Below, piece by piece: positions 1 through 57,196 of a stretch of DNA of 57,196 nt; position 1 is the stretch's first letter, and each line of letters begins with the position of its first letter. This stretch comes from a virus. The stretch spans positions 1 through 57,196 of IMG/VR virus record IMGVR_UViG_3300042691_013751; one strand, 5' to 3'. The position numbers and the translations under genes are program-made. The notes beneath the pieces are model-generated. The model did not search any database. It had not been told where the DNA came from and was given only the letters and a program-made list of their open reading frames with translations.

Positions 1-2
1 CC

Positions 3-173
3 CGTCAGGAGTCCAAAGGGGGTACGCACGCATCACCCCGATTGCATGAGCGTAGGGGCCACCTGAGAAGGCTTAAGACGGGGAAGAATGTCTGGGTAAA
101 GTCCTGCAAGGTAGGTGACGCAAGCAAGGGTGTGATATTCCATGACTACGCAATCGCACAGGAGCAGAAATGA
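3..173 (+). CDS. Conserved phage protein, C-terminal part (cut by window edge)
   Basis: An open frame enters from the left edge and stops at 171-173, giving about 56 residues without a start. The sequence reads THASPRLHERRGHLRRL, then a GKNVWV...CKVGDASKGV segment. This Arg/His-rich 'HASPR-RRGH-RRL' tail followed by 'W-V-VG' is a recurring C-terminal signature of uncharacterised phage proteins. Function is unknown; the basic residues could contact nucleic acid, but that is a guess. Its stop overlaps the ATG of the next gene (ATGA-type), so it belongs to the same transcription unit as the small ORFs that follow. Confidence 0.6.
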   Translation, partial: RQESKGGTHASPRLHERRGHLRRLKTGKNVWVKSCKVGDASKGVIFHDYAIAQEQK

Positions 174-280
174 ACGAAGACGAAGACAAACCAACCCCGG
201 CTGACGGGCAGTTGATCTGGGTGGCGCTGGCATTCATCGCCGTGATGCTGTCATTACTGACAATCAGGAGTTGCGTATGA
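170..280 (+). CDS. Small single-pass membrane protein (36 aa)
   Basis: A 36-codon frame with an acidic N-terminus (MNEDEDKPTP) and one hydrophobic stretch, WVALAFIAVMLSLLTI, then a short RSCV tail. The hydrophobic stretch is long enough to cross the membrane once. Its ATG overlaps the upstream stop, and AGGAG at 160-164 sits six bases before it. Its own stop overlaps the next ATG (ATGA at 277-280). No family is recognised. It could be an early host-takeover membrane peptide or a lysis accessory; nothing in the sequence decides this. Confidence 0.55.
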   Translation: MNEDEDKPTPADGQLIWVALAFIAVMLSLLTIRSCV

Positions 281-402
281 CCTGCAAACACCGATGGGAG
301 CCGACCACATTCGGCATCAAATACCGTAACCCGGGCAGCTACTGGTATCAGTGCAGACGCTGCCAGCAGGTGATCTGGACAATCTTAGTGGAGAAGACAT
401 GA
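277..402 (+). CDS. Small zinc-ribbon-like protein (41 aa)
   Basis: A 41-codon frame starting MTCKHRWEPT, with C3 and H5 near the N-terminus and a CRRC pair around residues 27-30. The C-x-H...C-x2-C pattern fits a small zinc knuckle, and WY-rich residues between the pairs would pack around it. Similar 'CKHRWEP...W.C.RC' mini-proteins are common in phages, with unknown function. It is translationally coupled on both sides by ATGA overlaps. Confidence 0.55.
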   Translation: MTCKHRWEPTTFGIKYRNPGSYWYQCRRCQQVIWTILVEKT

Positions 403-497
403 ACCTCACAACAGGACAAAAAGTATCACGTACGCTTTTTCTTGCAGCGCTTATTGCCGTGTTGCTGCTTGACTTACTTGTGTGGCGTCCAGGTTGA
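399..497 (+). CDS. Small hydrophobic membrane peptide (32 aa)
   Basis: A 32-codon frame, MNLTTGQKVSRTLF followed by a Leu/Ala/Val-rich stretch (LAALIAVLLLDLLVW) and ending RPG. It predicts one membrane segment with a short basic N-terminus. The start overlaps the upstream stop at 399-402, and GGAG lies at 390-393. It is the last of a run of three tiny coupled frames before the promoter at 494-522. Coding potential rests on this coupling and spacing only; no family is recognised. Confidence 0.45.
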   Translation: MNLTTGQKVSRTLFLAALIAVLLLDLLVWRPG

Positions 498-575
498 GCA
501 ACAGCTTATTTTGATGTATAATCAAATCTCACGTTACTAGTCCTCCACGTTTCTGACCATTGAAAGGTATCTACC
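494..575 (+). promoter_or_regulatory. Sigma-70-type promoter and conserved leader
   Basis: TTGAGC at 494-499 and TATAAT at 517-522 are separated by exactly 17 bases. The -10 lies inside an inverted repeat, TTTGAT (510-515), GTATA, ATCAAA (521-526), which looks like a repressor site. Downstream, CTGACCATTGAAAGGTAT (553-570) is a copy of the leader motif that precedes several early genes and carries the GAAAGG ribosome binding site for the ATG at 576. Confidence 0.65.
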
Positions 576-1085
576 ATGAACATCTTCTATCTCCATCACA
601 TGCCTGCCATCGCTGCTTCTATGCACTGCGACAAGCATGTTGGCAAAATGCTCATCGAGTCTTGCCAGCTGCTGGCAGCGGCGCATCACCACTTCGGCAA
701 CGGCGACAAAGTCTCCTACCGCGCCACGCATGTCAATCACCCCTCCGCAGTCTGGGTCCGTCAATCACGTCTCCATTACATGTGGGTCAGTGACTTGGCC
801 AGATATCTTGGCCGCGAATTCAAATGGCGCTATGGCCACGGTCATAAAAGCCATGATGTGCTTATGGCCGAGCTGGTCGATTGCCCCGATGCCATGTGGA
901 GTTTGCCCTCACTCTTTACGCCACCCACCTTGGCAATGCCTGACGAATACAAGTCAGATGATCACATCGAATCCTACCGTCGTTACTACGCAAGCAAAGC
1001 TGCCACAATGCCGCTTGTGTACAACCGCGGCAAAAACGAGCAACCGCAGTGGCTGCGTGACTTACTTACTTTGGAGTGTGTATGA
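576..1085 (+). CDS. Conserved phage hypothetical protein (HCDKHVGKM family)
   Basis: A 169-residue soluble protein. The first half carries a strongly patterned block: MHCDKHVGKMLIESCQLL (about residues 16-33), then VNHPSAVWVRQSRLHYMW. I recognise this pattern from uncharacterised proteins common in aquatic phages. The conserved Cys, His, Lys and HP could form an active site, and there is a faint similarity to pyrimidine-dimer glycosylase-like (Pyr_excise) proteins, but I would not assign that function. The start is set by GAAAGG at 562-567, nine bases upstream. It is first in a chain of overlapping genes to 1724. Confidence 0.75.
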   Translation: MNIFYLHHMPAIAASMHCDKHVGKMLIESCQLLAAAHHHFGNGDKVSYRATHVNHPSAVWVRQSRLHYMWVSDLARYLGREFKWRYGHGHKSHDVLMAELVDCPDAMWSLPSLFTPPTLAMPDEYKSDDHIESYRRYYASKAATMPLVYNRGKNEQPQWLRDLLTLECV

Positions 1086-1315
1086 ATCAAATTATCGAAT
1101 TGCTTGACCTTGAAAACGACATGACTCGAAACATGCTTAGTGCCGTAACCGCTGAGGACCCTGTCAATGGCATGTACTTTCAGTTCTTGGCTTTGCATTT
1201 GCAAGAAGAGATTATGAAAACCTTTTTGCAGATGTCTGAGCCTACGCGTCAAGAGTACGTCAACCTCATCAGCATGCTTACCATGGGAGAGACTTTGTAT
1301 GAGCAGTATGTTTGA
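1082..1315 (+). CDS. Hypothetical protein (77 aa)
   Basis: An acidic, helical-looking protein (MNQIIELLDLENDMTRNML...). I chose the ATG at 1082 because it overlaps the upstream stop (ATGA) and has GGAG at 1073-1076; a GTG at 1076 in frame lies too close to that site. No motif is recognised. It ends 17 bases inside the MazG-like gene and is presumably co-translated with it. Confidence 0.6.
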   Translation: MNQIIELLDLENDMTRNMLSAVTAEDPVNGMYFQFLALHLQEEIMKTFLQMSEPTRQEYVNLISMLTMGETLYEQYV

Positions 1316-1724
1316 ACAAGTTGGTGAGTTCCGCCGCACAATGGCTCTGCCCATGGGCACCACACCTGCATTGCTCACACCGGAGCAAACCAGCTACTTT
1401 GCTCGCTTCATCATGGAGGAGCTAAGTGAGTACCTTAAAGCCTGTGAAGAAGGCACGCTGGTGGACGCTGCCGACGCCCTTGTCGATCTTGTGTATGTCA
1501 CCTTAGGCTGTGCACATGCCATGGGCTTGCCATTCGATAAGCTTTTCGCCGTTGTGCACAAGGCCAATATGAACAAAGTGCCTGCCAATGGCTACATTCG
1601 CTCACTGCGAGGTTCACAATACGACGTGGTCAAGCCCGTAGGCTGGATGCCACCTGAAGATGAAATGCGCGCCATTCTTTTGAACGTAGCTCAAGACACG
1701 TGTTATAATCAAACCTCTAATTGA
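1299..1724 (+). CDS. MazG-like nucleotide pyrophosphohydrolase
   Basis: A 141-residue all-alpha NTP pyrophosphohydrolase candidate. The family cleaves (d)NTPs to (d)NMP plus pyrophosphate. The metal-binding pattern is visible: an EELSEYL segment (about residues 40-46), CEEG, then DAADALVDLVYVTLGCA, equivalent to the EExxE...ExxD arrangement of MazG/PRA-PH proteins. Lys and Asn residues in the following HKANMNK segment fit the substrate site. In T4 a dCTPase of analogous role prevents normal dCTP entering DNA; here it could trim dNTPs or (p)ppGpp. It starts inside the preceding gene with GGGAGAG at 1285-1291; Met4 at 1308 is an alternative start. Confidence 0.8.
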   Translation: MSSMFEQVGEFRRTMALPMGTTPALLTPEQTSYFARFIMEELSEYLKACEEGTLVDAADALVDLVYVTLGCAHAMGLPFDKLFAVVHKANMNKVPANGYIRSLRGSQYDVVKPVGWMPPEDEMRAILLNVAQDTCYNQTSN

Positions 1725-1743
1725 TTTTTGAAAGGTAAACATC
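1680..1743 (+). promoter_or_regulatory. Extended -10 promoter and conserved leader
   Basis: TTGAAC (1680-1685), an 18-base spacer and TATAAT (1704-1709) preceded by TGT, giving an extended -10. The 12-mer ACGTGTTATAAT (1698-1709) is repeated exactly at the promoter near 10755. The leader TTGATTTTTGAAAGGTAAAC (1721-1740) supplies the GAAAGG ribosome binding site for the ATG at 1744. The promoter lies inside the 3' end of the MazG-like gene. Confidence 0.65.
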
Positions 1744-2109
1744 ATGAACATCAAAGACCTGATTGACGAGTTCGTCGCAACCAAAAACGCTCGTGAAGAG
1801 CTATCCACTCGTGTCAAAGAAATGACAGAGAAGCTCGGCCGCCTTGAAGGCGACATTATGAAATTAATGTCCGCGGCCGGCATCAATCAGGCTGCAAGCG
1901 ATAAAGCTAGCTGCACCATGAAATTGAGCAAACACCCTGCCATCAAAGATTGGCAAGCTTTTTATGGCTACGTCCAAGAGACTGGCCAATTCGAATTGCT
2001 GCATAAGCGGCTTTCCTCGACTGCCTTCCGTGAACGGTGGGAAGCTGGCGAGGTTATCCCCGGAACCGAAGCATCGGATCTCTGGGAACTCACTGTTCGT
2101 CGCAAGTAA
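1744..2109 (+). CDS. Conserved phage protein with N-terminal coiled coil
   Basis: 121 residues. Residues 1-45 are charged heptad-like sequence (coiled coil), followed by a compact domain with HPAIKDWQAFYGYVQETGQF and a RWEAGEVIPG segment. The layout 'coiled coil, then D-W-x-FY-xY, then R-x2-R-x5-G-x2-PG' recurs in phage proteins encoded beside ssDNA-binding and recombination genes. Function is not known. It is 20 bases upstream of the possible ssDNA-binding protein and shares its promoter, which hints at a replication or recombination accessory role. Confidence 0.7.
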   Translation: MNIKDLIDEFVATKNAREELSTRVKEMTEKLGRLEGDIMKLMSAAGINQAASDKASCTMKLSKHPAIKDWQAFYGYVQETGQFELLHKRLSSTAFRERWEAGEVIPGTEASDLWELTVRRK

Positions 2110-2129
2110 CTAGTTAAGGAACTACTCTC

Positions 2130-2864
2130 ATGTCTAAGAATCAAATCGCTCTTTTTGAAGATCAACTGGCCGCAATGGCTTTGGAAACTGTCAAGGCCGA
2201 GCAAACCGGCGCTGCTTTCCTTTCCACTAAAGGTGGGTCGCTGACCTACCGCGGTAATGTCATTACCGACAACAAGCTGGCATGCGTCATCTTGGCCGCG
2301 CCTGTTGAGCGTCTGTACTATGACTCACGCTACGACCCTACCAAAATCGTAGGCCCCAAGTGCTTTGCCATTGCGCAAATCCAAACCGGCATGGGGCCAT
2401 CGCCTTCCGTTGAAAAGCCTGAGCACTCCACATGTGAAGGTTGCCCTAAAAACGAGTGGGGCTCCTCGGCAAGCGGTGGCAAAGGCAAAGCATGCCGCGA
2501 AACGCGCCGTCTCCTGCTTATCCCCGCCGATAGCATTGGCTCAGCATCTGCTGTGGCTGCTGCCGAGATCGCTGCCTTGCGCCCACCCGTAACTAGCTTG
2601 AAGAACTACTCTAGCTACGCCCAAACTTTGGCTGCAACGCTTAAGCGCCCACCTTTGGCTGTGGTGACTGAGATTTCCGTTGTGCCGGATGCCAAGACTC
2701 AGTTCAAGGTGGAGTTCAAAATGCTAAGGGCCATTGATGACATGGCCATCGTGCAAGCCATCATGGCTCGTGCTCAGGGTGAGGTGGATCGCGCCATTGC
2801 AACGGCAGGTGCCGTCAATGACGAAAGCGGTGAAGCCACTACAGCGCAGACCGATCGGTTTTAA
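2130..2864 (+). CDS. Possible single-stranded DNA-binding protein
   Basis: 244 residues. A central cysteine cluster CEGCPKNEWGSS (about residues 101-112) and GKGKACRETRRL (about 116-127) could bind zinc. The flanking segments look beta-rich, and the C-terminal tail is acidic and flexible (NDESGEATTAQTDRF). Proteins with this 'CxxCPxNxWGS...GKGKAC' motif sit in replication and recombination clusters of many phages. Some are annotated as ssDNA-binding proteins, mostly from context. An acidic tail ending in an aromatic residue is typical of SSB and T7 gp2.5. AAGGAAC lies a few bases upstream of the ATG. No other SSB candidate is seen, which supports the role indirectly. Confidence 0.55.
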   Translation: MSKNQIALFEDQLAAMALETVKAEQTGAAFLSTKGGSLTYRGNVITDNKLACVILAAPVERLYYDSRYDPTKIVGPKCFAIAQIQTGMGPSPSVEKPEHSTCEGCPKNEWGSSASGGKGKACRETRRLLLIPADSIGSASAVAAAEIAALRPPVTSLKNYSSYAQTLAATLKRPPLAVVTEISVVPDAKTQFKVEFKMLRAIDDMAIVQAIMARAQGEVDRAIATAGAVNDESGEATTAQTDRF

Positions 2865-2976
2865 TCAATACGGGGGCTGTTAAGCCAGCGTTCGAGGATG
2901 GTGACTTGCGGATTTTCTGGCTTTCCCCGCAACTTGTTGAAACCCAAATCGAAGCCCCCACCTACAAGGAATTATC

Positions 2977-3321
2977 ATGGCAACCAAGCAACAAACCGCA
3001 GTCGACAGCAAAGCTTTTAAAACACCCGAGCCATCAGGCGTGGCGCCAGAGACCCCGAAAGCTTCACCATTGGAGATTATTCCTCATCAGCAGGAAATGC
3101 CCTTTGAGCCTGCGCAGTTAACCGGCTATCGTCAGCTGTCGGATGATGAGATTCGCCGCGTCAACAATGTAAAGCGAGTTTTTGATGAGACCATTAAGTA
3201 CATCCACATCTTGCGTGATTCGTACCACGACGCCGAGGTGCAGCGTATGTTTTCGATTGCAATCACCAATGCCGAGACCGCGTCCATGTGGGCTGTTAAA
3301 GCCATTACGGCACGTGCCTAA
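2977..3321 (+). CDS. Acb2/Tad1-hairpin-like protein, candidate anti-CBASS sponge
   Basis: 114 residues. The first 45 are low-complexity and Pro/Thr-rich. The rest starts GYRQLSDDEIRRVNNVK, runs through a helix, then reads MFSIAITNAETASMWAVKAI. The 'Y-R-x-L-S-x-x-E-I-x-x-[MV]-N-x-[IV]-K ... I-x-x-T-x-x-x-x-x-x-M-x-x-x-[KR]-A-I' pattern is that of the small two-helix Acb2/Tad1 hairpin domain. Characterised Acb2 proteins sequester cyclic di- and trinucleotides and so block CBASS and related immunity. AAGGA at 2966-2970 fixes the ATG. The gene ends two bases before DNA polymerase. The match is by eye; the long disordered N-terminus is unusual. Confidence 0.55.
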   Translation: MATKQQTAVDSKAFKTPEPSGVAPETPKASPLEIIPHQQEMPFEPAQLTGYRQLSDDEIRRVNNVKRVFDETIKYIHILRDSYHDAEVQRMFSIAITNAETASMWAVKAITARA

Positions 3322-3323
3322 CC

Positions 3324-5186
3324 ATGCAGCCTATTTTTCTTGATTTTGAGACTATGGCCATTGGCCCTCGGCCTGATTACCCGCCCGTGCCTGTAGGCTT
3401 GGCCGTGTATGACCCCGAGGGCCAGTACCCAGATGGCTATCATGCTTTTGGCCACGCCGAAGGCAACAACACAACCAAAGAAGCTGTCAAAGCTATGATG
3501 GAGCTAATGTATGACAGCGGTCGAGCTCTCTGCTTTCATAATGCTATGTTTGACCTTGACGTGGCTGCGACTCATCTGGATATGCCCATCCCTGAGGACC
3601 CCACGCGTGTACACGATACTCTTATCCTTGCTTTTCTGCATGACCCTCATGTACAGTCTTTATCTCTAAAAGATCTGGTCGTTACCTGGGGCTTGGATAC
3701 CCCTAGCGAAAGAGATGAGCTGAAGGAATGGATCATTGCCAACGTCGAGGAAGCAAGACGTAAAAAGTCTACCTGGGGTGCTTACATCTCCCGTGGCCCA
3801 GTTGAATTGGTTGGCAAGTACGCCGCTGCAGACGTACGTCTTACCAGCAAGCTATATGACTACCTTAACGCCGCCGTGTTGCCTGCGCAGGCTGTGCCTT
3901 ACCTGCGTGAGATTGAGCTGATCCCAATGTTGCTTGAAAACTCACGTCTAGGCGTAAGGGTTGATCGCGATGGCTTACAAAAAGCCAAAGAGCAAGCAAT
4001 AGTAGATATTGAAAAGTGTAACGTTTGGGTACGCGCATTGTTAGGTTCTCCTGATTTGAATCTTGACAGCGATCGGCAGCTGGTCGATAGTATTTATCCC
4101 ACCGAGTACTGGGATAAAACAAATGGCTGGCCATCCACGGATAAGGGTTCCCCTAAGGCCGACAAGGAAACCTTTGAAGAGATCATTACGTATTTGCCAT
4201 TGCAAGGCGTATTGCGCTATCGCGCCAACCTATCAACCTGCCTGTCAACGTTCATTGAGCCTTGGCTTTTGACCAGCACAAAGACAGGCCGCATCTACAC
4301 CAATTGGAACTCCGTACGTGGTGAGCGGGGTGGTACGCGTACAGGCCGCCTAAGCTCTACGCCTAACTTTCAAAATGCACCTACACGTTATCCAAAGATT
4401 GTGGCGGCATCTGCTAATGCAAGCATGGGGCGTAATGAGATTGTGATGCCTGAAGGTCTTGACGTTGCGCCTCTGCCTCTCATTCGTAGCTTTCTGCTAG
4501 CCGATGAGGGTCACAAGTTGGTGGCATGCGACTTTAACGCTCAAGAGTTGCGCATCTTTGCTCACTTTGAAGGCGGTGGTCTGATGCAGCAGTATCAGGC
4601 CGATGCTAGAGCTGATCTGCATACCTACGCCGCCAAGCTAATGACTGAGGCTGCAGGACAAGAAGTTAGCCGCACCTACTCCAAAGGCGTGTCATTTGCT
4701 ATCTTGTATGGCGCTGGGCCAAAGAAAATCAGTGAAATGTTGGAGATCGACTACAACCTGTCCAAAACGTTAATGGATGCATATACCACGTCGGTGGCTC
4801 CAGGCCTCAAGACGATGCAGTCCACCATGCGTACAAGGTACAAATTGAACCAGCCATTAAAAACCATTGGCGGGCGTTTGATCAAGATGGAGCCGCCTAA
4901 GATCATCAACGGCAGACTCCGTGAGTTTGACTACAAAGGCGTTAACTTGCTCATTCAAGGCTCGGCAGCTGATCAGGCCAAAGCCGCCATGTTGTTGTAT
5001 CAAAAGACACGCAAAGGCAGCCGTCTGCTACTCAGCGTTCATGATGAGTTGGTTATCTCAGCGCCTGAAGAGTTCGCCGTACGTGAGGCAGAATGTCTTG
5101 TTGCAGCCATGTGCAACGCAATCGCCATGGATGTACCCATGGTCAGTGATTACAAAATTGGCAACACCTATCAGGAGGTCAAATGA
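3324..5186 (+). CDS. DNA polymerase, family A, with 3'-5' exonuclease
   Basis: 620 residues, replicative. The DEDDy exonuclease occupies about residues 1-185: Exo I FLDFET (residues 5-10), Exo II FHNAMFDLD near 71-79, Exo III YAAADVRL near 167-174. Polymerase motif A is ACDFNAQELRI (from about 401), motif B RTYSKGVSFAILYG (from about 450) and motif C SVHDELV (about 571-577). There is no 5' nuclease domain, as in T7-type phage polymerases. The residue equivalent to E. coli Phe762 is Phe (in VSFAILYG), a state associated with virulent phages in environmental surveys. The start is two bases after the previous stop; no strong ribosome binding site is needed if coupled. Confidence 0.95.
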   Translation: MQPIFLDFETMAIGPRPDYPPVPVGLAVYDPEGQYPDGYHAFGHAEGNNTTKEAVKAMMELMYDSGRALCFHNAMFDLDVAATHLDMPIPEDPTRVHDTLILAFLHDPHVQSLSLKDLVVTWGLDTPSERDELKEWIIANVEEARRKKSTWGAYISRGPVELVGKYAAADVRLTSKLYDYLNAAVLPAQAVPYLREIELIPMLLENSRLGVRVDRDGLQKAKEQAIVDIEKCNVWVRALLGSPDLNLDSDRQLVDSIYPTEYWDKTNGWPSTDKGSPKADKETFEEIITYLPLQGVLRYRANLSTCLSTFIEPWLLTSTKTGRIYTNWNSVRGERGGTRTGRLSSTPNFQNAPTRYPKIVAASANASMGRNEIVMPEGLDVAPLPLIRSFLLADEGHKLVACDFNAQELRIFAHFEGGGLMQQYQADARADLHTYAAKLMTEAAGQEVSRTYSKGVSFAILYGAGPKKISEMLEIDYNLSKTLMDAYTTSVAPGLKTMQSTMRTRYKLNQPLKTIGGRLIKMEPPKIINGRLREFDYKGVNLLIQGSAADQAKAAMLLYQKTRKGSRLLLSVHDELVISAPEEFAVREAECLVAAMCNAIAMDVPMVSDYKIGNTYQEVK

Positions 5187-5356
5187 TTGACTACGCAATG
5201 CCTACCATGATGGCAGAAAAAGCTTTAAAAGATTTGCATGATGCCATGCTAATGCGACAGTACGACCAGGCACTAGAGTTTGCTCTGATTGCCATTGCAG
5301 AAACACGCATGGCTTACAACGCCATTGTGGTTATGAAGGACACTACGCATGATTAA
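5183..5356 (+). CDS. Hypothetical protein (57 aa)
   Basis: A 57-residue frame whose ATG overlaps the polymerase stop (ATGA at 5183-5186) and has a full AGGAGG at 5173-5178. The protein is helical and Ala/Met-rich (KALKDLHDAMLMRQYDQALE...ALIAIAETR), with no motif I recognise. It overlaps the next gene by eight bases. The strong ribosome binding site and coupling argue that it is real. Confidence 0.65.
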   Translation: MIDYAMPTMMAEKALKDLHDAMLMRQYDQALEFALIAIAETRMAYNAIVVMKDTTHD

Positions 5357-5594
5357 CAGCTTACGCGTAATGGACTTAGTGCGGTACAACGTAGACAAAA
5401 AATGCTTTGTGTTGTCGCAACCCCCTAAGGTCGAGTACTGGCCTGGCACAGACGTGCCTAAGTCAAAAAACAATGTGTTCAATTGGCGTGGTCAGCCTTC
5501 ACAGGTGATCAAGCAGCTGTACCCACACGTATACAAAAACACTACACACGGTAAGCCTTTCACAATTTACTCAAAGGCACAGGCAAGCAAATGA
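5349..5594 (+). CDS. Hypothetical protein (81 aa)
   Basis: A basic 81-residue protein rich in Lys, Tyr and Trp (e.g. VEYWPGTDVPKSKNNVFNWR). It has no recognisable domain. It starts inside the preceding frame, and its stop overlaps the next ATG (ATGA at 5591-5594), so it is part of a tightly coupled run leading into the nuclease genes. The basic, aromatic composition would suit DNA or RNA contact, but this is speculative. Confidence 0.6.
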   Translation: MINSLRVMDLVRYNVDKKCFVLSQPPKVEYWPGTDVPKSKNNVFNWRGQPSQVIKQLYPHVYKNTTHGKPFTIYSKAQASK

Positions 5595-6226
5595 CAACAT
5601 ACTCAAACTCAAGCATCAAAACGTATGAGCAGTGCCCATACAAGTACAAACTCACTCGCATTGACAAGCTAAAAGAGCCTACAGGTGATGCCGCAGTGCG
5701 TGGCACCAACATTCATACCGTGTTTGAAAAAGCATTGGCCGTGCCTACGCTGCCTGCTGAATTTGCGTATTGGAATGACTATATGCAAACGCTGCATGGC
5801 AAGCGCGCTGCCAGTGAGGTGCAGTTTGCCATCACAAAAGAATGGAACGTGTGTGGCTTTAATGATGCTGTGGCGTGGGTACGTGGCATTTACGATGCTG
5901 TATACATTGACGGCAGTCACGCCCATGTGCTGGATTGGAAAACAGGCAAGGAACGTGACTACGGCGACCAGTTAAAACTGTATGCTGCAGTCATCTTGGC
6001 TACCTACACAGAGGTAGATACCGTGACAACCGAGGTGTGCTACATTGACCTGCAAAAGCGTGTGCCAGGTCGTGAGTATTTACGTGAAAACTTTGAAGAA
6101 TTGCAGCAATGGTTGTCAGCACGCGTTAGCAAGATTGAAAATGACGACATCTTTGCGCCAAAGCCTGACTACGGCTGCCGGTGGTGTCACTTTCGCAAAT
6201 CAAATGGCGGACCTTGCCAATGGTAA
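5591..6226 (+). CDS. PD-(D/E)XK exonuclease, Cas4/RecB-like with Fe-S cysteines
   Basis: 211 residues. The RecB-family order is clear: SNSSIKTYEQCPYKYKL (C15), RGTNIH (H42), a GIYDAV segment carrying the first acidic residue, VLDWKTGK (the D-x-K catalytic pair near 115-117) and QLKLYA (about 127-132). Four cysteines, C15 plus C196, C199 and C209 near the C-terminus, match the 4Fe-4S ligand pattern of Cas4 and AddB-type nucleases. The family degrades DNA ends to leave single strands for recombination. It overlaps the VRR-NUC gene downstream, and a helicase follows, so the three look like one end-processing module. Confidence 0.85.
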   Translation: MTTYSNSSIKTYEQCPYKYKLTRIDKLKEPTGDAAVRGTNIHTVFEKALAVPTLPAEFAYWNDYMQTLHGKRAASEVQFAITKEWNVCGFNDAVAWVRGIYDAVYIDGSHAHVLDWKTGKERDYGDQLKLYAAVILATYTEVDTVTTEVCYIDLQKRVPGREYLRENFEELQQWLSARVSKIENDDIFAPKPDYGCRWCHFRKSNGGPCQW

Positions 6227-6510
6227 AAGAAAAAGTTATCCTTGAACGCGATCTGGAACGCTACTTTTCAGCGGCATGTAAAAAGCGAGGCTTGCTAACG
6301 TTGAAGCTCAACGTCAGATTCGCAAGAGGCTGGCCCGATCGCATCGTTGTGCTGCCTAATGAAAAGGTGCTATGGGTTGAGCTGAAGCGCCCAGGCGGTA
6401 AAACATCGCCATTGCAAGACCTGCTGCATAACGACTTGCGCAAGCGCAAGCACATAGTGCATGTGATTGACTCTAAAGAAGGCATTGATTATGTACTGGG
6501 AACCTCATGA
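6220..6510 (+). CDS. VRR-NUC domain endonuclease
   Basis: 96 residues from the ATG at 6220. The VRR-NUC signature is present: an N-terminal E-RDLERYF helix, RFARGWPDRIVVLP, then VLWVELKRPGG and a final IDYVL strand. The catalytic residues of this PD-(D/E)XK branch are the D in GWPD and the E-x-K in VELKRP. Phage members are small stand-alone nucleases, some of which act on Holliday junctions or flaps. The ATG overlaps the Cas4-like stop by seven bases; GGCGGA at 6207-6212 may serve as ribosome binding site. An in-frame GTG at 6181 would add 13 residues but lies deep in the upstream gene. Confidence 0.85.
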   Translation: MVKEKVILERDLERYFSAACKKRGLLTLKLNVRFARGWPDRIVVLPNEKVLWVELKRPGGKTSPLQDLLHNDLRKRKHIVHVIDSKEGIDYVLGTS

Positions 6511-7888
6511 ATACCAAAAAGAAGCTGTAAAGTTTCTTGTTACGCATGGCTCAGGCTCATTGTGGCTTGACCCAGGCTTGGGTAAGACGGCCATTGTGCT
6601 ATCAGCATTTCGCATTCTTAAGAGTAAAGGTGTGGCAAAAAAGATGCTGGTCGTTGCGCCGCTGCGGCCTGTGCATGGCGTCTGGCCTGCCGAGGTTAAA
6701 AAGTGGGAGCAGTTTGAAGACTACTCCGTCGGCGTATTGCATGGTGGCAACAAGGCCAAGGTCTTAAAGCAACACCACGACATCTATGTCATTAACTTTG
6801 AAGGCCTGCAGTGGCTGTCCGCGCAACTGAATGGCAAGGACTGGCCTTTTCAAATCCTTACAATCGATGAGATCAGTTACTTAAAGAACACGCAAACGCA
6901 GCGCTTTAAGTGTCTGAAGCCTTTGCTAAACAAGTTCGATCGCCGTTGGGGTCTAACAGGCTCACCTGCACCAAATAGTTTGCTTGACATCTTTGGCCCA
7001 CAGTATATTGTGGACCAAGGCGCAACGTTTGGGCCGTTTGTGTCTCGCTTTCGCACTGAGTTCTTCTACCCTTCAGGCTACGGCGGGTATGAATGGAAGC
7101 TTCAGCATGATGGGGAGGCACGCATCCATGAAAAGCTGGAAGGCAAGGTTTTGCGAATGGCGGCTCTGGACCATCTGGACCTGCCAGAGCTAACGTATAA
7201 CGACATCAAGGTAGATCTACCTGCAGAAGCCAAAAAGATCTACAAGCACTTTGAGGACAACCTAACCATTGAGTTGAATAGTGGCAATGTTACAGCGGCC
7301 AACGCTGCCGTTGCTGTTATGAAAGGTCAGCAAATCGCCAATGGCGGTACGTATCTGGACGATGACGGCACGGGCAATGACAGGATTACTACAAAATTAC
7401 ATGACGCAAAAACTGAAGTTGCTCAAGAGCTGGTTGAAGAGCTGTCAGGCCAGCCCTGCATCATTGGGTACCACTTTCAGCACGATCTACAACGCCTGCA
7501 AGAGGCTTTTCCAAACGCTCCTGTTATTGGCTCTGGGGTTGTTGGCCCTAAGCTTGATGCTATTATTGCTGCTTGGAACGCGGGAGATATACCTGTCTTG
7601 CTGGCGCATCCTATGTCTGCAGGCCACGGCCTTAATCTACAAGGTGCAGGCCATGCTGTCATCTGGTACTCGCTGACTTGGAGTCTTGAAATCTACGAGC
7701 AGTTCATTCGTAGGCTCTGGCGTCAAGGTCAGAAGAACCACATTGTTGTGCATCACATCATTGCGCGAGACACCGTAGATGAGGCCATCCTCATGGCCGT
7801 GCAACGGAAGGACAAGACGCAACAAAAACTGCTTAATGCAGTACGTGATTACATCTCACGTGATACAATAGCAACTGTTGATATTTGA
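6491..7888 (+). CDS. SF2 (SNF2-like) DNA helicase
   Basis: 465 residues from the ATG at 6491, chosen because AAGAAGG lies at 6476-6482. Motif I (LDPGLGKTAIVL, about 26-37), motif II (TIDEIS, about 124-129; DEIS rather than DEAH), motif III (GLTGSPAPN) and motif VI (QFIRRLWRQGQ, near 404-414) are all in order. This is the architecture of phage SNF2-family ATPases that unwind or remodel DNA during replication and recombination. It overlaps the VRR-NUC frame by 20 bases. No Zn finger or fused nuclease is seen. It is the last gene before the promoter at about 7858. Confidence 0.9.
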   Translation: MYWEPHEYQKEAVKFLVTHGSGSLWLDPGLGKTAIVLSAFRILKSKGVAKKMLVVAPLRPVHGVWPAEVKKWEQFEDYSVGVLHGGNKAKVLKQHHDIYVINFEGLQWLSAQLNGKDWPFQILTIDEISYLKNTQTQRFKCLKPLLNKFDRRWGLTGSPAPNSLLDIFGPQYIVDQGATFGPFVSRFRTEFFYPSGYGGYEWKLQHDGEARIHEKLEGKVLRMAALDHLDLPELTYNDIKVDLPAEAKKIYKHFEDNLTIELNSGNVTAANAAVAVMKGQQIANGGTYLDDDGTGNDRITTKLHDAKTEVAQELVEELSGQPCIIGYHFQHDLQRLQEAFPNAPVIGSGVVGPKLDAIIAAWNAGDIPVLLAHPMSAGHGLNLQGAGHAVIWYSLTWSLEIYEQFIRRLWRQGQKNHIVVHHIIARDTVDEAILMAVQRKDKTQQKLLNAVRDYISRDTIATVDI

Positions 7889-7897
7889 AAGGTATAC
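7858..7897 (+). promoter_or_regulatory. Extended -10 promoter and conserved leader
   Basis: TGATACAAT (7861-7869) is an extended -10 (TGn plus TACAAT) just inside the helicase gene's end. A direct repeat ACGTGAT occurs at 7843-7849 and 7858-7864, 15 bases apart. No good -35 is visible. The leader copy TTGATATTTGAAAGGTATAC (7878-7897) abuts an ATG at 7898 that opens only an eight-codon frame. Confidence 0.5.
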
Positions 7898-7924
7898 ATG
7901 CAATTCACAACTTTTTACACGTAA
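7898..7924 (+). CDS. Eight-codon leader peptide frame
   Basis: MQFTTFYT followed by TAA, placed right after the conserved leader with its GAAAGG ribosome binding site. At all other sites this leader precedes a full gene. This could therefore be a true leader peptide controlling 7945-8157 and the nucleotide cassette, or the remnant of a deleted gene. Translation is likely from the ribosome binding site; function is unknown. Confidence 0.35.
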   Translation: MQFTTFYT

Positions 7925-7944
7925 ACTCTTAACAAGGATCCGTC

Positions 7945-8157
7945 ATGTCTGACACAAAGAAAACACGCCAGCGCGCCAACAAAAAAGCAATCATTACTGT
8001 CGCCGTTATTGCCAACCCTAAACGCCCCAACACGCTTGCATGCGAGCGCTTTGAGCTGTACAAGGACGGCATGACTGTGGCAGAATACGTTGCTGCAGGT
8101 GGGCGCACAGGCGATGTCTTGCACGACGCTGCTCAAGGCTACATCACACTTACTTAA
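7945..8157 (+). CDS. Small hypothetical protein (70 aa)
   Basis: A 70-residue protein with a basic N-terminus (SDTKKTRQRANKKA), a hydrophobic strand (IITVAVIAN), then ERFELYKDGMTVAEYVAAGG. The second half reads like a small alpha/beta domain. I recognise no family. An AAGGA ribosome binding site is present (7933-7937), and it ends two bases before the glycosyltransferase-like gene, so the two are probably co-expressed. Confidence 0.6.
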   Translation: MSDTKKTRQRANKKAIITVAVIANPKRPNTLACERFELYKDGMTVAEYVAAGGRTGDVLHDAAQGYITLT

Positions 8158-8159
8158 CC

Positions 8160-9056
8160 ATGAAAATTCTCATCACCGGTGTCACCGAGACCCATAACAA
8201 CCATCCACAACGTGCAAGCTCTACGAAGTTTGTATCTATCCCTGAGCTAATGCGCGATGCCTACATCGCCTTAGGCCATGAAGTAGAGCACGGCCCTGTG
8301 AATGCAACTATGGACCTGTCAAAGTACGACAAAGTCTTTTTGTATGTCTACCCACTGGATAAAAACGCAGTGCATCCAGAAGGCGCCAAGCGTGTCCTTC
8401 GTGAACGCATGGATGCTTATATTTGTCTGGATGATTGGGCATTCCAAAAAATCCTCCCTTCCTGGGAAGACGTGATTGCCAAAGAAGACTTTGCAGACCA
8501 TCAGTGGATTGCGCCCCTTTTTCCGTGGGGTGACATTAAGCTGATGAATCTACCGGTTGATGTGATTCTTCCATGGGACCCGTCGCCTTTGTATGAAATG
8601 CCTCCAAGCTATCAAATGGCTTGGGGCAAACGCAAAACTGAGTGGTACAACGCATCACTTTCTAAGGACGCGCATGACTGGGCGACAGCACAAAACCTTA
8701 CATGGCCAATTCACAGTGTCGGAGGCAAATCTCTCGGACAGCCGCGTATTCTTGAAAGTGACGTTGTCTGGCAGTACGGCTCTTACAAAGGAGTTCTATG
8801 TCCGACCTACGCCCATGCCGGATGCGGATGGTGGCGAGTTAGATATCTGCACGCTGCATTTACCGGCTGCGTTCTTGGCGGGGATCCTCAAGAGCTTGGC
8901 GTAATCGATTCATCATACAGCTATACGCCTCGTGAGCTTGAGCGTATGGATGATGGGCAATTGGAACTCATTGCAGCCCAGCAATACGTGGCATTGACTT
9001 CGCAGATTGCAACGCTCAAGCAAACGCAGCTTAAACTTGAAAGCTTTCTTACATGA
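8160..9056 (+). CDS. Glycosyltransferase-like protein (GT-B type suspected)
   Basis: 298 residues. It begins with a Rossmann-type strand (MKILITGVTETHNN) and an ALGHEVEHGP segment like the acceptor domain of GT-B enzymes. The C-terminal half has YGSYKGV, then GCGWWRVRYLHAAFTGCVL followed by GGDPQEL, resembling the donor-site 'G-x-R-x2-x2-A-x2-G' loop. The family match is by pattern only, and I cannot name a substrate. It overlaps the dNMP kinase gene by four bases, with a thymidylate-synthase-like gene next, so a role in glycosylating modified bases is an attractive inference. It could instead be an unrelated phage protein with a Rossmann fold. Confidence 0.45.
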   Translation: MKILITGVTETHNNHPQRASSTKFVSIPELMRDAYIALGHEVEHGPVNATMDLSKYDKVFLYVYPLDKNAVHPEGAKRVLRERMDAYICLDDWAFQKILPSWEDVIAKEDFADHQWIAPLFPWGDIKLMNLPVDVILPWDPSPLYEMPPSYQMAWGKRKTEWYNASLSKDAHDWATAQNLTWPIHSVGGKSLGQPRILESDVVWQYGSYKGVLCPTYAHAGCGWWRVRYLHAAFTGCVLGGDPQELGVIDSSYSYTPRELERMDDGQLELIAAQQYVALTSQIATLKQTQLKLESFLT

Positions 9057-9988
9057 TCATTATTTTAGAAGGCCCTGACGGTGGGGGTAAGACAACCCTT
9101 GCCGAGTCCTTGCGGCAGTACCTGCAAGGCGATCGCATGACCCATGTCGTAAAGCACGGGCCATATAAAGGTGTAGGCACCGAGGACTTGTGCCGCATCT
9201 ACTTTCGCGCAATGACCCAGGCCTTAACCTATGATGACCACGTCATTATGGATAGGTCATGGCTGTCGGAGCCTATCTATGGCGAGGTGTACCGCAATGG
9301 CGCAAATCGCGTTGATATGCCACGCCGTCGTATGCTGGAACGTGTTGCCTTGTCACGAGGTGCCGTTGTTGTGCATTGCCAACCTGACCTTGAGGTTTGC
9401 ATGGAGACATTCAAGTCACGCCTTGATGTTGAGTACCTTGACAACACTGCGCAGCTTACCGCTGTGTACCACGGCTATGAAAGCCTTGGCTTACACACCT
9501 GCCTGCCCGTCCTGCATTACGACTACAAGTACGATACGCTAGAAAAGTTGCTTCCACGGCTGGTGAGTAGCTCCTCACAAAATAACTTTTCTGGTGGCGG
9601 TGCTTTTAAGGTTGGCAACATCCTGATGCTTTGCGATAAAGGCCCACGTACCAATGTGCGTGCATCCGCTGCCGTTGTACCCTTCATCAACTTCTTGGAC
9701 AATGACGGACCTAGCCGCATGTTGGCCGAGGCATTGGAGCGTGAAGGCATTGCCGAGGACAAGCTCTACTGGGTTAACACGCAAAACTACCAAGGTGTGC
9801 CTACAGACGTCAGTATCGTAAAAGACCTGAAGCCTTCACGCGTCTTTGCGTTAGGCAACAACGCATACACGTGGGCGTTAAACAACAACGTACAGGCGCA
9901 AAAGCTGCCGCCTCCGTTGTACCACATGCAAAACTTTCCCAATCAACCTTACCACATCACAGAGGCAGACTATGGACATGATGATTAA
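9053..9988 (+). CDS. dNMP (thymidylate-type) kinase fused to a UDG-like C-terminal domain
   Basis: 311 residues in two parts. Residues 1-170 are a P-loop kinase: EGPDGGGKTT (6-15), DRSW (67-70, the DRS/DRW-like motif of thymidylate kinases) and a Lid-like arginine helix. Residues 183-305 form a separate domain: VGNILMLCDKGPRTN, YWVNTQ near 239-244, VFALGNN (264-270), and PPPLYHMQNF near the end. The last two resemble the 'ALG...A' strand and the HP-containing loop of uracil-DNA-glycosylase-fold proteins, but catalytic residues are not evident. The kinase would raise dNMPs to dNDPs. It lies between the GT-like and thymidylate-synthase-like genes and overlaps both. Confidence 0.75.
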   Translation: MIIILEGPDGGGKTTLAESLRQYLQGDRMTHVVKHGPYKGVGTEDLCRIYFRAMTQALTYDDHVIMDRSWLSEPIYGEVYRNGANRVDMPRRRMLERVALSRGAVVVHCQPDLEVCMETFKSRLDVEYLDNTAQLTAVYHGYESLGLHTCLPVLHYDYKYDTLEKLLPRLVSSSSQNNFSGGGAFKVGNILMLCDKGPRTNVRASAAVVPFINFLDNDGPSRMLAEALEREGIAEDKLYWVNTQNYQGVPTDVSIVKDLKPSRVFALGNNAYTWALNNNVQAQKLPPPLYHMQNFPNQPYHITEADYGHDD

Positions 9989-10754
9989 GAACGAGCCTGA
10001 GTTGATCAACCTGTACAGGTGTCTGCAGCAGCATGGCCAATTGACAAGCCCACGCGGCGAGCAATGCCTTGAGATCGAAAACTTTAGCTACACGGTCAAT
10101 CCTTTTGTGCGCTTCAACGCGTTTGAAGGTCGCAACTTCAATGTGAAGTACCTTAAGCGCGAGATGGCCTGGTACATCAAAGCCGACCCACGTGACTTAT
10201 CAATTGCTGAGCATGCTGCGCAATGGGGCAAGATCGTTGCCAACGGCAAATTGAATAGCAACTACGGCAGCTATTGGTTTGGCAAGCATGGTGTACGACA
10301 TATTGTGAGTCTTTTGCAAAGTGACCCCATGTCACGCCGTGCAGTCATCCCCATGTACGGCACTGATGTAGACCACATGGACATTGAGGCCAAGGACGTG
10401 CCTTGCACATTGGCCATTGAATTCAGAATTCGTAATGGCTACCTCAACGCACGTGCTATCATGCGCAGCCAAGACATTTTGTGGGGCATGGCCAATGACT
10501 TGCCTACGTTCTCGTTCTTGCAAGAGATTGTTGCCAACATCCTTGGCGTTGAGATGGGCACACTTACCGTATCTGTGGGGTCGTTCCACGTGTACGAGTC
10601 ACGCATGCCAATGTTCAACAGCATCTTGGCTGCAAGTAACTACGTAGGAATTGAAGACAAGCCACCTCGCATCAACCGCTATGAGGCTCATTTGCTGATG
10701 GACAAGGGTATTAACCCTACTTTTAGCTTTGCAAAGTGGTTACTTAACGTCTAA
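9972..10754 (+). CDS. Thymidylate synthase family enzyme, possibly dCMP hydroxymethylase
   Basis: 260 residues. ThyA-fold motifs: SRRAVIP (121-127), catalytic Cys145 in DVPCTL, NARAIMRSQDILWG (159-172) and VGSFHVYESR (202-211, with the conserved His and Tyr). The enzyme adds a one-carbon unit from methylene-tetrahydrofolate to a pyrimidine nucleotide. Aligning RSQDILWGMAND with ThyA's RS-x-D-x3-G-x3-N puts Asp176 where ThyA has the dUMP-selecting Asn177. Asp at this place is characteristic of dCMP hydroxymethylases such as T4 gp42. Asn175 next to it leaves some alignment doubt. The PCT around the cysteine is also atypical (PCH in ThyA). Start is the first of three close ATGs, overlapping the kinase by 17 bases. 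Confidence 0.75.
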   Translation: MDMMIKNEPELINLYRCLQQHGQLTSPRGEQCLEIENFSYTVNPFVRFNAFEGRNFNVKYLKREMAWYIKADPRDLSIAEHAAQWGKIVANGKLNSNYGSYWFGKHGVRHIVSLLQSDPMSRRAVIPMYGTDVDHMDIEAKDVPCTLAIEFRIRNGYLNARAIMRSQDILWGMANDLPTFSFLQEIVANILGVEMGTLTVSVGSFHVYESRMPMFNSILAASNYVGIEDKPPRINRYEAHLLMDKGINPTFSFAKWLLNV

Positions 10755-10812
10755 ACGTGTTATAATTAACACGTGGATCCCCACAACCAACTGACTATTG
10801 AAAGGAATACAC
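10755..10812 (+). promoter_or_regulatory. Palindromic promoter/operator and conserved leader
   Basis: A perfect inverted repeat, ACGTGTTA (10755-10762), TAAT, TAACACGT (10767-10774), sits over the -10 TATAAT (10761-10766), which has an extended TGT. Such a palindrome over a -10 is a typical operator layout. Leader copy CTGACTATTGAAAGGAATAC (10791-10810) leads straight into the ATG at 10813. Confidence 0.65.
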
Positions 10813-11532
10813 ATGCAAAAACGCATTTTTTGGACAGATGCAGAACGCAAAATCGTATTGGATCGCGCGCTAGGCTACATGCAAAGTGGCGGGTATTCAG
10901 AGCTTGAGGCCTTGCGTCGTGCTCAAGAATTTGCGCTAAGCACCGCAAGGCAGCGTACTTTTGCGTCATACTCTGCGGCGCTGCCTGACATCAAAGCACT
11001 TAAGGCCCTTGCACTCTCAGTCATTAAAAAGCCAGCGATGGTGGAATCACCTACAGTTGTGACTCCACAACCTCCAGTGCCACCAGATGCACAACCAAGC
11101 ATGCCTGCTGATAGCATTGATGGATTGGTTGCAAACATTGCGCAGCTCATTGCCGCGCAGTTGGCTACGGCCATCAAGGCTGCAATGCAAAATACAGTGC
11201 AAGAGCTTGAGCACACCTACAGTTTGCCAAAGCATAATCCTACGTACGCAATTGATCACGTGCAAAAGAAGCGTGTAATCGTCATTGGCTTGCTAAATGA
11301 TCAGGTTCACGCTATTACGCGTGAGTTTGGCGAGGACTTCAACATCAAATGCATTGACACCGACAGAGCCATGGGGATGTCTCCACCGGATGCTGATGCG
11401 TACCTGCTGATGAAGAACTTTATCAACCATCCGCTGTACCATAAGTACCAGGCTTTCCCGAACCATGTGCTTATTGATGGCGGGATGTCCACATTGCGTA
11501 TGTGGTTTAACACGAAAGGCAAAGCGCTATGA
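10813..11532 (+). CDS. DUF2325-like protein with N-terminal helical domain
   Basis: 239 residues in three parts. Residues 1-60 are helical and basic (FWTDAERKIVLDRAL ... ALRRAQEFAL), perhaps DNA-binding. A Pro/Thr-rich linker follows (about 75-100). The C-terminal 80 residues read KKRVIVIGLLNDQ, then DADAYLLMKNFINHPLYHKY and a GGMSTLR end, like DUF2325 (a small Rossmann-like fold of unknown function). Alone behind a palindromic promoter, it may be a regulator acting on its own operator; this is inference. It overlaps the next small frame by four bases. Confidence 0.6.
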   Translation: MQKRIFWTDAERKIVLDRALGYMQSGGYSELEALRRAQEFALSTARQRTFASYSAALPDIKALKALALSVIKKPAMVESPTVVTPQPPVPPDAQPSMPADSIDGLVANIAQLIAAQLATAIKAAMQNTVQELEHTYSLPKHNPTYAIDHVQKKRVIVIGLLNDQVHAITREFGEDFNIKCIDTDRAMGMSPPDADAYLLMKNFINHPLYHKYQAFPNHVLIDGGMSTLRMWFNTKGKAL

Positions 11533-11732
11533 GCCAAGATTACGTTTACACCCCGGCTTCAACTGACATCACCATTCGGTGGCGTACGATTTATGGCTGG
11601 GTCCCGCCATCTGAGCAGGCTGCGTATCAAAAGAAGTGGACTAACTTTAGGGCCTTGGCAGCACAAGGCGTTGAGTGTCTCACCCCTCCGCAGCAAATGC
11701 CCTCTAACCTTGTGCAATGGAAAGCCAAATGA
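11529..11732 (+). CDS. Hypothetical protein (67 aa)
   Basis: A 67-residue protein with aromatic-rich N-terminal half (YVYTPASTDITIRWRTIYGW) and a short helix. Its ATG overlaps the upstream stop (ATGA at 11529-11532), and its own stop overlaps the next ATG. No family recognised. Confidence 0.55.
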   Translation: MSQDYVYTPASTDITIRWRTIYGWVPPSEQAAYQKKWTNFRALAAQGVECLTPPQQMPSNLVQWKAK

Positions 11733-11893
11733 CAAACAACATGATGACCTTTGATCAGCAAATCAAAGCCGCCTACGACGATTGGATTGCGTTACTAGAA
11801 CATACCGGCAACACGGATATGCTGAAAGACCCTTACGCAGTCTGGTTAGAAGCCTACCATGTAGCTACGCTACTGGCCAAACGCCAAGCTTAA
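11729..11893 (+). CDS. Hypothetical protein (54 aa), last gene of the rightward block
   Basis: A 54-codon helical protein (MTNNMMTFDQQIKAAYDDWI...). The ATG at 11729 overlaps the previous stop. Its TAA (11891-11893) shares the TTAA tetranucleotide with the TAA of the opposite-strand gene (11890-11892). No terminator separates the two blocks. Coding is supported by coupling only. Confidence 0.5.
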   Translation: MTNNMMTFDQQIKAAYDDWIALLEHTGNTDMLKDPYAVWLEAYHVATLLAKRQA

Positions 11894-12891
11894 GGGCCGG
11901 TTGGGTTGCCCATAAGGTCAACGTTCATTTCTGGAATCGAGCGGTCGGCTTTGCCTTTAAGCAAGTCATTGATATGCAATGCAGGCATAGACGCAAGGCC
12001 TACCGCGGCGCCAGGAAGACCTAAGCCTGGCACCATGGATGCCAAGGCACCTGCACCACCTAACGCAGAAATCACAGCGCCAGATCTATCGCCATCCATG
12101 AAACGGCGATACGCTTCGTAGAAGCTAAGCCCAGCGCCTGCGCCTGACAAGGCCCCACCTACAATTGGGGATGTGACAACCTTAGCAGCTTTTGACAAGG
12201 GGCCTGGGGTAACCGCGGCAAGTCGAGCTGCAGCTGCGGCTTCTGCTGCGGGGATTGCTGTGGCGCGTTGTGCGCTTGCTGCAGCATTGGCGCTGGAATT
12301 CTCCAATAGCTTATCTACAATGGATTGCCCAGGCTTCAAGGGGCCATACATCTTGGTCAAACGGCCGGAGACTTTGCCTTGGCCTTTGGATCTATTGTAA
12401 GCTGCGGCGCCTTCTGGCACACCGCCTGCAATTTCTTTATCCATGCCTGCCCAGCCTTGTAGCCATTTAGTGCCAGAGGTAGCACCTTTAGGCGCGGCTT
12501 CAGGCTGAATGCCAAGGCGCAAAAGCTCTTCATTGCGCATGTTTTCCAGCATTTGCGCCATTTGCTGCTGTTCTTTGAGCTTCTTAACGCCGGCAGCAGT
12601 ACGCATCTCTTTTGATGGGAATACTGTCTCAGCAGTTTTCTGCAGCCCTGGCCCAAGGATGGCGCCTGTACCCGCAACGGCTGCGCGCTCTTGGTTGGCA
12701 GTTAAGCCTAGCTCAGGAAGTACGCCTGCGTTTTTATCGCGTTGCGTAGGCACAGGTTTTGCAGATCTAGGCCCAACCGGTGCAGCAAAGATAGGGTCAA
12801 GCGCCATCAAGGCGTCATCGGCCGCGGCATCATAGTTAGATTGTTGCACACTAAAAATAGGATCAACATCTTCCAGTTTAGGATCAGCCAT
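11890..12891 (-). CDS. Internal virion/structural protein, last of late block
   Basis: 333 residues. The N-terminus has a short duplicated pattern (VDPIFSVQ and LDPIFAAP). The middle is charged and helical. The C-terminal third is Gly/Ala-rich and hydrophobic (GALSGAGAGLSFYEAYRRF, ALGGAGALASMVPGLG), which could insert in a membrane. Podovirus ejection proteins often combine helical regions with hydrophobic segments, and this gene closes the virion operon after two similar proteins. Identity as an ejection protein is inference from position and composition. Confidence 0.55.
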   Translation of the reverse strand: MADPKLEDVDPIFSVQQSNYDAAADDALMALDPIFAAPVGPRSAKPVPTQRDKNAGVLPELGLTANQERAAVAGTGAILGPGLQKTAETVFPSKEMRTAAGVKKLKEQQQMAQMLENMRNEELLRLGIQPEAAPKGATSGTKWLQGWAGMDKEIAGGVPEGAAAYNRSKGQGKVSGRLTKMYGPLKPGQSIVDKLLENSSANAAASAQRATAIPAAEAAAAARLAAVTPGPLSKAAKVVTSPIVGGALSGAGAGLSFYEAYRRFMDGDRSGAVISALGGAGALASMVPGLGLPGAAVGLASMPALHINDLLKGKADRSIPEMNVDLMGNPTGP

Positions 12892-12902
12892 GTGTACGCC
12901 TT

Positions 12903-14402
12903 TTACTGTGGGTGGAACTGGTTAAACAACTGCATGCGATGCTTTGCGTAATCGTTGTTGATCTTCTCGTAAATGCTGCCTGGGCGGAAGAAGGTGCGTG
13001 GCGATGAGGCTGGTCCTGCAGTATCCAAGTGCTGTTGGTATGCCTTGTACAGTTGCTCACGCTGTCTGTTTAGCAGCACTTGCTGACGAGCCCACAGTTG
13101 CACGGCTTTGGATGAGTCTTCAATGCTGGCCATAGGCGCTTGTAAGAGTCTTGCGTCGTTGTCCGTTGGGTTGATGCCTAGAAGACCTTTGTTGGCTTTT
13201 ACGTTAGACAAGAATTCAGAAGACAAGATGCGTGTTACATCACGAACAGCCTGTTGCTCATCAGGCTTCAACTTAACTTTTTCTAAGAACTGGCGCACTG
13301 GCAAGCCTGCACGAGCATTAAAGTCTCCTGCGCTTAATTGCGCGCCTTCTTGCGCAGCAGTCAACAAGCCTGACAGCACGCCTTGTGTTTGCATGAGACC
13401 AAAAATCTGTGGGTACTGCGTGGCAAACCTATCAAGCTGTCGCAAGTTAGTGTTTGATGTTTCCAGCATTTGCGGTGCAAAGTTAAGGATCTCATCACGC
13501 TTTTGTACAAAAGGCTTATCGCCTTCTGTGACGCGTTTTTCTGTAACTTGCGCTTGCGCAGCCAATGGCAAACCTGATAAGTCAGACTGCGGCGCAGAGG
13601 CCATAGGTGGCGCTGTGGGCACAGGCGTAGTTACTACACCAGGGACACGACCCATATTTTGCGTGCTGGTGTAGTCGCCAGCAGGTTGCGCGCCTGGGGG
13701 CAACGCCATACTAGTTGGCGCAGGTGGTGGAGGTGCTGCACCTACAGGCGCTGCCTGCACAGGAAGAGGCGCAGAGGCAGGTGAAGCAGTCCCTGTAGGT
13801 ATTCCCCCACCCGGAATGAGATTAAGGACTCCAGCGCCATACTTAGCAACCAGCTCAGCTTGGCTCATGCCGGCCTTACGATCTTCAATGGCCATGCCGC
13901 CAAGATCTTTCTGCATGCCAAAAGTATTTTTAACGATCTCACCAACCTTAGGCGATAGCCGCGCAATGGTAGGGTAAACCTGAGCCAACTTGGCTGCAAT
14001 AGAGGGTGGCACATTGCCGCCAGATAGCACATCAGATACTTGCTCAGGTGCAACCCCTAGAGTTGATGAGAGCAACTGCAAGGCTTTGGCTTGATTTTCA
14101 GTTTCATACTTTTGACCTGCAAGCTCGGCACGCATTTTTGCCATAGGCACTTGCATGTCCAACTGCTTTTCTTGCTGCTGCCCCAGGGTTGTTGCAGCTC
14201 GACCCAGGGCTTCACCAAAGTTACCCGTGCGACCTGGGTCAAAAAATTGACCGGCAACTTGGAACCAGTTAGGCCCTTGGTTGGCACGTGCTTCTAATGC
14301 TGTAATGGTCTTTTGCAGCGCTTCAAAGTACTCGTTTTTTGCTTGGTCGTCGCTGCCAAGCATTTTTGGAATTGCAGGTAGTGCGGATGGAAGAGCTGCC
14401 AT
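12903..14402 (-). CDS. Internal virion (ejection-type) protein
   Basis: 499 residues from the ATG at 14402, one base after the upstream stop. Largely helical and Gln/Ala-rich (e.g. LGRAATTLGQQQEKQLDMQV), with a Pro-rich middle (about 200-270) and another helical region at the C-terminus (LWARQQVLLNRQREQLYKAY). I recognise no named domain. Proteins of this composition, encoded after the nozzle and next to two similar genes, are usually internal or tail-tip proteins that leave with the DNA. Confidence 0.55.
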   Translation of the reverse strand: MAALPSALPAIPKMLGSDDQAKNEYFEALQKTITALEARANQGPNWFQVAGQFFDPGRTGNFGEALGRAATTLGQQQEKQLDMQVPMAKMRAELAGQKYETENQAKALQLLSSTLGVAPEQVSDVLSGGNVPPSIAAKLAQVYPTIARLSPKVGEIVKNTFGMQKDLGGMAIEDRKAGMSQAELVAKYGAGVLNLIPGGGIPTGTASPASAPLPVQAAPVGAAPPPPAPTSMALPPGAQPAGDYTSTQNMGRVPGVVTTPVPTAPPMASAPQSDLSGLPLAAQAQVTEKRVTEGDKPFVQKRDEILNFAPQMLETSNTNLRQLDRFATQYPQIFGLMQTQGVLSGLLTAAQEGAQLSAGDFNARAGLPVRQFLEKVKLKPDEQQAVRDVTRILSSEFLSNVKANKGLLGINPTDNDARLLQAPMASIEDSSKAVQLWARQQVLLNRQREQLYKAYQQHLDTAGPASSPRTFFRPGSIYEKINNDYAKHRMQLFNQFHPQ

Positions 14403-14403
14403 G

Positions 14404-15333
14404 TTATGACTCCCACTCAAGTTGTGTAATGTCAGATGGCATGCCTACCTTGCTATCCAGTGTAAAGTTTTTCCACCAGTCTGTAAGGCCTGAGCCAATA
14501 GCTTTTCCAAAGGGTGTAGTGCTACCCCCGGCAATAAGGGCGCCTAAGCCGGCAATCTGCGACAGTGGTGAGGCTGAGTAAGCGCCAGGGATTGGGCCGG
14601 TGTACGTAGAAGATACGTTTGTAGGTACTGTAAAGCCTCGTATTGTTTGCGATGCTGCGTTCAATGCCTGCAAGGGGAACATTTGCTCGTTTTGAGCAAT
14701 GGTTTGCTGCTGCCCGCCCATAGTCGCCAGTGCGTTAATGTCTGCCAAGTTCATGGCTTGCTTTGATTGCGCAAGAGCGCCTATTTGCTGAGCAGCGCCT
14801 AACTTAGTGGCCTGATCTGCTTGTGCAGCTTGCAATGCTTGCCCGTAGCCAGTTTGCAAAGCCTGAGCTTGCGCAGCGTTAATGTTTTGCAAACCCGTGT
14901 TGATTGCCTGGCCTAAAGCTTGTGCGCCACGCTTAGAGCCGAACTGCCCAGTACCTACGGCACCTGCCACTGCTTGTGGGGCCAAGTATTCATTGATGTT
15001 GCGCTTGCCTAGCACACCTAATGCATCCACAACCTGTGAGGTATATGGTTGCATGAACTCACCGGCGCGTTTTGCAATGTCTGTGCTGCCAACGGTTTGC
15101 GCCAGATTAGACGCGTCGTTAAGCCCAGACTGATACATGCCTGGCAAAGCTGCCGTAGCAGCAAACGCTTGAGTTTGTAAAGGCTGCGCGCCTTGAAACC
15201 TCGCGGCATCTGCAGCAGCTGTAGACTTGCCTGCTAGATTGCTAAGATAGTCCGTGTACCAGCTTGGCGCAGTCGTAGATTGCGACTGCGTGGTGGTGAT
15301 ATTCGGTAGCGGTGAGCCTTGCGTCAATGACAT
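14404..15333 (-). CDS. Virion structural protein, Ala/Gln-rich
   Basis: 309 residues, low in charge and rich in Ala, Gln and Gly. Typical stretches are SWYTDYLSNLAGKSTAA, GQFGSKRGAQALGQAI and long Ala/Gln helices. The 'WYTDYL' start and 'G-QFGS-RG' motif recur in aquatic phage structural proteins whose role is unknown. Likely an internal head or ejection protein. It starts three bases after the upstream stop. Confidence 0.55.
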   Translation of the reverse strand: MSLTQGSPLPNITTTQSQSTTAPSWYTDYLSNLAGKSTAAADAARFQGAQPLQTQAFAATAALPGMYQSGLNDASNLAQTVGSTDIAKRAGEFMQPYTSQVVDALGVLGKRNINEYLAPQAVAGAVGTGQFGSKRGAQALGQAINTGLQNINAAQAQALQTGYGQALQAAQADQATKLGAAQQIGALAQSKQAMNLADINALATMGGQQQTIAQNEQMFPLQALNAASQTIRGFTVPTNVSSTYTGPIPGAYSASPLSQIAGLGALIAGGSTTPFGKAIGSGLTDWWKNFTLDSKVGMPSDITQLEWES

Positions 15334-15335
15334 GA

Positions 15336-18300
15336 TCAGCCTTTCATGTATTCCAGAGGGGACTTAGCGGGTGGCGGAATTTTGCCAGATGGCGCTGAGC
15401 GTTTGTGTTTTCTGATCTCTTCACGCATTTTATCCAAAATACGAGCTCCAGCCTTATTTGAGCCATTGCCCAGTGCAGAAACAATGTCAGCATCGAATAC
15501 GTACTCGCCATCAGCCAGCATTGCAGGGATGTCATCCGATTGACCATCACCTGCGCCTTGTACGTAGTTGCCTGTCTTACCGGTAATAAACTCAGGCACA
15601 TGCTCAGAAACAGGCAATGCGCCAGATGTAGTACCACCTTTTGCAAAGCCTGACAAGTTGCCTGAATTGATCATCTTTAAGCCTGCCGACATAAGCGCGT
15701 CCCCACCTGTAGGCATTGCTTTTGATAGCGCAGACACAGGTTTTGACTTTGCTTGGTCTTCAGCAGGCGCTTGTGTTGCAGTCTCTGTCTTTTGCGCAGC
15801 TGCAGTGTTTTGCGGTGTTGCCCTACCCGCCAAAATGCTAAGCAATTGCGGATCAATGTTAGCTATTTGCGGGTAAAGTTGCTGTAAGTCTTGCATGATT
15901 TTGATCTCAGGTCTTTGTCCGGCAGCCAGCATGTTTGCGGTTAGGTTGCCAGGCAACGCGCCGCTTGTACTGCTTGGCGCAGCGTATGACAACAATGCGC
16001 CAGGTGGCTTGCTAGGCGTTGTAGGCGTTGTAGGCGCTGTTGGCGTTGTGGGCGTTGTGGGCGTTGTGGGCGTTGCTGGGGTCTCGGGACCAGCTCCGGG
16101 ACCAGCTCCGGGGCCAGTTCCAGGACCAGCTCCGGGGCCAGTTCCAGGACCAGTTCCAGGACCAGCTCCGGGGCCAGTTCCAGGACCAACTCCGGGACCA
16201 GTTCCGGGGCCAACTCCGGGGCCAGTTCCGGGGCCAACTCCGGGGCCAGCTCCAGGACCAACTCCGGGGCCAGCTCCAGGACCAACTCCGGGGCCAGTTA
16301 TAGTATCTAAGGCGCCTGTTCCAGTACCTGTACCTGTTTCTGAGTTGTTGGCAACTGCAATGTCGCCGCTTATTTCAGGACCAGCAGCTCCTCCGCCAAT
16401 TTCACCACCTCCAGTGGTGGCAGTGTTATTTGCCGCCGTGTTGCTGCCCGAGGCTCCACCACTAAGAATTTTTTCAGTTTGGCCTCGGTCAAACCAAATA
16501 GGCTCTCCGTTGGGGTCGTTTTTATCCACAACAAAGCTTGTGCCATCTGCGCGGGCAATTAACGTAAACCCTTCATTTTCAAAAACCTGAGAGCCGCCTT
16601 CTTCGGATACCAAGCTGAAGTTTCCAGGAAACAGACCGCCTCCGAATGTCCCAGTCACACTTCCAAAAACAGGCCGTCCCAAACCGTCAGTTGGGGGATT
16701 AGCCGACTCACCATAGCCAACCAAGGCCATGATTTCATTGTTCGACAACCCGGAATCGCTGCTTGTAATTGTGTCGGGGTTAATCCCAATATCTTCCCAA
16801 AAGTTACCGCCTGAAGTAGTTGCAGTTGACCCGGTTGTTGCGCCTGTGGACGCCCCAGTGTCAGACCCGCCAGCTACAGCAGTGCCAGTAAACGATTGAG
16901 CGTATGGCGAGGTTGCAAATGCGTTGATGAAGTCTTGAGCAATTTTAGGCGTTGCCCCGTCTACTGAACCCGACCGGTTCATTTCAATAGCAAAAGGCGC
17001 GCCCATGTACGAGCCATCTGAGGAGAAATACAAAACTCGGGAGTTGCTGGGGTCGGCTACGCGATACCCGCCATCATCTGTACGAGTAATCCCCGTGTTC
17101 TCTCCAACCGACGCGCCTAAGTAACCAGCAATGCCTTGCTTGATGTCTGCAAACTGCGCAGCATTGCCACCGCCGCCCGCATCAGTTAGTGCGCCAGAAC
17201 CAGATGACGCAAATAGCGTATCTGCGCCTTGCGTAATAGGCAAGGCGCCTGTAATACCTGCAACATCTTGGTCTGTTAAAGAACCTGCGTCTGCAAATTG
17301 GCCATCATTGGTCACAAGACCTGCGTCTACAGTAGACAGCGCCCCTGCACCATTCCCTTGCGAGGTTGGCTTCATATCCACAACATCAGGCAATGCGCCG
17401 CTACCACTGTTCTTGGTGCCTGCCTTCACCGACTTATCCAAATTACTCATTGCGTTAGTAATCTTGAATGGGTCGCCACTTTCAACTGCCTGACGAAGAT
17501 TTTCCGCAGAAGCCACCAACTTAAGATTGGGGCTGTTGGTCATTTCTCCAACTGTGGCAAGGGCTGCAGCGTAGTCTCCAGTCTTTATAAGCTGCGCTAC
17601 TTTGGCCGTGTTTATCACGTCGCCCATCTTGATGCCATTGCCCATGTCTTTGTTTATCAGCTCCTTGCCCATGTCGGTTTGCATAAGAGCTGTACCCAAA
17701 GCAACGACGTTGCCTTTGTCAAGTGCGTTCAGCACCTGCGCACCAGTTTTGGCTTTATTCAGTGTCTCCACCGTAGACGCTGTGAACCCAAGGTCTCCGC
17801 TAAAACCCACCGCAGCAGTTAGACCGGAGACAATTGCAGATCCCCAATCACCCTTATTTGCCGCATTGATCGCGTTACCCGCGGCCACATACGGCATTAA
17901 CGCTGGGTTCGCCATAGCAACCATAGAAATTGCTGGCTTTAGGACCCCCTCACGAAACTGCAACCAATCGCTTTGATTGCGAGTTGTGTACGGGATCGGT
18001 GTGCCGTCTTCTGCAAAATTTAGGTTGTAGGTGAGCCTGCTGCCGGAGTTGGTTCCAGATGCAACCCGACCCCAATCAGGCAACGCTTCGCCGGTTTTCT
18101 TGTTGTAATACTCAGTTATTTGCCCAACTTCGGGGCCGTTGTAACCTTCCGTGACAACATCGACTCTTCGCTGGCCCAAGTCATAAATGGAGCCAACACC
18201 ATTCTCGGCAAGGCGCAGGGCAAAGTCCATCGCCGCAGCTTCTTTTGAACCCAAGTTACCGGCAGACCAATTGTCCCCAGTAACTGTTTGCTGCGCAAGT

Positions 18301-19622
18301 AGTTCTTGCCACAAATTCCGAGCATTGGCTGCCATCGTAGGGTCTTGCGTAGCCAGTGCATCGAATGCACCTGCCAAAGACTTGGGGTCGCCTGTTTTAA
18401 GCGTTTCCAGGTATTTGCCGTAGTCCCAAATATTCGTTGATGCTGCTGCGCCTGCTGGGGCATTTGCTGCTGCTGCTGCTGCTGCTGCGCCTGCTGGGGC
18501 ATAATACTGACTTGTCAAGCCAGACTGCTTGAAGGCCTCTTCTGGAGGCATGCCAGCGGTGATGAACTGCTTGTACTTCTCGTAGGCCAGAGGGTCAAAA
18601 GTATTGGCAGCCTTTTTCTGCGCCGAAGCGTAATCAGCTTCACGAGAAGCAGCAGTGCTAGGGCCAGTTACAACCTTTGCATCTGGGTCATACACAGGCG
18701 TGGTGTTTGCCTTAAACTTGTCGTAGGCCCCGGGTTGGTTTACCGAGAAGCCAACCACACCCAGAAGATTGCCGTTTTTGACCCAGTTGTTGAGCTGATT
18801 GAATGATTCTCCAGTTGCCTGAGACAAATCGCCTAAAGTGACGCCATGCTGCTCCATGAGTTGGCGCACTTTGCCGGGGTCGTCCTTGTTTGCATCCCAT
18901 GCAGCGCGAATGCTTGCAAGCTGATCCACAGGACGGTTTGACGTCTCCAAGGTGTTCAGGTATTGAAACGTGTCTGCAGGCTTTGCTGCTGCGTAGTCTG
19001 TTACAAACTTGCCTTGGGGGATATAGTTCTGCGTAATCCACTGGTTAACCGGGGCATACTCGGACCCGACCTCGCCATTGACGCCGGTTATAACTGAATT
19101 GTCGCCAGTTGCTTGTCGGTAAGCAGCAAGGCCTGCACGGTAGTCTTCTTGGGATAAATCTTCAAGCCTTGTTGGGGCGAGAGCACCAATGCTGCGGTTT
19201 TCTTTCTGGCCGTAGTTGAAGTAGTGCCGCTCGGCCTCAGCTTGTGTGTCAATGCCTGCCGCGCCTAAGTCTTTGTTGGCACCCACATAGCGCTGCCAAT
19301 CAAAGTTTTGAGGCATCACATTGGGGTTATACCATTGGCCCGACATCCAGTCATCAGCAGGTGCGGCGGCTGGCGCAGATGATGACGCAGGGGCTGACTC
19401 AGGAGCAGAAGTCTGAGCCGCCTGCAAAGCGCCAATGTTCCTGTTCTCGGTTATGCCAAAGTTCTGGTAATGGCGCAGGGCCTCTTCTTCGGTGTCAATG
19501 CCAGCAGCACCCAAGTCGGTGTTGATTTTCAGATAGTTCTGATAATCAAAACCCTCAGGCGCTTTGGTGGGGTCGTAGGACAGGCCTGACATCCAGTCAT
19601 CGGTAGGGTTTGTGTTTGCCAT
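15336..19622 (-). CDS. Very large modular virion protein (1428 aa)
   Basis: The N-terminus carries a duplicated module, DWMSG ... Y-x3-N-x-DLGAAGID ... HYxNxGxxENRxIGAL, spaced by about 75 residues; this 'DL...HY...G..E.R' repeat also occurs in secreted bacterial proteins. A long mixed middle follows, including a Gly/Ala-rich hydrophobic part (MVAMANPALMPYVAAGNAIN). Then come a GPG-x tandem tract, a TPT tract and a conserved end (EYVFDADIVSALGNGS ... KSPLEYMKG). FAKGG appears before the end, as in other structural proteins here. Likely a DNA-ejection or tail protein. ATGA overlap with the upstream gene supports the start. Confidence 0.65.
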   Translation of the reverse strand: MANTNPTDDWMSGLSYDPTKAPEGFDYQNYLKINTDLGAAGIDTEEEALRHYQNFGITENRNIGALQAAQTSAPESAPASSSAPAAAPADDWMSGQWYNPNVMPQNFDWQRYVGANKDLGAAGIDTQAEAERHYFNYGQKENRSIGALAPTRLEDLSQEDYRAGLAAYRQATGDNSVITGVNGEVGSEYAPVNQWITQNYIPQGKFVTDYAAAKPADTFQYLNTLETSNRPVDQLASIRAAWDANKDDPGKVRQLMEQHGVTLGDLSQATGESFNQLNNWVKNGNLLGVVGFSVNQPGAYDKFKANTTPVYDPDAKVVTGPSTAASREADYASAQKKAANTFDPLAYEKYKQFITAGMPPEEAFKQSGLTSQYYAPAGAAAAAAAANAPAGAAASTNIWDYGKYLETLKTGDPKSLAGAFDALATQDPTMAANARNLWQELLAQQTVTGDNWSAGNLGSKEAAAMDFALRLAENGVGSIYDLGQRRVDVVTEGYNGPEVGQITEYYNKKTGEALPDWGRVASGTNSGSRLTYNLNFAEDGTPIPYTTRNQSDWLQFREGVLKPAISMVAMANPALMPYVAAGNAINAANKGDWGSAIVSGLTAAVGFSGDLGFTASTVETLNKAKTGAQVLNALDKGNVVALGTALMQTDMGKELINKDMGNGIKMGDVINTAKVAQLIKTGDYAAALATVGEMTNSPNLKLVASAENLRQAVESGDPFKITNAMSNLDKSVKAGTKNSGSGALPDVVDMKPTSQGNGAGALSTVDAGLVTNDGQFADAGSLTDQDVAGITGALPITQGADTLFASSGSGALTDAGGGGNAAQFADIKQGIAGYLGASVGENTGITRTDDGGYRVADPSNSRVLYFSSDGSYMGAPFAIEMNRSGSVDGATPKIAQDFINAFATSPYAQSFTGTAVAGGSDTGASTGATTGSTATTSGGNFWEDIGINPDTITSSDSGLSNNEIMALVGYGESANPPTDGLGRPVFGSVTGTFGGGLFPGNFSLVSEEGGSQVFENEGFTLIARADGTSFVVDKNDPNGEPIWFDRGQTEKILSGGASGSNTAANNTATTGGGEIGGGAAGPEISGDIAVANNSETGTGTGTGALDTITGPGVGPGAGPGVGPGAGPGVGPGTGPGVGPGTGPGVGPGTGPGAGPGTGPGTGPGAGPGTGPGAGPGAGPETPATPTTPTTPTTPTAPTTPTTPSKPPGALLSYAAPSSTSGALPGNLTANMLAAGQRPEIKIMQDLQQLYPQIANIDPQLLSILAGRATPQNTAAAQKTETATQAPAEDQAKSKPVSALSKAMPTGGDALMSAGLKMINSGNLSGFAKGGTTSGALPVSEHVPEFITGKTGNYVQGAGDGQSDDIPAMLADGEYVFDADIVSALGNGSNKAGARILDKMREEIRKHKRSAPSGKIPPPAKSPLEYMKG
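16084..16299. repeat. Tandem 12-base repeat encoding Gly-Pro tract
   Basis: About 18 copies of a degenerate 12-base unit of the type GGNCCAGNTCCR, read on the - strand as GPG(V/A/T)-type repeats inside the 1428-residue protein. It is followed on the same strand by a (TPT)n tract at about 16019-16079. It should behave as a flexible, extended linker. Unit variants alternate, suggesting expansion by slippage. Confidence 0.85.
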
Positions 19623-19885
19623 CAGTTATCACCATTCATTACGTTCAATAGGGCAGCAGCCCAATCTTGCCAGTTCTCATAGTTATAAGGGCTTGGGATG
19701 CCTTGATTTGTAAACACATCAATTGCCAAAAGGCCAACAGCCCAACTCTTCCATTCGATTTCACTGCCAGGTATTCCGAGTTGCTGTGCTGCATATTGCT
19801 CACAAAGCAAGCAAGCCCACTGCTCAAACTCCATGTGCCTTGGGTCATAAACAAGAGGCGATGGGACATCAAGTGTTGTAGCCAC
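19622..19885 (-). CDS. Small conserved structural-region protein (87 aa)
   Basis: An acidic, Trp-rich protein: PLVYDPRHMEFEQWACLLCEQ, EWKSWAVGLLAIDVF and NWQDWAAALL. Three W-centred helices are spaced evenly, a pattern I associate with small proteins next to nozzle genes in related phages. The start is uncertain: a GTG at 19885 keeps the conserved 'SPLxYDP' segment and overlaps the nozzle stop, whereas the first ATG is at 19834. The stop overlaps the next ATG (ATGA at 19621-19624 on the - strand). Function unknown, perhaps a tail accessory. Confidence 0.55.
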   Translation of the reverse strand: MATTLDVPSPLVYDPRHMEFEQWACLLCEQYAAQQLGIPGSEIEWKSWAVGLLAIDVFTNQGIPSPYNYENWQDWAAALLNVMNGDN

Positions 19886-22800
19886 GAGTATCACCAAAGT
19901 CTGCGCTAACAATAACCTTACCCATTTGATAGTCCCCTCCGGCAACGTTGGACACGAACTTCAATCTTAGCTCGCGCCGTTGTTCACGCAGGTCGATTTT
20001 AGTTGTTCCTGGCTCAAAAAGATAGGGGCCAGTTGTTTTATCTTCAGCCTGAGCATAGGGGCGGCCCGTCACATACAGCTCCATTTCGCCTTGCTGAATA
20101 AAGTCAGGCTCCAAGCGCTCAAGATGCAGCCAGCGATTTTCCCCCATAGGTGATGGCTGTGATGGTCCACCTGCCACCCACCCAAGGTCGCTTGTCTCAA
20201 AGGAGCTACGTATAGCATTTGATGCGGTGCCTTTGACTTCATCTGTGCCAATCTCATGCTGCCACAAACAAACAAAATCTGTCAATTGGTTGACAGTAAA
20301 CGCAAGGTTGGAGCCCCCAGGGACAGCAGCAGTCAGGACGTCGCCCACGGTGTAGCCTTGGCCTTTGTTGTCCACCAAGACGCTGGTGGCGATGCCCCCG
20401 GCGATGGTGATGGTGGCTGTTGCGCCAGACCCTGTGCCCCCAGTCAGGGGCTGGAACAGGTAGGACCCGTTGGTGTAGCCCGAGCCTGCATTGGTGATCG
20501 ACAGCTCGTTGATGCCGCCGACTGCGTCAACATCCGAAGAGGCGTTGATCGGGAAGCGGAACACCTGCGAGAAGTAACCGGCAGACCGACGGGCACCATC
20601 AACTTGCCCAGCGTCGTACCAGACGTTCTCACGCACGTTGTAGATGATGGCGTCATTGCACTCTTCAGCATCGCCACGAGGGTAGTACCACCAAATCTCA
20701 CCGAACCGAGGAACTTTGGTTGCCCAAACTTTTTGGCGCTGGCTGTAGTTCAAGTTGTCAAAGAACCAGTTCTGGTTCATCCCGTTGGGGATTTCTTTGA
20801 CCACACCGTTGTAGAGCAAAAACCGGTCCGTGCCAATCCAGTAGTAGATGCCGTCGTACTCGATGACGCACTGAGAGGACAGGATAGACGACTGCGAGGA
20901 GATGATGTCGTAGCGCCAGTATTGTGCAGGGGTTCCGGCGCCACCAATGTAGGACATACGTACCAAACTGTCCAAGCTCCAAAACAGGCCAGAAGGCGAG
21001 TTGGAGCCGCCACGAACCGGTAGGCCCTTAACAATTTTGCCTGTAGCGACGTTGACCTCGTTGGCATCTGGAGAGTTCCAGTCCGTTGGGTCGCCGGCGG
21101 CGCAGTTCTTCAAAAGACCTGCGTCGCCATAAACAACAACGTAGGGGTGCAAAGAAACTACACCGCCACTGACTGAGATGACGTCCCCAGTTGGGTTTGC
21201 GCCACCTGTGTCTTTTAGAGGCGCCACAGAGCTTCCTGAAACGTTGCCGTACAAGACAGGGGTGTCTTGCGTGCTATCAATCTCAACTAGGTTATGCCCG
21301 GGGTGCGCCAAAAGCAGATTGCTTTCGCCAAACACATTGTACAGAGAGTCAAATTGCCAAAGATTCTCATCACTTGCGGTAAAGCTTGAACCCACAGATG
21401 CGACTTGAATCGAAAACCCAGAGCTGGCAAACACAGTGGCGACTTCCACAGAAAAGCCTGCGCTTTGCGTAACCGAAATAACCCTGAATGCAAAGCCGCT
21501 GCTGGACATGACACCCGTCACCGGCACTGCAAAACCACTTGCATTACCCAGAGTTGCCACCGTAAAGGTAAAGCCAGCGCTGGCATACACAGTGCCAACC
21601 GGGATAGAGAAGCCAGAGCTTGTGACCACCGTTGCGACAGGCACAGCAAAACCGGTACTGGCGAAGACCGCAGAGACTGGCACAACAAACCCAGATCCAG
21701 TGCCGCCAATCGAGGTGGAGTTGGCCGACATGATGTTGCCGACGACAAAGCCACGCCCACGGCTCGTGATGGTCACGGTGGTAACCACCCCGCCAGCGAC
21801 CACAATCGTGGCCTGAGCGCCTGTTCCAGAGCCGCCAATGAGGTTAACTGTGGTGTAGGTGCCATTGGTGTATCCAGCGCCTCCAGTAATTGTTCCAAGC
21901 GTTTGGATGCCTCGCCCAATGATAGACGCACTGCAGGACAAAGAATCTGCTACAGTATAGTCATTGCCTTTGCTGGTAACGGTGACCGAGGCGACTGCAT
22001 TACTTGCAACCACAATGGTTGCCACTGCACCAGTACCAGTTCCTCCGGTCAGGGGAACACCTGTAAATGTCCCGTCTGTGTAGTTTGACCCTGCAGTGAT
22101 CGTGCCAAGAGTTCCAATACCATTGGTAAAGCCCCCAAGGTTTGTGGCGGCTGCGCTCATCGAGTCAGCAACGGTGTAGCCGACACCCCGAGAGGTCATT
22201 GTCACAGCCGTCACGTCGCCACCAACACCGACGGTGATGGTCGCCTGAGCGCCAGAGCCGGTTCCGCCTGTCAGGGGGACGTTGGTGTAGGTGCCGGGGC
22301 CGTAGTTCGAGCCACCAACCAGAGAGCCTGTTGTCAAGGTGTTGATGCCGTTGCCCAATGTGGCCGCAGCGGCACTGATTGCGTCAGCCACCGTATACCC
22401 CGAGCCAGCTGATGTGATGGTCACGGTGCTCACGGCGTTGCTTGAAACAACAATGGTGGCCTTGGCACCTGTCCCTGTGCCGCCAGTCAAAGTCACGTCG
22501 GTGTATGTGCCATTGGTGTAATTGGAGCCACCAGTGATGGCAGAGGTTGTGGCAATACCATTTGTCGAGCCTGCAAGAGTGGCACTCAGACTATCGCCTA
22601 CTGCGTACCCGACACCTTTTTCAACCAACTGAAAAGAAGAAACAATGCCGTTTGCAACAATAAGATTTGCAGTTGCGCCGGTTCCAGAGCCTCCGGTCAA
22701 TGGCGTATCGCGGTACACACCTATCGTGTAAAGTGATGTGCTGGCAACAGTTTGGCTATTGTTGATGTTGTACGTTCCAACGCCGCCTGAGCCACTACCA

Positions 22801-24431
22801 AAAGAAGTGATGGTTGTATCCGCGGCAACGTTTGTGCCAAAAACTGTTTGGCCTACAACCAACGCTCCAGCAGCCACAGTAGAAACAGTCATCACAGTCC
22901 CGGAGATAGAGGCGGTGAAGAACGCTGTTGTTGAATTGGTGTAATAGTTGCCTGGTGTAATGCCGCCAGTTGAGTTAATGATGCCACTCACGCCGCCAAT
23001 GTCTTCATTTGAGGCAGACAAAACGTCGTTGACAGCGTAGCCAAAGCCATCAGAGGTTAAGGTCACAGCACCTACCGAGCCAGTACGCAAGGCGGCTACA
23101 GCGCACTGAAAGCCTGTGCTTGTAGCCACTGTGGCGACAGCAACGTTAAAACCTGCACCAGCACCGCCAAGATTTGTGTTGGCTGTTGTCAGACTATCTG
23201 CAGCCGTATAACCCACCCCGGCGTAGGTCAAGGCTACTGCAATCACAATACCGCCAGATACAGTAATGGTTGCCCTTGCGCCAGTCCCTGTTCCACCGGT
23301 CAGGGTCACATTGGAGTAAATTCCGTTAGTGTAGCCCGATCCTCCGGTGATACCACCAAAGGTCAGGGCGCCGCTGCCAATGCTTCCTGCACTGCAAGAC
23401 AGTACGTCATTAACGGCGTAGTTATTTCCACCATAAGACACTGAAACGGCCACCACGTTACCGCCAGATACTGTGACAGTGGCCTTTGCTCCAGTACCAG
23501 CGCCACCTGTCAGCAAAACGTCTGGAAACGAGCCATTGGTGTAACCACTACCGCCAACGATGTTCTTCACAGACTGCACACCAGCGTCCAAGACCTCAAC
23601 GGTTCCTACAGCGCCAGTCCCAGACCCGCCAATAAATGTCACGTCAGTATAGGTGCCTGGTTCATACAATGAGCCCCCAAAAATTTGACCGTAGGTGCTA
23701 ATGATCCCGGTTAAGCCACCAATGTTTGCAAGTGCCGCAGAAAGGGTATCGGTGTCTACATACCCAACACCGCGGTCTTGCGCAACTACACCCGTAACAG
23801 CGCCACCGGAGACCGTGATATTGGCTGTGGCGCCGGTCCCAGTGCCGCCTGTCATAGGCACACTTAGGTAAGAGCCATCTGAGTATAAGACTCCACCTGT
23901 AATTGCGCCATACGTTGAAACACCACTACCAATAGAAGATGCAGCCGCAGAAAGCGTGTCGCCTACCAAATACCCATTGCCAGTTGTGGTGATGTCAACA
24001 GCCGACACACCATTTGATGCCACTGTGATTGTGGCCTTGGCGCCATTACCCGTGCCACCTGTTAAAGGAATATTGGTATACGTTCCATTCGTGTAACCAG
24101 ACCCAGGCACAAGAGATCCAAAAGTAGCTATGGATGAAGCGTACGCAAAATCAATGATGCCCGCGCCAACGCCATTGTTGTTGATTGTTAGCGTCTGAAG
24201 TCCGTTGTTGTAGCCATTGAAGATGCGGTTAAAGCCGTTTGCTGCTTCAAGATAGATGCCACGAGAAATACCCGAAAGATCACAAGTAATCTCGCGATAT
24301 CCGCCAATTTTCCTTGGGCGGCCTCGCTGGAAGCGAGTCCATTCGCCATCAACATAAACCTCTTTGTCAAAGAGAGTGCCGTCCCGCTGAATGCCGGGCT
24401 TGGTGTCGAGGGCAAATACTTTTTTTGTCAT
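19869..24431 (-). CDS. Tail nozzle (gp10/gp12-like) protein with large repeat insertion
   Basis: 1520 residues. The first ~100 (KPGIQRDGTLFDKEVYVDGEWTRF, split here by eye: GIQRDGT then GEWTRFQRGRPRKIGGYRE) and the last ~480 residues form the propeller-like nozzle core seen in podoviruses. Telltale segments are ENLWQFDSLYNVF, LLLAHPGH, SLDSLVRMSYIG, YDGIYYWIGTDRFLLYNG and WATKVPRFGEIWWYYPRG. Between them, about 910 residues are beta-repeats, and one more copy lies near residues 1305-1385. The nozzle closes the tail tip and guides DNA out; the repeat arm may project outward as an adhesin. ATGA overlap with the upstream fibre gene fixes the start. Confidence 0.75.
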   Translation of the reverse strand: MTKKVFALDTKPGIQRDGTLFDKEVYVDGEWTRFQRGRPRKIGGYREITCDLSGISRGIYLEAANGFNRIFNGYNNGLQTLTINNNGVGAGIIDFAYASSIATFGSLVPGSGYTNGTYTNIPLTGGTGNGAKATITVASNGVSAVDITTTGNGYLVGDTLSAAASSIGSGVSTYGAITGGVLYSDGSYLSVPMTGGTGTGATANITVSGGAVTGVVAQDRGVGYVDTDTLSAALANIGGLTGIISTYGQIFGGSLYEPGTYTDVTFIGGSGTGAVGTVEVLDAGVQSVKNIVGGSGYTNGSFPDVLLTGGAGTGAKATVTVSGGNVVAVSVSYGGNNYAVNDVLSCSAGSIGSGALTFGGITGGSGYTNGIYSNVTLTGGTGTGARATITVSGGIVIAVALTYAGVGYTAADSLTTANTNLGGAGAGFNVAVATVATSTGFQCAVAALRTGSVGAVTLTSDGFGYAVNDVLSASNEDIGGVSGIINSTGGITPGNYYTNSTTAFFTASISGTVMTVSTVAAGALVVGQTVFGTNVAADTTITSFGSGSGGVGTYNINNSQTVASTSLYTIGVYRDTPLTGGSGTGATANLIVANGIVSSFQLVEKGVGYAVGDSLSATLAGSTNGIATTSAITGGSNYTNGTYTDVTLTGGTGTGAKATIVVSSNAVSTVTITSAGSGYTVADAISAAAATLGNGINTLTTGSLVGGSNYGPGTYTNVPLTGGTGSGAQATITVGVGGDVTAVTMTSRGVGYTVADSMSAAATNLGGFTNGIGTLGTITAGSNYTDGTFTGVPLTGGTGTGAVATIVVASNAVASVTVTSKGNDYTVADSLSCSASIIGRGIQTLGTITGGAGYTNGTYTTVNLIGGSGTGAQATIVVAGGVVTTVTITSRGRGFVVGNIMSANSTSIGGTGSGFVVPVSAVFASTGFAVPVATVVTSSGFSIPVGTVYASAGFTFTVATLGNASGFAVPVTGVMSSSGFAFRVISVTQSAGFSVEVATVFASSGFSIQVASVGSSFTASDENLWQFDSLYNVFGESNLLLAHPGHNLVEIDSTQDTPVLYGNVSGSSVAPLKDTGGANPTGDVISVSGGVVSLHPYVVVYGDAGLLKNCAAGDPTDWNSPDANEVNVATGKIVKGLPVRGGSNSPSGLFWSLDSLVRMSYIGGAGTPAQYWRYDIISSQSSILSSQCVIEYDGIYYWIGTDRFLLYNGVVKEIPNGMNQNWFFDNLNYSQRQKVWATKVPRFGEIWWYYPRGDAEECNDAIIYNVRENVWYDAGQVDGARRSAGYFSQVFRFPINASSDVDAVGGINELSITNAGSGYTNGSYLFQPLTGGTGSGATATITIAGGIATSVLVDNKGQGYTVGDVLTAAVPGGSNLAFTVNQLTDFVCLWQHEIGTDEVKGTASNAIRSSFETSDLGWVAGGPSQPSPMGENRWLHLERLEPDFIQQGEMELYVTGRPYAQAEDKTTGPYLFEPGTTKIDLREQRRELRLKFVSNVAGGDYQMGKVIVSADFGDTRGYNT
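21385..24120. repeat. Protein-coding tandem repeats within the nozzle gene
   Basis: On the - strand about ten degenerate units of 60-75 codons are visible, each with GSGYTNGTYTNVPLTGGTG-like start, GAKATITV strand and GYTVGDTLSA-like end. They are followed by about nine short units of roughly 15-17 codons with the pattern VxxSxGFxVPVATV (21385-21700). A separate single copy of the long unit sits at about 20285-20510. Copies differ at many bases, so the array is old or under diversifying selection. Confidence 0.85.
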
Positions 24432-25669
24432 CAGAATGCCCCGCCAGAGATACCTGCAGTGAAGTTGCCTGTGCCAATAACATCCAAGCCGTTGGCGTCT
24501 ACGTCAACGACTAAGTTGCCAAGGACAGATATGCCAAACCGACCAGCGCCCGGACGGTAAATACCGGTGTTTACCTCGGAGCCGAAGTTCAGCGATGGTG
24601 AGGCTGCCGAGCCGTTCACCAAGCTAAAAGATGTACCGCCAGCTTGGGTGGTGTTGGCGTTTAAGATGTTTGTGGCATCGCAGATCAGCGTGGCCTGACC
24701 GGCGGCAGGAACTGTGGCAGTGCTGCCTCCAACGGCTCCAGTAGAGATCGTCAGGGTATATGCCCCGGCAGCGCACTGGTTTGAGATCACGTACAGGTTG
24801 ATCACTGGGGGCACGATGATGGTGACGTTGCCCGACAGGGTGCCGGTGTAGATCTGGATTGTGTTGGCCGCTTCGCTGGCCGTCAGTGTGTAGGTTCCAG
24901 AGACAACAGGCTTGGTCAAGACGCCAAACTCAAACTGTGTGCTCACACCGTAGCCAACAGTCACGTACTGCGTGCCCGTTGAAACAATGAAAGCGGACTC
25001 CCCCGGGGCAAACGCCTTGGCTACAGCCCCATCAATCAATTGGCTGCTCGTGGTTCCAATGGTGACTGTGCCAGTACCGTTGTTCTTGAACAGCACAAAC
25101 CAGTTGTCGCCAGTTGTGCTTGCAAGAGGCAGAGTAGCGGTTGTGGCCCCACCAGACCAAACCATAGTCCTTGACCGGTCTGAGGTCAGGAAGGTGTACG
25201 CAGCAATCAGGGAGCTGGACGGGTGACTCTGGTTAAGAGTCGAGCCAGAGGCCACTAAACCAGCGCCAGCAAGGCTTGCAGCGTCAGCAGCGGATGTTCC
25301 AGTGCCAAAGGCAATGTTGCCCCAAGTGCCTTGCTCGTTGGCATTGGTCTTGATATAGACGTACTTGGCCTCACCCGCAGCAATCGTGATGATGGTGCTG
25401 GTTCCGCCAAAGGTCGTGACGGTGAAGCTGTTGGCCCCCACGTTGCGGATCAAGGCGTCGTTGCCCACCGATGTCTGATTGGCCGGGGGCATGTACAGAG
25501 ACAGGCCAGCAGTGGTCGCCGTGACGTCCATGATCCGGGCAGCGTAATCGTCCGTGGCGTTGCCGTTGATCGGCCAATTCAACTGGGTGTTGGCAGCAAG
25601 GGTGACCGAACGGTACGAGACGTCCGTTGGCTGGATCACGTTTCCGGTGAAGGGGCTGTTGTAACTCAT
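24431..25669 (-). CDS. Tail fibre/appendage protein
   Basis: 412 residues, Gly/Thr/Ala-rich and beta-rich throughout. The N-terminus (SYNSPFTGNVIQPTDVSYRS) is likely the virion-attachment part. Repeated strands such as TVTIGTTSSQLIDG and a C-terminal NFGSEVNTGIYRPGAGRFG segment, common at fibre tips, support the role. It lies between adaptor and nozzle genes and overlaps the nozzle start by four bases. It could be a fibre or a head/tail decoration. Confidence 0.65.
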   Translation of the reverse strand: MSYNSPFTGNVIQPTDVSYRSVTLAANTQLNWPINGNATDDYAARIMDVTATTAGLSLYMPPANQTSVGNDALIRNVGANSFTVTTFGGTSTIITIAAGEAKYVYIKTNANEQGTWGNIAFGTGTSAADAASLAGAGLVASGSTLNQSHPSSSLIAAYTFLTSDRSRTMVWSGGATTATLPLASTTGDNWFVLFKNNGTGTVTIGTTSSQLIDGAVAKAFAPGESAFIVSTGTQYVTVGYGVSTQFEFGVLTKPVVSGTYTLTASEAANTIQIYTGTLSGNVTIIVPPVINLYVISNQCAAGAYTLTISTGAVGGSTATVPAAGQATLICDATNILNANTTQAGGTSFSLVNGSAASPSLNFGSEVNTGIYRPGAGRFGISVLGNLVVDVDANGLDVIGTGNFTAGISGGAF

Positions 25670-25678
25670 GGTTGATCC

Positions 25679-26314
25679 TTAGCTGTCAACGGCAACCGCT
25701 TGACGGTCGGCCACACGAAGTTTGTCTTCTGCCACCAGCACGTCCATCGACTGCTGGTACATGGCCTGCCACAGTGGTACGCGGTCATCATTTTTGAGGA
25801 ACGGCATGGCTTGAAGCAAAGTGCCATACAGCAGTGCCTGTGGGGCATAGATGGTAAACCAATTGGTTTGGTTGGATGAGTCCAGCGGCTGCAGGCGCTC
25901 ATAGTAAAGCACCTCAAAGACGTAGTCATCACTAGGCGTTGGTGCAACCAACCAGTGGGTGTAGTCATAGTCGCAGTAGAACTTAGGCACACCGGTTGCA
26001 GTAGGGTCAGGCCAATACTCACGCAGGTACTCATACTTACGAAGAAGCACAGGCTGTCGTGTACCTGCTACAGTGACGTTTATGGACACAGTCTTGTGCC
26101 AGCGTGCAGGCTTATCAATCACATTGGCGTTTAAAGTCATGGTGCTGGTTTGCACCGTCAAGTTGCCAAGAAACTTGATCTGGGCAGCGATGGTCTGCTC
26201 GGCCAACATAATGAACAGCGGGATCTTTTCGAGGGTGGCCGCGTCAGTTCGCTCCAGGTAAGACTGGACATTCTCAACCAAGCTGTCGTAGGTCATTACA
26301 CTTGCAGTTGTCAT
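25679..26314 (-). CDS. Head-tail adaptor protein (SU10-like)
   Basis: 211 residues. The pattern matches podovirus/SU10-type adaptors under the portal: an N-terminal helical part (YDSLVENVQSYLERTD, FIMLAEQTI), a beta middle (RQPVLLRKYEYLREYWPD, FYCDYDYTHWLVAP) and C-terminal helices (QALLYGTLLQAMPFLKNDDR). It would join portal and nozzle, and indeed sits in the nozzle transcription unit. The ATG at 26314 has GAAAGG ten bases upstream. A promoter at 26342-26369 lies directly in front. Confidence 0.75.
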   Translation of the reverse strand: MTTASVMTYDSLVENVQSYLERTDAATLEKIPLFIMLAEQTIAAQIKFLGNLTVQTSTMTLNANVIDKPARWHKTVSINVTVAGTRQPVLLRKYEYLREYWPDPTATGVPKFYCDYDYTHWLVAPTPSDDYVFEVLYYERLQPLDSSNQTNWFTIYAPQALLYGTLLQAMPFLKNDDRVPLWQAMYQQSMDVLVAEDKLRVADRQAVAVDS

Positions 26315-26341
26315 CCCAAATGCCTTTCGTTTACGGCCTAC

Positions 26342-26369
26342 ATTGTAAGTTACAGCCAGGTTTTGTCAC
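26342..26369 (-). promoter_or_regulatory. Promoter for adaptor-fibre-nozzle genes
   Basis: On the - strand GTGACA (26369-26364), a 16-base spacer and TACAAT (26347-26342) each match the sigma-70 consensus at five of six positions. It lies in the 86-base gap between the lysozyme and adaptor genes, one of the few real gaps in the late block. Confidence 0.55.
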
Positions 26370-26400
26370 TTTTGCGCAACACCTTGCGACATTTTATCAT

Positions 26401-26928
26401 CTAACTTAGGAACAGTGCAATCTCTGCCTCTCGGCGTTTGACCAAACCTGGTAGAACCTTACCACCACCCTTGGTCCAAGCCCTGAAAGCCTCGGCTGCA
26501 CCGTCCCAGTCACTTCGGTTGGCCTTCATGCGGATGGTGCTGCGCTGGAGGTTGCCTAGCCCAAAATTGAAGGATATACTGACCAGAGCGTCAAAAGAGC
26601 CTTGACGGCCAACAACGCCGGGAACAAGTCGAAGAACACCACGTTCAAAAGAAGCGACGTCAGCGCGGAATAGTTCGTCGATCTCCGTTTTCGTCCAAAC
26701 ACGGTTGTCCTCCGGTTTCAATGGGTACTCGCTGCGAATCATGGGGATGTCGGCTTTGGTCTTGCCCGGTGGCCGGACCATAGGGAGCCTGATCTGCTCT
26801 TGGTACAGGACGTGGCCGTAGCCAATCGTCCAGATGTGAGCGGGGCACAGGTACGGCTTATTCCTGCACCCTTCGTAGCGGTGCATCAGATCAGCGCCAG
26901 CCTTGCTCAGTTTCACTTCTTGCTCCAC
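26401..26928 (-). CDS. Endolysin, GH24 lysozyme (E-C-T triad)
   Basis: 175 residues. T4/P1-type lysozyme fold: RYEGCRNKPYLCPAHIWTIGYGH gives catalytic Glu19 with eight residues to Cys28 and five to Thr34 (E-x8-C-x5-T). T4 lysozyme has Asp where this protein has Cys; P1 Lyz has Cys. Further helices contain SFNFGLGNLQRS and FRAWTKGGGKVLPGL, the usual second half. It cleaves peptidoglycan glycan strands for lysis. Unlike P1 Lyz there is no N-terminal signal-anchor, so release depends on the holin. Start is GTG, 16 bases inside the upstream holin gene. Confidence 0.9.
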   Translation of the reverse strand: MEQEVKLSKAGADLMHRYEGCRNKPYLCPAHIWTIGYGHVLYQEQIRLPMVRPPGKTKADIPMIRSEYPLKPEDNRVWTKTEIDELFRADVASFERGVLRLVPGVVGRQGSFDALVSISFNFGLGNLQRSTIRMKANRSDWDGAAEAFRAWTKGGGKVLPGLVKRREAEIALFLS

Positions 26929-27416
26929 TGGCGGCTACCAAACCAGAAGCCAATGATTCCGCCCAGCATCGCCATCTCATCTTCGCTAAAAATCAAATCG
27001 GCGTAGCGGATCACATCATCAATGCTCGTGATGAGGCCGGGGTGGTTCCACAGATAGACGGCCATAAAGGCGTTGATTGCCACCAGCTCCAACACGAAGA
27101 TGTACGTCACCGTGGGGCGCACAGTGCCCACGTAGCTGGCAACCCACTTGCTGGCTTTCTCAAGCACCTTGGCGTCATGCTCAAGAGCTGCCTCAGTCAT
27201 CCGGGCATCGGTTTCCATCGCTACTTGGTCGGTGCGAACCTCTTCGATCTTCAGTTGGGCAGCGAAGCCCTGCGCGGCCATAGCCAGTTCACGCTCGTTC
27301 TGGAGCGCAGCCAGCCGGAGTTCATGGGCCTGATCCGCTTTGTTTTGGAAGTAGTCCAACAGTTTGGGAAGGCCGGAGATCAGCAGACCCCCAAGAGTTG
27401 AAAATAGTGAAAGCAT
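26913..27416 (-). CDS. Holin, GTA-holin/3-TM type
   Basis: 167 residues. A short hydrophobic N-terminus (LFSTLGGLLISGLP) precedes a long charged coiled coil (AALQNERELAMAAQG). Two membrane segments follow: VRPTVTYIFVLELVAINAF and AMLGGIIGFWFGSR. The 'RP-x-T ... FWFGxRxxxK' end is characteristic of the 3TM holins of phages and gene-transfer agents. It would make the membrane holes that let the endolysin out. TAATG coupling with the upstream frame and overlap with the lysozyme place it in one lysis operon. Confidence 0.8.
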   Translation of the reverse strand: MLSLFSTLGGLLISGLPKLLDYFQNKADQAHELRLAALQNERELAMAAQGFAAQLKIEEVRTDQVAMETDARMTEAALEHDAKVLEKASKWVASYVGTVRPTVTYIFVLELVAINAFMAVYLWNHPGLITSIDDVIRYADLIFSEDEMAMLGGIIGFWFGSRQWSKK

Positions 27417-27874
27417 TACTTCTCCAATACGAAAGAAAGATTGTCGTGCCGAGGGTAGGTGACTACCCGTTCACCTTCGGGGCACTTGTACTTGATGATG
27501 GCAGTCAAGGTTGCCTTACCGGGGGCTACAGGCTCTTTGTCTGAAAGCTTTAGTTGGTACATAAAGGTGTCTATTTCATTCCCGGCTGGGCCTGTGAACT
27601 TGTTGTTGGAGGGGGTGGCTTCATGCACCATACCCGCAGCATCACGCACAGACGGTGTAAACGCTTCCACCGAGCAGTCGTCGCGCTTCTTGATGCGTGC
27701 AACAGTTACATTGATGGGTTCGCCAATCTTTGCTGCGGGGATGTTGAAATGCGCAGGTGACCACTCAAGGATTGCCCTATCAAGCCAACCAAACTTGTCA
27801 ACCAACGTGTAACTGCCCCCTAATGCAGCAACACTGGCGGCAACAGCCCCAATCGCCTTAGTAAGGTCAACCAT
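27416..27874 (-). CDS. Hypothetical protein with N-terminal membrane anchor (152 aa)
   Basis: From the ATG at 27874 (ribosome binding site TGAGGTG) the protein begins VDLTKAIGAVAASVAALGG, a likely signal-anchor. An extracytoplasmic beta-rich part follows with two cysteines (DDCSVEAF and KYKCPEGE) that may pair in the periplasm. No family is recognised. Lying between holin and small membrane proteins, it may be a lysis or superinfection protein of the envelope. Confidence 0.6.
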   Translation of the reverse strand: MVDLTKAIGAVAASVAALGGSYTLVDKFGWLDRAILEWSPAHFNIPAAKIGEPINVTVARIKKRDDCSVEAFTPSVRDAAGMVHEATPSNNKFTGPAGNEIDTFMYQLKLSDKEPVAPGKATLTAIIKYKCPEGERVVTYPRHDNLSFVLEK

Positions 27875-27962
27875 AAAACACCTCAATAAAAACTTTGGCG
27901 CACCACACCACCATCCCAACAAAAAGAACCGCTGCAATGAATGCGACGGCCCAGTCTTTCAT
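27867..27962 (-). CDS. Very small membrane protein (31 aa)
   Basis: MKDWAVAFIAAVLFVGMV continuing VWCAKVFIEVFYG: one membrane segment fills the protein. It starts two bases after the upstream stop and overlaps the next start by eight bases, so it fits the compact lysis operon. Small single-pass proteins here often modulate holin timing. Support is limited to coupling and composition. Confidence 0.45.
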   Translation of the reverse strand: MKDWAVAFIAAVLFVGMVVWCAKVFIEVFYG

Positions 27963-27964
27963 GG

Positions 27965-28168
27965 TCAGAGTCCGAACAACTTCTTCACCATCTCAGCAGC
28001 AACACCGGGGCCAAGCAACACGGCAGCGATTACCGCATAAAGCAAATACTCAATCTTGGTCATGCGCTTTTCGCCAGCGTCAAGAGAGTCGTTGATCTTC
28101 TCGTAACGCTGGGCGCAAACGGCTTCATGCGTTGACAACCGGGCCTCTGTTGCGTCAATCGTAGTCAT
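27965..28168 (-). CDS. XhlA-like coiled-coil membrane protein
   Basis: 67 residues: a soluble coiled coil (EARLSTHEAVCAQRYEKIND ... LDAGEKRMTKIE) followed by one membrane helix (YLLYAVIAAVLLGPGVA) and a short KKLFGL tail. This layout matches XhlA/hemolysin-type lysis accessory proteins that associate with holins. An AAGG ribosome binding site precedes the ATG. Part of the lysis group. Confidence 0.6.
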   Translation of the reverse strand: MTTIDATEARLSTHEAVCAQRYEKINDSLDAGEKRMTKIEYLLYAVIAAVLLGPGVAAEMVKKLFGL

Positions 28169-28179
28169 ACTGCTCTACC

Positions 28180-28764
28180 TTATGGTCCAGTGGTTGTCGT
28201 TGTTGTGGTGTTGGTGTTGGTCACCACGGTTGGAGTAGCCGTATTGTCAGTAATACTGCCACCAGCAAGGCGACCAGAGTTGCCAGAGTTTGACCCACTG
28301 TTCGCTCCAATCGAGTATGAACCTGCGCCAATTACACCATTGCCACCGATGGTTGTCACGTTAGCTGCTGGTGCTTGAATCTGAGAGGCCATGCCAAGGA
28401 AGGCGTTATTGGTGCTGACGGCCACAGCAGTGGCGTTGTCAGACTGGCGCATGCCCAAGCTGGTCTGTTTGTTGACCGTGTAAATCTGACCGACTGTAGG
28501 CAGCAACAAACCCGTCCATTGCAAAGCATAGTCAGCCCAAGACTTTGGAGCATTGATCTGCGTGTTCTGCTGACCACCACCCATCTGCAAGGACATGACC
28601 GCAGCAACCTTGGCAGTTGTGTCACCCTGCTTGGCGATGTCGGCCAGAGCTTGGTAACGGGCTGTCTGAGCTGCGGCTTGAGCCTTGTGGGCTTCGGCGT
28701 AGGCTGCGTATTCGTGGGCACAGCCGGTCAGGGCCAGTGCGCATAGGATGGCGAAGATTCTCAT
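28180..28764 (-). CDS. Lipoprotein in the lysis region
   Basis: 194 residues. Signal peptide MRIFAILCALALTGC with a lipobox LTGC (Cys15), then a helical part (EYAAYAEAHKAQAAAQTARY) and a Gly/Ser/Asn-rich, Thr-rich tail ending in a run of threonines. After cleavage it would be anchored to the envelope by lipid. Phage outer-membrane lipoproteins next to holins are often spanins, but this one is longer than Rz1 and not Pro-rich; superinfection exclusion is another possibility. Confidence 0.65.
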   Translation of the reverse strand: MRIFAILCALALTGCAHEYAAYAEAHKAQAAAQTARYQALADIAKQGDTTAKVAAVMSLQMGGGQQNTQINAPKSWADYALQWTGLLLPTVGQIYTVNKQTSLGMRQSDNATAVAVSTNNAFLGMASQIQAPAANVTTIGGNGVIGAGSYSIGANSGSNSGNSGRLAGGSITDNTATPTVVTNTNTTTTTTTGP

Positions 28765-28772
28765 GGTTGCTC

Positions 28773-29174
28773 CTATGGTTGTGGGTCTTCAAGCACCCAA
28801 GACAAGGTTGCTTCATCCCAAACGTAAAACGGAGGGCTGTTTGGCACAGGCATTGGCACGGGCGCTTCCCACAGGTATGAAAAGCTGTTCATGTTCCATG
28901 ACGGGTATGGTTGTGGAGGGGTAAAACCCGGGCCCTCTGGGCCATCAGGCAACCATGTGTAGCCAATACCAGCAAAGTTCTTGCGGAAGGCTTTGGACTG
29001 GTCTGGGTCAGGCGTGTTGGTGTTGGGGATGTAGTAGATACCGCCCCGTGTGTTGTAGCTGGTCTGCACAAAGCTGGTCGGGGCACCCCAAACACCTGTG
29101 TCGATCTCGGCTTGGTCAATGACCAGCACGCGCTGGACAATGTTGTTCTCGTCGATTTGGGCGAATTGACTCAT
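28773..29174 (-). CDS. Tail-fibre-region conserved protein (133 aa)
   Basis: The sequence SQFAQIDENNIVQRVLVID, FRKNFAGIGYTW, FTPPQPYPSW and YVWDEATLSWV belongs to a widespread phage family ('aqIDe-nnvV-rViVid ... RKnfAGiGytyd ... fippqPypSW'). It is found behind fibre genes of podoviruses and cyanophages. Its role is not settled; fibre assembly or fibre-tip binding has been suggested by position. ATGA overlap with the upstream Gly-rich gene. Confidence 0.65.
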   Translation of the reverse strand: MSQFAQIDENNIVQRVLVIDQAEIDTGVWGAPTSFVQTSYNTRGGIYYIPNTNTPDPDQSKAFRKNFAGIGYTWLPDGPEGPGFTPPQPYPSWNMNSFSYLWEAPVPMPVPNSPPFYVWDEATLSWVLEDPQP

Positions 29175-29932
29175 GCTGTGAACGTCCCAGAAGATGTGAA
29201 GGTGTGATAGGTGTAGCCGCCGCTGGAAGTGACTGTTCCGCCAGTGCCTCGTTGAGAACCTGCGTAGCGGATGATCACAATACCGGAACCGCCAGATTGG
29301 TTGTATGAACCAGCGCCACCGCCAGTATTAGCAGCGCCGGGAGTACTGGCCCCACCACCTCCGCCAGCGCCGCCGTTGCCATAAGGCAAACCGCCCTCCG
29401 CGTACCCTCCGCCGCCGCCAGCATAGGCAGATCCGTTGCTCCATGTGGAGCCATTACCGCCATTACCGCCATACCCACCAAGATATGAACTTTGGCCAGC
29501 AGCGGACGCGCCGCCGCCACCGCCGCCAGCGTAATTACCGCCATTACCGCCTGCATTTCCTTGACCTGATGTGCCTGATCCTCCATAGTGATAGGAGCTT
29601 GGCGCGGTGAAGTATCCACCGCCACCAGACCCGCCAGATGCCGCATTTCGGCCGCTGTCGCCGCCTACGCCGCCTCCAGTTGATGTAATGGTAGAAAAGA
29701 CAGAATTGCTGCCATTACTACCACTAGATCCCCCAGCACCACCAGACCCAACTGTGGCTGTATAACCAGTGCCGGTCGATACGGTAAATCCTGTTCCTGA
29801 TCTATATCCACCGGCACCGCCACCGCCAGCACGGGAGCCACCACCGCCAGCAACGACAAGGTATTCAACGTCATACGTTGGCGGGATGAAAGACCGCTGG
29901 TTCTGCATTACAGCCTGAAGTGCGCCACTCAT
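29171..29932 (-). CDS. Glycine-rich tail fibre tip protein
   Basis: 253 residues from the ATG at 29932, which overlaps the upstream stop (ATGA). After DVEYLVVAGGGGSRAGGGGAG comes a long Gly/Ser/Asn-rich domain with motifs like GYRSGTGFTVSTGTGYTATV and a final YTYHTFTSSGTFTA strand. This is the glycine-rich domain found at receptor-binding tips, e.g. the T4-like Gp38 adhesin, where polyglycine helices carry variable loops. It is probably a host-range determinant. A GTG 27 bases upstream is a possible alternative start. Confidence 0.7.
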   Translation of the reverse strand: MSGALQAVMQNQRSFIPPTYDVEYLVVAGGGGSRAGGGGAGGYRSGTGFTVSTGTGYTATVGSGGAGGSSGSNGSNSVFSTITSTGGGVGGDSGRNAASGGSGGGGYFTAPSSYHYGGSGTSGQGNAGGNGGNYAGGGGGGASAAGQSSYLGGYGGNGGNGSTWSNGSAYAGGGGGYAEGGLPYGNGGAGGGGGASTPGAANTGGGAGSYNQSGGSGIVIIRYAGSQRGTGGTVTSSGGYTYHTFTSSGTFTA

Positions 29933-30426
29933 GTCAGGCCACTCCCAGAGATGAGCCACTGCGTAGCACCGATCTTCAGCGCCGTGGCAGAGCCGTACTG
30001 AGCCAAGCTGCGTGAGCCAGATGTGCCAGCAGGGGAAAGCGTCAACGTGTCAGAGGTGATGGCAATCGTCACCACTTGGCTCGTCATGTTCACAAACGTG
30101 ATGGCCGTGCCAACCACATAAGGCACGCTGCTGTTGGCCGGGATCGTGAAGGTACGAGCATTGGCGTCTGTTGACGGGTGCAGGATGTGCTTACCAGCAT
30201 CAGCGGCAACCAGCGTGTATGCCGCGCTCTGGCTGTTCTGAGGGATATTCAGATAACCGACAGAGTTTGTACCGTCGACCGTACAGTTGCTCAAAGTTCC
30301 AGAGGCTGGCGTGCCCAGCACTGGAGCCGTCAACACGGGGGCTGTCAGCGTCTTGTTTGTGACCGTCTGCGTGTTTGTGGCAGTGAGGACATTGCTCGGG
30401 GTGATGATGTCTGAGAGGGTTGCCAT
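29929..30426 (-). CDS. Tail fibre-related protein (165 aa)
   Basis: The N-terminal segment TNTQTVTNKTLTAPVLTAPV is the 'T-Q-T-[LV]-T-N-K-T-L-T-x-P' shaft repeat common in phage fibres, also present in the 322-residue fibre (31675-32643). The rest is beta-rich (HPSTDANARTFTIPANS, AITFVNMTSQVVTIAI). It is followed by the Gly-rich tip gene with a four-base overlap. Good ribosome binding site (AAGGAG) before the ATG. Confidence 0.6.
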   Translation of the reverse strand: MATLSDIITPSNVLTATNTQTVTNKTLTAPVLTAPVLGTPASGTLSNCTVDGTNSVGYLNIPQNSQSAAYTLVAADAGKHILHPSTDANARTFTIPANSSVPYVVGTAITFVNMTSQVVTIAITSDTLTLSPAGTSGSRSLAQYGSATALKIGATQWLISGSGLT

Positions 30427-30435
30427 GGCGGCTCC

Positions 30436-30963
30436 TTATGGGATTTCGTTGGGTGCCGCAGGCGTGGTCAACAGTGTATTGGCCTCGGCTGCTGTCAGAC
30501 GGAACACATCAGGGAACAAGACGTTTGTGGTCATGTTCACATAGTTGATCGTCTCTTGCGCTTGCAGGTTCACGTTGGTCACCACACCCAGACGGTTGTT
30601 GCCCGTGATGATGATTGAGCGCAAATCGTAAATTGCAGAGCCAGTCACACCCAGCGACTCAGCGTATGCTGTGTCGGTCAGGAACAGCGTCATCAAGTCA
30701 TACTTGGTGGACACGCCGTTGGCCGTCATGGGGAAGCGGTTTTGAAATGCGTTGCGAGTGATGATCCATGTGTCTGGCTCTGGCGCAGGGGGGACGACCA
30801 CCCATGTCTGTGTAGAAGCGTTGTATTGCTGACCCACCACGGAGCTAGATTCGTACTGTTCTTGCGTGATGGCAATCATGTTGGACGCATCAACAAGGCC
30901 GCTGAGCTGAGAAACGCCTCCGCATATGTTGTTGGCGTCGATTTGTGCGTAATAGAAGTTCAT
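30436..30963 (-). CDS. Tail-fibre-region protein (175 aa)
   Basis: NFYYAQIDANNICGGVSQLSG resembles the start of fibre-assembly/tip proteins, followed by WVVVPPAPEPDTWIITRNAF and RFPMTANGVSTKYDLMTLFL. The C-terminal half appears helical then beta. The N-terminal 'aqID-nNic' pattern recalls the 28773 gene, so both may share a fold. Unknown function within the fibre cluster. Confidence 0.5.
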   Translation of the reverse strand: MNFYYAQIDANNICGGVSQLSGLVDASNMIAITQEQYESSSVVGQQYNASTQTWVVVPPAPEPDTWIITRNAFQNRFPMTANGVSTKYDLMTLFLTDTAYAESLGVTGSAIYDLRSIIITGNNRLGVVTNVNLQAQETINYVNMTTNVLFPDVFRLTAAEANTLLTTPAAPNEIP

Positions 30964-30972
30964 GGCTATTCC

Positions 30973-31317
30973 TTAGTTTGCTTCTGCAATTTGCCAGCGA
31001 CCCACCATAGCGGTGGATGGCGGGTTGTTAAATGTGTTAGCAAGGCGAAGGTTAGTGCTGCTTGTCATTCTTGGCGAAATTATTGTTTGTGCTTCAGTGC
31101 CAGTATTAAAATAAAGCATTGCTCTAGATACGGAAGAGGTGCCACTACCAGCAAATGAACACATGGTTTTTGCGGTATCTACGCTACTGACAGTCACATC
31201 TAAATAACGAAGGTCTTCTCCTGTGCCAGTTGTTAATGAAGCTGAATTTACATATCCTGTTTGATAGCTTTTTAGCCCTCCACCAGCAAACGGCGCAAAT
31301 TGCGATAACGTACTCAT
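30973..31317 (-). CDS. Hypothetical tail-fibre-region protein (114 aa)
   Basis: STLSQFAPFAGGGLKSYQTG, then beta-strands ending with NNPPSTAMVGRWQIAEAN. 'FAPF..GG..S.Q.G' starts are seen in short phage proteins at the ends of fibre operons. Composition (low charge, Ser/Thr-rich) suggests a virion surface protein. Local sequence is more AT-rich than its neighbours, consistent with recent acquisition. No specific function. Confidence 0.5.
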   Translation of the reverse strand: MSTLSQFAPFAGGGLKSYQTGYVNSASLTTGTGEDLRYLDVTVSSVDTAKTMCSFAGSGTSSVSRAMLYFNTGTEAQTIISPRMTSSTNLRLANTFNNPPSTAMVGRWQIAEAN

Positions 31318-31321
31318 ATCA

Positions 31322-31693
31322 TTAGTCCTTTCTTGACTTATTGATTTTCAAATCCAGCGTCACAACCCAGTCCTGCAAAGCGGCAACGTAAACCAACGCA
31401 AACACTTGGTTCTTCAGGTCACATGTCAGGTGCTCTTTAAGTCCCATGATCTTATTGCCGTTGCGGTGAATCACCAGAGGGCTGGCTTCCCAGCTTGAAA
31501 ACTTGTCCTGCACAATGATCTTAAAGCCGTCATGCGGCTTCGCAGGCAGCACCAGCACACAGGGCTGGTCTGTGGTGTCAACGCAGTGCAGGAAGCCATC
31601 TCGCGCATGCTCCACGTTGTGCGCCGGGGCCAGCCGTTCGCCAGTCAGCCAACCTTCAAAGTTGTATGTGGTGGTCACGGCGCAAGCACCCAT
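31322..31693 (-). CDS. Tail fibre accessory protein (123 aa)
   Basis: Beta-rich, with PLVIHRNGNKIMGLKEHLTC in the middle. The same R-N-G-x-x-I-M-G-L pattern closes the upstream fibre (RNGQNIMGLAEDMTVDS), so the two likely share a shaft or tip module. It starts inside the upstream gene (19-base overlap). Probably a fibre partner protein or a split tip. Confidence 0.55.
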   Translation of the reverse strand: MGACAVTTTYNFEGWLTGERLAPAHNVEHARDGFLHCVDTTDQPCVLVLPAKPHDGFKIIVQDKFSSWEASPLVIHRNGNKIMGLKEHLTCDLKNQVFALVYVAALQDWVVTLDLKINKSRKD

Positions 31694-32643
31694 CCACGGG
31701 TGGCATCGGCAAAAGTCATGGTTATCCCCGCGTTCAAACTATCAACAGTCATGTCTTCGGCCAAGCCCATAATATTTTGCCCGTTGCGGCCAATCACAGG
31801 TGTCAGGACTCCACTGCGGTTACTGAAAGCCACCCAGTCGCCTGCCGATGGAGATGCTGGAAGGGTCAGTGTTAATGTAGCCGTAAACACATAAGTGCGC
31901 GAGGCCACCGCTGTGGTGTTGGTACCGATCACCTGCACATTCTGCGTGATGATCGGTGATGTCAGGGTTTTGTTGGTCAGGGTCTGTGTGCCTGTCAACG
32001 TAACCGCAGTGCCGCCGTTGCCGCCAATCTGTGCGTAAACTTCCCAAGTTGTACCGTCGTAGACAAACTGAACGCTGACGCCAGAAATGTCGCACACAAG
32101 GTTTTCAGCCGTGCCGTTGATCGTAGAGCCGTTACGGGCTACCGTCAGGTTGTTTGTGCCCCACGAGCTACCAGCGTCAGCGACCACCACTTGAGCGCCT
32201 GTTGAAGGAGTTGCAGGGAGCGTGACGGTAAAAGCGCCGCCGGATGTGTCGGCCAAGACGCCCTGCTTGTCAGTGGCTGTAACAGGGGTTGTGGTGTAGA
32301 TGTAGGTCAAGCCACCAGCAGGGAGAGCGGCTGAACCCCAAGTTGTTCCGTCGGATGTCAGGACGTTACCCGTGGTGCCGGGAGCAACCACCTGCAAAGC
32401 AGAGGTGCCGTTACCCAAAAGGACGTTGTTGGCTGTCAGTGTTGCCGATCCAGTACCGCCGTTAGCCACAGGAGTGACGTTCGCAGCCAACAGCTTAACA
32501 GTGCCAGCAGCGTTCTTAAAGTACAGCTTCTCGTCGGTCGTATTGATGGCAAGTTCGCCATCAGCCAAGTTGGTGTTTACTGGAACTGCCGCCGCAGTGG
32601 CTGTGCGGTAGAGTTGGATTGGTGTAAAGCCTGAAGCAGCCAT
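31675..32643 (-). CDS. Tail fibre protein (322 aa)
   Basis: N-terminal attachment-like segment FTPIQLYRTATAAAVP with ADGELAINTTDEKLYFKNAAG, then GNGTSALQVVAPGTTGNVLTS-like shaft repeats (quoted in parts: GNGTSALQV, GNVLTSDGTTWGS), TQTLTNKTLTSPII and a terminal RNGQNIMGLAED beta module. These are typical trimeric fibre features. TAATG coupling to the 793-residue gene upstream. It probably binds the host surface together with the other fibre genes. Confidence 0.75.
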   Translation of the reverse strand: MAASGFTPIQLYRTATAAAVPVNTNLADGELAINTTDEKLYFKNAAGTVKLLAANVTPVANGGTGSATLTANNVLLGNGTSALQVVAPGTTGNVLTSDGTTWGSAALPAGGLTYIYTTTPVTATDKQGVLADTSGGAFTVTLPATPSTGAQVVVADAGSSWGTNNLTVARNGSTINGTAENLVCDISGVSVQFVYDGTTWEVYAQIGGNGGTAVTLTGTQTLTNKTLTSPIITQNVQVIGTNTTAVASRTYVFTATLTLTLPASPSAGDWVAFSNRSGVLTPVIGRNGQNIMGLAEDMTVDSLNAGITMTFADATRGWVLAP

Positions 32644-35024
32644 TAAAAAGTACCCCCGTTGATGCTTGCGGTCAGCGCATTGTTGAATGGATTGTAAGTA
32701 ATACCGGCGTCAACTCCAAGTGCTTGATCACCGGATGTGGATGCCGCAACAAATGGAATGAAAAAATCGGCGTTTGTGCCTGTGGCCGTGGTTGTTACGT
32801 TGGTCGCATTGGTGGCCGTGGTTGCCGTAGTCGCGCTTGTGGCTGTTGCGGCATTCCCGCCAATCGACAGACCTGCGGCAGTTCCGGTCAATCCTGTTCC
32901 GGGGCCGTCAAACTGCGTTGTTGCCGTAACTGTCGTGCCTCGTACTGCTGCGGCAGTTGTGGAACCCACAGTCGCACCGTCAATCGCGCCGCCAGTGATT
33001 GCCACGTTGTTGGCGTTTTGCGTCGACATGGTGCCAAGACCACTCACCTGAGTGTTGGCGATGGCAATGGTGGTGCTTGCAGCAGCAGTCAACTGGCCCT
33101 GTGCATTGACAGAGAATGTGCCAACAGCACTTGCTGAACCATAAGATCCAGAGGTTACAGCGGTGTTGGTGATGCTGAACTGAGTTCCCGAGAGCGTCAG
33201 GCCCGTTCCTGCGCTGTAAATCTGAGCCGCCGAGATCTGGACAAACGAGATGTTTGTCGTGCCAAACGTGATGACGCCAGAAGTGTTGCAGGTGTAGGTC
33301 TCGCCAGCGCCTGTTGCACCCTCTTGGACAAAAACCGTGGAGCCTTCGCTCAGGCCGTTTGCGCTGTTGATGACGTAGGTGTTGGCGTCACTGGAGCGAG
33401 TCAACACCCAGTTTGTGGAGCCGGAGCCTGTATCGCTGACAACGTAGATGCCGTTCTGCGTCTGGTTGGACTGTGTGTAGATCAAAACCCGATCAGCCAC
33501 GCTGACGGTCACGCCATCAATGACCAAAGCCGCTTGTGTCCCGGCGTTGGTCAGAGTCGCGCCCACACCGGCTGTGCCGTTGTTGTAGGTGGCGTTCAGA
33601 GCTGTCGGGGACTCGACGCGAACAGGTGTGTGGAAATGAATTCCACTTGCCACAAGCGTGTCCACATAACTCTTGTTGACAATGTCTGTCGAGTTGGCTG
33701 GCGTGGTGGAAATTGTTCCCGTGGTAAGGGTTGCGCTTGTGAAAGTACCCGCAGCCGGAGTGGTTGCGCCGATGACAGTGTTGTCAATAGTTGCGCCAGT
33801 AATCGAGCCGCCCGTAATTGCCACGCTGCTTGCGTCCTGAGTGGACATTGTGCCAAGGCCAGAGACTTGGGTGTTGGCAATCGCAATGTTGGCTTCAGAC
33901 AGAGCTGTCAACTGACCTTGCGCGTTTACAGTGGCAGACAGGGTCTTGGCAGCACCGCCGTATGAGCCAGCGGTCACTGCCGTGTTGGCAATCGAGATAG
34001 TTCCGGTTGATGTGATCGGGCCACCGGTCAAACCTGTTCCGGTTGCGATAGAGACAACGCCTGTTGCCCCTGAAGCAAAAACAGTCCACGACCCGCTGAT
34101 GTAACCCTCAAACAACGCAAGGTCCGTGTTGTAACGGATCATCCCGTTTACCGAAGAAATTGGACGATCTACGGATGAGCCAGCAGGAACCTTGACGGAG
34201 GCAACACCGGGAATTACCGTGTTGTCGGCCAAGCCAACAAGAGGCGTTGTTGTCCCGTTGGATACAGTGATTTGATTCGCAACACCCGAAACACTGGAGA
34301 CAGTGCCGTCACCAGAGCCGAATGTCTGCCAGTTGGTCGTATAGCCCTCAAGGCGGCTTGTGGTGGTGTTGTACCGGATCTCTCCGCTATTGGGCGATGA
34401 AGGGCGCTCTGCGGTAGTTCCGTTGGGAACGGTAACACCCTCAACACCCGGCAACACGGCGTTGTCTGAGATGCTGAAAACAGGGCTTGCGGCAATTCCG
34501 TTGGGGTTGGTGATGTCAATCTGGTTTGCAGTTGCGGTCAGGGTGCGGCCAGACACAGATCCGTTACCCGGCAACGCCAAGAAGCCCGTGCCGCCATTAC
34601 CGGCAAGGGAGGCCACGGTGCCGGTCAGGGAGATGGTTGGGTTTCCTGATTGGCCGTCTCCGTTGGCGACATCTATTCCAGCACCGGAATAAGTGATCGA
34701 GCGAGGCGTCATTGTCCCGCTGATCTTCACGCCAAAGCCGTTGCCCATGCTCTCCAGCGTGCCAGAAACGCCGTTAAGCGTGATTCTGTAGAAACTCTGG
34801 GCACCGCCATCAACCAAGCCCAAACCGGTCCCTGTGGACAGGTATCGGCTGTTGTTCAGCGTTGGCTCTTGGTTTTTTGTCAGAAAGGTTTGCGTCTGCA
34901 CAGGCGACCCAGCCAAAGCCGAGGCGGTGGTTTGAACCGTAACCCCGCTTTGAACAACAGGGACAAGCTCAGTCCCAGTGATTGGGCCTGCTTGAGGTAG
35001 TTGGGATATGGTGACGTTTGCCAT
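32643..35024 (-). CDS. Large tail fibre/spike protein with shaft repeats (793 aa)
   Basis: The N-terminus reads ANVTISQLPQAGPITGTELV, the usual start of fibres that attach to the virion. Repeated units include PGVEGVTVPNGTTAERPSSP with GEIRYNTTTSRLEGY, then PGVASVKVPAGSSVDRP with GMIRYNTDLALFEGY, and two copies of ANTQVSGLGTMSTQ. A middle domain (NKSYVDTLVASGIHFHTPV ... NWVLTRSSDAN) is the 'NKxYVD' fibre module. It is the main fibre candidate. Coupled by TAATG at both ends. Confidence 0.8.
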   Translation of the reverse strand: MANVTISQLPQAGPITGTELVPVVQSGVTVQTTASALAGSPVQTQTFLTKNQEPTLNNSRYLSTGTGLGLVDGGAQSFYRITLNGVSGTLESMGNGFGVKISGTMTPRSITYSGAGIDVANGDGQSGNPTISLTGTVASLAGNGGTGFLALPGNGSVSGRTLTATANQIDITNPNGIAASPVFSISDNAVLPGVEGVTVPNGTTAERPSSPNSGEIRYNTTTSRLEGYTTNWQTFGSGDGTVSSVSGVANQITVSNGTTTPLVGLADNTVIPGVASVKVPAGSSVDRPISSVNGMIRYNTDLALFEGYISGSWTVFASGATGVVSIATGTGLTGGPITSTGTISIANTAVTAGSYGGAAKTLSATVNAQGQLTALSEANIAIANTQVSGLGTMSTQDASSVAITGGSITGATIDNTVIGATTPAAGTFTSATLTTGTISTTPANSTDIVNKSYVDTLVASGIHFHTPVRVESPTALNATYNNGTAGVGATLTNAGTQAALVIDGVTVSVADRVLIYTQSNQTQNGIYVVSDTGSGSTNWVLTRSSDANTYVINSANGLSEGSTVFVQEGATGAGETYTCNTSGVITFGTTNISFVQISAAQIYSAGTGLTLSGTQFSITNTAVTSGSYGSASAVGTFSVNAQGQLTAAASTTIAIANTQVSGLGTMSTQNANNVAITGGAIDGATVGSTTAAAVRGTTVTATTQFDGPGTGLTGTAAGLSIGGNAATATSATTATTATNATNVTTTATGTNADFFIPFVAASTSGDQALGVDAGITYNPFNNALTASINGGTF

Positions 35025-35365
35025 TAGGGACTCGGACTTAAGTTGTCCAGATTACCGTTGTTTTCCGGCGTCTGGGTGTTTTGTTCAGGCGATAGCGTCC
35101 AATCCTGATCTGACGACGTAACAATGCCATTTGGGTCGACAGCAACGCTAACATCTGGGCGAGGAAAGCGCAAACTAATTTTCTCAGGCTGGCGTGCTGG
35201 CAAACGATAAGGGTCAAATTGATCACGACAGCCTTGATTGCACACACGTAAGCCTGGAAAATTAGGATCTGGGCCCATGTCAACATATGCACGCTTCATT
35301 TTGCAGCGATCACACACCGCGATGCTAAGAACCGTGTTACCGTGTGTGTCGAGTGTGCGTGGCAT
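35024..35365 (-). CDS. Zinc-finger protein of the structural cluster (113 aa)
   Basis: CDRCKMKRAYVDM and CNQGCRDQFDPYRLP give a C-x2-C ... C-x3-C zinc site; the C-terminal 50 residues are acidic and disordered (EQNTQTPENNGNLDN). Small proteins with 'CD+C...C..gC.D..DP+R' lie between connector and fibre genes in related phages. Role unknown, perhaps assembly. Starts two bases after the connector gene. Confidence 0.6.
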   Translation of the reverse strand: MPRTLDTHGNTVLSIAVCDRCKMKRAYVDMGPDPNFPGLRVCNQGCRDQFDPYRLPARQPEKISLRFPRPDVSVAVDPNGIVTSSDQDWTLSPEQNTQTPENNGNLDNLSPSP

Positions 35366-35367
35366 AG

Positions 35368-36426
35368 TTACCTTGTATAGTAACTAATGTTAGGTGCAAA
35401 GTAAATCGGACTCTTGTCTCTTTCTTCCTGCTCAGCCATTTGCCAGTACTTATCGGCTTGTTGCTCACAATAAGCCATACGAGCTGGATCTACCATAGGA
35501 AGTTCCATAGACATTTGGTGCGCAAGCATATTCTGAATGGCCAGATACCATCGCTGAGGGATTTCCAGCTCGCCTGATAGAGAACCTACATCCTGAATTT
35601 GCCGGTGCCTCCAGACCACGAGTTGTGGCGCGTAGGTATTAGGCGAGGGCCAAAGATACATTGCAGGACGTGGAATTGTGCGATCAAACCAATATTGCAA
35701 TGGTCGATTGTTAGTAAAGTTCTTATTCGGCAGGTTGGTGTAGTCATCACGGTTCATACGCGCCAGAGGAATCTCCGTAGCATTTGAGCCAAAGACAACC
35801 TGGTACACGCCCATGTTGATGCCTGAAGACTGCCTAATGCGCCAAAACGCGTTTGTCGCCGAAGGGTCTAGATCATAGTAGATCCAAGTACCGGCAACCC
35901 ATGTAGTAGCACCTGGGCTATACAGCGTTGTCCACAACACGCCATCTACAGACGTTTCAATGTGTATAGTTACAGAGCCTGATACCGCAGGCAAGATGCC
36001 TACTGTTCCCATATAGACACCGTTGCCTGTACCATTGTTGATGCCAATCACGCCTGTATTGCTTGTCAACTGGCAAATGTTGGTGTATTGCTGATCAAAG
36101 GCGTTAGCTGCAATACCGGATGTGCTGTACCCACCTGCGGTGTTGTCAAAGACTGTGCGGTAGTTTGCGTTTAGTACATCAACGGTGCCTACAGGCAACT
36201 CATAAATGTATTTATCAGGCGTCAAGCCTATGACTGTTTTGTCAATGCACCAGTACTGAATGCCAAGGTTTGCCAAGTTAGACAGCAAGTAGAATAAGCT
36301 GTCTTTGGCAGACTTGACCTGCTCAACGGTTAACTCTTCAGCCAATTTACCTGCGCGACGCGCGCCATGGTCAATCAGATCTTGTACTGAGATAACTGTT
36401 TGACCTACAGTCCCACTGGTGCTCAT
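35368..36426 (-). CDS. Connector/tail accessory protein (gp4- or tubular-A-like)
   Basis: 352 residues. N-terminal helical region LIDHGARRAGKLAEELTVEQ and SLFYLLSNLANLGIQYWCI are typical of head-completion or adaptor-like proteins. The centre (SVTIHIETSVDGVLWTTLYS, WIYYDLDPSATNAFWRI) reads like a discoidin-type beta-sandwich. The C-terminus (RPLQYWFDRTIPRPAMYLWP, LEIPQRWYLAIQNMLAHQM) resumes the connector-like fold. It probably sits at the head-tail joint with an added surface domain. End-to-end with the gene before it. Confidence 0.65.
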   Translation of the reverse strand: MSTSGTVGQTVISVQDLIDHGARRAGKLAEELTVEQVKSAKDSLFYLLSNLANLGIQYWCIDKTVIGLTPDKYIYELPVGTVDVLNANYRTVFDNTAGGYSTSGIAANAFDQQYTNICQLTSNTGVIGINNGTGNGVYMGTVGILPAVSGSVTIHIETSVDGVLWTTLYSPGATTWVAGTWIYYDLDPSATNAFWRIRQSSGINMGVYQVVFGSNATEIPLARMNRDDYTNLPNKNFTNNRPLQYWFDRTIPRPAMYLWPSPNTYAPQLVVWRHRQIQDVGSLSGELEIPQRWYLAIQNMLAHQMSMELPMVDPARMAYCEQQADKYWQMAEQEERDKSPIYFAPNISYYTR

Positions 36427-36987
36427 TTACCATCCTTTGGTTTTAGGCTTTGTAATTTCGCCACCGTCTGCGCAATGCCAACGCTTTAACGACGCAGCTT
36501 TGCGTGTAGGTTGACCTTTTTCATCTTTCATAGGCCCTGGCATACCGCTCATTCTAGCACAAAAACTATCATGGCGAGGGCCTTTTGCTTGCGGGGCCTT
36601 AAGGTTACTACCAGTTGCGCGGTTAAACTTGTCTCGGCCTTTCTGAGTCAATCCAGCGCCCTGACTTGTGGGTAGCTTTTCCCCACGGCTCACGGAAAGA
36701 CGAGGGTCCCCGCCTTTTGCCATTTTTACGGTTTTTGCCGCTGCCTTAAAGTCTGCAGCCGTTGGCGCGCCTTTGCTGCCAACTCGACGCATTTTTTCAC
36801 CAGAGCCTTCAGCAATTCGCTTACGCTTTGCATGAATGTTTTCATATAGCCCCCCACTTTTAAAGTTTTTGCCCTCATCAGCCTTGGCAAACTCTTTGCC
36901 GACTTTCTGAGGCACGCCACCAAAACCGCCTTTAGTATGGGCGGCAGCTTGCATCAAGCGATGTTGGGCTGGGCTTTTGCTTGGCAT
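36427..36987 (-). CDS. Basic conserved phage protein (186 aa)
   Basis: Very Lys/Gly-rich: SPAQHRLMQAAAHTKGGFGG, GLYENIHAKRKRIAEGSGEK, GSKGAPTAADF, MAKGGDPRLS, then FCARMSGMPGPMKDEKGQPT. These blocks form a recognisable uncharacterised phage family (DUF6321-like pattern). The strong positive charge suggests it binds packaged DNA or is a minor head protein. It abuts genes on both sides with no gap. Confidence 0.6.
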   Translation of the reverse strand: MPSKSPAQHRLMQAAAHTKGGFGGVPQKVGKEFAKADEGKNFKSGGLYENIHAKRKRIAEGSGEKMRRVGSKGAPTAADFKAAAKTVKMAKGGDPRLSVSRGEKLPTSQGAGLTQKGRDKFNRATGSNLKAPQAKGPRHDSFCARMSGMPGPMKDEKGQPTRKAASLKRWHCADGGEITKPKTKGW

Positions 36988-37770
36988 TTAAGGACCCTCT
37001 TTGATCAGAACCAAGATAAACATTGAAGAGACAGCGTTGTTGTTGGAGCTGCCAACAGCGGTTGCCTCAATCGTGGTCTTTGCTGGAACAGCCAGCGGGT
37101 ACTCAAACGTGTAGTCGGCCACGCCGTTGTTGATGCTTGTGACTGCGGCGGTGCGACGGATATTGTCGGTTCCTCTAGTCAGCAATCTGCCCTGCACCTG
37201 ATTGGAACCACCGGCCTGACCGGCAGAAAACAAACCCTGAGAGACATATGCGGTGTAGCCAGCAGGAACCGTGTAGCTGCCCGTGATTGTCGTGTTGTAG
37301 TCAAACTTGATGATGTCGTACACGGTCGCAGGAACGCCTGCGGTCACAGTACCAGTGCCGATGTAGATGTCGCCAGCCGCACCGTTTCCAGAGCCTGCGG
37401 TTACCACGTAGGCGTAGTTCAAACGAAGCATAAATGTGGTCATCGTCACGGCTGTCTGGCCGTTCATAGTGACCGTCTCGGTGACTTCGTTGTAGTTGGC
37501 ATCCAAGCCCTGCACAACGATTGTTCGTGCGCCAGTACCAGCCGATGTGTCATCTGCACTTGCAGAACTGACCGTCATCTGGAGCGCGGCGGCAGGAAAG
37601 GTGATCAGGCTTGGCAAAGGCCAAACGGACACCTGAGTGGTGTCGACGTCTTGGTTGAAGCCAAACACCGTCACATTTCTGTGGCCCTGAATCTGGCCGC
37701 GAGACACCTGAAGCTCAAAAGGCTCGTAGGCACCTTGGCGCGTGACGGAGGAGATGATGCTTCTCATCAT
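36988..37770 (-). CDS. Virion structural protein (260 aa)
   Basis: Beta-rich: GHRNVTVFGFNQDVDTTQVS, WPLPSLITFPAAALQM, ARTIVVQGLDANYNEVTETV, GDIYIGTGTV and VPAGYTAYVSQGLFS. It resembles structural proteins of aquatic podoviruses with repeated small beta-sandwiches, possibly head fibres or outer-tail proteins. The ATG overlaps the upstream stop (37767-37770). Function unassigned. Confidence 0.65.
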   Translation of the reverse strand: MMRSIISSVTRQGAYEPFELQVSRGQIQGHRNVTVFGFNQDVDTTQVSVWPLPSLITFPAAALQMTVSSASADDTSAGTGARTIVVQGLDANYNEVTETVTMNGQTAVTMTTFMLRLNYAYVVTAGSGNGAAGDIYIGTGTVTAGVPATVYDIIKFDYNTTITGSYTVPAGYTAYVSQGLFSAGQAGGSNQVQGRLLTRGTDNIRRTAAVTSINNGVADYTFEYPLAVPAKTTIEATAVGSSNNNAVSSMFILVLIKEGP

Positions 37771-38072
37771 GCAATCCCAGCTTGAACCACGTTCAGGGTG
37801 ATCATGCCGGTTCCAGAGTTGACCAGCGCCTTAATGCCCGTGATCGGGAACAGGATTGAGCCGTCTTCGTTGCCAGTTTTGCTGGTGATGGAGACGTCAT
37901 CGAACCAAGTTGTAAAGCCGACAGTTGGATCGTCGTAGCTGAACTGGATCGAGTAATTGATTGTGCCCGTAACGACAGCCGCAAACCCAATGTTGACGGG
38001 CGTGACATTGGTGTTGATCACTACAGCGTCGGTTGAGCCTACGCCGGTACGAGAAACAGTTTGGACTCTCAT
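37767..38072 (-). CDS. Virion structural protein (101 aa)
   Basis: From the ATG at 38072 (GAGGAAA ribosome binding site) the protein is MRVQTVSRTGVGSTDAVVIN then NYSIQFSYDDPTVGF and MITLNVVQAGIA. It is a compact beta domain reminiscent of small head or tail accessory proteins. The in-frame ATG at 38123 would read through the terminator hairpin at 38089-38112 and overlap the previous gene, so I reject it as start. First gene after that terminator. Confidence 0.6.
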   Translation of the reverse strand: MRVQTVSRTGVGSTDAVVINTNVTPVNIGFAAVVTGTINYSIQFSYDDPTVGFTTWFDDVSITSKTGNEDGSILFPITGIKALVNSGTGMITLNVVQAGIA

Positions 38073-38088
38073 TTTTTTCCTCAAATAA

Positions 38089-38112
38089 AAGCGGGGGCCG
38101 AAGCCCCCACTT
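38089..38112 (-). terminator. Rho-independent terminator with UUCG loop
   Basis: On the - strand GTGGGGGC, loop TTCG, GCCCCCGC followed by TTTTATTT. The stem is GC-rich with only a wobble at its base, and the U-rich tail makes it a credible terminator or attenuator after the capsid group. Later genes would then be read through partially. Confidence 0.75.
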
Positions 38113-38116
38113 ATGT

Positions 38117-38665
38117 TCAGCAAGTTACAGCCCCACCTTTTTTAAAGGTTCCTGCAAGCTCATTGATAGCAACAGGCTGAGAAGGCTTTTTCTTGCCTTG
38201 TGGCATCTGCTCCGGACGACCTGTATCAATCAGGCCGCCCTTAGCATACTTTTTTATAGCACCGCCTTTTTTGAAGCCACCTTGGCCATCAACAACGCCA
38301 CCTGTCTTATAGCCGCCTTGGCCCTTAGGTACACCACCTGTTTTTAATTTCAGTGCTGTGCCTTTGGTACCTGCATGCTTTTGTGTATCATGCTGCTTGA
38401 TAGCTTTTTTGACAAGACGCTTATCCTGGTCCATGTCAGCCTTGCCGCCCTCTTTCATCATAGGCGCAGGCATGGCACGCTTTGCAGGCATAGCACGCTT
38501 TGCAGGCATAGGCATAGGTCGCTTTGCAGACATAGGCATAGGACGAGGCATAGGCATAGGCATTGCACCGCCGTCAGCTTTGCAAACCATGCCGCCGCTT
38601 TTGAGCTTCAACTCAACTTGCGGCTCAGTGGTCATCATTTTCACCATTGGTTTGAATTGACCCAT
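38117..38665 (-). CDS. Low-complexity basic protein (182 aa)
   Basis: Contains a (M/A)PMP-rich tract (AMPMPMPRPMPM), then AKRAMPAKRAMPAPMM and several GG-turn repeats: TGGVPKGQGGYKTGGVVDGQ, GGFKKGGAIKKYAKGGLI, TFKKGGAVTC. Repeats like this are seen in small structural-cluster proteins of many phages. The KYAKGG motif recurs in the 60-residue protein at 42847. Probably a minor head or assembly protein; function unknown. Good ribosome binding site (AAGGAG). Confidence 0.6.
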   Translation of the reverse strand: MGQFKPMVKMMTTEPQVELKLKSGGMVCKADGGAMPMPMPRPMPMSAKRPMPMPAKRAMPAKRAMPAPMMKEGGKADMDQDKRLVKKAIKQHDTQKHAGTKGTALKLKTGGVPKGQGGYKTGGVVDGQGGFKKGGAIKKYAKGGLIDTGRPEQMPQGKKKPSQPVAINELAGTFKKGGAVTC

Positions 38666-38676
38666 GATGTTTCTCC

Positions 38677-39126
38677 TTAAACTTTCTGAGCGTAAACCAC
38701 TGTCAAGCGGTAAACACCCTGTGTTGTGGAGATGGTGCCGTTTGGATCGGCCGTGATGACGACGCTCTGGTTTGTACCGACATCAGCCATCGCAGCCACT
38801 TGAGCAGCAGTGAAGGCCAAAGCAATACGACCACCTGCGATGGCGTCAGTTGCGGACAGATACTGGGTGCCAGCGGCAGCAGTACCAATGGTCACGGGGA
38901 CCGTAGTTGCAGTGCCAGCACCGGGAACAGCCACCACAGTGCCGTCGACGATTAGGTCGATGATCTGCGAGGACGCTGGGATGGTGATGGTTGCGCTTGT
39001 AGCGGTGCCTGCGGCAACTGTAGTCACGGTGGTGGTCTGACTCACAACAACGAAACCGCCGTCAGTGGTGTCAGTCAACGAGCCCGAACCTGTGCGCAGG
39101 GTAGAACCAATATAGGTTTGTGCCAT
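38677..39126 (-). CDS. Head-associated structural protein (149 aa)
   Basis: Gly/Thr/Ala-rich beta-protein: TYIGSTLRTGSGSLTDTTDG, TATSATITIPASSQIIDLIV, TNQSVVITADPNG and VYRLTVVYAQ. It directly follows the major capsid gene, with AAGGAG before the ATG, the usual place of a decoration or head-fibre protein. The assignment is from place and composition. Confidence 0.6.
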   Translation of the reverse strand: MAQTYIGSTLRTGSGSLTDTTDGGFVVVSQTTTVTTVAAGTATSATITIPASSQIIDLIVDGTVVAVPGAGTATTVPVTIGTAAAGTQYLSATDAIAGGRIALAFTAAQVAAMADVGTNQSVVITADPNGTISTTQGVYRLTVVYAQKV

Positions 39127-39145
39127 TGTCTTTTCTCCTTGTAGC

Positions 39146-39165
39146 GCAGGGGCCGAAGCCCCCGC
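39146..39165 (-). promoter_or_regulatory. UUCG hairpin after the capsid gene
   Basis: On the - strand GCGGGGGC-TTCG-GCCCCTGC (one G-U pair) lies between the capsid stop and the next ribosome binding site (AAGGAG). There is no U-tract, so it is not a classical terminator. It may protect the 3' end of capsid mRNA or act as a partial stop. It nearly duplicates the stem at 38089-38112. Confidence 0.6.
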
Positions 39166-39171
39166 TTGGGT

Positions 39172-40086
39172 TTAGACGCCGGGTGTACCGTAAGCGCCAC
39201 GCCAGTCAGTCCAACCCACGTCGTAACGTTCGGTTGCCTTATAGCGCATGGAGTCGGTTTCGAAGTCGCCTTCCATGGTCTTCTCAAGCGCACGACGCAT
39301 CATGAGCTTCAGACCTTCTGGAGCGTCGGTTTGCACCCACCATGCGTTAGGGTTTGTCAAACGAGACAGCACTGTTGCGCCTTCGTCCAGCAGGCCGATA
39401 GACTTCACAGGGTTGATGTCGTTGTTTGCAGTGCCTGCACGCAAAACGGACTTCAACAACACTTCAGCTTGGAAGACGTTACCAGGAGCCACCACCAATT
39501 GCGTGGGGTTCAGGCGAATCTTCTTGCCGTTGTTGTCAACAGCTTGGCGAATCTGGATCAACATCTGTTCCAGAGAAGTCTGGGACAGGTTGGCCGCAGT
39601 AGACAGCAAGTTGCTGGTTGTGCCGTTAACGATAGGGTGCGCGTTGGAGTTCAACTGAACGCCGTCGCCGCCTTGATACGAGCTGTTGAAAGCGCGGTTC
39701 AAAACGTTGGCAGACAGCGTTTCTTTGGTTTCGATCAAAGATTGTGCCAAGTGCTTGGCATAAGTTTGACCCAGACGCACGTGGTCGCCGTCTTCCACCA
39801 GCACTTTTGTCAACGCGAAGGCCAAGCCATACACGTTATAGACATAGCGCTTGAGGAACAGAACGCCACCTTGTTGGTACGTAACCGGGCTGCCATCAGG
39901 CAACTGCGGTGCTGCACCAAACCCGTACAGGACGGGCTCTTCGTGGTAGTTACGTGGGATGCCTTGTTCTTCGCGGAAGACGCGAGACCATTCATCTTTA
40001 CGTTGATCGTAGACACCGTCGAACACTTCACTGAGAATAGGTTCGACGATGCTACGAAAGTCGGTACTGCGCATTGGAGCGGCCAT
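39172..40086 (-). CDS. Major capsid protein
   Basis: 304 residues. Typical HK97-fold phage capsid signs: TDFRSIVEPILSEVFDGVYD at the start, NYHEEPVLYGFGAAPQLPDG, LVVAPGNVFQAEVLLKSVLR, NAWWVQTDAPEGLKLMMRR and a terminal RYKATERYDVGWTDWRGAYG. The length fits small podovirus capsids. It is preceded by a full AGGAGG and lies between a probable minor head protein and decoration gene, after scaffold. I do not see a protease gene, so the N-terminus probably stays uncut. Confidence 0.85.
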   Translation of the reverse strand: MAAPMRSTDFRSIVEPILSEVFDGVYDQRKDEWSRVFREEQGIPRNYHEEPVLYGFGAAPQLPDGSPVTYQQGGVLFLKRYVYNVYGLAFALTKVLVEDGDHVRLGQTYAKHLAQSLIETKETLSANVLNRAFNSSYQGGDGVQLNSNAHPIVNGTTSNLLSTAANLSQTSLEQMLIQIRQAVDNNGKKIRLNPTQLVVAPGNVFQAEVLLKSVLRAGTANNDINPVKSIGLLDEGATVLSRLTNPNAWWVQTDAPEGLKLMMRRALEKTMEGDFETDSMRYKATERYDVGWTDWRGAYGTPGV

Positions 40087-40100
40087 GGTTCACTCCCTCC

Positions 40101-40676
40101 TTAAATTGCTGTGCCAGCAGCACCAGCGAATTGGAATTCGGAGATGGTTGCTTGGACAATTGTGTAAGTATCGCCCCAAGCATTGTCGGGGTACGGCGCG
40201 ATATTGATAATACGCATTTGGGCGCTGTTGCCTGCGCCAACCAAAGTGGTTGACAGAGTGGCTTGCGACAGACCCGTGGTCGTAGAACCAGCAGTCACGT
40301 TGCTCAAATCAGCTTCATCGCCAATTGAGGTTTGGGCCAGTGAGCCATCAGCCTGAATTTCATACACGATGTTTGGATCGGCGTAGAAATAGGCAACGCA
40401 TGAACCGGTCTGGTATGCCGTGTTGGCAGGCCAGTAGTTCGATACGCGACGACGACCAGTGGTGTCAGTCCACTCGACGCCAGCAAAGGCACCAACGAAG
40501 GCGTCTCCAGCGGCAGCGGGTTGAATAACGCCGCCAGTCACATACTTGACTGGTTGGCCCTTGAGGATTGCCGTATTGTAGGCAGAGACGATACCGTCAG
40601 CCAGCGCCGTTGCGCGATCCAGCCCCGAGGGGTGGTACGCGGGACGCAAGCCGAACGGAGCATTTGTAGAAGACAT
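40101..40676 (-). CDS. Head protein (decoration/head fibre candidate, 191 aa)
   Basis: Starts NAPFGLRPAYHPSGLDRA, an N-terminal pattern shared by many small head proteins directly before capsid genes ('PFGlrPv...sG'). Then beta-rich: GQPVKYVTGGVIQPAA, GDAFVGAFAGVEWTDT, RIINIAPYPDNAWGDTYT. It likely decorates or stabilises the capsid. AGGAG ribosome binding site at good spacing. Confidence 0.65.
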   Translation of the reverse strand: MSSTNAPFGLRPAYHPSGLDRATALADGIVSAYNTAILKGQPVKYVTGGVIQPAAAGDAFVGAFAGVEWTDTTGRRRVSNYWPANTAYQTGSCVAYFYADPNIVYEIQADGSLAQTSIGDEADLSNVTAGSTTTGLSQATLSTTLVGAGNSAQMRIINIAPYPDNAWGDTYTIVQATISEFQFAGAAGTAI

Positions 40677-40706
40677 TGTCTTACTCCTATAACGTTCTAA
40701 AGGCCG

Positions 40707-41240
40707 TTACTGAAAAACAGGAACGGGTTTGGCTTGATCGAGACTTGTAATCCCTTCGCCCTCAACAGAACCTAGGCGCCTGCCATTGCTATCGCGGCCA
40801 ATTTGTGACTCAGCTTGAACGCGGATTTTGTCCGCTTCGTCCTGAGGCGCATAGTGGTGCAATTCCGCCATGATGTCTTGGTAGACTTCAGTGGGGAGCT
40901 TGTACAGCAGCATTTCATTGCATGCAATAAAACCAACATGTTCACCGGCTTTCACTCGATAGTTTTCAAAGCCTGGGACCTCTTCGATCGTGACTGCTTG
41001 GTAACCCATGCGCAAGCGCTTGTGGATAGGGTCATATCCATTGGTTGTTGAGAGCCAACAGGTGTGAAATCCCGGAATATCGGGAGGGGTAGGGAGCGAC
41101 TCTTGCGTCCACTCACTGCGGAACATCCTACGACGTTCCTGGGTTGAAACAAAACTTTGCTCAGGCGCTGCGCGTGAAGCATCTTCTGCTGCACGGCTTT
41201 CACGGCCTTCGCGAGTATTCTTTTTGATACGATCATCCAT
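40707..41240 (-). CDS. Conserved hypothetical of the head cluster (177 aa)
   Basis: Charged N-terminus (DDRIKKNTREGRESRAAEDA) then a globular part: FHTCWLSTTNGYDPIHKRLR, MGYQAVTIEEVPGF, EHVGFIACNEMLLYKLP. The 'G-x-x-CWlst-n..Dpi-kR' block occurs in proteins between scaffold and capsid genes of other podoviruses. Function is unknown, probably assembly. Two bases separate it from scaffold. Confidence 0.6.
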   Translation of the reverse strand: MDDRIKKNTREGRESRAAEDASRAAPEQSFVSTQERRRMFRSEWTQESLPTPPDIPGFHTCWLSTTNGYDPIHKRLRMGYQAVTIEEVPGFENYRVKAGEHVGFIACNEMLLYKLPTEVYQDIMAELHHYAPQDEADKIRVQAESQIGRDSNGRRLGSVEGEGITSLDQAKPVPVFQ

Positions 41241-41242
41241 GA

Positions 41243-42223
41243 TTAACCTCTTTTCTGTTGCCGATCGAACTCGGCGTATTTACGAATCATTTTGTTGCGA
41301 AGGTCCGTGTTATCCCACATGCCTGCCTCTTTAATCGCGGCAACGCGCTGTGGAGTTAAACGGAATTCGTTTGCTTTGGTACTTGCTACTGATTCGCGGC
41401 CTGAACTTGACACAACAGATCTCGGTCTAGAGTTTCTCGTACCTGTACTATAACCTGAATTTACGCGATGTGGAAGGTATTTTTGCATGCGATCATCGAG
41501 CTCATCCCAATAGTCAGGAGAAGACGGGTCGTAGCCTTCCTCAGTCAACGCAACGTCAATAGAATGTGCCACTTTTGAGTCAACGTCTTTCATTTGTGGG
41601 TCATACCACGAATTACGTGACATCCAGTCAGCAGCATTACGCTGAACAGCCGGATCGGGCACATTGATGTTTTGCTTAGGCTGTGAAAGCTGCTTGTTTG
41701 CGTTATTTCGCATAGCTTGCAACGACTCCAACTGCCGCTGGTTGTCATACCACAGCTGTTGGGACTTTGTAACCTCAGCGCCGTCACGCGAGTTCACAGC
41801 TTCTTGCATTTTCATCTTGGCGTATTCAACGCGGGTGGCCGCGTCATCAATCGCCTTGTCAAGACGCGCCATTTCTGCGCCAGACGTCTTGGTTTCAAGA
41901 CTTGCAACACGACCTGCAAGTTCTTGGTTCTGCTTACGCAGCGCAGTGATCAAATGATTAGATTCACGTGCCTTTTCGCGGTGGAGTTGCTTTTTAAGCT
42001 TACGCTCCTCACGACGAGCAGCCCTAATGGCTTCTCTTTCCGGATCATCCGTGGTAGCACCTTCACCACTGTCGTCACCGGGGCCCTCGTCATCATCTAG
42101 TGCATCGGTATCGCGGTCTTCCGCTGACTCTTGTGGGTTATTTTCATTGCTAGGCAGTTGCACAACAGCGGAGCCATCAGACTCCTCTGCAACTTGCAAC
42201 TCCAACTTATCTGTAGGCGTCAT
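41243..42223 (-). CDS. Scaffolding protein
   Basis: 326 residues. Very acidic first third (DTDALDDDEGPGDDSGEGAT), a long charged coiled coil (REERKLKKQLHREKARESNH), Gln/Asn-rich helices and a basic C-terminus ending YAEFDRQQKRG. This is the usual composition of phage scaffolds that fill the procapsid and leave before packaging. The gene order portal, scaffold, capsid agrees. GAAAGG ribosome binding site before the ATG. Confidence 0.75.
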   Translation of the reverse strand: MTPTDKLELQVAEESDGSAVVQLPSNENNPQESAEDRDTDALDDDEGPGDDSGEGATTDDPEREAIRAARREERKLKKQLHREKARESNHLITALRKQNQELAGRVASLETKTSGAEMARLDKAIDDAATRVEYAKMKMQEAVNSRDGAEVTKSQQLWYDNQRQLESLQAMRNNANKQLSQPKQNINVPDPAVQRNAADWMSRNSWYDPQMKDVDSKVAHSIDVALTEEGYDPSSPDYWDELDDRMQKYLPHRVNSGYSTGTRNSRPRSVVSSSGRESVASTKANEFRLTPQRVAAIKEAGMWDNTDLRNKMIRKYAEFDRQQKRG

Positions 42224-42242
42224 GTCAGTTTCCTTTCAAAAC

Positions 42243-42665
42243 TTAGATGAATGCTTTAATGTCACGAGGGTCACCCGTAACTTTGCCGATCAGCTCGTGG
42301 TCGTTGAAAAACGTAAAGAGGCACTTACCTTCTGCGCCTTTTTCATCTTTAAAGTCAATCTCCCAACGATCACCACCCCACTTAGGCACTCGCACAAACT
42401 CGCCTACTTGCGCCCATGAGCCTTCAGGCCAGGGTTCCATAGACTCGCGTTTGCGAAAGGCCAAAGGTCCAATGGCAATAACTTTGCCGACCATGGTGTT
42501 CCACTTTTCGGTTTCTTTAGTCTCTTGCGGAATAAAGATACCCGCGGATGAGACTTTTTCCTTGACAGCACGAAGTTGCACAAGCACACGTGCACCATAT
42601 GGCGCCATCAATGGGTCTACGGTAGGAAACGCTTCTTCAAGCGTCTGTTCAATGTCATTCGACAT
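42243..42665 (-). CDS. GroES-like co-chaperonin
   Basis: 140 residues. PYGARVLVQLRAVKEK begins the ten-stranded barrel, SSAGIFIPQETKETEKWNTM is the mobile loop with the hydrophobic tripeptide IFI used to bind GroEL, and GKVIAIGPLAF and GEFVRVPKWGGDRWEID follow as in Cpn10. Like T4 gp31 it probably replaces host GroES so that GroEL can fold the capsid protein; it sits just upstream of the scaffold and capsid genes. It is longer than host GroES (about 95 residues). No GroEL gene is present. Confidence 0.8.
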   Translation of the reverse strand: MSNDIEQTLEEAFPTVDPLMAPYGARVLVQLRAVKEKVSSAGIFIPQETKETEKWNTMVGKVIAIGPLAFRKRESMEPWPEGSWAQVGEFVRVPKWGGDRWEIDFKDEKGAEGKCLFTFFNDHELIGKVTGDPRDIKAFI

Positions 42666-42840
42666 TTTTTTCCTCTTCTAAAAGTTGGTTAAGGATGGAC
42701 AAGGCTTCTTCCAAGCCTAGGTGACGGCCGACTAAACGCTGATAGGAGTCAAAATCAGCAACGTAGCCTTGTGTTAGGCTACTTGCGATCTTGGCTTGCT
42801 CAGTTTTTATGCGGCCAATGAAATCTGCAAGCAATGACAT
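42655..42840 (-). CDS. Small helical protein (61 aa)
   Basis: LLADFIGRIKTEQAKIASSL, QGYVADFDSYQRLVGRHLGL and ALSILNQLLEEEK: an all-helical mini-protein of a type often found between portal and GroES or scaffold genes ('...q.Y..lvG.~.gL..al..l..ll'). It overlaps the GroES-like start by 11 bases. Function unknown. Confidence 0.6.
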   Translation of the reverse strand: MSLLADFIGRIKTEQAKIASSLTQGYVADFDSYQRLVGRHLGLEEALSILNQLLEEEKNVE

Positions 42841-42846
42841 CGCTGA

Positions 42847-43029
42847 TTAGCGGCCACGACCTGCAGGTTTCTTCACGGGGACTGCCATGGCGATCATCAA
42901 GCCCGGCATTTTGCCGCTTTTGACTTTGCCGCCTTTGGCATATTTTGGCATTGAGCCCTTACCAGGTGCCTCAACTGTAGGCGACTTGCCCATTGCAAGT
43001 TGCTTGTGCATGTTAATCATTTCAGACAT
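42847..43029 (-). CDS. Small basic Gly/Lys-rich protein (60 aa)
   Basis: SEMINMHKQLAMGKSPTVE then SMPKYAKGGKVKSGKMPGLM and VKKPAGRGR. Highly positive, with the KYAKGG element also present in the 182-residue protein (38117). Overlaps the portal stop by eight bases. Perhaps binds DNA or scaffolds assembly; no family function is known. Confidence 0.55.
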   Translation of the reverse strand: MSEMINMHKQLAMGKSPTVEAPGKGSMPKYAKGGKVKSGKMPGLMIAMAVPVKKPAGRGR

Positions 43030-45589
43030 CAGGTGCTCCTAAGGTAGGTTGTTGCATTTGCTGACTCAGAGTTGCCTGAATCGCATTTTGCGCGTCAATA
43101 GCAGTTTTGAACTGCTCATGCTGCAGGCTCGCAGCATCTTTAGTCAGCTCAGCCGACTTAATTCTTTCCTGCGTAAGGTTATTCTCAGTGTTCTTGGCCA
43201 TCTCAATCTGCTTGCCAAGCATGAACTCCTGATTGTCCTGCTGCAGCTCAACGGTTTTGATCTGGATTTCAGCCTGATCCTTGGCGGCGCGGCGTTGCGT
43301 CTCGGCCATGCTTGTCTGCACAAAGGCTTGAGTTGCAGGATCCATGGGTGGGCTACCAGACAATTGCTGAATAGCGGCCATTGCTTGCTTAATGACTTCA
43401 CCAATGGGGCCAAGCTGCGCTTGCGTGTCTTGGTGAACGTGCTGACCAACAGCTGCCAGCAGCTGGTCTGCTTGCCCTGGCAGTGATTGCTCTTTCATAA
43501 CGTTGAAAGGTCGCTGTAAGGCAACGCTTGCATAGCTATCAACCTGGTTCAAGTACCACAAAGCCAAGTGCTGCTTCAAGTGCTCAAGGCAGTTAGGTAT
43601 GAACATCTTGGCCATGATGGGATTAGCACCATACAACGGGTCTTGCAAGTAGCTGAGGTGCATTTGAATATGCGCCAAATGATCCTGTTGTGGGAATGCG
43701 CCTACTGGCTTGCCAAGCGTCATGGCTACGTTTTCCAACGCCGGGTTCATCTCTTTAACGTTGGCCGGATCAGGCAGAACTTCGTTAATGTCAGGCAACT
43801 TGAGCTGCTTAAGGATACGCTTCTCAACGGCCAAGCGGTTGTACAAGTCAGGGTTAGCCTGGGCACGTGCTGCCAAAGCTTGAATCTGCGCGTACCGCTG
43901 CGTCTCAGCAAAGATGTGCGGGTCAGACACCGGTATGATATCAGACTCGCGGTTGAAGTCATCTTTTTCAACGCCCAGGTCTCTAACCATCTCACCCATG
44001 CGCTGCTCATCAAAGTACCAGCGATTCAAGCGGTTGAGAATCTTAAGAACTCGAGCTTGGCTATTATGGATACGCGCGTGGATGGCTGAGAAGACCGCAG
44101 CGCCTTGCTCAATCAAAGCCTGTGTAGTACCTACAGGCGCGTTGGAATTGATGTCTGCGATCTTTTCCTCGGCGGTGGTGACCACACCCTTGGCTGCAGA
44201 GGTAACCCAACCCAGCAACTGGAACAACACCTGCGATGGTGGATTGAATGGCACAGGCATGGCAATCTTACGAATGTCATCCACACCAGGTGCGCCTTCA
44301 ATCTCCGAGACCTGCGTAGGCTCAATGCTGACAGACTGGCCAGAAATCTTGGCGCCTTTCAGCTTCAGCATGGTTGGCGCGTTGTTGATATGCGCGGAGT
44401 CCAGCAAAGCACGAAGCGTGCCGGTCAATGCTGCAGACAATCCACCAATGAGATGCGGCAAGCCAATGGCATATGCACCACGCCATGGAATGAACTTAAA
44501 CTCCACCAGCCAGTCAAGCTTGGCCATGGACTCATCGCCATCTTCCCAGTTACGATACAGGCCTACAACATCTCGTGTAGTCTCATCAATCATCAAGATG
44601 TAAGGCGCCCGCTCACCACTGGAGAACCTATCATCTTCCAGCTCAAGCCAAGTGTAGATGTGGTACACACGGCGCACACCGTCAATGTTATCTGCCTGTG
44701 GGGACTTGCCTTCGATCTTATTGTTGGCTTTTTGAGGCTTGGATTCTTCAGGCTCCATGCTTGTGCGATAGATCTCTACGTCGCAATAGAGTTTTCGCGA
44801 TACACGAAGCTCGAATTCTTCCTGCGTGATGTCATTGACCTCAGTCACGCGGCTGGCAGTGTAGAAGTTTGCCGCAGCAAAAGGCAAATACACGTTGTCA
44901 ATAGGCACAAACTCAGCGCAGGGGCGACGCTTTTGGTCGTCGTACCACATCTTCAGATACTGCGAACCGCCCAAAGGTTGCTGTGTTAGCAACTGCTCAA
45001 GCTCGTCGCGGTATTCTTCAATCTGCTCGGTCAATTGCCAGTTCATGTAGTCACGTTTGCGCTCGGCACGTATGACTTTCTCATCGGTAACCTCACCGAT
45101 GATCTTGGTTTTGACTGGCCCATCAACTGGGAATAGTTCTTTAATGGCGCGGGCTGAGAAGTCAACACAAGCCTCGGCCATGACTGGGTGCACAACCTTG
45201 GAAGCGCCGGTAAACTGAGCTCCGCCAGGCGCGTCATTGCCCAAGCCTGTACGCTTTAAGCCTTCTTCATATTGCTTATCACGTTCTTCACGAGCTTCTT
45301 TGTCTTTCTCAATGAGGTCCAGGTACTTAATGGCAATGTTGCCAAGGTCTGAGATGTTTAACGAGTCGGCTAAGTTCTCGTAAAAGTCAGGCGACTCATC
45401 GGGGCCTAAGATCTTGTCGTCAAGTCGAACAATGGCCGAGCCATCGGGAAGTTCCTCAACATCCGATGGGCCTGTGTCATCAAAGATCTCGAATATTGAG
45501 GGGTTGTCCTCTTCGTCAGACTGCGCTTCGTCTTCGATCGGGTCTATAAAGCGACCCGCATCTTGAGGAATTGGAAACTCGGTTGCCAT
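43022..45589 (-). CDS. Portal protein
   Basis: 855 residues, large for a portal but usual for this podovirus group. Diagnostic pieces: AREERDKQYEEGLKRTGLGN, AQFTGASKVVHPVMAEACVD, QQPLGGSQYLKMWYDDQKRR, LVEFKFIPWRGAYAIGLPHL and VTSAAKGVVTTAEEKIADIN. The C-terminal 150 residues are a long Gln-rich coiled coil (barrel and crown helices). It forms the dodecamer at the head vertex for packaging and tail joining. TAATG coupling with the 1616-residue gene upstream. Confidence 0.85.
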   Translation of the reverse strand: MATEFPIPQDAGRFIDPIEDEAQSDEEDNPSIFEIFDDTGPSDVEELPDGSAIVRLDDKILGPDESPDFYENLADSLNISDLGNIAIKYLDLIEKDKEAREERDKQYEEGLKRTGLGNDAPGGAQFTGASKVVHPVMAEACVDFSARAIKELFPVDGPVKTKIIGEVTDEKVIRAERKRDYMNWQLTEQIEEYRDELEQLLTQQPLGGSQYLKMWYDDQKRRPCAEFVPIDNVYLPFAAANFYTASRVTEVNDITQEEFELRVSRKLYCDVEIYRTSMEPEESKPQKANNKIEGKSPQADNIDGVRRVYHIYTWLELEDDRFSSGERAPYILMIDETTRDVVGLYRNWEDGDESMAKLDWLVEFKFIPWRGAYAIGLPHLIGGLSAALTGTLRALLDSAHINNAPTMLKLKGAKISGQSVSIEPTQVSEIEGAPGVDDIRKIAMPVPFNPPSQVLFQLLGWVTSAAKGVVTTAEEKIADINSNAPVGTTQALIEQGAAVFSAIHARIHNSQARVLKILNRLNRWYFDEQRMGEMVRDLGVEKDDFNRESDIIPVSDPHIFAETQRYAQIQALAARAQANPDLYNRLAVEKRILKQLKLPDINEVLPDPANVKEMNPALENVAMTLGKPVGAFPQQDHLAHIQMHLSYLQDPLYGANPIMAKMFIPNCLEHLKQHLALWYLNQVDSYASVALQRPFNVMKEQSLPGQADQLLAAVGQHVHQDTQAQLGPIGEVIKQAMAAIQQLSGSPPMDPATQAFVQTSMAETQRRAAKDQAEIQIKTVELQQDNQEFMLGKQIEMAKNTENNLTQERIKSAELTKDAASLQHEQFKTAIDAQNAIQATLSQQMQQPTLGAPDV

Positions 45590-48500
45590 TATTTACCCCG
45601 CATCATAATTTCAAATCGCATTTGCTCTACGCTCGGATTTTGCTTGACTATACCACCGTGTGCCTTGTTTATAAAGGCTCGACCTGGTATTTGTGTACGT
45701 GAAGCCCGCTCGGCTTCCATTTGAACCAATGCTTCCAACTCGGCTTGAGTCTTAGCACGTTGGCCAAGTTGCATGCCCATGGTGTTATTGTGCATGTCCA
45801 TGTCGTAGTCTCGAGGCATCTTGCCTCCGAACAGCGACTTAACGGCTTGCACGGGTGAAGTGGCCACCTCATGCGCTTTGCCTAAGAACTCCGCAGTGCC
45901 AGGCCCGTACTTACGTGTAAGGGTACCAGCTGCCAGCATATGTCGTGCTGCGTCACGCTGATCGTCTTGCCCCTTCTGACCTGGGTACATCTCATAGGCC
46001 ACAGTCTCCGAGTAAGTCGGAACACTAAATAGCCACGGGGTCTTAACTTCAGGCTTCTTTTTAACAGAACCGCCGGACTGGTAGCCTTCAGGCGCACCGC
46101 CACCAAGCTCACGTCGCGCAGACTCTAGCCGCTGAATGAAATACTCGCGCAACGCGGCAGACATAGTCTCACCCTCATCCGGCATCCACAACCCATAAAT
46201 CTCATCCTCACCATTGCGCAGCTCTTCAAGTGCGCGGGCAATCTCTCTATCAGCGTCAACGCTATCATCCATGTCCTCTACAGCGTCCATGAACTGCGTA
46301 GCGGCGTCATTGGCAGCTTCTTGCATTTGCGTAGAAAGTGCAACAGCAGGTGGTGCATTGTTATAGTGCTCATCAACTCTACGAGCCAGCAATTCACGTT
46401 GTGCGTGGTTAAAGTTTTCCCATTCACCCATAAGGTGATTGCGTATCAAGTCCACAATGCGAGGCAGGTCTTCACGGTCATTGACATCAGTAAGCTGATC
46501 TGCAAGGTTTTGCATATCATTTACTTGATCAAGATTCAGTACTGCGCCTACTTGATTCATAGTCGATAGCTGAACTACTGTGGGTATAGGGTCTCTACGC
46601 GCTATGTTTGCAGGCGCGGGGGCAGGTGCTTGGGCAGGCTGCTGCGCACGTTGCGCGGCCACAACCATGTTGTTAAAGTTATCCAGCACTCCACGCATAG
46701 CCTCTGCACGTACAGGGCCAGGCGGAATATCACGGTAGGCGGGGTGATCAAATTGTCCCATCTCCAACACGGTAGCCGTGTTCATAAGGTCTGGGAGATT
46801 AAGCGTGCCATCGCGATTGCGCCCCAGTTCAAGGAGCTCGGCTGCAACTTGTCGAGATTGCGCTGTTTCAAGCTGATCAGCCAAGTCATACAGTGCGCGT
46901 TCTACAAGCTCAGAAAGCTGATTGTTGGCAGCGTCGCGCAAAGCTGTGGCAAAGCCGCCTGGGTCAAGTCGAGGGTTAATGACCTCGGCAGTGCGTGCTG
47001 CAATAGTTTCTACACGCTCAGCAAGGTGAACGCCTTCGCTTCGCGCAAGGTCATCAATGATGCTATCACGCATACCCGTGTAGTCAATGGCAGGTATTGT
47101 TGCAGGTGCAGGCGCTGGTGCAGGCGCAGGCGCAGGCAAGTTAGCGCCATGCTGCATGTCAGGCTCAAACAGGTTGGCAAAGTTGAAGTTGTTAGCAGGG
47201 GCTTGTTGCGCCGCGCGTTCAGTGTCACCAATAATGACGGTCAGCAGTTGTGCTGCGTTCTCAGCCTGCGCATTAGTAAGACCCGCAAAGAAGGTGCCTC
47301 GTGCACGCTGCAACGCGTTATCACGCATAGCTGTTAAGTTGACCATTGTCATGTCGGGGTCACGCAAACGTGCCAGCATTTCTTCAACAGTGTCAAGCGG
47401 TATGTTGTAGACTGTTGCGTAATCATTCGCGTCAAGGCCGTTGCGAACGATGTCTTGCAAAGCCATTGACACAACTGCAGGTGCAGGAACCGGAGCTGGT
47501 GCCGGCAGCGGCACAACTTCACGCAAACGGCGATCATGGTAGTCAATGACGCCTTCTAAGTCAGTGATGAACTCAATGATCCCGTCGGAAATGCTGTTGT
47601 TAAACGTGCTGGTGGAGTTTGAGAATTGAAACTCATCATCCATGATTGCGGTTTGCAAACTGCGTAGTGCAGCAGGTATTTCTTCAGCGCGTCTGCCATC
47701 TAAGAATTCTGCTATACGCCCGCGTAAAACACCGCGCACAGCGTCGCCTACGCGCTCATTGTGCGCGTTTGCTGCGGAATCAGCAGCGTTGTTTATCGCA
47801 GACTCGATGCTTGTACGGGTATTTGTAAGTATCGTTTCGAGATTGCGATCATGCGCAAGACTTAGCTCAGTGCTTGCTGCAGGGGCTGCGACAGGTGGCG
47901 GTGCTTCAATTACAGCGCGTATTTGCTCTCTGGTCGCAAAGCGTGGAAGCTGCGATAAGTCCGCAGCTGCCACATCATCTTTGTACTTGCCTGTGAAATT
48001 GGCAAGCTCACGTGCTGACGAGTTCTTTATGTCAATTGCGCCAATATGCTCAAGGTTGTCACCAGCACTGCGAATCTCGTCTGCGCGGCTATTCAAGTAC
48101 GCAATCACGCCTTCATGATACTTAGGATCCACATCACCATTCTTAAAGCCTGACACGTAGCCTATGTTGTAGAGTGGCGCGCCGGGGCCGTATGACGACT
48201 TGTTAAACTCAAGCGTGGCTACGGGCAACCCTGTATTACCGTCGCGGATGTCTGCGATTTTTTGGTCACCAACAACAACGCGATCAGCGTAGCCGCTAAC
48301 TTGACGACCTACCATGTCATTAAGCTCACCAGTGGCGACGTTGTAAATAGGCAAATACGTGCGAGTGCTGCCTGGGCTCCATGGGTTCTTTACATCTCTG
48401 CCTGCGCTGCCGCCTTGACCAATGCAGTGATCCAGCACTGTAGTAGGCTCACTAAGGATACGCGTAACTTGTGCTGCATCCAGGCCACGTTCTTGTGAAA

Positions 48501-50439
48501 GCTCAATCACGGCGGTGTTGCCAAAGTAATCTCCACGCGTCGTATTTTGCAACATGGTGTTGCGCATCGCGGTTTCTGCGTCTGTCTTAAACGTGAGTTG
48601 CTTCTTTGCTGCTTCTTTCTCTTTAGCAATACGCGGTATTGCTTTGTCACGTACGTACTTATCAACTGACAGCTTTGAGACTTGCGCAACAGGGATCTTA
48701 CCTGACATGACGTCGTTGTAGAAGTCACGGGCAATGTCCTGCAACCCAATGTCTCGCAGCCTGTTTTGACTGCCCATGTTGTAGATGATGTCGTCTGGGC
48801 GTGCCCGTGTAACAGAAGGGTAGAACTGCTGCTTTGAGTAGTCCATGTCACTTAGCACACTTTCACGCGTCTTAGGTGTTACTGCCCAATCGGACACGTC
48901 TTCGTACAGCGCACCAACCTTAAGGTTGTCATACTCTTCTTGAAGCTTAGTGACAGCTGCTGTTGCCTGTGCAATTGGGCGCGTAGTTCGTGCATACTCA
49001 GGCAATTGCGCGGGATCCTCCAAACCTTGCTGCAAAGCAATATCACGGTAGCCTTCACGCTGTTGCTGCAAAGCTTGCAACGCTTCCTGTGCCTGCGTAA
49101 GCTCTGCTTGCTTAGCGTTCAGTGCCGGTTGCATCATGCCTTCAGCAGGCAAGTTAGACATGTCGCGGCGTTTTACAAGGTCAACGCGGTTGATCTCGTA
49201 GTCCGCAGTCTCTTGCAAGCGATCAGGCGGAATGTACGTAATGCCTTGCGAAGCGAGCTTAACCAAGGGGTCACCCACAGAGCCAACATGCTTACGCATG
49301 TAGTTCATCAATGGGCCATGCAGCCACTGTGCTGCTGCTTCATGACGTGCCTGTAGCTCAGCAGGGGGTGGCACACGACTAAGATCAGATGCTTGGCCTT
49401 CAGGCGTCTGCATGAAGTCATTTAGCCACCCCAACTCCACTGCATTAAAGTCTTCACTATTACTGTAGCGAGCCCTAACAGCTTCCAATGCGGCATCACC
49501 ATATGGCGCGTCTGGGTATAACTCCATAGCACGCGCAGCTGCGTATTGCCTAAAAGGCGTGGCGTCTGCGTTGGCGTCAATGCGTCTTGCGTCCCATTGC
49601 TGCATCAAATCGCCAGGCTGCAATGTCGGGTAATACTCGTTAACGACGTCGTTTATCATTCTACGCGGAGTCGAATTTCGTGGCATTTCTTCTGCACGCG
49701 TTGTCGCTGGATACTGCGGCGTTGCAATGGTCGAGCCTGAGGGCCGCACGGCGTATGTGCGTGTCTCAGGCGTAAGGACGCCAGGCACGCCGGGTACGGG
49801 ACTTAAGCCTGCGTCTCTACGGGATTGCGCCAAGTCGCCAATGCTGTCAGCCACGCCCTGTAGCTTGGCGCCGTACGTAGGCTGGTTGGTGACCGGGTCC
49901 ATGCGCGTAAAGCCAGATTGCGCGTTGGCAAAGTCGGAGGGAATGTCCTTAATCCCTCGAGCCACTCGCGTGGCTTCAGCGCCCATAACGCGTACGTCGT
50001 TAGGGGTTACCACTGGGCGCCTGCCGGCAGGGCGTGCCAACAACCCCATGTGCGGCACCTTGGCCACATCCATCGCCTTGCCTAAGCTTTCCTCAAACAT
50101 CTGACCTACGGGTGTGACTGGGCGCTGGGCCAACGCGGAGCCCGTGATCTTGTTGCCTTGTAATCCCTCTACTGCGATGCTTGCAGGCGTAAGTAGCGGG
50201 TTAATGATGGCCGTGTTCACCACGTCCCGCATGGTCTTCATCATCATCAGCGGATTCAGACTTGCCGCTACGGACTTGATGTTGAGCTCTGCTTGGTCAA
50301 GCGGCCGATTGGGTGGGGGCGCTTTGACATTGCTGCCGGGGATCTGCGATACCAAGCTCGGTTGCTTGGTCAATGCGAGCCGCATCTGATCGAGATCAGG
50401 ATCGCGGGGTTCGTAGATGCCAAATTCGTTATACGCCAT
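45589..50439 (-). CDS. Giant virion-associated protein of unknown function (1616 aa)
   Basis: Placed between large terminase and portal. Regions: N-terminal 400 residues Pro-containing and mixed; a coiled coil near 450-520; a globular middle (DYFGNTAVIELSQERGLDAA, DHCIGQGGSAGRDVKNPWSP, GDQKIADIRDGNTGLPVATL); Pro/Ala linkers (APAPVPAPA-type) separating helical bundles; and a final domain QGKDDQ-like QKGQDDQRDAARHMLAAGTL ... YDMDMHNNTMGMQLGQ. The last domain resembles 'D-RDA-RH ... HE ... DM-NN' small enzyme-like domains with His/Asp pairs. It may be ejected into the host. An 11-base overlap links it to terminase. Confidence 0.6.
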   Translation of the reverse strand: MAYNEFGIYEPRDPDLDQMRLALTKQPSLVSQIPGSNVKAPPPNRPLDQAELNIKSVAASLNPLMMMKTMRDVVNTAIINPLLTPASIAVEGLQGNKITGSALAQRPVTPVGQMFEESLGKAMDVAKVPHMGLLARPAGRRPVVTPNDVRVMGAEATRVARGIKDIPSDFANAQSGFTRMDPVTNQPTYGAKLQGVADSIGDLAQSRRDAGLSPVPGVPGVLTPETRTYAVRPSGSTIATPQYPATTRAEEMPRNSTPRRMINDVVNEYYPTLQPGDLMQQWDARRIDANADATPFRQYAAARAMELYPDAPYGDAALEAVRARYSNSEDFNAVELGWLNDFMQTPEGQASDLSRVPPPAELQARHEAAAQWLHGPLMNYMRKHVGSVGDPLVKLASQGITYIPPDRLQETADYEINRVDLVKRRDMSNLPAEGMMQPALNAKQAELTQAQEALQALQQQREGYRDIALQQGLEDPAQLPEYARTTRPIAQATAAVTKLQEEYDNLKVGALYEDVSDWAVTPKTRESVLSDMDYSKQQFYPSVTRARPDDIIYNMGSQNRLRDIGLQDIARDFYNDVMSGKIPVAQVSKLSVDKYVRDKAIPRIAKEKEAAKKQLTFKTDAETAMRNTMLQNTTRGDYFGNTAVIELSQERGLDAAQVTRILSEPTTVLDHCIGQGGSAGRDVKNPWSPGSTRTYLPIYNVATGELNDMVGRQVSGYADRVVVGDQKIADIRDGNTGLPVATLEFNKSSYGPGAPLYNIGYVSGFKNGDVDPKYHEGVIAYLNSRADEIRSAGDNLEHIGAIDIKNSSARELANFTGKYKDDVAAADLSQLPRFATREQIRAVIEAPPPVAAPAASTELSLAHDRNLETILTNTRTSIESAINNAADSAANAHNERVGDAVRGVLRGRIAEFLDGRRAEEIPAALRSLQTAIMDDEFQFSNSTSTFNNSISDGIIEFITDLEGVIDYHDRRLREVVPLPAPAPVPAPAVVSMALQDIVRNGLDANDYATVYNIPLDTVEEMLARLRDPDMTMVNLTAMRDNALQRARGTFFAGLTNAQAENAAQLLTVIIGDTERAAQQAPANNFNFANLFEPDMQHGANLPAPAPAPAPAPATIPAIDYTGMRDSIIDDLARSEGVHLAERVETIAARTAEVINPRLDPGGFATALRDAANNQLSELVERALYDLADQLETAQSRQVAAELLELGRNRDGTLNLPDLMNTATVLEMGQFDHPAYRDIPPGPVRAEAMRGVLDNFNNMVVAAQRAQQPAQAPAPAPANIARRDPIPTVVQLSTMNQVGAVLNLDQVNDMQNLADQLTDVNDREDLPRIVDLIRNHLMGEWENFNHAQRELLARRVDEHYNNAPPAVALSTQMQEAANDAATQFMDAVEDMDDSVDADREIARALEELRNGEDEIYGLWMPDEGETMSAALREYFIQRLESARRELGGGAPEGYQSGGSVKKKPEVKTPWLFSVPTYSETVAYEMYPGQKGQDDQRDAARHMLAAGTLTRKYGPGTAEFLGKAHEVATSPVQAVKSLFGGKMPRDYDMDMHNNTMGMQLGQRAKTQAELEALVQMEAERASRTQIPGRAFINKAHGGIVKQNPSVEQMRFEIMMRGK

Positions 50440-51856
50440 ACGGGTTCACCCTTTGCTTGCGGTCCTCTGCATACGAGTCTTCGGCATTGTAAACCGGATC
50501 GATGTTTATGAACCCTAGATCTCGCATTATGCGCAGTGCTTGTGTTGTGGAGTCTACCAGGTCGTCGTGCCGAACCTCGGGGAAGGCGCAGATCTGGCTA
50601 ACCAGGGTCTCTGCCCAATCACGCGCCATGCCCGGATTGACCGAGGACTCGGGAATGTAGACACGCCCACGTTCGATGATGGGGGCTACCAAGTTAAGTC
50701 GTGTCGTCTTATCTGCCATGCCTGGGTTGTAGCTTCTCACAGGCAGGCCGGCACGCTGTAAGTCCTGGATCAGTGAGATCCCGGCGGACTTGTCTTCGAT
50801 TAAGATCATGTCCACCTTCTTCCCATGGCCGAACTCGTTCTCATCACCGTAGATGGCGCCGTATTCCTCGATCACCTTAGGCCGAAGCTCAGGGTACTGC
50901 ATGTACTCCTCCCAGCAATCGATGAGCATGACACTCATAGGCTTGTCAGCGTTGGGCTTAAAGATACCCCACACGGTGCAGGCCGTGGGATCGTTCTTGG
51001 TCTTGTCCGATGTGGCGCAGTCGTAGGACTGGATGATGTACTCAAAGCGGGGCAGCGGCTTCTCATTCTCCCACAGGCGGAACCAGTCACGCTTGATGAT
51101 GCCGGCTTCTTCCGGATCGATGATCTCGGCGTGAATCTCTTGGCGCCCAAGCTTGGTGCCCTCATACTGAAGGATCTGCTTTTGGAATGTAGGTGCCAGG
51201 TTGTTGATGTTGTCGTACGTGCTGGCTGTGGTGAGTACCACATCCTCACTCTCCCGCCCCACCAGATCAATGATCAAGGGCTTTGGCTTTGGTGTTGTGG
51301 TGCATATAAGCCGAGGGCGTTGCCCCAGTCGCATGCCAAAGTTCAGCATGTCCCATGAGTCGTCCAAGTAATCCCAGGCAGCCAGCTCATCCAGCCACCC
51401 ACCATGGAACTGCGGACCTCGGAATCGGTTAGGCTCCGATGCCGGGATCCCCTTGATGATGGAGCCATTGATCAGCTTGATCTCGTGCAAGGACTTGATG
51501 TAGTCCGCAATGAGTATCTCTGGAATAACACGAAGGAGACCTGAGTCTCCCTCAAAGCACACATCACGGACATCCGAGCTGGTAGGCGCGGAGACCAACC
51601 ACCGCGTACCCGGGTTAGACCACGCCTCCCACCAAGTCCACTCGGCTGCGCACCGAGTCTTGCCTGCGCCTCGACCTGCGAGCAACAGCCAGATCGTCCA
51701 CCACTCACCTCGAGGCGGGATCTGATGGAAGTTGGCAATGGTGAGCCACTTCATTCGCGCCTGAGTCGCGGCTTTATGCTCAGGTGATAGTTTGTTAAGA
51801 TCAGGCCCCGCCTTGATGCGGGCCGCAATCTCACTTGCCTTTGCTGGGCTTAGCAT
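50429..51856 (-). CDS. terL: Terminase large subunit
   Basis: 475 residues. ATPase: Walker A GRGAGKT (61-67), Walker B GGWLDE (152-157), coupling motif CTTTPK (185-190). RNase H-like nuclease: Asp279 in QSYDCA, Asp355 in LIEDKSAG, and the HDDLVDS cluster (430-436). It pumps DNA into the procapsid through the portal and cuts concatemers. It overlaps the small subunit by 26 bases. All key residues are present. Confidence 0.95.
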   Translation of the reverse strand: MLSPAKASEIAARIKAGPDLNKLSPEHKAATQARMKWLTIANFHQIPPRGEWWTIWLLLAGRGAGKTRCAAEWTWWEAWSNPGTRWLVSAPTSSDVRDVCFEGDSGLLRVIPEILIADYIKSLHEIKLINGSIIKGIPASEPNRFRGPQFHGGWLDELAAWDYLDDSWDMLNFGMRLGQRPRLICTTTPKPKPLIIDLVGRESEDVVLTTASTYDNINNLAPTFQKQILQYEGTKLGRQEIHAEIIDPEEAGIIKRDWFRLWENEKPLPRFEYIIQSYDCATSDKTKNDPTACTVWGIFKPNADKPMSVMLIDCWEEYMQYPELRPKVIEEYGAIYGDENEFGHGKKVDMILIEDKSAGISLIQDLQRAGLPVRSYNPGMADKTTRLNLVAPIIERGRVYIPESSVNPGMARDWAETLVSQICAFPEVRHDDLVDSTTQALRIMRDLGFINIDPVYNAEDSYAEDRKQRVNPYGV

Positions 51857-52301
51857 CGGCTTGGCGCGTTGCTAACAGGTCATCCAACAAGGCGCTGGCA
51901 AAGTCATGCACGTGGTCCACCTCGATGGGCCCGTCATTCTTGCCGGTGACCTCGACTTTGGAGTTCTCACGATACTCAGCGGGGAACCGCGCCGCCATGC
52001 TCCGGCTCCACAACCCAGTGTTGAGTCTCGGCCCGCCGGGGTTCTCAATCATGTGATTCTGTGCGAGCTCTTCCCAGTAGCAGAGTGAGTCGAGTCGTGC
52101 TTGCTCTAAGGCTCTACGAAAATCCTCGTGTGCGCCTTCCCAAGCACTCATGTTATGGTAGCCGATGTCTAGCATCGAACAGATTTGCCAACGCGATTTG
52201 CCCTCTTTGCCAAGCTCAATAACTTGCTCACAATAGGCGGGGTCGTACTTTGAAGGACGGCCCAAGAACTTCCCGTTCTTAGATGGTGTCTTTGTAGTCA
52301 T
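51831..52301 (-). CDS. terS: Terminase small subunit
   Basis: 156 residues. N-terminal helix-turn-helix (GRPSKYDPAYCEQVIELGKE ... RWQICSMLDIGYHNMSAWEG), a central helical oligomerisation part (DFRRALEQARLDSLCYWEEL) and an acidic segment (VEVTGKNDGPIEVDHVHD) before the tail. This is the common TerS pattern that recognises phage DNA for packaging. First gene of the late block; the repeat-rich intergenic region is directly upstream and may include its promoter and packaging site. Confidence 0.85.
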   Translation of the reverse strand: MTTKTPSKNGKFLGRPSKYDPAYCEQVIELGKEGKSRWQICSMLDIGYHNMSAWEGAHEDFRRALEQARLDSLCYWEELAQNHMIENPGGPRLNTGLWSRSMAARFPAEYRENSKVEVTGKNDGPIEVDHVHDFASALLDDLLATRQADAKPSKGK

Positions 52302-52351
52302 GGTGCAATTGTACTCCTATTGTCGAAAAAATGTACATCAGGCCTCAACCG

Positions 52352-52527
52352 GTAACAGGTAACTAGTAACAACCAAGCCAGAAAACGCTATATATACGAA
52401 TAGCATATATCTATATTTCTATAACTATAATTTATATTTTAGTAGTTACCTACTGTTACTCTGTTACTATTCAATCCAGCAAAGGCTTCCAGAGGTTACA
52501 GCTCGAGTAACAAAATCTCCAAGTAAC
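52352..52527. repeat. GTAAC/GTTAC iterons around an AT-rich core
   Basis: GTAAC at 52352, 52359 and 52366 (exact 7-base period); GTTAC at 52445, 52455 and 52463; GTTAC at 52495; GTAAC at 52507 and 52523. The first set is direct, the second inverted, and they contain a 9-base inverted pair AGGTAACTA (52357-52365) and TAGTTACCT (52443-52451). Confidence 0.7.
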
Positions 52528-52565
52528 ACCTCTTATAGCCCAAAAAAGCCCGGTTTTATGCAAAC

Positions 52566-52611
52566 TGATCACTTTCTATTTCGGAAAAAAAGTTGTAATA
52601 GAAGGTGATCA
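52566..52611. repeat. Inverted repeat (14-base arms)
   Basis: TGATCACTTTCTAT (52566-52579) and ATAGAAGGTGATCA (52598-52611) are inverted copies with one mismatch, separated by 18 mostly A/T bases. It can form a stem-loop or be a protein-binding site. No U-tract follows on either strand. Confidence 0.75.
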
Positions 52612-52706
52612 ATTTGCTGTGGCACTCACGGGTCAGTCGCTTAATGCAGCTTATTTTCAGCATTTAGCATCTTATTTTGGCTCAAAAGTAACAATCCCTT
52701 TGCCCC

Positions 52707-54794
52707 TCAAAAGCTGCCATCTTGCTGCAATTCACGTTGCAATGCAGTCTCCGTGTCCTTAACAACGTGCGCCCAGGTAGGCTCGCCTCTGCCTTTTTGT
52801 GCAGCATCCTCAGTAATAAGTGTAGTAAACCTTGCCGGCTTGCCTTGCGCCTTGATCAGCCTGCTAGGCTCAACGGACCCTTGCGACTCCATAGCTTTGC
52901 GGATATAGTGCACCTTGGCCCGGCTGTCATGTCCCCATCTTTCACAGAGGACTTGCAACTGCGATGCCGTGAAAGCTCCTACGCCATCAAGATGCTCGTT
53001 GACCCAGTCCTTGAGTTCGTAGGCAAAAACCTCGAGTGGAGTCTTAGACAATTGGATGGCCTTTTCGCGGTACTGGGTTTTAGGTGCTGCCTTTTTCAAG
53101 TCAAAGCTCGATATGTCTCGGTTCATGTACCAATTTAGCATGATGCCAAAGCCTTGTTGCTGTGTGGCCCATTGCATGAGGTCCGTGACCTTGGGGTGCG
53201 TCTCGGCGTTGGTTAGGCTTTTGGGGCTATAGATAGCTTCGCGGCGTGAAGTATCCCCCATGTGCGTGATGTAAGGCTTATTGGACGTGAAGACAAAGTT
53301 CAGGTAGTTCCTGATGCTGTACTGCGCGCCGTACTTGTTGTTGATCGTGAGCTCATCGCTGGTGATGTAGTTCTTAAGCTTCGCCGAGTGGTCATCACGA
53401 TCAGACGAGGGCTCATTCACAACGATAAAGATCTTACCCTTTAGCATGCCGTTGAAGTTGCCAAACAGCTCATCCGGACCAATCACCGCAGCCGGTTGGC
53501 CTTCCCCAACGCCGAGCATGCTGGCTACAAACTCCGCGATGGCCGATTTGCCAATACCCTCAATGGCGGACACGAACTGTGGCGTGGTGTAGTTCCTTCG
53601 CCACGGGAATTGTATGATATTGGCTACCCAATCATGCCAGTACTCGGCAAAAGCGGGCTCATCCCTAAAAAAGTAGTCACAAAAGTCAAGGTAAGGCCGT
53701 GGGTCACCGCTTACCGGCTCGTTGGTCCAGTTTTTGAACAGGTTATACTGCCTGGTTGGTGTGATGGTCATCCCCTGGTACTCGGGGAACATGCCCACGC
53801 CATCCAGATCACATCTTCTGGTCCAGTCCTTATAGGCATCCAACATGTAGATGGTTTTGCTGCTGGTGCCACCGTTAGGCTTGGCCGTGACTTGCACGAA
53901 GAAGTCCTGCGCCGAGTCAATCCGCGCCTTGCTCCACTGTAGCAGTAGCCCGTCCCTAAGCCGCATGACATCACCATTCAGCAATGCGTACTTGGTTTTG
54001 AACTCATACAGCTTGGTTTCCAAGGTATCGATGCCGTTCATCACGGCGCTGGTTGCTGTGAGTACCTGAGCCAGTTGGCCGCCTGACAGCAGGTGATCAT
54101 CAATGGCGTATTTGCTACCCTTACCGGACCCGAACTTGCCCACACGGCAAAGGTGGACCTCAGCCCCTAGACCCCTTAAGGTCACAGCCAGGCGGGTTTC
54201 TGCCATGCCAACCTGCTCATTAGGCTCGCCATCGGCCTCGGCCCCATCGTAGTCGAAGACAATATAGACCTTGCGGTGCTTCTCAGCAAAGCTACTCTTC
54301 CGCTGCCAAATGATCTTCATCAGGTCCTTGTGTAGGTGCAAGCCCGATTTGTCAGTCCATGAGGTGACCCCGGCCAAGCCCACGGCGGCGTAGGCCAAGC
54401 CATCTGCCGTGATTTGCTTGGTAAGCTGCCAGGCCTTGAACTCACCCTCCGTAATGATAATGGGGATATCCACGTCCTGCATGACCTGTTTCCAAGCCAC
54501 ACCGGGGGCGAAGTACACATGAGAGCCCGATGCTCTAGGCTGAGAGTACTTCATCTTGCCCTTAGGCGTTAGAATCCTGACGCGGTTGAAGCCGGTTTCA
54601 AGGCCATCTGTGCCGTAATACGGGAGTTTTACACTCCACTCACGAGTATGACCTAATAGTGCATAGGTTTCATCGGGGTCGAGCAGCGCAAGGCCTAAGC
54701 TTTGCACATCGACGTCATTGAATTGTCTAGCAGTTAAGAAGTTTTGGTATAATTGGTCTGGTTGTGTTGTTTGTGCTGCAAAGCCGGATAGCAT
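52707..54794 (-). CDS. Primase-helicase (TOPRIM plus SF3/DUF5906 ATPase)
   Basis: 695 residues. The N-terminal half has a TOPRIM-type domain: IIITEGEFKAWQLTK (catalytic Glu), GLAGVTSW and VYIVFDYDGAEADG (Asp pair), as in DUF3854 primases. The C-terminal half is a superfamily 3-like ATPase: Walker A AIEGIGKSAIAEF (about 406-418), Walker B KIFIVVNEP (about 450) and motif C YLNFVFTSNKP (about 500), followed by a winged-helix-like end (FTASQLQVLCERWGHDSRAK). It would unwind the origin and prime synthesis for the polymerase at 3324. AAAGGA lies six bases before the ATG. It is transcribed alone, opposite to other replication genes. Confidence 0.85.
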   Translation of the reverse strand: MLSGFAAQTTQPDQLYQNFLTARQFNDVDVQSLGLALLDPDETYALLGHTREWSVKLPYYGTDGLETGFNRVRILTPKGKMKYSQPRASGSHVYFAPGVAWKQVMQDVDIPIIITEGEFKAWQLTKQITADGLAYAAVGLAGVTSWTDKSGLHLHKDLMKIIWQRKSSFAEKHRKVYIVFDYDGAEADGEPNEQVGMAETRLAVTLRGLGAEVHLCRVGKFGSGKGSKYAIDDHLLSGGQLAQVLTATSAVMNGIDTLETKLYEFKTKYALLNGDVMRLRDGLLLQWSKARIDSAQDFFVQVTAKPNGGTSSKTIYMLDAYKDWTRRCDLDGVGMFPEYQGMTITPTRQYNLFKNWTNEPVSGDPRPYLDFCDYFFRDEPAFAEYWHDWVANIIQFPWRRNYTTPQFVSAIEGIGKSAIAEFVASMLGVGEGQPAAVIGPDELFGNFNGMLKGKIFIVVNEPSSDRDDHSAKLKNYITSDELTINNKYGAQYSIRNYLNFVFTSNKPYITHMGDTSRREAIYSPKSLTNAETHPKVTDLMQWATQQQGFGIMLNWYMNRDISSFDLKKAAPKTQYREKAIQLSKTPLEVFAYELKDWVNEHLDGVGAFTASQLQVLCERWGHDSRAKVHYIRKAMESQGSVEPSRLIKAQGKPARFTTLITEDAAQKGRGEPTWAHVVKDTETALQRELQQDGSF

Positions 54795-54882
54795 GATTGT
54801 CCTTTATGGTTGGAATAGCAGTTGCCATAAACTTCAAAGGCTCGGTGTTCAGGCACCGAGCCTTTCTTTTTTCCCACACAAA
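54760..54882 (+). ncRNA. Candidate antisense RNA over the primase start
   Basis: On the + strand a TATAAT (54748-54753; weak TTGTCT 19 bases before) is followed about 85 bases later by a strong terminator. The transcript would cover the primase ATG and ribosome binding site (54792-54807) in antisense. Such an RNA would block primase translation, as in plasmid copy control. No protein frame fits the interval on this strand. Existence is inferred from promoter plus terminator only. Confidence 0.4.
54836..54878 (+). terminator. Strong Rho-independent terminator
   Basis: AAAGGCTCGGTG, loop TTCAGG, CACCGAGCCTTT, then CTTTTTT. The 12-base stem is perfect. It terminates + strand transcripts; no + strand gene lies upstream for 43 kb, so it must serve a short local RNA or stop antisense transcription. 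On the - strand the stem lies in the primase leader with no proper U-run. Confidence 0.85.
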
Positions 54883-55168
54883 TCGTGTCTGTACCGGTCT
54901 TTGTTTCCATCTTGTCAATAGTCAAAAGCATCAGTCAGCTCGCAATGTTGTTGGTGAGGATGTGCCGCAAACAATGTGGCTGCTGAATGCCATAAGGTTT
55001 GCGGTTTGTGATTGTACAACGCACCACGTCTACTGTTACCTGCCACATAAAATAAAGTTTTGTGAAGAAACCAAAGTATACATCGCGACTTAGAGTTGAA
55101 AACAAACTTATAGATTTGTAACAGAACTGCAACTTTTTTCGTATTTTTGTGTGCAAATTCACGAGTCG
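54883..55168. other. Divergent intergenic region
   Basis: No convincing gene. It contains an inverted repeat CCGCAAAC (54965-54972) / GTTTGCGG (54997-55004) with a 24-base loop, and AT-rich sequence to the right (55040-55160). It separates the leftward primase gene from the rightward DUF932 gene, so it should carry the primase promoter on the - strand; I see no clear -35/-10 there. Confidence 0.5.
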
Positions 55169-55244
55169 TGTTATACAATCCACTCACAGCAACAAACTTC
55201 AGATTGCTGTAACAACCAACTTGACTATTGAAAAGGAATACATC
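55169..55244 (+). promoter_or_regulatory. Promoter and conserved leader of the DUF932 gene
   Basis: TGTTATACAAT (55169-55179) matches the CGTGTTATA core of the promoters near 1700 and 10760. The leader copy TTGACTATTGAAAAGGAATA (55221-55240) ends in AAAAGGA, five or so bases before the ATG at 55245. About 50 untranslated bases separate them. Confidence 0.55.
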
Positions 55245-56207
55245 ATGGCACACGAAATCGCAACCACCATCCAAGGCAAAGCAGCAATGGCTTACGTCGG
55301 TGCAACTCCTTGGCACGGCCTTGGCCAGCAGCTGACAGCTGATTCTTCCCTTGAGACCTGGGCCACCGAGTCCGGCCTGGATTTCCAACTGGCTACTGCC
55401 GATGTGCAGTATACTCCTCCAGCCAGCGTGTGGAACGGCTACAAGGCGCAAACTCTGCCCTTCGGCGGCAAGAAAGTCATGTACCGCACCGACAGCAACC
55501 TGCCCCTCGGCTTGGTGTCCAACCAGTACAAGATCGTGCAGCCCATCGAGGTGCTGGAATTCTTCCGCGACATGGTCGGCAGCATTGCCCACCTGGAAAC
55601 AGCCGGCGTCCTGCGCAATGGCGCTCATTATTGGGCCCTCGCCAAGATGGATGGCGAGTTCAACGTGGCCGGTGATCAGGTCAATCAATATTTGCTCCTT
55701 GCCTCCAGCTGTGATGGCTCCTTGGCCACACAGGCAAGGTTGACCAGCGTCCGCGTTGTGTGCAACAACACTCTGCAGTTGGCAACTGGCAAGTCCGGCC
55801 AAGTCGTTCAAGTGCGCCATAACAGCACCTTCAACGCCGCCAATGTCAAGTCGCAACTCAGCGACTTCAACGACGCTTTCAAGAACTTCGAGCACACGGC
55901 CAAGTTCCTGGCCAACATCAAGCTCAGCTCCGCGCAGGCACAAAGCGTCTTCACCTCCATCCTCGGCGGCGATGATAAGAAACCTAGCCGTGCTGCAGCT
56001 CGTGCACTGACCTTGTTCGAAGGCGCAGGCATCGGCGCCGAGTTAGAGTCGGCCAAAGGCACAGCATGGGGCGCGCTCAACGCCGTCACTCAGCTGATGG
56101 ATTGGGAAACCGCTCGTACCGGCGATGCGCGGTTGGCCAACGCCTGGTTCGGCGGTGGCGTTAACGTAAAAGCCAAAGCAACCGAAGCCCTGTTGGCTCT
56201 GGCCTGA
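55245..56207 (+). CDS. DUF932 phage/plasmid-like protein
   Basis: 320 residues. AYVGATPWHGLGQQL, SGLDFQLATADVQYT, YRTDSNLPLGLVSNQYKIVQ and LTSVRVVCNNTLQLATG are hallmarks of the DUF932/TIGR03299 family, widespread in phages and plasmids. Its molecular role is unknown. Codons end in C or G more than in neighbouring early genes, as expected for high expression. The ATG at 55245 is fixed by the leader's ribosome binding site; the frame extends further upstream only through non-coding leader. The stop TGA forms part of the next promoter. Confidence 0.85.
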   Translation: MAHEIATTIQGKAAMAYVGATPWHGLGQQLTADSSLETWATESGLDFQLATADVQYTPPASVWNGYKAQTLPFGGKKVMYRTDSNLPLGLVSNQYKIVQPIEVLEFFRDMVGSIAHLETAGVLRNGAHYWALAKMDGEFNVAGDQVNQYLLLASSCDGSLATQARLTSVRVVCNNTLQLATGKSGQVVQVRHNSTFNAANVKSQLSDFNDAFKNFEHTAKFLANIKLSSAQAQSVFTSILGGDDKKPSRAAARALTLFEGAGIGAELESAKGTAWGALNAVTQLMDWETARTGDARLANAWFGGGVNVKAKATEALLALA

Positions 56208-56213
56208 TATAAT
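56205..56213 (+). promoter_or_regulatory. Extended -10 element before the tRNA
   Basis: TGATATAAT: a TGn extended -10 with a perfect TATAAT (56208-56213). No -35 is recognisable. Transcription would begin about six bases later, essentially at the first base of the tRNA. The TG belongs to the DUF932 stop codon. Confidence 0.45.
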
Positions 56214-56218
56214 AAGAG

Positions 56219-56294
56219 GCTTCTGTAGCTCAACGGTTAGAGCAGTGGACTCATAATCCATTGGTTGTAGGTTCAAATCCTGCCAGAAGCACCA
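56219..56294 (+). tRNA. tRNA with CAT anticodon (Met or Ile2), CCA encoded
   Basis: Full cloverleaf: acceptor GCTTCTG/CAGAAGC (7 bp perfect), D stem GCTC/GAGC, anticodon stem GTGGA/TCCAT with loop CTCATAA, T stem GTAGG/CCTGC with loop TTCAAAT, discriminator A, encoded CCA. The anticodon CAT reads AUG, or AUA if C34 is modified by host TilS. The acceptor starts with a G-C pair, so it is not an initiator of the usual C-A type. Confidence 0.93.
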
Positions 56295-56299
56295 TCAAC

Positions 56300-56322
56300 T
56301 TGACTATTGAAAGGTAACTACC
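56300..56322 (+). promoter_or_regulatory. Conserved leader copy after the tRNA
   Basis: TTGACTATTGAAAGGTAACT (56300-56319) is the clearest copy of the leader motif. It starts six bases after the tRNA's CCA and leads into the ATG at 56323. Gene and tRNA are probably on one transcript, cut by host RNases. Confidence 0.6.
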
Positions 56323-56514
56323 ATGTCCGAAGATACATCGATCACAATTCACACTGCAGAACGTTTTCGCGTCCACTTGGACAAGTTCGACGACGGCTTG
56401 TGGATGTCACTGCGCAACGACAGCGCTGGCATTCATACGTACTTCACGTACGCAGAGGCCGCGCAGCTGTTGGCCGGTTTGCAAACCATCTTGGCCAAAG
56501 AGGTGGAAGCATGA
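56323..56514 (+). CDS. Hypothetical protein (63 aa)
   Basis: SEDTSITIHTAERFRVHLDK, GLWMSLRNDSAGIHTYFTYA then a helix EAAQLLAGLQTILAKE. It looks like a small beta-alpha domain. The leader's GAAAGG provides the ribosome binding site. ATGA overlap with the next gene. No known family. Confidence 0.65.
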   Translation: MSEDTSITIHTAERFRVHLDKFDDGLWMSLRNDSAGIHTYFTYAEAAQLLAGLQTILAKEVEA

Positions 56515-56726
56515 GGCTCACACAAGTCTGCGGTCCACAGCCTTCGGGCCCTTTGCTGAAGTGGCCACTAGCCACTTTTGCCGACACCGTGTGGTTGCAT
56601 ACCCACGGCTTCCCAATGCCTTCACAGCGGGTCATCCAGGCCGGTTGGGCCGATGTTGGCCCCGAGCCTCAGTGGTTGGAGGCCGGTTGGTCGGTTGTTA
56701 ACGAGTGTTTTGTGGAGAAATCATGA
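56511..56726 (+). CDS. Hypothetical protein (71 aa)
   Basis: RLTQVCGPQPSGPLLKWPLA then TVWLHTHGFPMPSQRVIQAG and WLEAGWSVVNECFVEKS; Trp- and Pro-rich. The ATG overlaps the upstream stop, and GGTGGA (56502-56507) can act as ribosome binding site. An upstream in-frame extension exists but would overlap the whole previous gene. Unknown function. Confidence 0.5.
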   Translation: MRLTQVCGPQPSGPLLKWPLATFADTVWLHTHGFPMPSQRVIQAGWADVGPEPQWLEAGWSVVNECFVEKS

Positions 56727-56950
56727 ACGAGCAGATGAAAGCAGCATGGCTGGAAATCAGCCAGATGTTGGGTGAGCCGACCCGCGAGGAGCTGGACGTG
56801 TTCCTGCGCACGTGGCAGAGGGCCATGCAAGCGGAGCGGGAGGCGTGTGCCAAGGCCTGTGAAGAAAATGCAACCGACTTATCCGAAGGGGATTGGGATT
56901 CTGCTTGCATCAACTGTGCAGACCACATCCGAGCAAGGGGGCAAGCATGA
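56723..56950 (+). CDS. Hypothetical protein with paired cysteines (75 aa)
   Basis: NEQMKAAWLEISQMLGEPTR, AMQAEREACAKACEENATDL and CINCADHIRARG. The 'AEREACAKxCE ... CxxCADxIRxRG' ending is a very common element of small phage proteins; four cysteines could bind zinc. Function unknown. GGAG lies at 56714-56717, six bases before the ATG. ATGA overlap with the last gene. Confidence 0.65.
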   Translation: MNEQMKAAWLEISQMLGEPTREELDVFLRTWQRAMQAEREACAKACEENATDLSEGDWDSACINCADHIRARGQA

Positions 56951-57196
56951 GCCGAGAAGCAATGAAGCTGGCGCTGGAGGCGTTGGAAGAAATTACGGAT
57001 GAGGTGTTTTCGCCTTACGACAATAAACTAGGCAAGGCCATCATCGCCCTGCGAGAAGCACTGGCAGACCAGCCAGCACAGCAGGAGCCAAAGATCGACA
57101 TCTACCGCAGCTTTGAGCAGTGGAAGCGCGGCAACGTGCTGGAGCATGGCGTCCCCCGAACCGAGCATTACAGCGAAGCCCAACTCGATCTCGTTG
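56947..57196 (+). CDS. Hypothetical protein, cut by right window edge
   Basis: 83 complete codons before the edge: SREAMKLALEALEEITDEVF, LGKAIIALREALADQ, QEPKIDIYRSFEQWKRGN. The 'MKLALEALE...AI-ALREAL' start is a frequent element of mosaic small phage proteins that join different C-termini. The frame stays open at the edge, so the true C-terminus is outside. Confidence 0.65.
   Translation, partial: MSREAMKLALEALEEITDEVFSPYDNKLGKAIIALREALADQPAQQEPKIDIYRSFEQWKRGNVLEHGVPRTEHYSEAQLDLV

Follow-up and report, generated by a model that had tools for sequence, protein, structure and literature searches.

The window analysed here spans an entire virus record (57,196 bases) and carries a three-gene operon and a pyrophosphohydrolase gene that together probably replace the cytosine of the phage's DNA by glycosylated 5-hydroxymethylcytosine (Table 1). 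The genes form a known type of phage DNA-modification module, with the difference that the transferase represents an uncharacterised family and the kinase is an uncharacterised fusion.

Table 1. Genes and domains of the proposed cytosine-modification module and its neighbourhood
Position	Strand	Feature	Basis or remark
1299..1724	+	MazG/PRA-PH-type nucleotide pyrophosphohydrolase; putative dCTP pyrophosphatase	PF01503; substrate proposed from context
3324..5186	+	PolA-type DNA polymerase; would insert the modified nucleotide	Translation read
6467..7888	+	SNF2-type helicase, directly 5' of the module	PF00176, E 1.4e-19; not proposed as a pathway member
7945..8157	+	Small conserved ORF, 70 aa, immediately 5' of the transferase gene	
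8160..9056	+	298 aa; GT-B-fold glycosyltransferase; proposed DNA (modified-cytosine) glycosyltransferase	Predicted fold
9053..9988	+	311 aa; kinase / uracil-DNA-glycosylase-fold fusion	
9053..9574	+	Kinase domain, residues ~1-174; proposed modified-dCMP kinase	
9575..9985	+	Fused C-terminal domain, residues ~175-311; predicted family-4 uracil-DNA glycosylase / UdgX fold	
9972..10754	+	260 aa; thymidylate-synthase-family enzyme, dCMP type; proposed dCMP 5-hydroxymethylase	PF00303
10798..11532	+	Next gene 3' of the module; conserved in most relatives	Listed as a neighbour

The preliminary description had placed three overlapping genes in one operon, and the ORFs bear this out: all three lie on the + strand, the transferase and kinase genes overlapping by 4 nt (ATGA) and the kinase and dCMP-type enzyme genes by 17 nt. 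Among related loci of a viral collection, 76 distinct ones hold all three genes, and every one of these has the order transferase, kinase, dCMP-type enzyme on one strand, and no transferase gene without either partner was found among related loci with enough flanking sequence. With order and strand kept throughout and no member missing, the grouping is not due to chance. The surroundings are conserved as well. Among the fetched loci, the SNF2 helicase gene adjoins the module in 113, the 70-aa ORF was found in 110 and a counterpart of the 3' neighbour in 87 (35-100% identity), and the pyrophosphohydrolase gene is often kept further upstream. The 70-aa ORF matched no family in the libraries, PHROG included, and the 3' neighbour gave no match in Pfam or NCBIfam. 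A dCMP deaminase gene was not found in the window or in eight relatives.

The third gene of the operon, described earlier as encoding a thymidylate-synthase-family enzyme, does belong to that family (PF00303, E 7.5e-20), and its catalytic cysteine is present (C145, aligning with C146 of E. coli). When its profile was compared with solved structures, the CMP hydroxymethylase MilA (5b6d) and T4 dCMP hydroxymethylase (1b49) came before any dUMP synthase. We aligned the enzyme with 19 phage enzymes, with E. coli ThyA (sequence entered by hand) as the reference. Asp176 falls at E. coli position 177 and Thr146 at position 147, and the pair Asp177 and Thr147 is shared with gp42 of T4, Aes012 and FBB1, with the enzymes of Xp15, AXL3, the Gordonia phages, DSL-LC01 and MW202657, and with RB69 ORF048; the PW916 enzyme, whose gene was recovered only in part, shows Asp177. 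Asn177 and His147 stand instead in E. coli ThyA and in five phage synthases of the dUMP type. Within the enzyme's own family, Cys145, Thr146 and Asp176 are invariant in all readable members. Since positions 177 and 147 separate cytosine-modified phage contigs from unmodified ones in MetaGPA (PMC8670742), the Asp/Thr signature makes dCMP the very likely substrate.

In the tree, the enzyme groups with those of Xp15 and Acinetobacter phage MD-2021a (support 91/89) and then with T4 gp42 (85/84). Together with the residues, this placement favours 5-hydroxymethyl-dCMP as the product rather than a methyl or hydroxy derivative, so that the modified base would probably be 5-hydroxymethylcytosine and, less likely, 5-hydroxycytosine. 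The second base has a precedent in RB69, whose modification has lately been re-read as arabinosyl-hydroxycytosine, with a thymidylate-synthase homologue as the producing enzyme (PMC13390438); since no other dCMP-type member turned up in RB69, we take ORF048 to be this homologue. The window could by the same token contain glycosylated 5-hydroxycytosine, with the sugar attached to C5 via oxygen and the third gene encoding a 5-hydroxy-dCMP synthase. Such synthases are thymidylate-synthase homologues (PMC13390438), ORF048 has Asp177 and Thr147 too, and the dCMP-type enzymes of the Gordonia phages, DSL-LC01 and MW202657, which also have relatives of the transferase, lie on the RB69 side of the tree. 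We nevertheless consider this reading unlikely. The window enzyme shares an NSNYG stretch and an ND pair with T4 gp42, and it keeps Asp169, Gly173 and Tyr209 of gp42 where ORF048 has Asn, Val and Phe. The tree, in which ORF048 is the sole such enzyme compared and forms a very long branch elsewhere, lends moderate support to hydroxymethyl over hydroxy.

The first gene had been called glycosyltransferase-like, a label that the family libraries could not have provided, as it has no match in Pfam or NCBIfam and the sole PHROG that it matches is of unknown function. Its predicted structure does support the label. The AlphaFold2 model (pLDDT 79.2, pTM 0.82) has two low-confidence loops, at 13-23 and 189-194, and its comparison with GT-B enzymes, which the preliminary description had proposed as a check, gave a transferase fold. 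Among solved structures, both Foldseek (E 9.5e-6) and VIA-align (1qkj; Z 18.2, rmsd 3.6, 281 of 298 residues) rank T4 beta-glucosyltransferase first. SenB follows with Z 17.4, which we count as tied because the difference in Z is within 1, then T4 alpha-glucosyltransferase (15.8) and many further GT-B entries. The protein is thus predicted to adopt a GT-B fold with two Rossmann-like domains. We looked for a sequence link to T4 beta-glucosyltransferase by aligning profiles, and none emerged. Neither PF09198 (the T4 beta-glucosyltransferase family) nor PF11440 (the alpha-glucosyltransferase family) has a match in the window, while the T4 controls match (1e-99 for PF09198), and a profile of the transferase searched by sequence against solved structures gave no plausible transferase. 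In a comparison of 13 proteins, E199, W225, R226, E245 and Q275 do not vary, and D92-W93 is almost invariant. D92 follows a strand of the first domain and, from this placement, may be the counterpart of the catalytic Asp100 in T4 beta-glucosyltransferase.

A GT-B fold alone does not show the acceptor, and our case for DNA comes from the operon and from co-occurrence. A profile search found relatives of the transferase in nine sampled phages. Eight of these encode a PF00303 enzyme, and seven have one of the dCMP type (DSL-LC01, MW202657, GodonK, GMA2, BlueNGold, Aes012 and FBB1). The T4-like phages Aes012 and FBB1 have gp42 and neither of the T4 glucosyltransferase families, both of which the T4 control contains, making the transferase relative the natural candidate for the absent enzyme. 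The only PF00303 enzyme of phage F86 is of the dUMP type, and the F86 genome also has a QueC-like gene; the C48C1 genome lacks any PF00303 enzyme. Cytosine may therefore not be the target of the family in every phage. The gene content of the nine phages also bears on the sugar: in four of them, a UDP-galactopyranose mutase gene adjoins the transferase relative, so that glucose should not be assumed for the window, where such a gene was not found.

UDP-galactopyranose mutase is best known from cell-surface synthesis, and it is conceivable that the base is hydroxymethylcytosine while the transferase glycosylates something other than DNA, for example host surface sugars or a virion protein. The relatives beside the mutase and the lack of a PF00303 enzyme in C48C1 would fit such an acceptor, as would the occurrence of the GT-B fold in transferases of many acceptors, among them SenB, which is not a DNA enzyme and ties with T4 beta-glucosyltransferase. 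Two observations make a non-DNA acceptor distinctly improbable: in the window's family, the transferase gene always adjoins those of the kinase and the dCMP-type enzyme, and in Aes012 and FBB1, its relative is the obvious stand-in for the absent glucosyltransferases. We propose that the transferase, a member of an uncharacterised family of phage glycosyltransferases, has a modified base in DNA as its acceptor.

The middle gene had been read as a dNMP kinase, which holds for its N-terminal part; the gene is in fact a fusion, and its uracil-DNA-glycosylase-fold domain had been overlooked. The kinase domain matches the thymidylate kinases of PHROG 761 (E 7e-20; the Pfam match is weak and below the cut-off) and, by Foldseek, YorR (3kb2, E 4.8e-5). 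It aligns with thymidylate kinases at Z ~9.5 and has the Walker A motif GPDGGGKTT in a P-loop NMP-kinase fold. In the model of the C-terminal domain (residues 175-311), several stretches are of low confidence, and the structure is predicted to have a family-4 uracil-DNA glycosylase / UdgX fold (4zbx with Z 10.5, rmsd 2.8 and 126 aligned residues; UdgX with Z ~10 and 20% identity). Only the fold search revealed the nature of this domain. Searched by tblastn against annotated phages, the isolated domain found nothing, and the corresponding domain of AXL3 gave nothing credible by sequence against solved structures.

In 27 sequences, the motifs LCDKG and PPPLYH of the window's family are conserved, and F211 and N242 are invariant. 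The catalytic motifs of glycosylases of families 4 and X have the form GE..G and HP. (with any residue at the dots). At the places of LCDKG and PPPLYH, sequence alignment assigns GED-like and HPQ motifs to relatives of the AXL3 and PW916 type, and the usual catalytic residues of the glycosylases are apparently replaced in the window's family. Whole-length profile matches identify the same two-domain fusion in AXL3, PW916 and ctUtU524, and it is recognisable by eye in DSL-LC01; each time, the fusion gene adjoins that of a dCMP-type enzyme. A literature search by title and abstract returned nothing on a fusion of kinase and uracil glycosylase in phages, a result of little weight. The protein joins nucleotide activation to a fold that is otherwise used in base removal.

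The MazG-like pyrophosphohydrolase of the preliminary description is likewise confirmed (PF01503, E 7.8e-18), and its conserved acidic residues (EE, E, D) are present. A profile of its family matches the NTP-PPases of AXL3 (9.8e-27), Xp15 (2.2e-23), PW916 (2.6e-23), Acinetobacter phage MD-2021a (1.5e-17) and ctUtU524 (6e-11), all five of which are encoded near a dCMP-type enzyme; those of BlueNGold and DSL-LC01 gave no clear match to this profile. PF01503 pyrophosphohydrolases are among the co-occurring domains of modified-cytosine contigs in MetaGPA (PMC8670742). The company that its kin keep makes the window protein a good candidate for removal of dCTP, the substrate that the context suggests.

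In the proposed pathway, the pyrophosphohydrolase would convert dCTP to dCMP, keeping the unmodified nucleotide out of phage DNA, and the dCMP-type enzyme would place a hydroxymethyl group on C5 of dCMP with methylene-tetrahydrofolate. The kinase domain would phosphorylate the modified dCMP, host enzymes would complete the triphosphate, and the phage polymerase would insert it. Once the base is in DNA, the transferase would attach a sugar to its hydroxyl, drawing on a host nucleotide-sugar donor. As the usual catalytic residues are apparently replaced, the uracil-glycosylase-fold domain may serve to hold the modified pyrimidine and not to excise it. The scheme builds on observed families, folds, residues, gene order and co-occurrence, from which we infer all substrates, the sugar and the presence of the base in virions. 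Ordinary nucleotide supply, in which a thymidylate synthase and a thymidylate kinase serve dTTP synthesis and no modified base is made, agrees with the library names of both enzymes and with the annotation that the authors of AXL3 gave its module (PMC7504290), but we reject it as very improbable on the strength of the Asp/Thr signature (Asp177, not Asn, and Thr147, not His, in all readable members), and also because the nearest solved relatives of the synthase-like enzyme are hydroxymethylases, the linked glycosyltransferase would have no role and AXL3 DNA resists restriction enzymes.

The T4-like pathway suggested previously is mostly supported and right in outline, each step being backed by family, residue or fold. 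What needs to change is the sugar, which should not be fixed as glucose, the certainty of the hydroxymethyl group and the account of the kinase; nor is it supported that each enzyme belongs to the corresponding T4 family. A more specific version of the scheme goes further, and we regard it as rather unlikely when taken as a whole. It would have a sugar other than glucose on cytosine, possibly a furanose such as galactofuranose, transferred by an unnamed family of DNA glycosyltransferases that occurs in T4-like, actinobacterial and small phages alike. The kinase would have acquired a uracil-glycosylase-type fold that no longer cuts bases and has come to recognise the modified nucleotide or to protect it from base-excising defences such as Brig1.

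If the module works as proposed, the modification would hide the DNA of this phage from bacterial restriction enzymes, and its transferase would represent an uncharacterised family of DNA-modifying glycosyltransferases tied to T4 beta-glucosyltransferase by fold only. The residue and operon marks could then flag cytosine-modified phages in metagenomes; the prediction would be that these phages are refractory to restriction enzymes, CRISPR tools and nanopore reads.

Among known systems, T4 makes glucosylated hydroxymethylcytosine with gp56 dCTPase, gp42, gp1 kinase and the beta- and alpha-glucosyltransferases. The same set of steps is proposed for the window; the active site of its dCMP-type enzyme agrees with that of gp42 in having C, T and D at corresponding positions, and its transferase is predicted to share the fold. 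Unlike in T4, the genes are compact and the genome is 57 kb, the transferase matches neither T4 family and the kinase is fused to a uracil-glycosylase-fold domain. Xp15 and Acinetobacter phage MD-2021a have the nearest dCMP-type enzymes (~36-40% identity), and share with the window a related pyrophosphohydrolase and a small P-loop protein encoded directly before the dCMP-type enzyme. In both, the kinase-like protein is without the fused domain, a deaminase gene is present that the window lacks, and the tailoring enzyme is a carbamoyltransferase (the 5-carbamoyloxymethylcytosine kind) instead of a glycosyltransferase. A carbamoyltransferase of this kind acts on hydroxymethylcytosine (MetaGPA, PMC8670742).

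AXL3, PW916 and ctUtU524 share with the window a related pyrophosphohydrolase and the kinase fusion, which adjoins a dCMP-type enzyme, but they have no relative of the transferase and their dCMP-type enzyme is of another clade; AXL3 and PW916 also differ in having a methyltransferase gene. AXL3 DNA resisted 35 of 37 restriction enzymes, and the sites of both enzymes that cut are composed of A and T only (PMC7504290). Since AXL3 has three of the four components and no transferase relative, this resistance is evidence that G or C is modified, but not that a sugar is present. RB69 resembles the window in that a small thymidylate-kinase-like gene lies near that of a dCMP-type thymidylate-synthase homologue, and its transferase is likewise predicted to be GT-B (PMC6024577), although the profile of the window transferase did not find it. 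The difference is that RB69 produces 5-hydroxy-dCMP and probably also makes the activated pentose itself.

The fused domain of the kinase has a further counterpart in Brig1, a host defence enzyme with a uracil-glycosylase fold that removes alpha-glucosyl-hydroxymethylcytosine (PMC11078745). Any functional link between the two is speculation: Brig1 is a bacterial enzyme of defence, whereas the window's domain is fused to a phage kinase and its usual catalytic residues are apparently replaced. Both belong to the same superfamily and have the family-4 enzyme of Sulfolobus tokodaii as their best match (PMC11078745), so that the phage kinase carries the type of fold that bacteria use, in Brig1, against sugar-bearing cytosines.

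In four of the sampled phages (L120, L121, L123, and L249), a UDP-galactopyranose mutase gene adjoins the relatives of the window transferase, the predicted GT-B-fold glycosyltransferase, which hints at a furanose sugar donor in those phages. The sole PF00303 enzyme of Vibrio phage F86 (L250) is of the dUMP type, and the transferase relative of this phage may have a different base as its target. This relative is a partial one, and it is surrounded by QueC-like and radical-SAM genes.

Other genes of the window are listed below. When the first 25 kb were compared with annotated phages, the only sizeable DNA match was at 20556-20894, with 76% identity to MW202545 (Manatee Spring, 'phage stabilization protein').

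Other genes of the window
Feature	Coordinates	Strand	Remarks
Downstream gene	10798-11532		kept in most relatives; no library match
Large gene	15336-19622	-	low-complexity stretch GPGxGPG + TPTTP
Large structural gene	19869-24431		glycine-rich motif (GGTGTGA-ATITV), many near-repeats

Fusions of a kinase with a uracil-glycosylase-fold domain also occur in phages AXL3, PW916, and ctUtU524, each adjoining a dCMP-type enzyme. A dCMP deaminase (PF00383) was found neither in the whole window nor in eight relatives, whereas both the AXL3-type modules and the carbamoyltransferase modules (Xp15 and Acinetobacter MD-2021a) carry one beside the dCMP-type enzyme.

Follow-up and report, generated by a model that had tools for sequence, protein, structure and literature searches.

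The alpha protein of P4 combines primase, helicase and a C-terminal winged-helix origin-binding domain in one chain, and its replication uses short iterons plus an AT-rich region (ori1 and crr), with crr lying away from ori1. The iterons of SaPI elements flank an AT-rich region. Regarding the proteins that read such repeats, SaPI Rep uses its C-terminal domain to read iterons lying immediately downstream of rep (summary in PMC7581432), and the same report describes a C-terminal domain of SCCmec Cch2 that binds 5-nt iterons (AAGTG) directly downstream of its own gene, these iterons being needed for Cch2 helicase activity (PMC7581432). For the Nitratiruptor phage NrS-1 (AB746912), the known priming motif TTTGGTTA was determined experimentally (PMC8718748), and the structure paper assigns the tail region of the polymerase to a novel fold, the only origin sites that it discusses being an 8-nt sequence present twice (PMC7102993).

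The locus described here belongs to a 57,196-bp IMG/VR phage record, the whole of which is referred to as the window. It contains an array of short repeats around an AT-rich core which, on comparative sequence evidence, is very probably the replication origin of the phage, read by the phage's own primase-helicase in a manner like that of the SaPI, SCCmec and P4 systems.

Array, AT-rich core and neighbouring genes

The array lies in a 405-bp gap (52302-52706) with the primase-helicase gene on one side and terS on the other. The features of the locus, and two genes elsewhere in the window that are referred to below, are as follows.

3324-5186: phage Pol I-type polymerase
50429-51856, minus strand: terL, terminase large subunit, 475 aa
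51831-52301, minus strand: terS, terminase small subunit, 156 aa
52308-52337, minus strand: promoter-like TGTACA-N18-TACAAT, its end 6 bases short of the terS ATG
52352-52371, plus strand: terS-side triad (GTAACA 52352-52357, GTAACT 52359-52364, GTAACA 52366-52371), facing the core
52357-52451, no strand: 13-base inverted repeat spanning the core, arms 52357-52369 and 52439-52451
52372-52444, no strand: AT-rich core, 77% AT, proposed DNA unwinding element
52381-52396: conserved element GAAAACGCTATATATA (reverse strand TATATATAGCGTTTTC) inside the AT-rich core
52445-52467, minus strand: primase-side triad (52445-52449, GTAACA 52454-52459, GTAACA 52462-52467), facing the core
52495-52528, plus strand: distal triad (52495-52499 degenerate, GTAACA 52507-52512, GTAACA 52523-52528)
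52560-52617, no strand: hairpin with 21-base arms (90%), possible terminator, between the primase gene and the array
52688-52693, plus strand: tenth GTAACA, role uncertain, 13 bases off the primase gene end
52707-54794, minus strand: primase-helicase, 695 aa, DUF3854 and DUF5906 (DnaG-like primase, SF3-type helicase) with a C-terminal winged helix
52812-53039, minus strand: codons 586-661, C-terminal winged helix (AlphaFold2), proposed origin-binding domain
52851-52859, minus strand: codons 646-648 (Leu646, Lys648), wing residues that track hexamer bases 3 and 1, respectively
55149-56207: DUF932-like (TIGR03299) protein

The first-pass annotation had reported nine GTAAC/GTTAC pentamers within about 180 bases in three groups of three, and this is borne out by their positions (52352, 52359 and 52366; 52445, 52455 and 52463; 52495, 52507 and 52523; span 52352-52528), with a tenth copy at 52688. 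The three sites left of the core have the exact 7-base period that had been described and the three on its right are inverted, so placed that the sites flank the core from both sides and the core-adjacent sites face it. The oriented repeat unit is the hexamer GTAACA, which refines the pentamer. The interval between the first two triads, which the same annotation had called an AT-rich core, takes in most of the most AT-rich 70-base stretch of the whole record (52391-52460). The 9-base inverted pair noted previously is present but was described too short, since it is part of the 13-base pair listed above (92% identity between the arms).

Regarding other signals in the gap, the promoter-like element ends so close to the terS ATG that its transcript would be nearly leaderless, and terS transcription may thus be leaderless, although promoter-like elements do not exceed the number expected by chance. 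The hairpin at 52560-52617 was not scored as an intrinsic terminator; the gap is only about 220 bp in most relatives and is longer in the window, which has this hairpin. No Rfam match was obtained at the array and no direct terminal repeat was detected in the record. The DnaA box TTATNCACA was not detected in 52302-52706 and was found in seven of 105 relatives, which neither helps nor hurts the case for a self-loading initiator.

The primase-helicase matches PF19263 with 69 bits (cut-off 27.6), which places an SF3/AAA+ helicase beside the array. AlphaFold2 confidently models the C-terminal 120 residues as a winged helix, with the order H-E-H-H-E-E at residues 586-661. Winged-helix proteins match this tail model at Z of about 5 only, and a Foldseek search with it gave no strong PDB match (E about 0.1); the P4 origin-binding domain is absent among the matches listed, which bears neither way. 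For the full-length model, the primase-helicases of NrS-1 and SaPI5/PriRep1 rank among the best Foldseek matches, and the SaPI structures 7ola, 7om0 and 7pds are among its matches. TerS carries a helix-turn-helix.

Elsewhere in the window, a tRNA-Met (CAT) gene lies on the plus strand at 56219-56294, just downstream of the DUF932-like gene, and very large open reading frames occupy the minus strand at 45589-50439 (1616 aa, with a C-terminal DUF6973), 19869-24431 (1520 aa) and 15336-19622 (1428 aa).

Layout and hexamer classes in relatives

Relatives were collected by scanning viral contigs, many of them metagenomic fragments, with TerL, TerS and the primase, which yielded about 100 distinct loci with the order primase-helicase, gap, terS, terL. 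These share a common layout between the primase-helicase and terS genes, consisting of distal sites, a core-facing triad, the AT-rich core, an inverted triad facing back, and TAnAAT just before the terS ATG, that is, triad, triad, AT core and inverted triad. The distal sites of the window are kept, the place and inward orientation of its terS-side triad are common to the relatives, and a TATATAG..TTTTC element of the AT core is retained across the motif classes. Left of the core 198 of 256 sites point right and right of it 161 of 178 point left, in tallies that take in sister sequences and use an automatically picked core. The first-pass annotation had proposed an origin with initiator sites and an unwinding element, a proposal that absence of the repeats from close relatives was to refute; the repeats are present there and the layout is kept, which supports that reading. 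In loci of the L075 and L136/L137 types, small ORFs or unrelated sequence lie between the array and terS.

Outside this group, no GTWAC array was detected upstream of terS or between terS and terL in MW202545 (a TerL relative at 63%, with no primase match), nor a clear array in the stretches examined around more distant primases (Stenotrophomonas and Pseudoxanthomonas phages, MW202621). About 85,000 bacterial and archaeal genomes were searched and returned only distant relatives, the longest matches having 26-28% identity, and thus no host or prophage was identified.

The repeat word differs between relatives. Four hexamer classes were found, GTAACA (the class of the window), GTTACA, ATTACA and GATACA, and nearly all sites in each phage are of one word, a typical phage having four to nine copies of its own hexamer and few or none of the others. 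The change from one word to another is thus concerted over all sites.

Covariation and joint exchange of array and primase-helicase tail

Two columns in the primase-helicase wing covary with the hexamer. The first of these, 646, belongs to the first wing strand and holds L in 32 of 32 distinct proteins of the GTAACA class and in 0 of 48 others, where it is V, M or A (25 of 25 GTTACA), N, P, A or S (21 ATTACA) or T (2 GATACA). Column 648 is K or R in all classes with G as first base, and T, S or N in the ATTACA class. Control for descent was provided by a tree of 80 tips computed from primase residues 1-570, with the tail excluded, on which base 3 of the hexamer switches six times. Column 646 assigns base 3 correctly at each of the 80 tips, and of the 695 primase columns it alone has a change on every one of the six switch branches (the next best has one on five); when six branches were drawn at random, weighted by length, 0 of 200,000 draws lay entirely on branches where 646 changes. 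As tips are not independent, it is these branch counts and not the tip counts that carry the argument. Regarding base 1, column 648 makes no errors once an ATTACA clade of 12 phages is left out, and co-changes on two of three alignable switches; column 661 separates base 1 as well as 648 does. The clade left out has a wing insertion, and columns 646 and 648 of the full-length alignment were dropped for it because two alignments place the insertion differently and the columns could not be aligned with confidence; with the tests rerun in this way the result for 646 was unchanged. In this clade (L048, L052, L054, L072, L116, L122, L124 and relatives) the wing is longer and differently built. The covariation points to the primase-helicase tail as the reader of the array.

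A natural experiment is provided by two phages, L149 (GTAACA) and L014 (GTTACA), whose TerS proteins are identical (0 differences in 156 residues) and whose primases have 15 differing residues, of which ten fall within 645-670. Over most of the primase gene L014 resembles L149 (87-98% per 100 bases), towards the end of that gene and through the array it is closer to L058, a GTTACA phage (83-90% versus 70-85% to L149), and from just before terS it again resembles L149 (96-98%). By these identities, recombination exchanged the array and the adjoining end of the primase gene as a single block, which stops short of terS. Identical TerS proteins with opposite hexamers are strong evidence against TerS as the reader.

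Among more distant phages, the primase of L248 has the wing residues T646/R648 and no sites downstream of its gene. Since this wing is that of the GATACA class, the L248 record was searched for this word; it has two forward GATACA pairs and one inverted pair upstream of terS, at a distance of 4.7 kb. In L251, at 40% identity to the L140 query, the primase carries M646/K648, which fits the GTTACA array with an AT-rich stretch found 2.4 kb from its gene and separated from terS by a GIY-YIG-like gene (L287:4515-5126). In L254 (wing N/K) the array is absent from the 13-kb record. In NrS-1 the tail aligns weakly (hmmsearch 1.7 bits for the stretch; VIA Z 5.0) and on this weak alignment gives V646/K648, which fits GTTACA; 11 of the 21 GTTACA sites in the genome lie at 17062-17377, directly after the primase stop codon, ten before an AT-rich stretch and one inverted after it. 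The priming motif TTTGGTTA has one exact match in the NrS-1 genome, inside this array. The arrays of L251 and NrS-1 were found by unbiased hexamer scans and not from wing residues, and therefore serve as consistency checks. An annotated ORF, NRS1_29 (17055-17456), overlies the GTTACA array and the AT-rich stretch of NrS-1, and may not be a real gene but a false call made over the origin.

Proposed origin and comparison with known systems

Four other explanations of the array were weighed against an origin read by the primase-helicase. The pentamer count was dropped as proof and is weak evidence by itself, since at least nine copies of some pentamer within 190 bases occurred in 37 of 200 Markov-simulated genomes and the same count was reached in 87 of 2000 local shuffles; nevertheless, the chance accumulation of so short a word in AT-rich sequence is effectively excluded, because motif, number, spacing, orientation and layout, together with the concerted change, are kept in about 100 relatives. 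Reading by some other DNA-binding protein is highly improbable. One candidate for it would be the DUF932-like protein, which the first-pass annotation had named beside the primase-helicase as a possible binder; it is encoded in this region of the record, and in L251-L254 a DUF932-like gene comes after that for the primase. Against it, covariation with a single wing residue of the primase-helicase is near perfect and the tail of that protein is exchanged together with the array. Of the two binders named, the data favour the primase-helicase, the site word covarying with its winged-helix tail and not with TerS.

The position of the array bears on two further explanations. A pac or cos packaging site bound by the TerS of the adjacent gene could account for the fact that nearly all relatives have the array immediately upstream of terS, for its place beside terS in L248 though the primase gene lies elsewhere, and for the helix-turn-helix of TerS; nonetheless, it is improbable. 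TerS as reader was ruled out by the L149/L014 pair and by the column test, in which even the best TerS column assigns base 3 wrongly at 9 of 80 tips and no TerS column changes on more than four of the six switch branches, and loci L141-L146, which have a TerS relative and no detected primase, have only 0-1 GTWAC sites upstream. An operator, by which the primase-helicase or another regulator would control terS and the late genes while replication starts elsewhere, is unlikely but slightly less so, as an array just upstream of terS makes a regulatory role for late genes possible. The interval from the array to the terS ATG holds the promoter-like element with the conserved TAnAAT, the covariation found for the primase tail names a reader and not a purpose, and the L248 array, which stays beside terS with the primase gene elsewhere, is a counterpoint to the origin reading. 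Against an operator stand the inward-facing site groups around the most AT-rich 70 bases of the record, which are the layout of an origin, the separation of array and terS in L251 (by the GIY-YIG-like gene) and in L075-like phages (by an ORF), and the use of such arrays as origins or putative origins by helicase-attached readers in SaPI and SCCmec.

Taking the array as the replication origin, and by analogy with those systems, the C-terminal winged helix of the primase-helicase would bind the iterons facing the AT core from both sides, with wing residues 646 and 648 determining which base stands third and which first, respectively. Helicase domains could then assemble over the two inward-facing triads, melt the core and load on both strands, and initiation at the array would follow with the attached DnaG-like primase laying the first primers for the phage Pol I-type polymerase. 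Residues 646 (base 3) and 648 (base 1) probably constitute a readable origin code, common to a large family of uncultivated phages and NrS-1, the specificity of which switches by recombination of a block of a few hundred bases with the wing codons and the whole array.

Such a reading would locate the origin and name its reader in a widespread group of uncultivated phages, and would make origin choice by a self-loading initiator directly testable, as single substitutions predict which of the four hexamers is bound. Sites and reader changing together in one small block would explain how specificity can switch without a dead intermediate. For the well-studied NrS-1 polymerase, it suggests where the origin may lie and that the tail, so far unexplained, may bind DNA. 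The system is of a known kind; the residue-base correspondence and the block exchange appear to be new, on a partial check of the literature.

Regarding the known kinds of system, the array does not have the features of RepE/TrfA-type iteron plasmids, the repeat unit being 6-8 bp rather than about 20 bp and the DnaA box being absent from the gap, nor those of a pac or cos site, as its sequence does not track TerS. The P4 iteron GGTGAACAG resembles GGTAACAG, and the window protein differs from P4 alpha in falling below the cut-off of the curated P4-family primase model TIGR01613 (24.3 versus 108.7 bits). NrS-1 is similar in its helicase domain, the top structural and sequence match of the window protein, in the gene order primase, small ORF, terS, terL, and in having the array directly downstream of the primase gene, but its N-terminal part is an archaeo-eukaryotic PrimPol and not DnaG-like. 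SCCmec Cch2 of Staphylococcus, a D5/SaPI5-like helicase with a putative origin, also has short iterons directly downstream of its gene; it differs in having three iterons, in belonging to an integrated element for which the report does not show replication in vivo, and in having its primase as a separate protein, and inward-facing triads around an AT core are not described in the available part of the report (PMC7581432). SaPI Rep, a self-loading initiator helicase with iterons downstream of its own gene, belongs to a satellite element of Gram-positive hosts, and the SaPI5 primase is of the archaeo-eukaryotic family whereas the N-terminal part of the window protein matches DnaG (1eqn). The locus combines several features of the SaPI/SCCmec type, namely an SF3/AAA+ helicase beside the array, a winged helix predicted by AlphaFold2, iterons directly downstream of the gene, which in two relatives lie 2.4-4.7 kb from it, and an AT-rich region that they flank.
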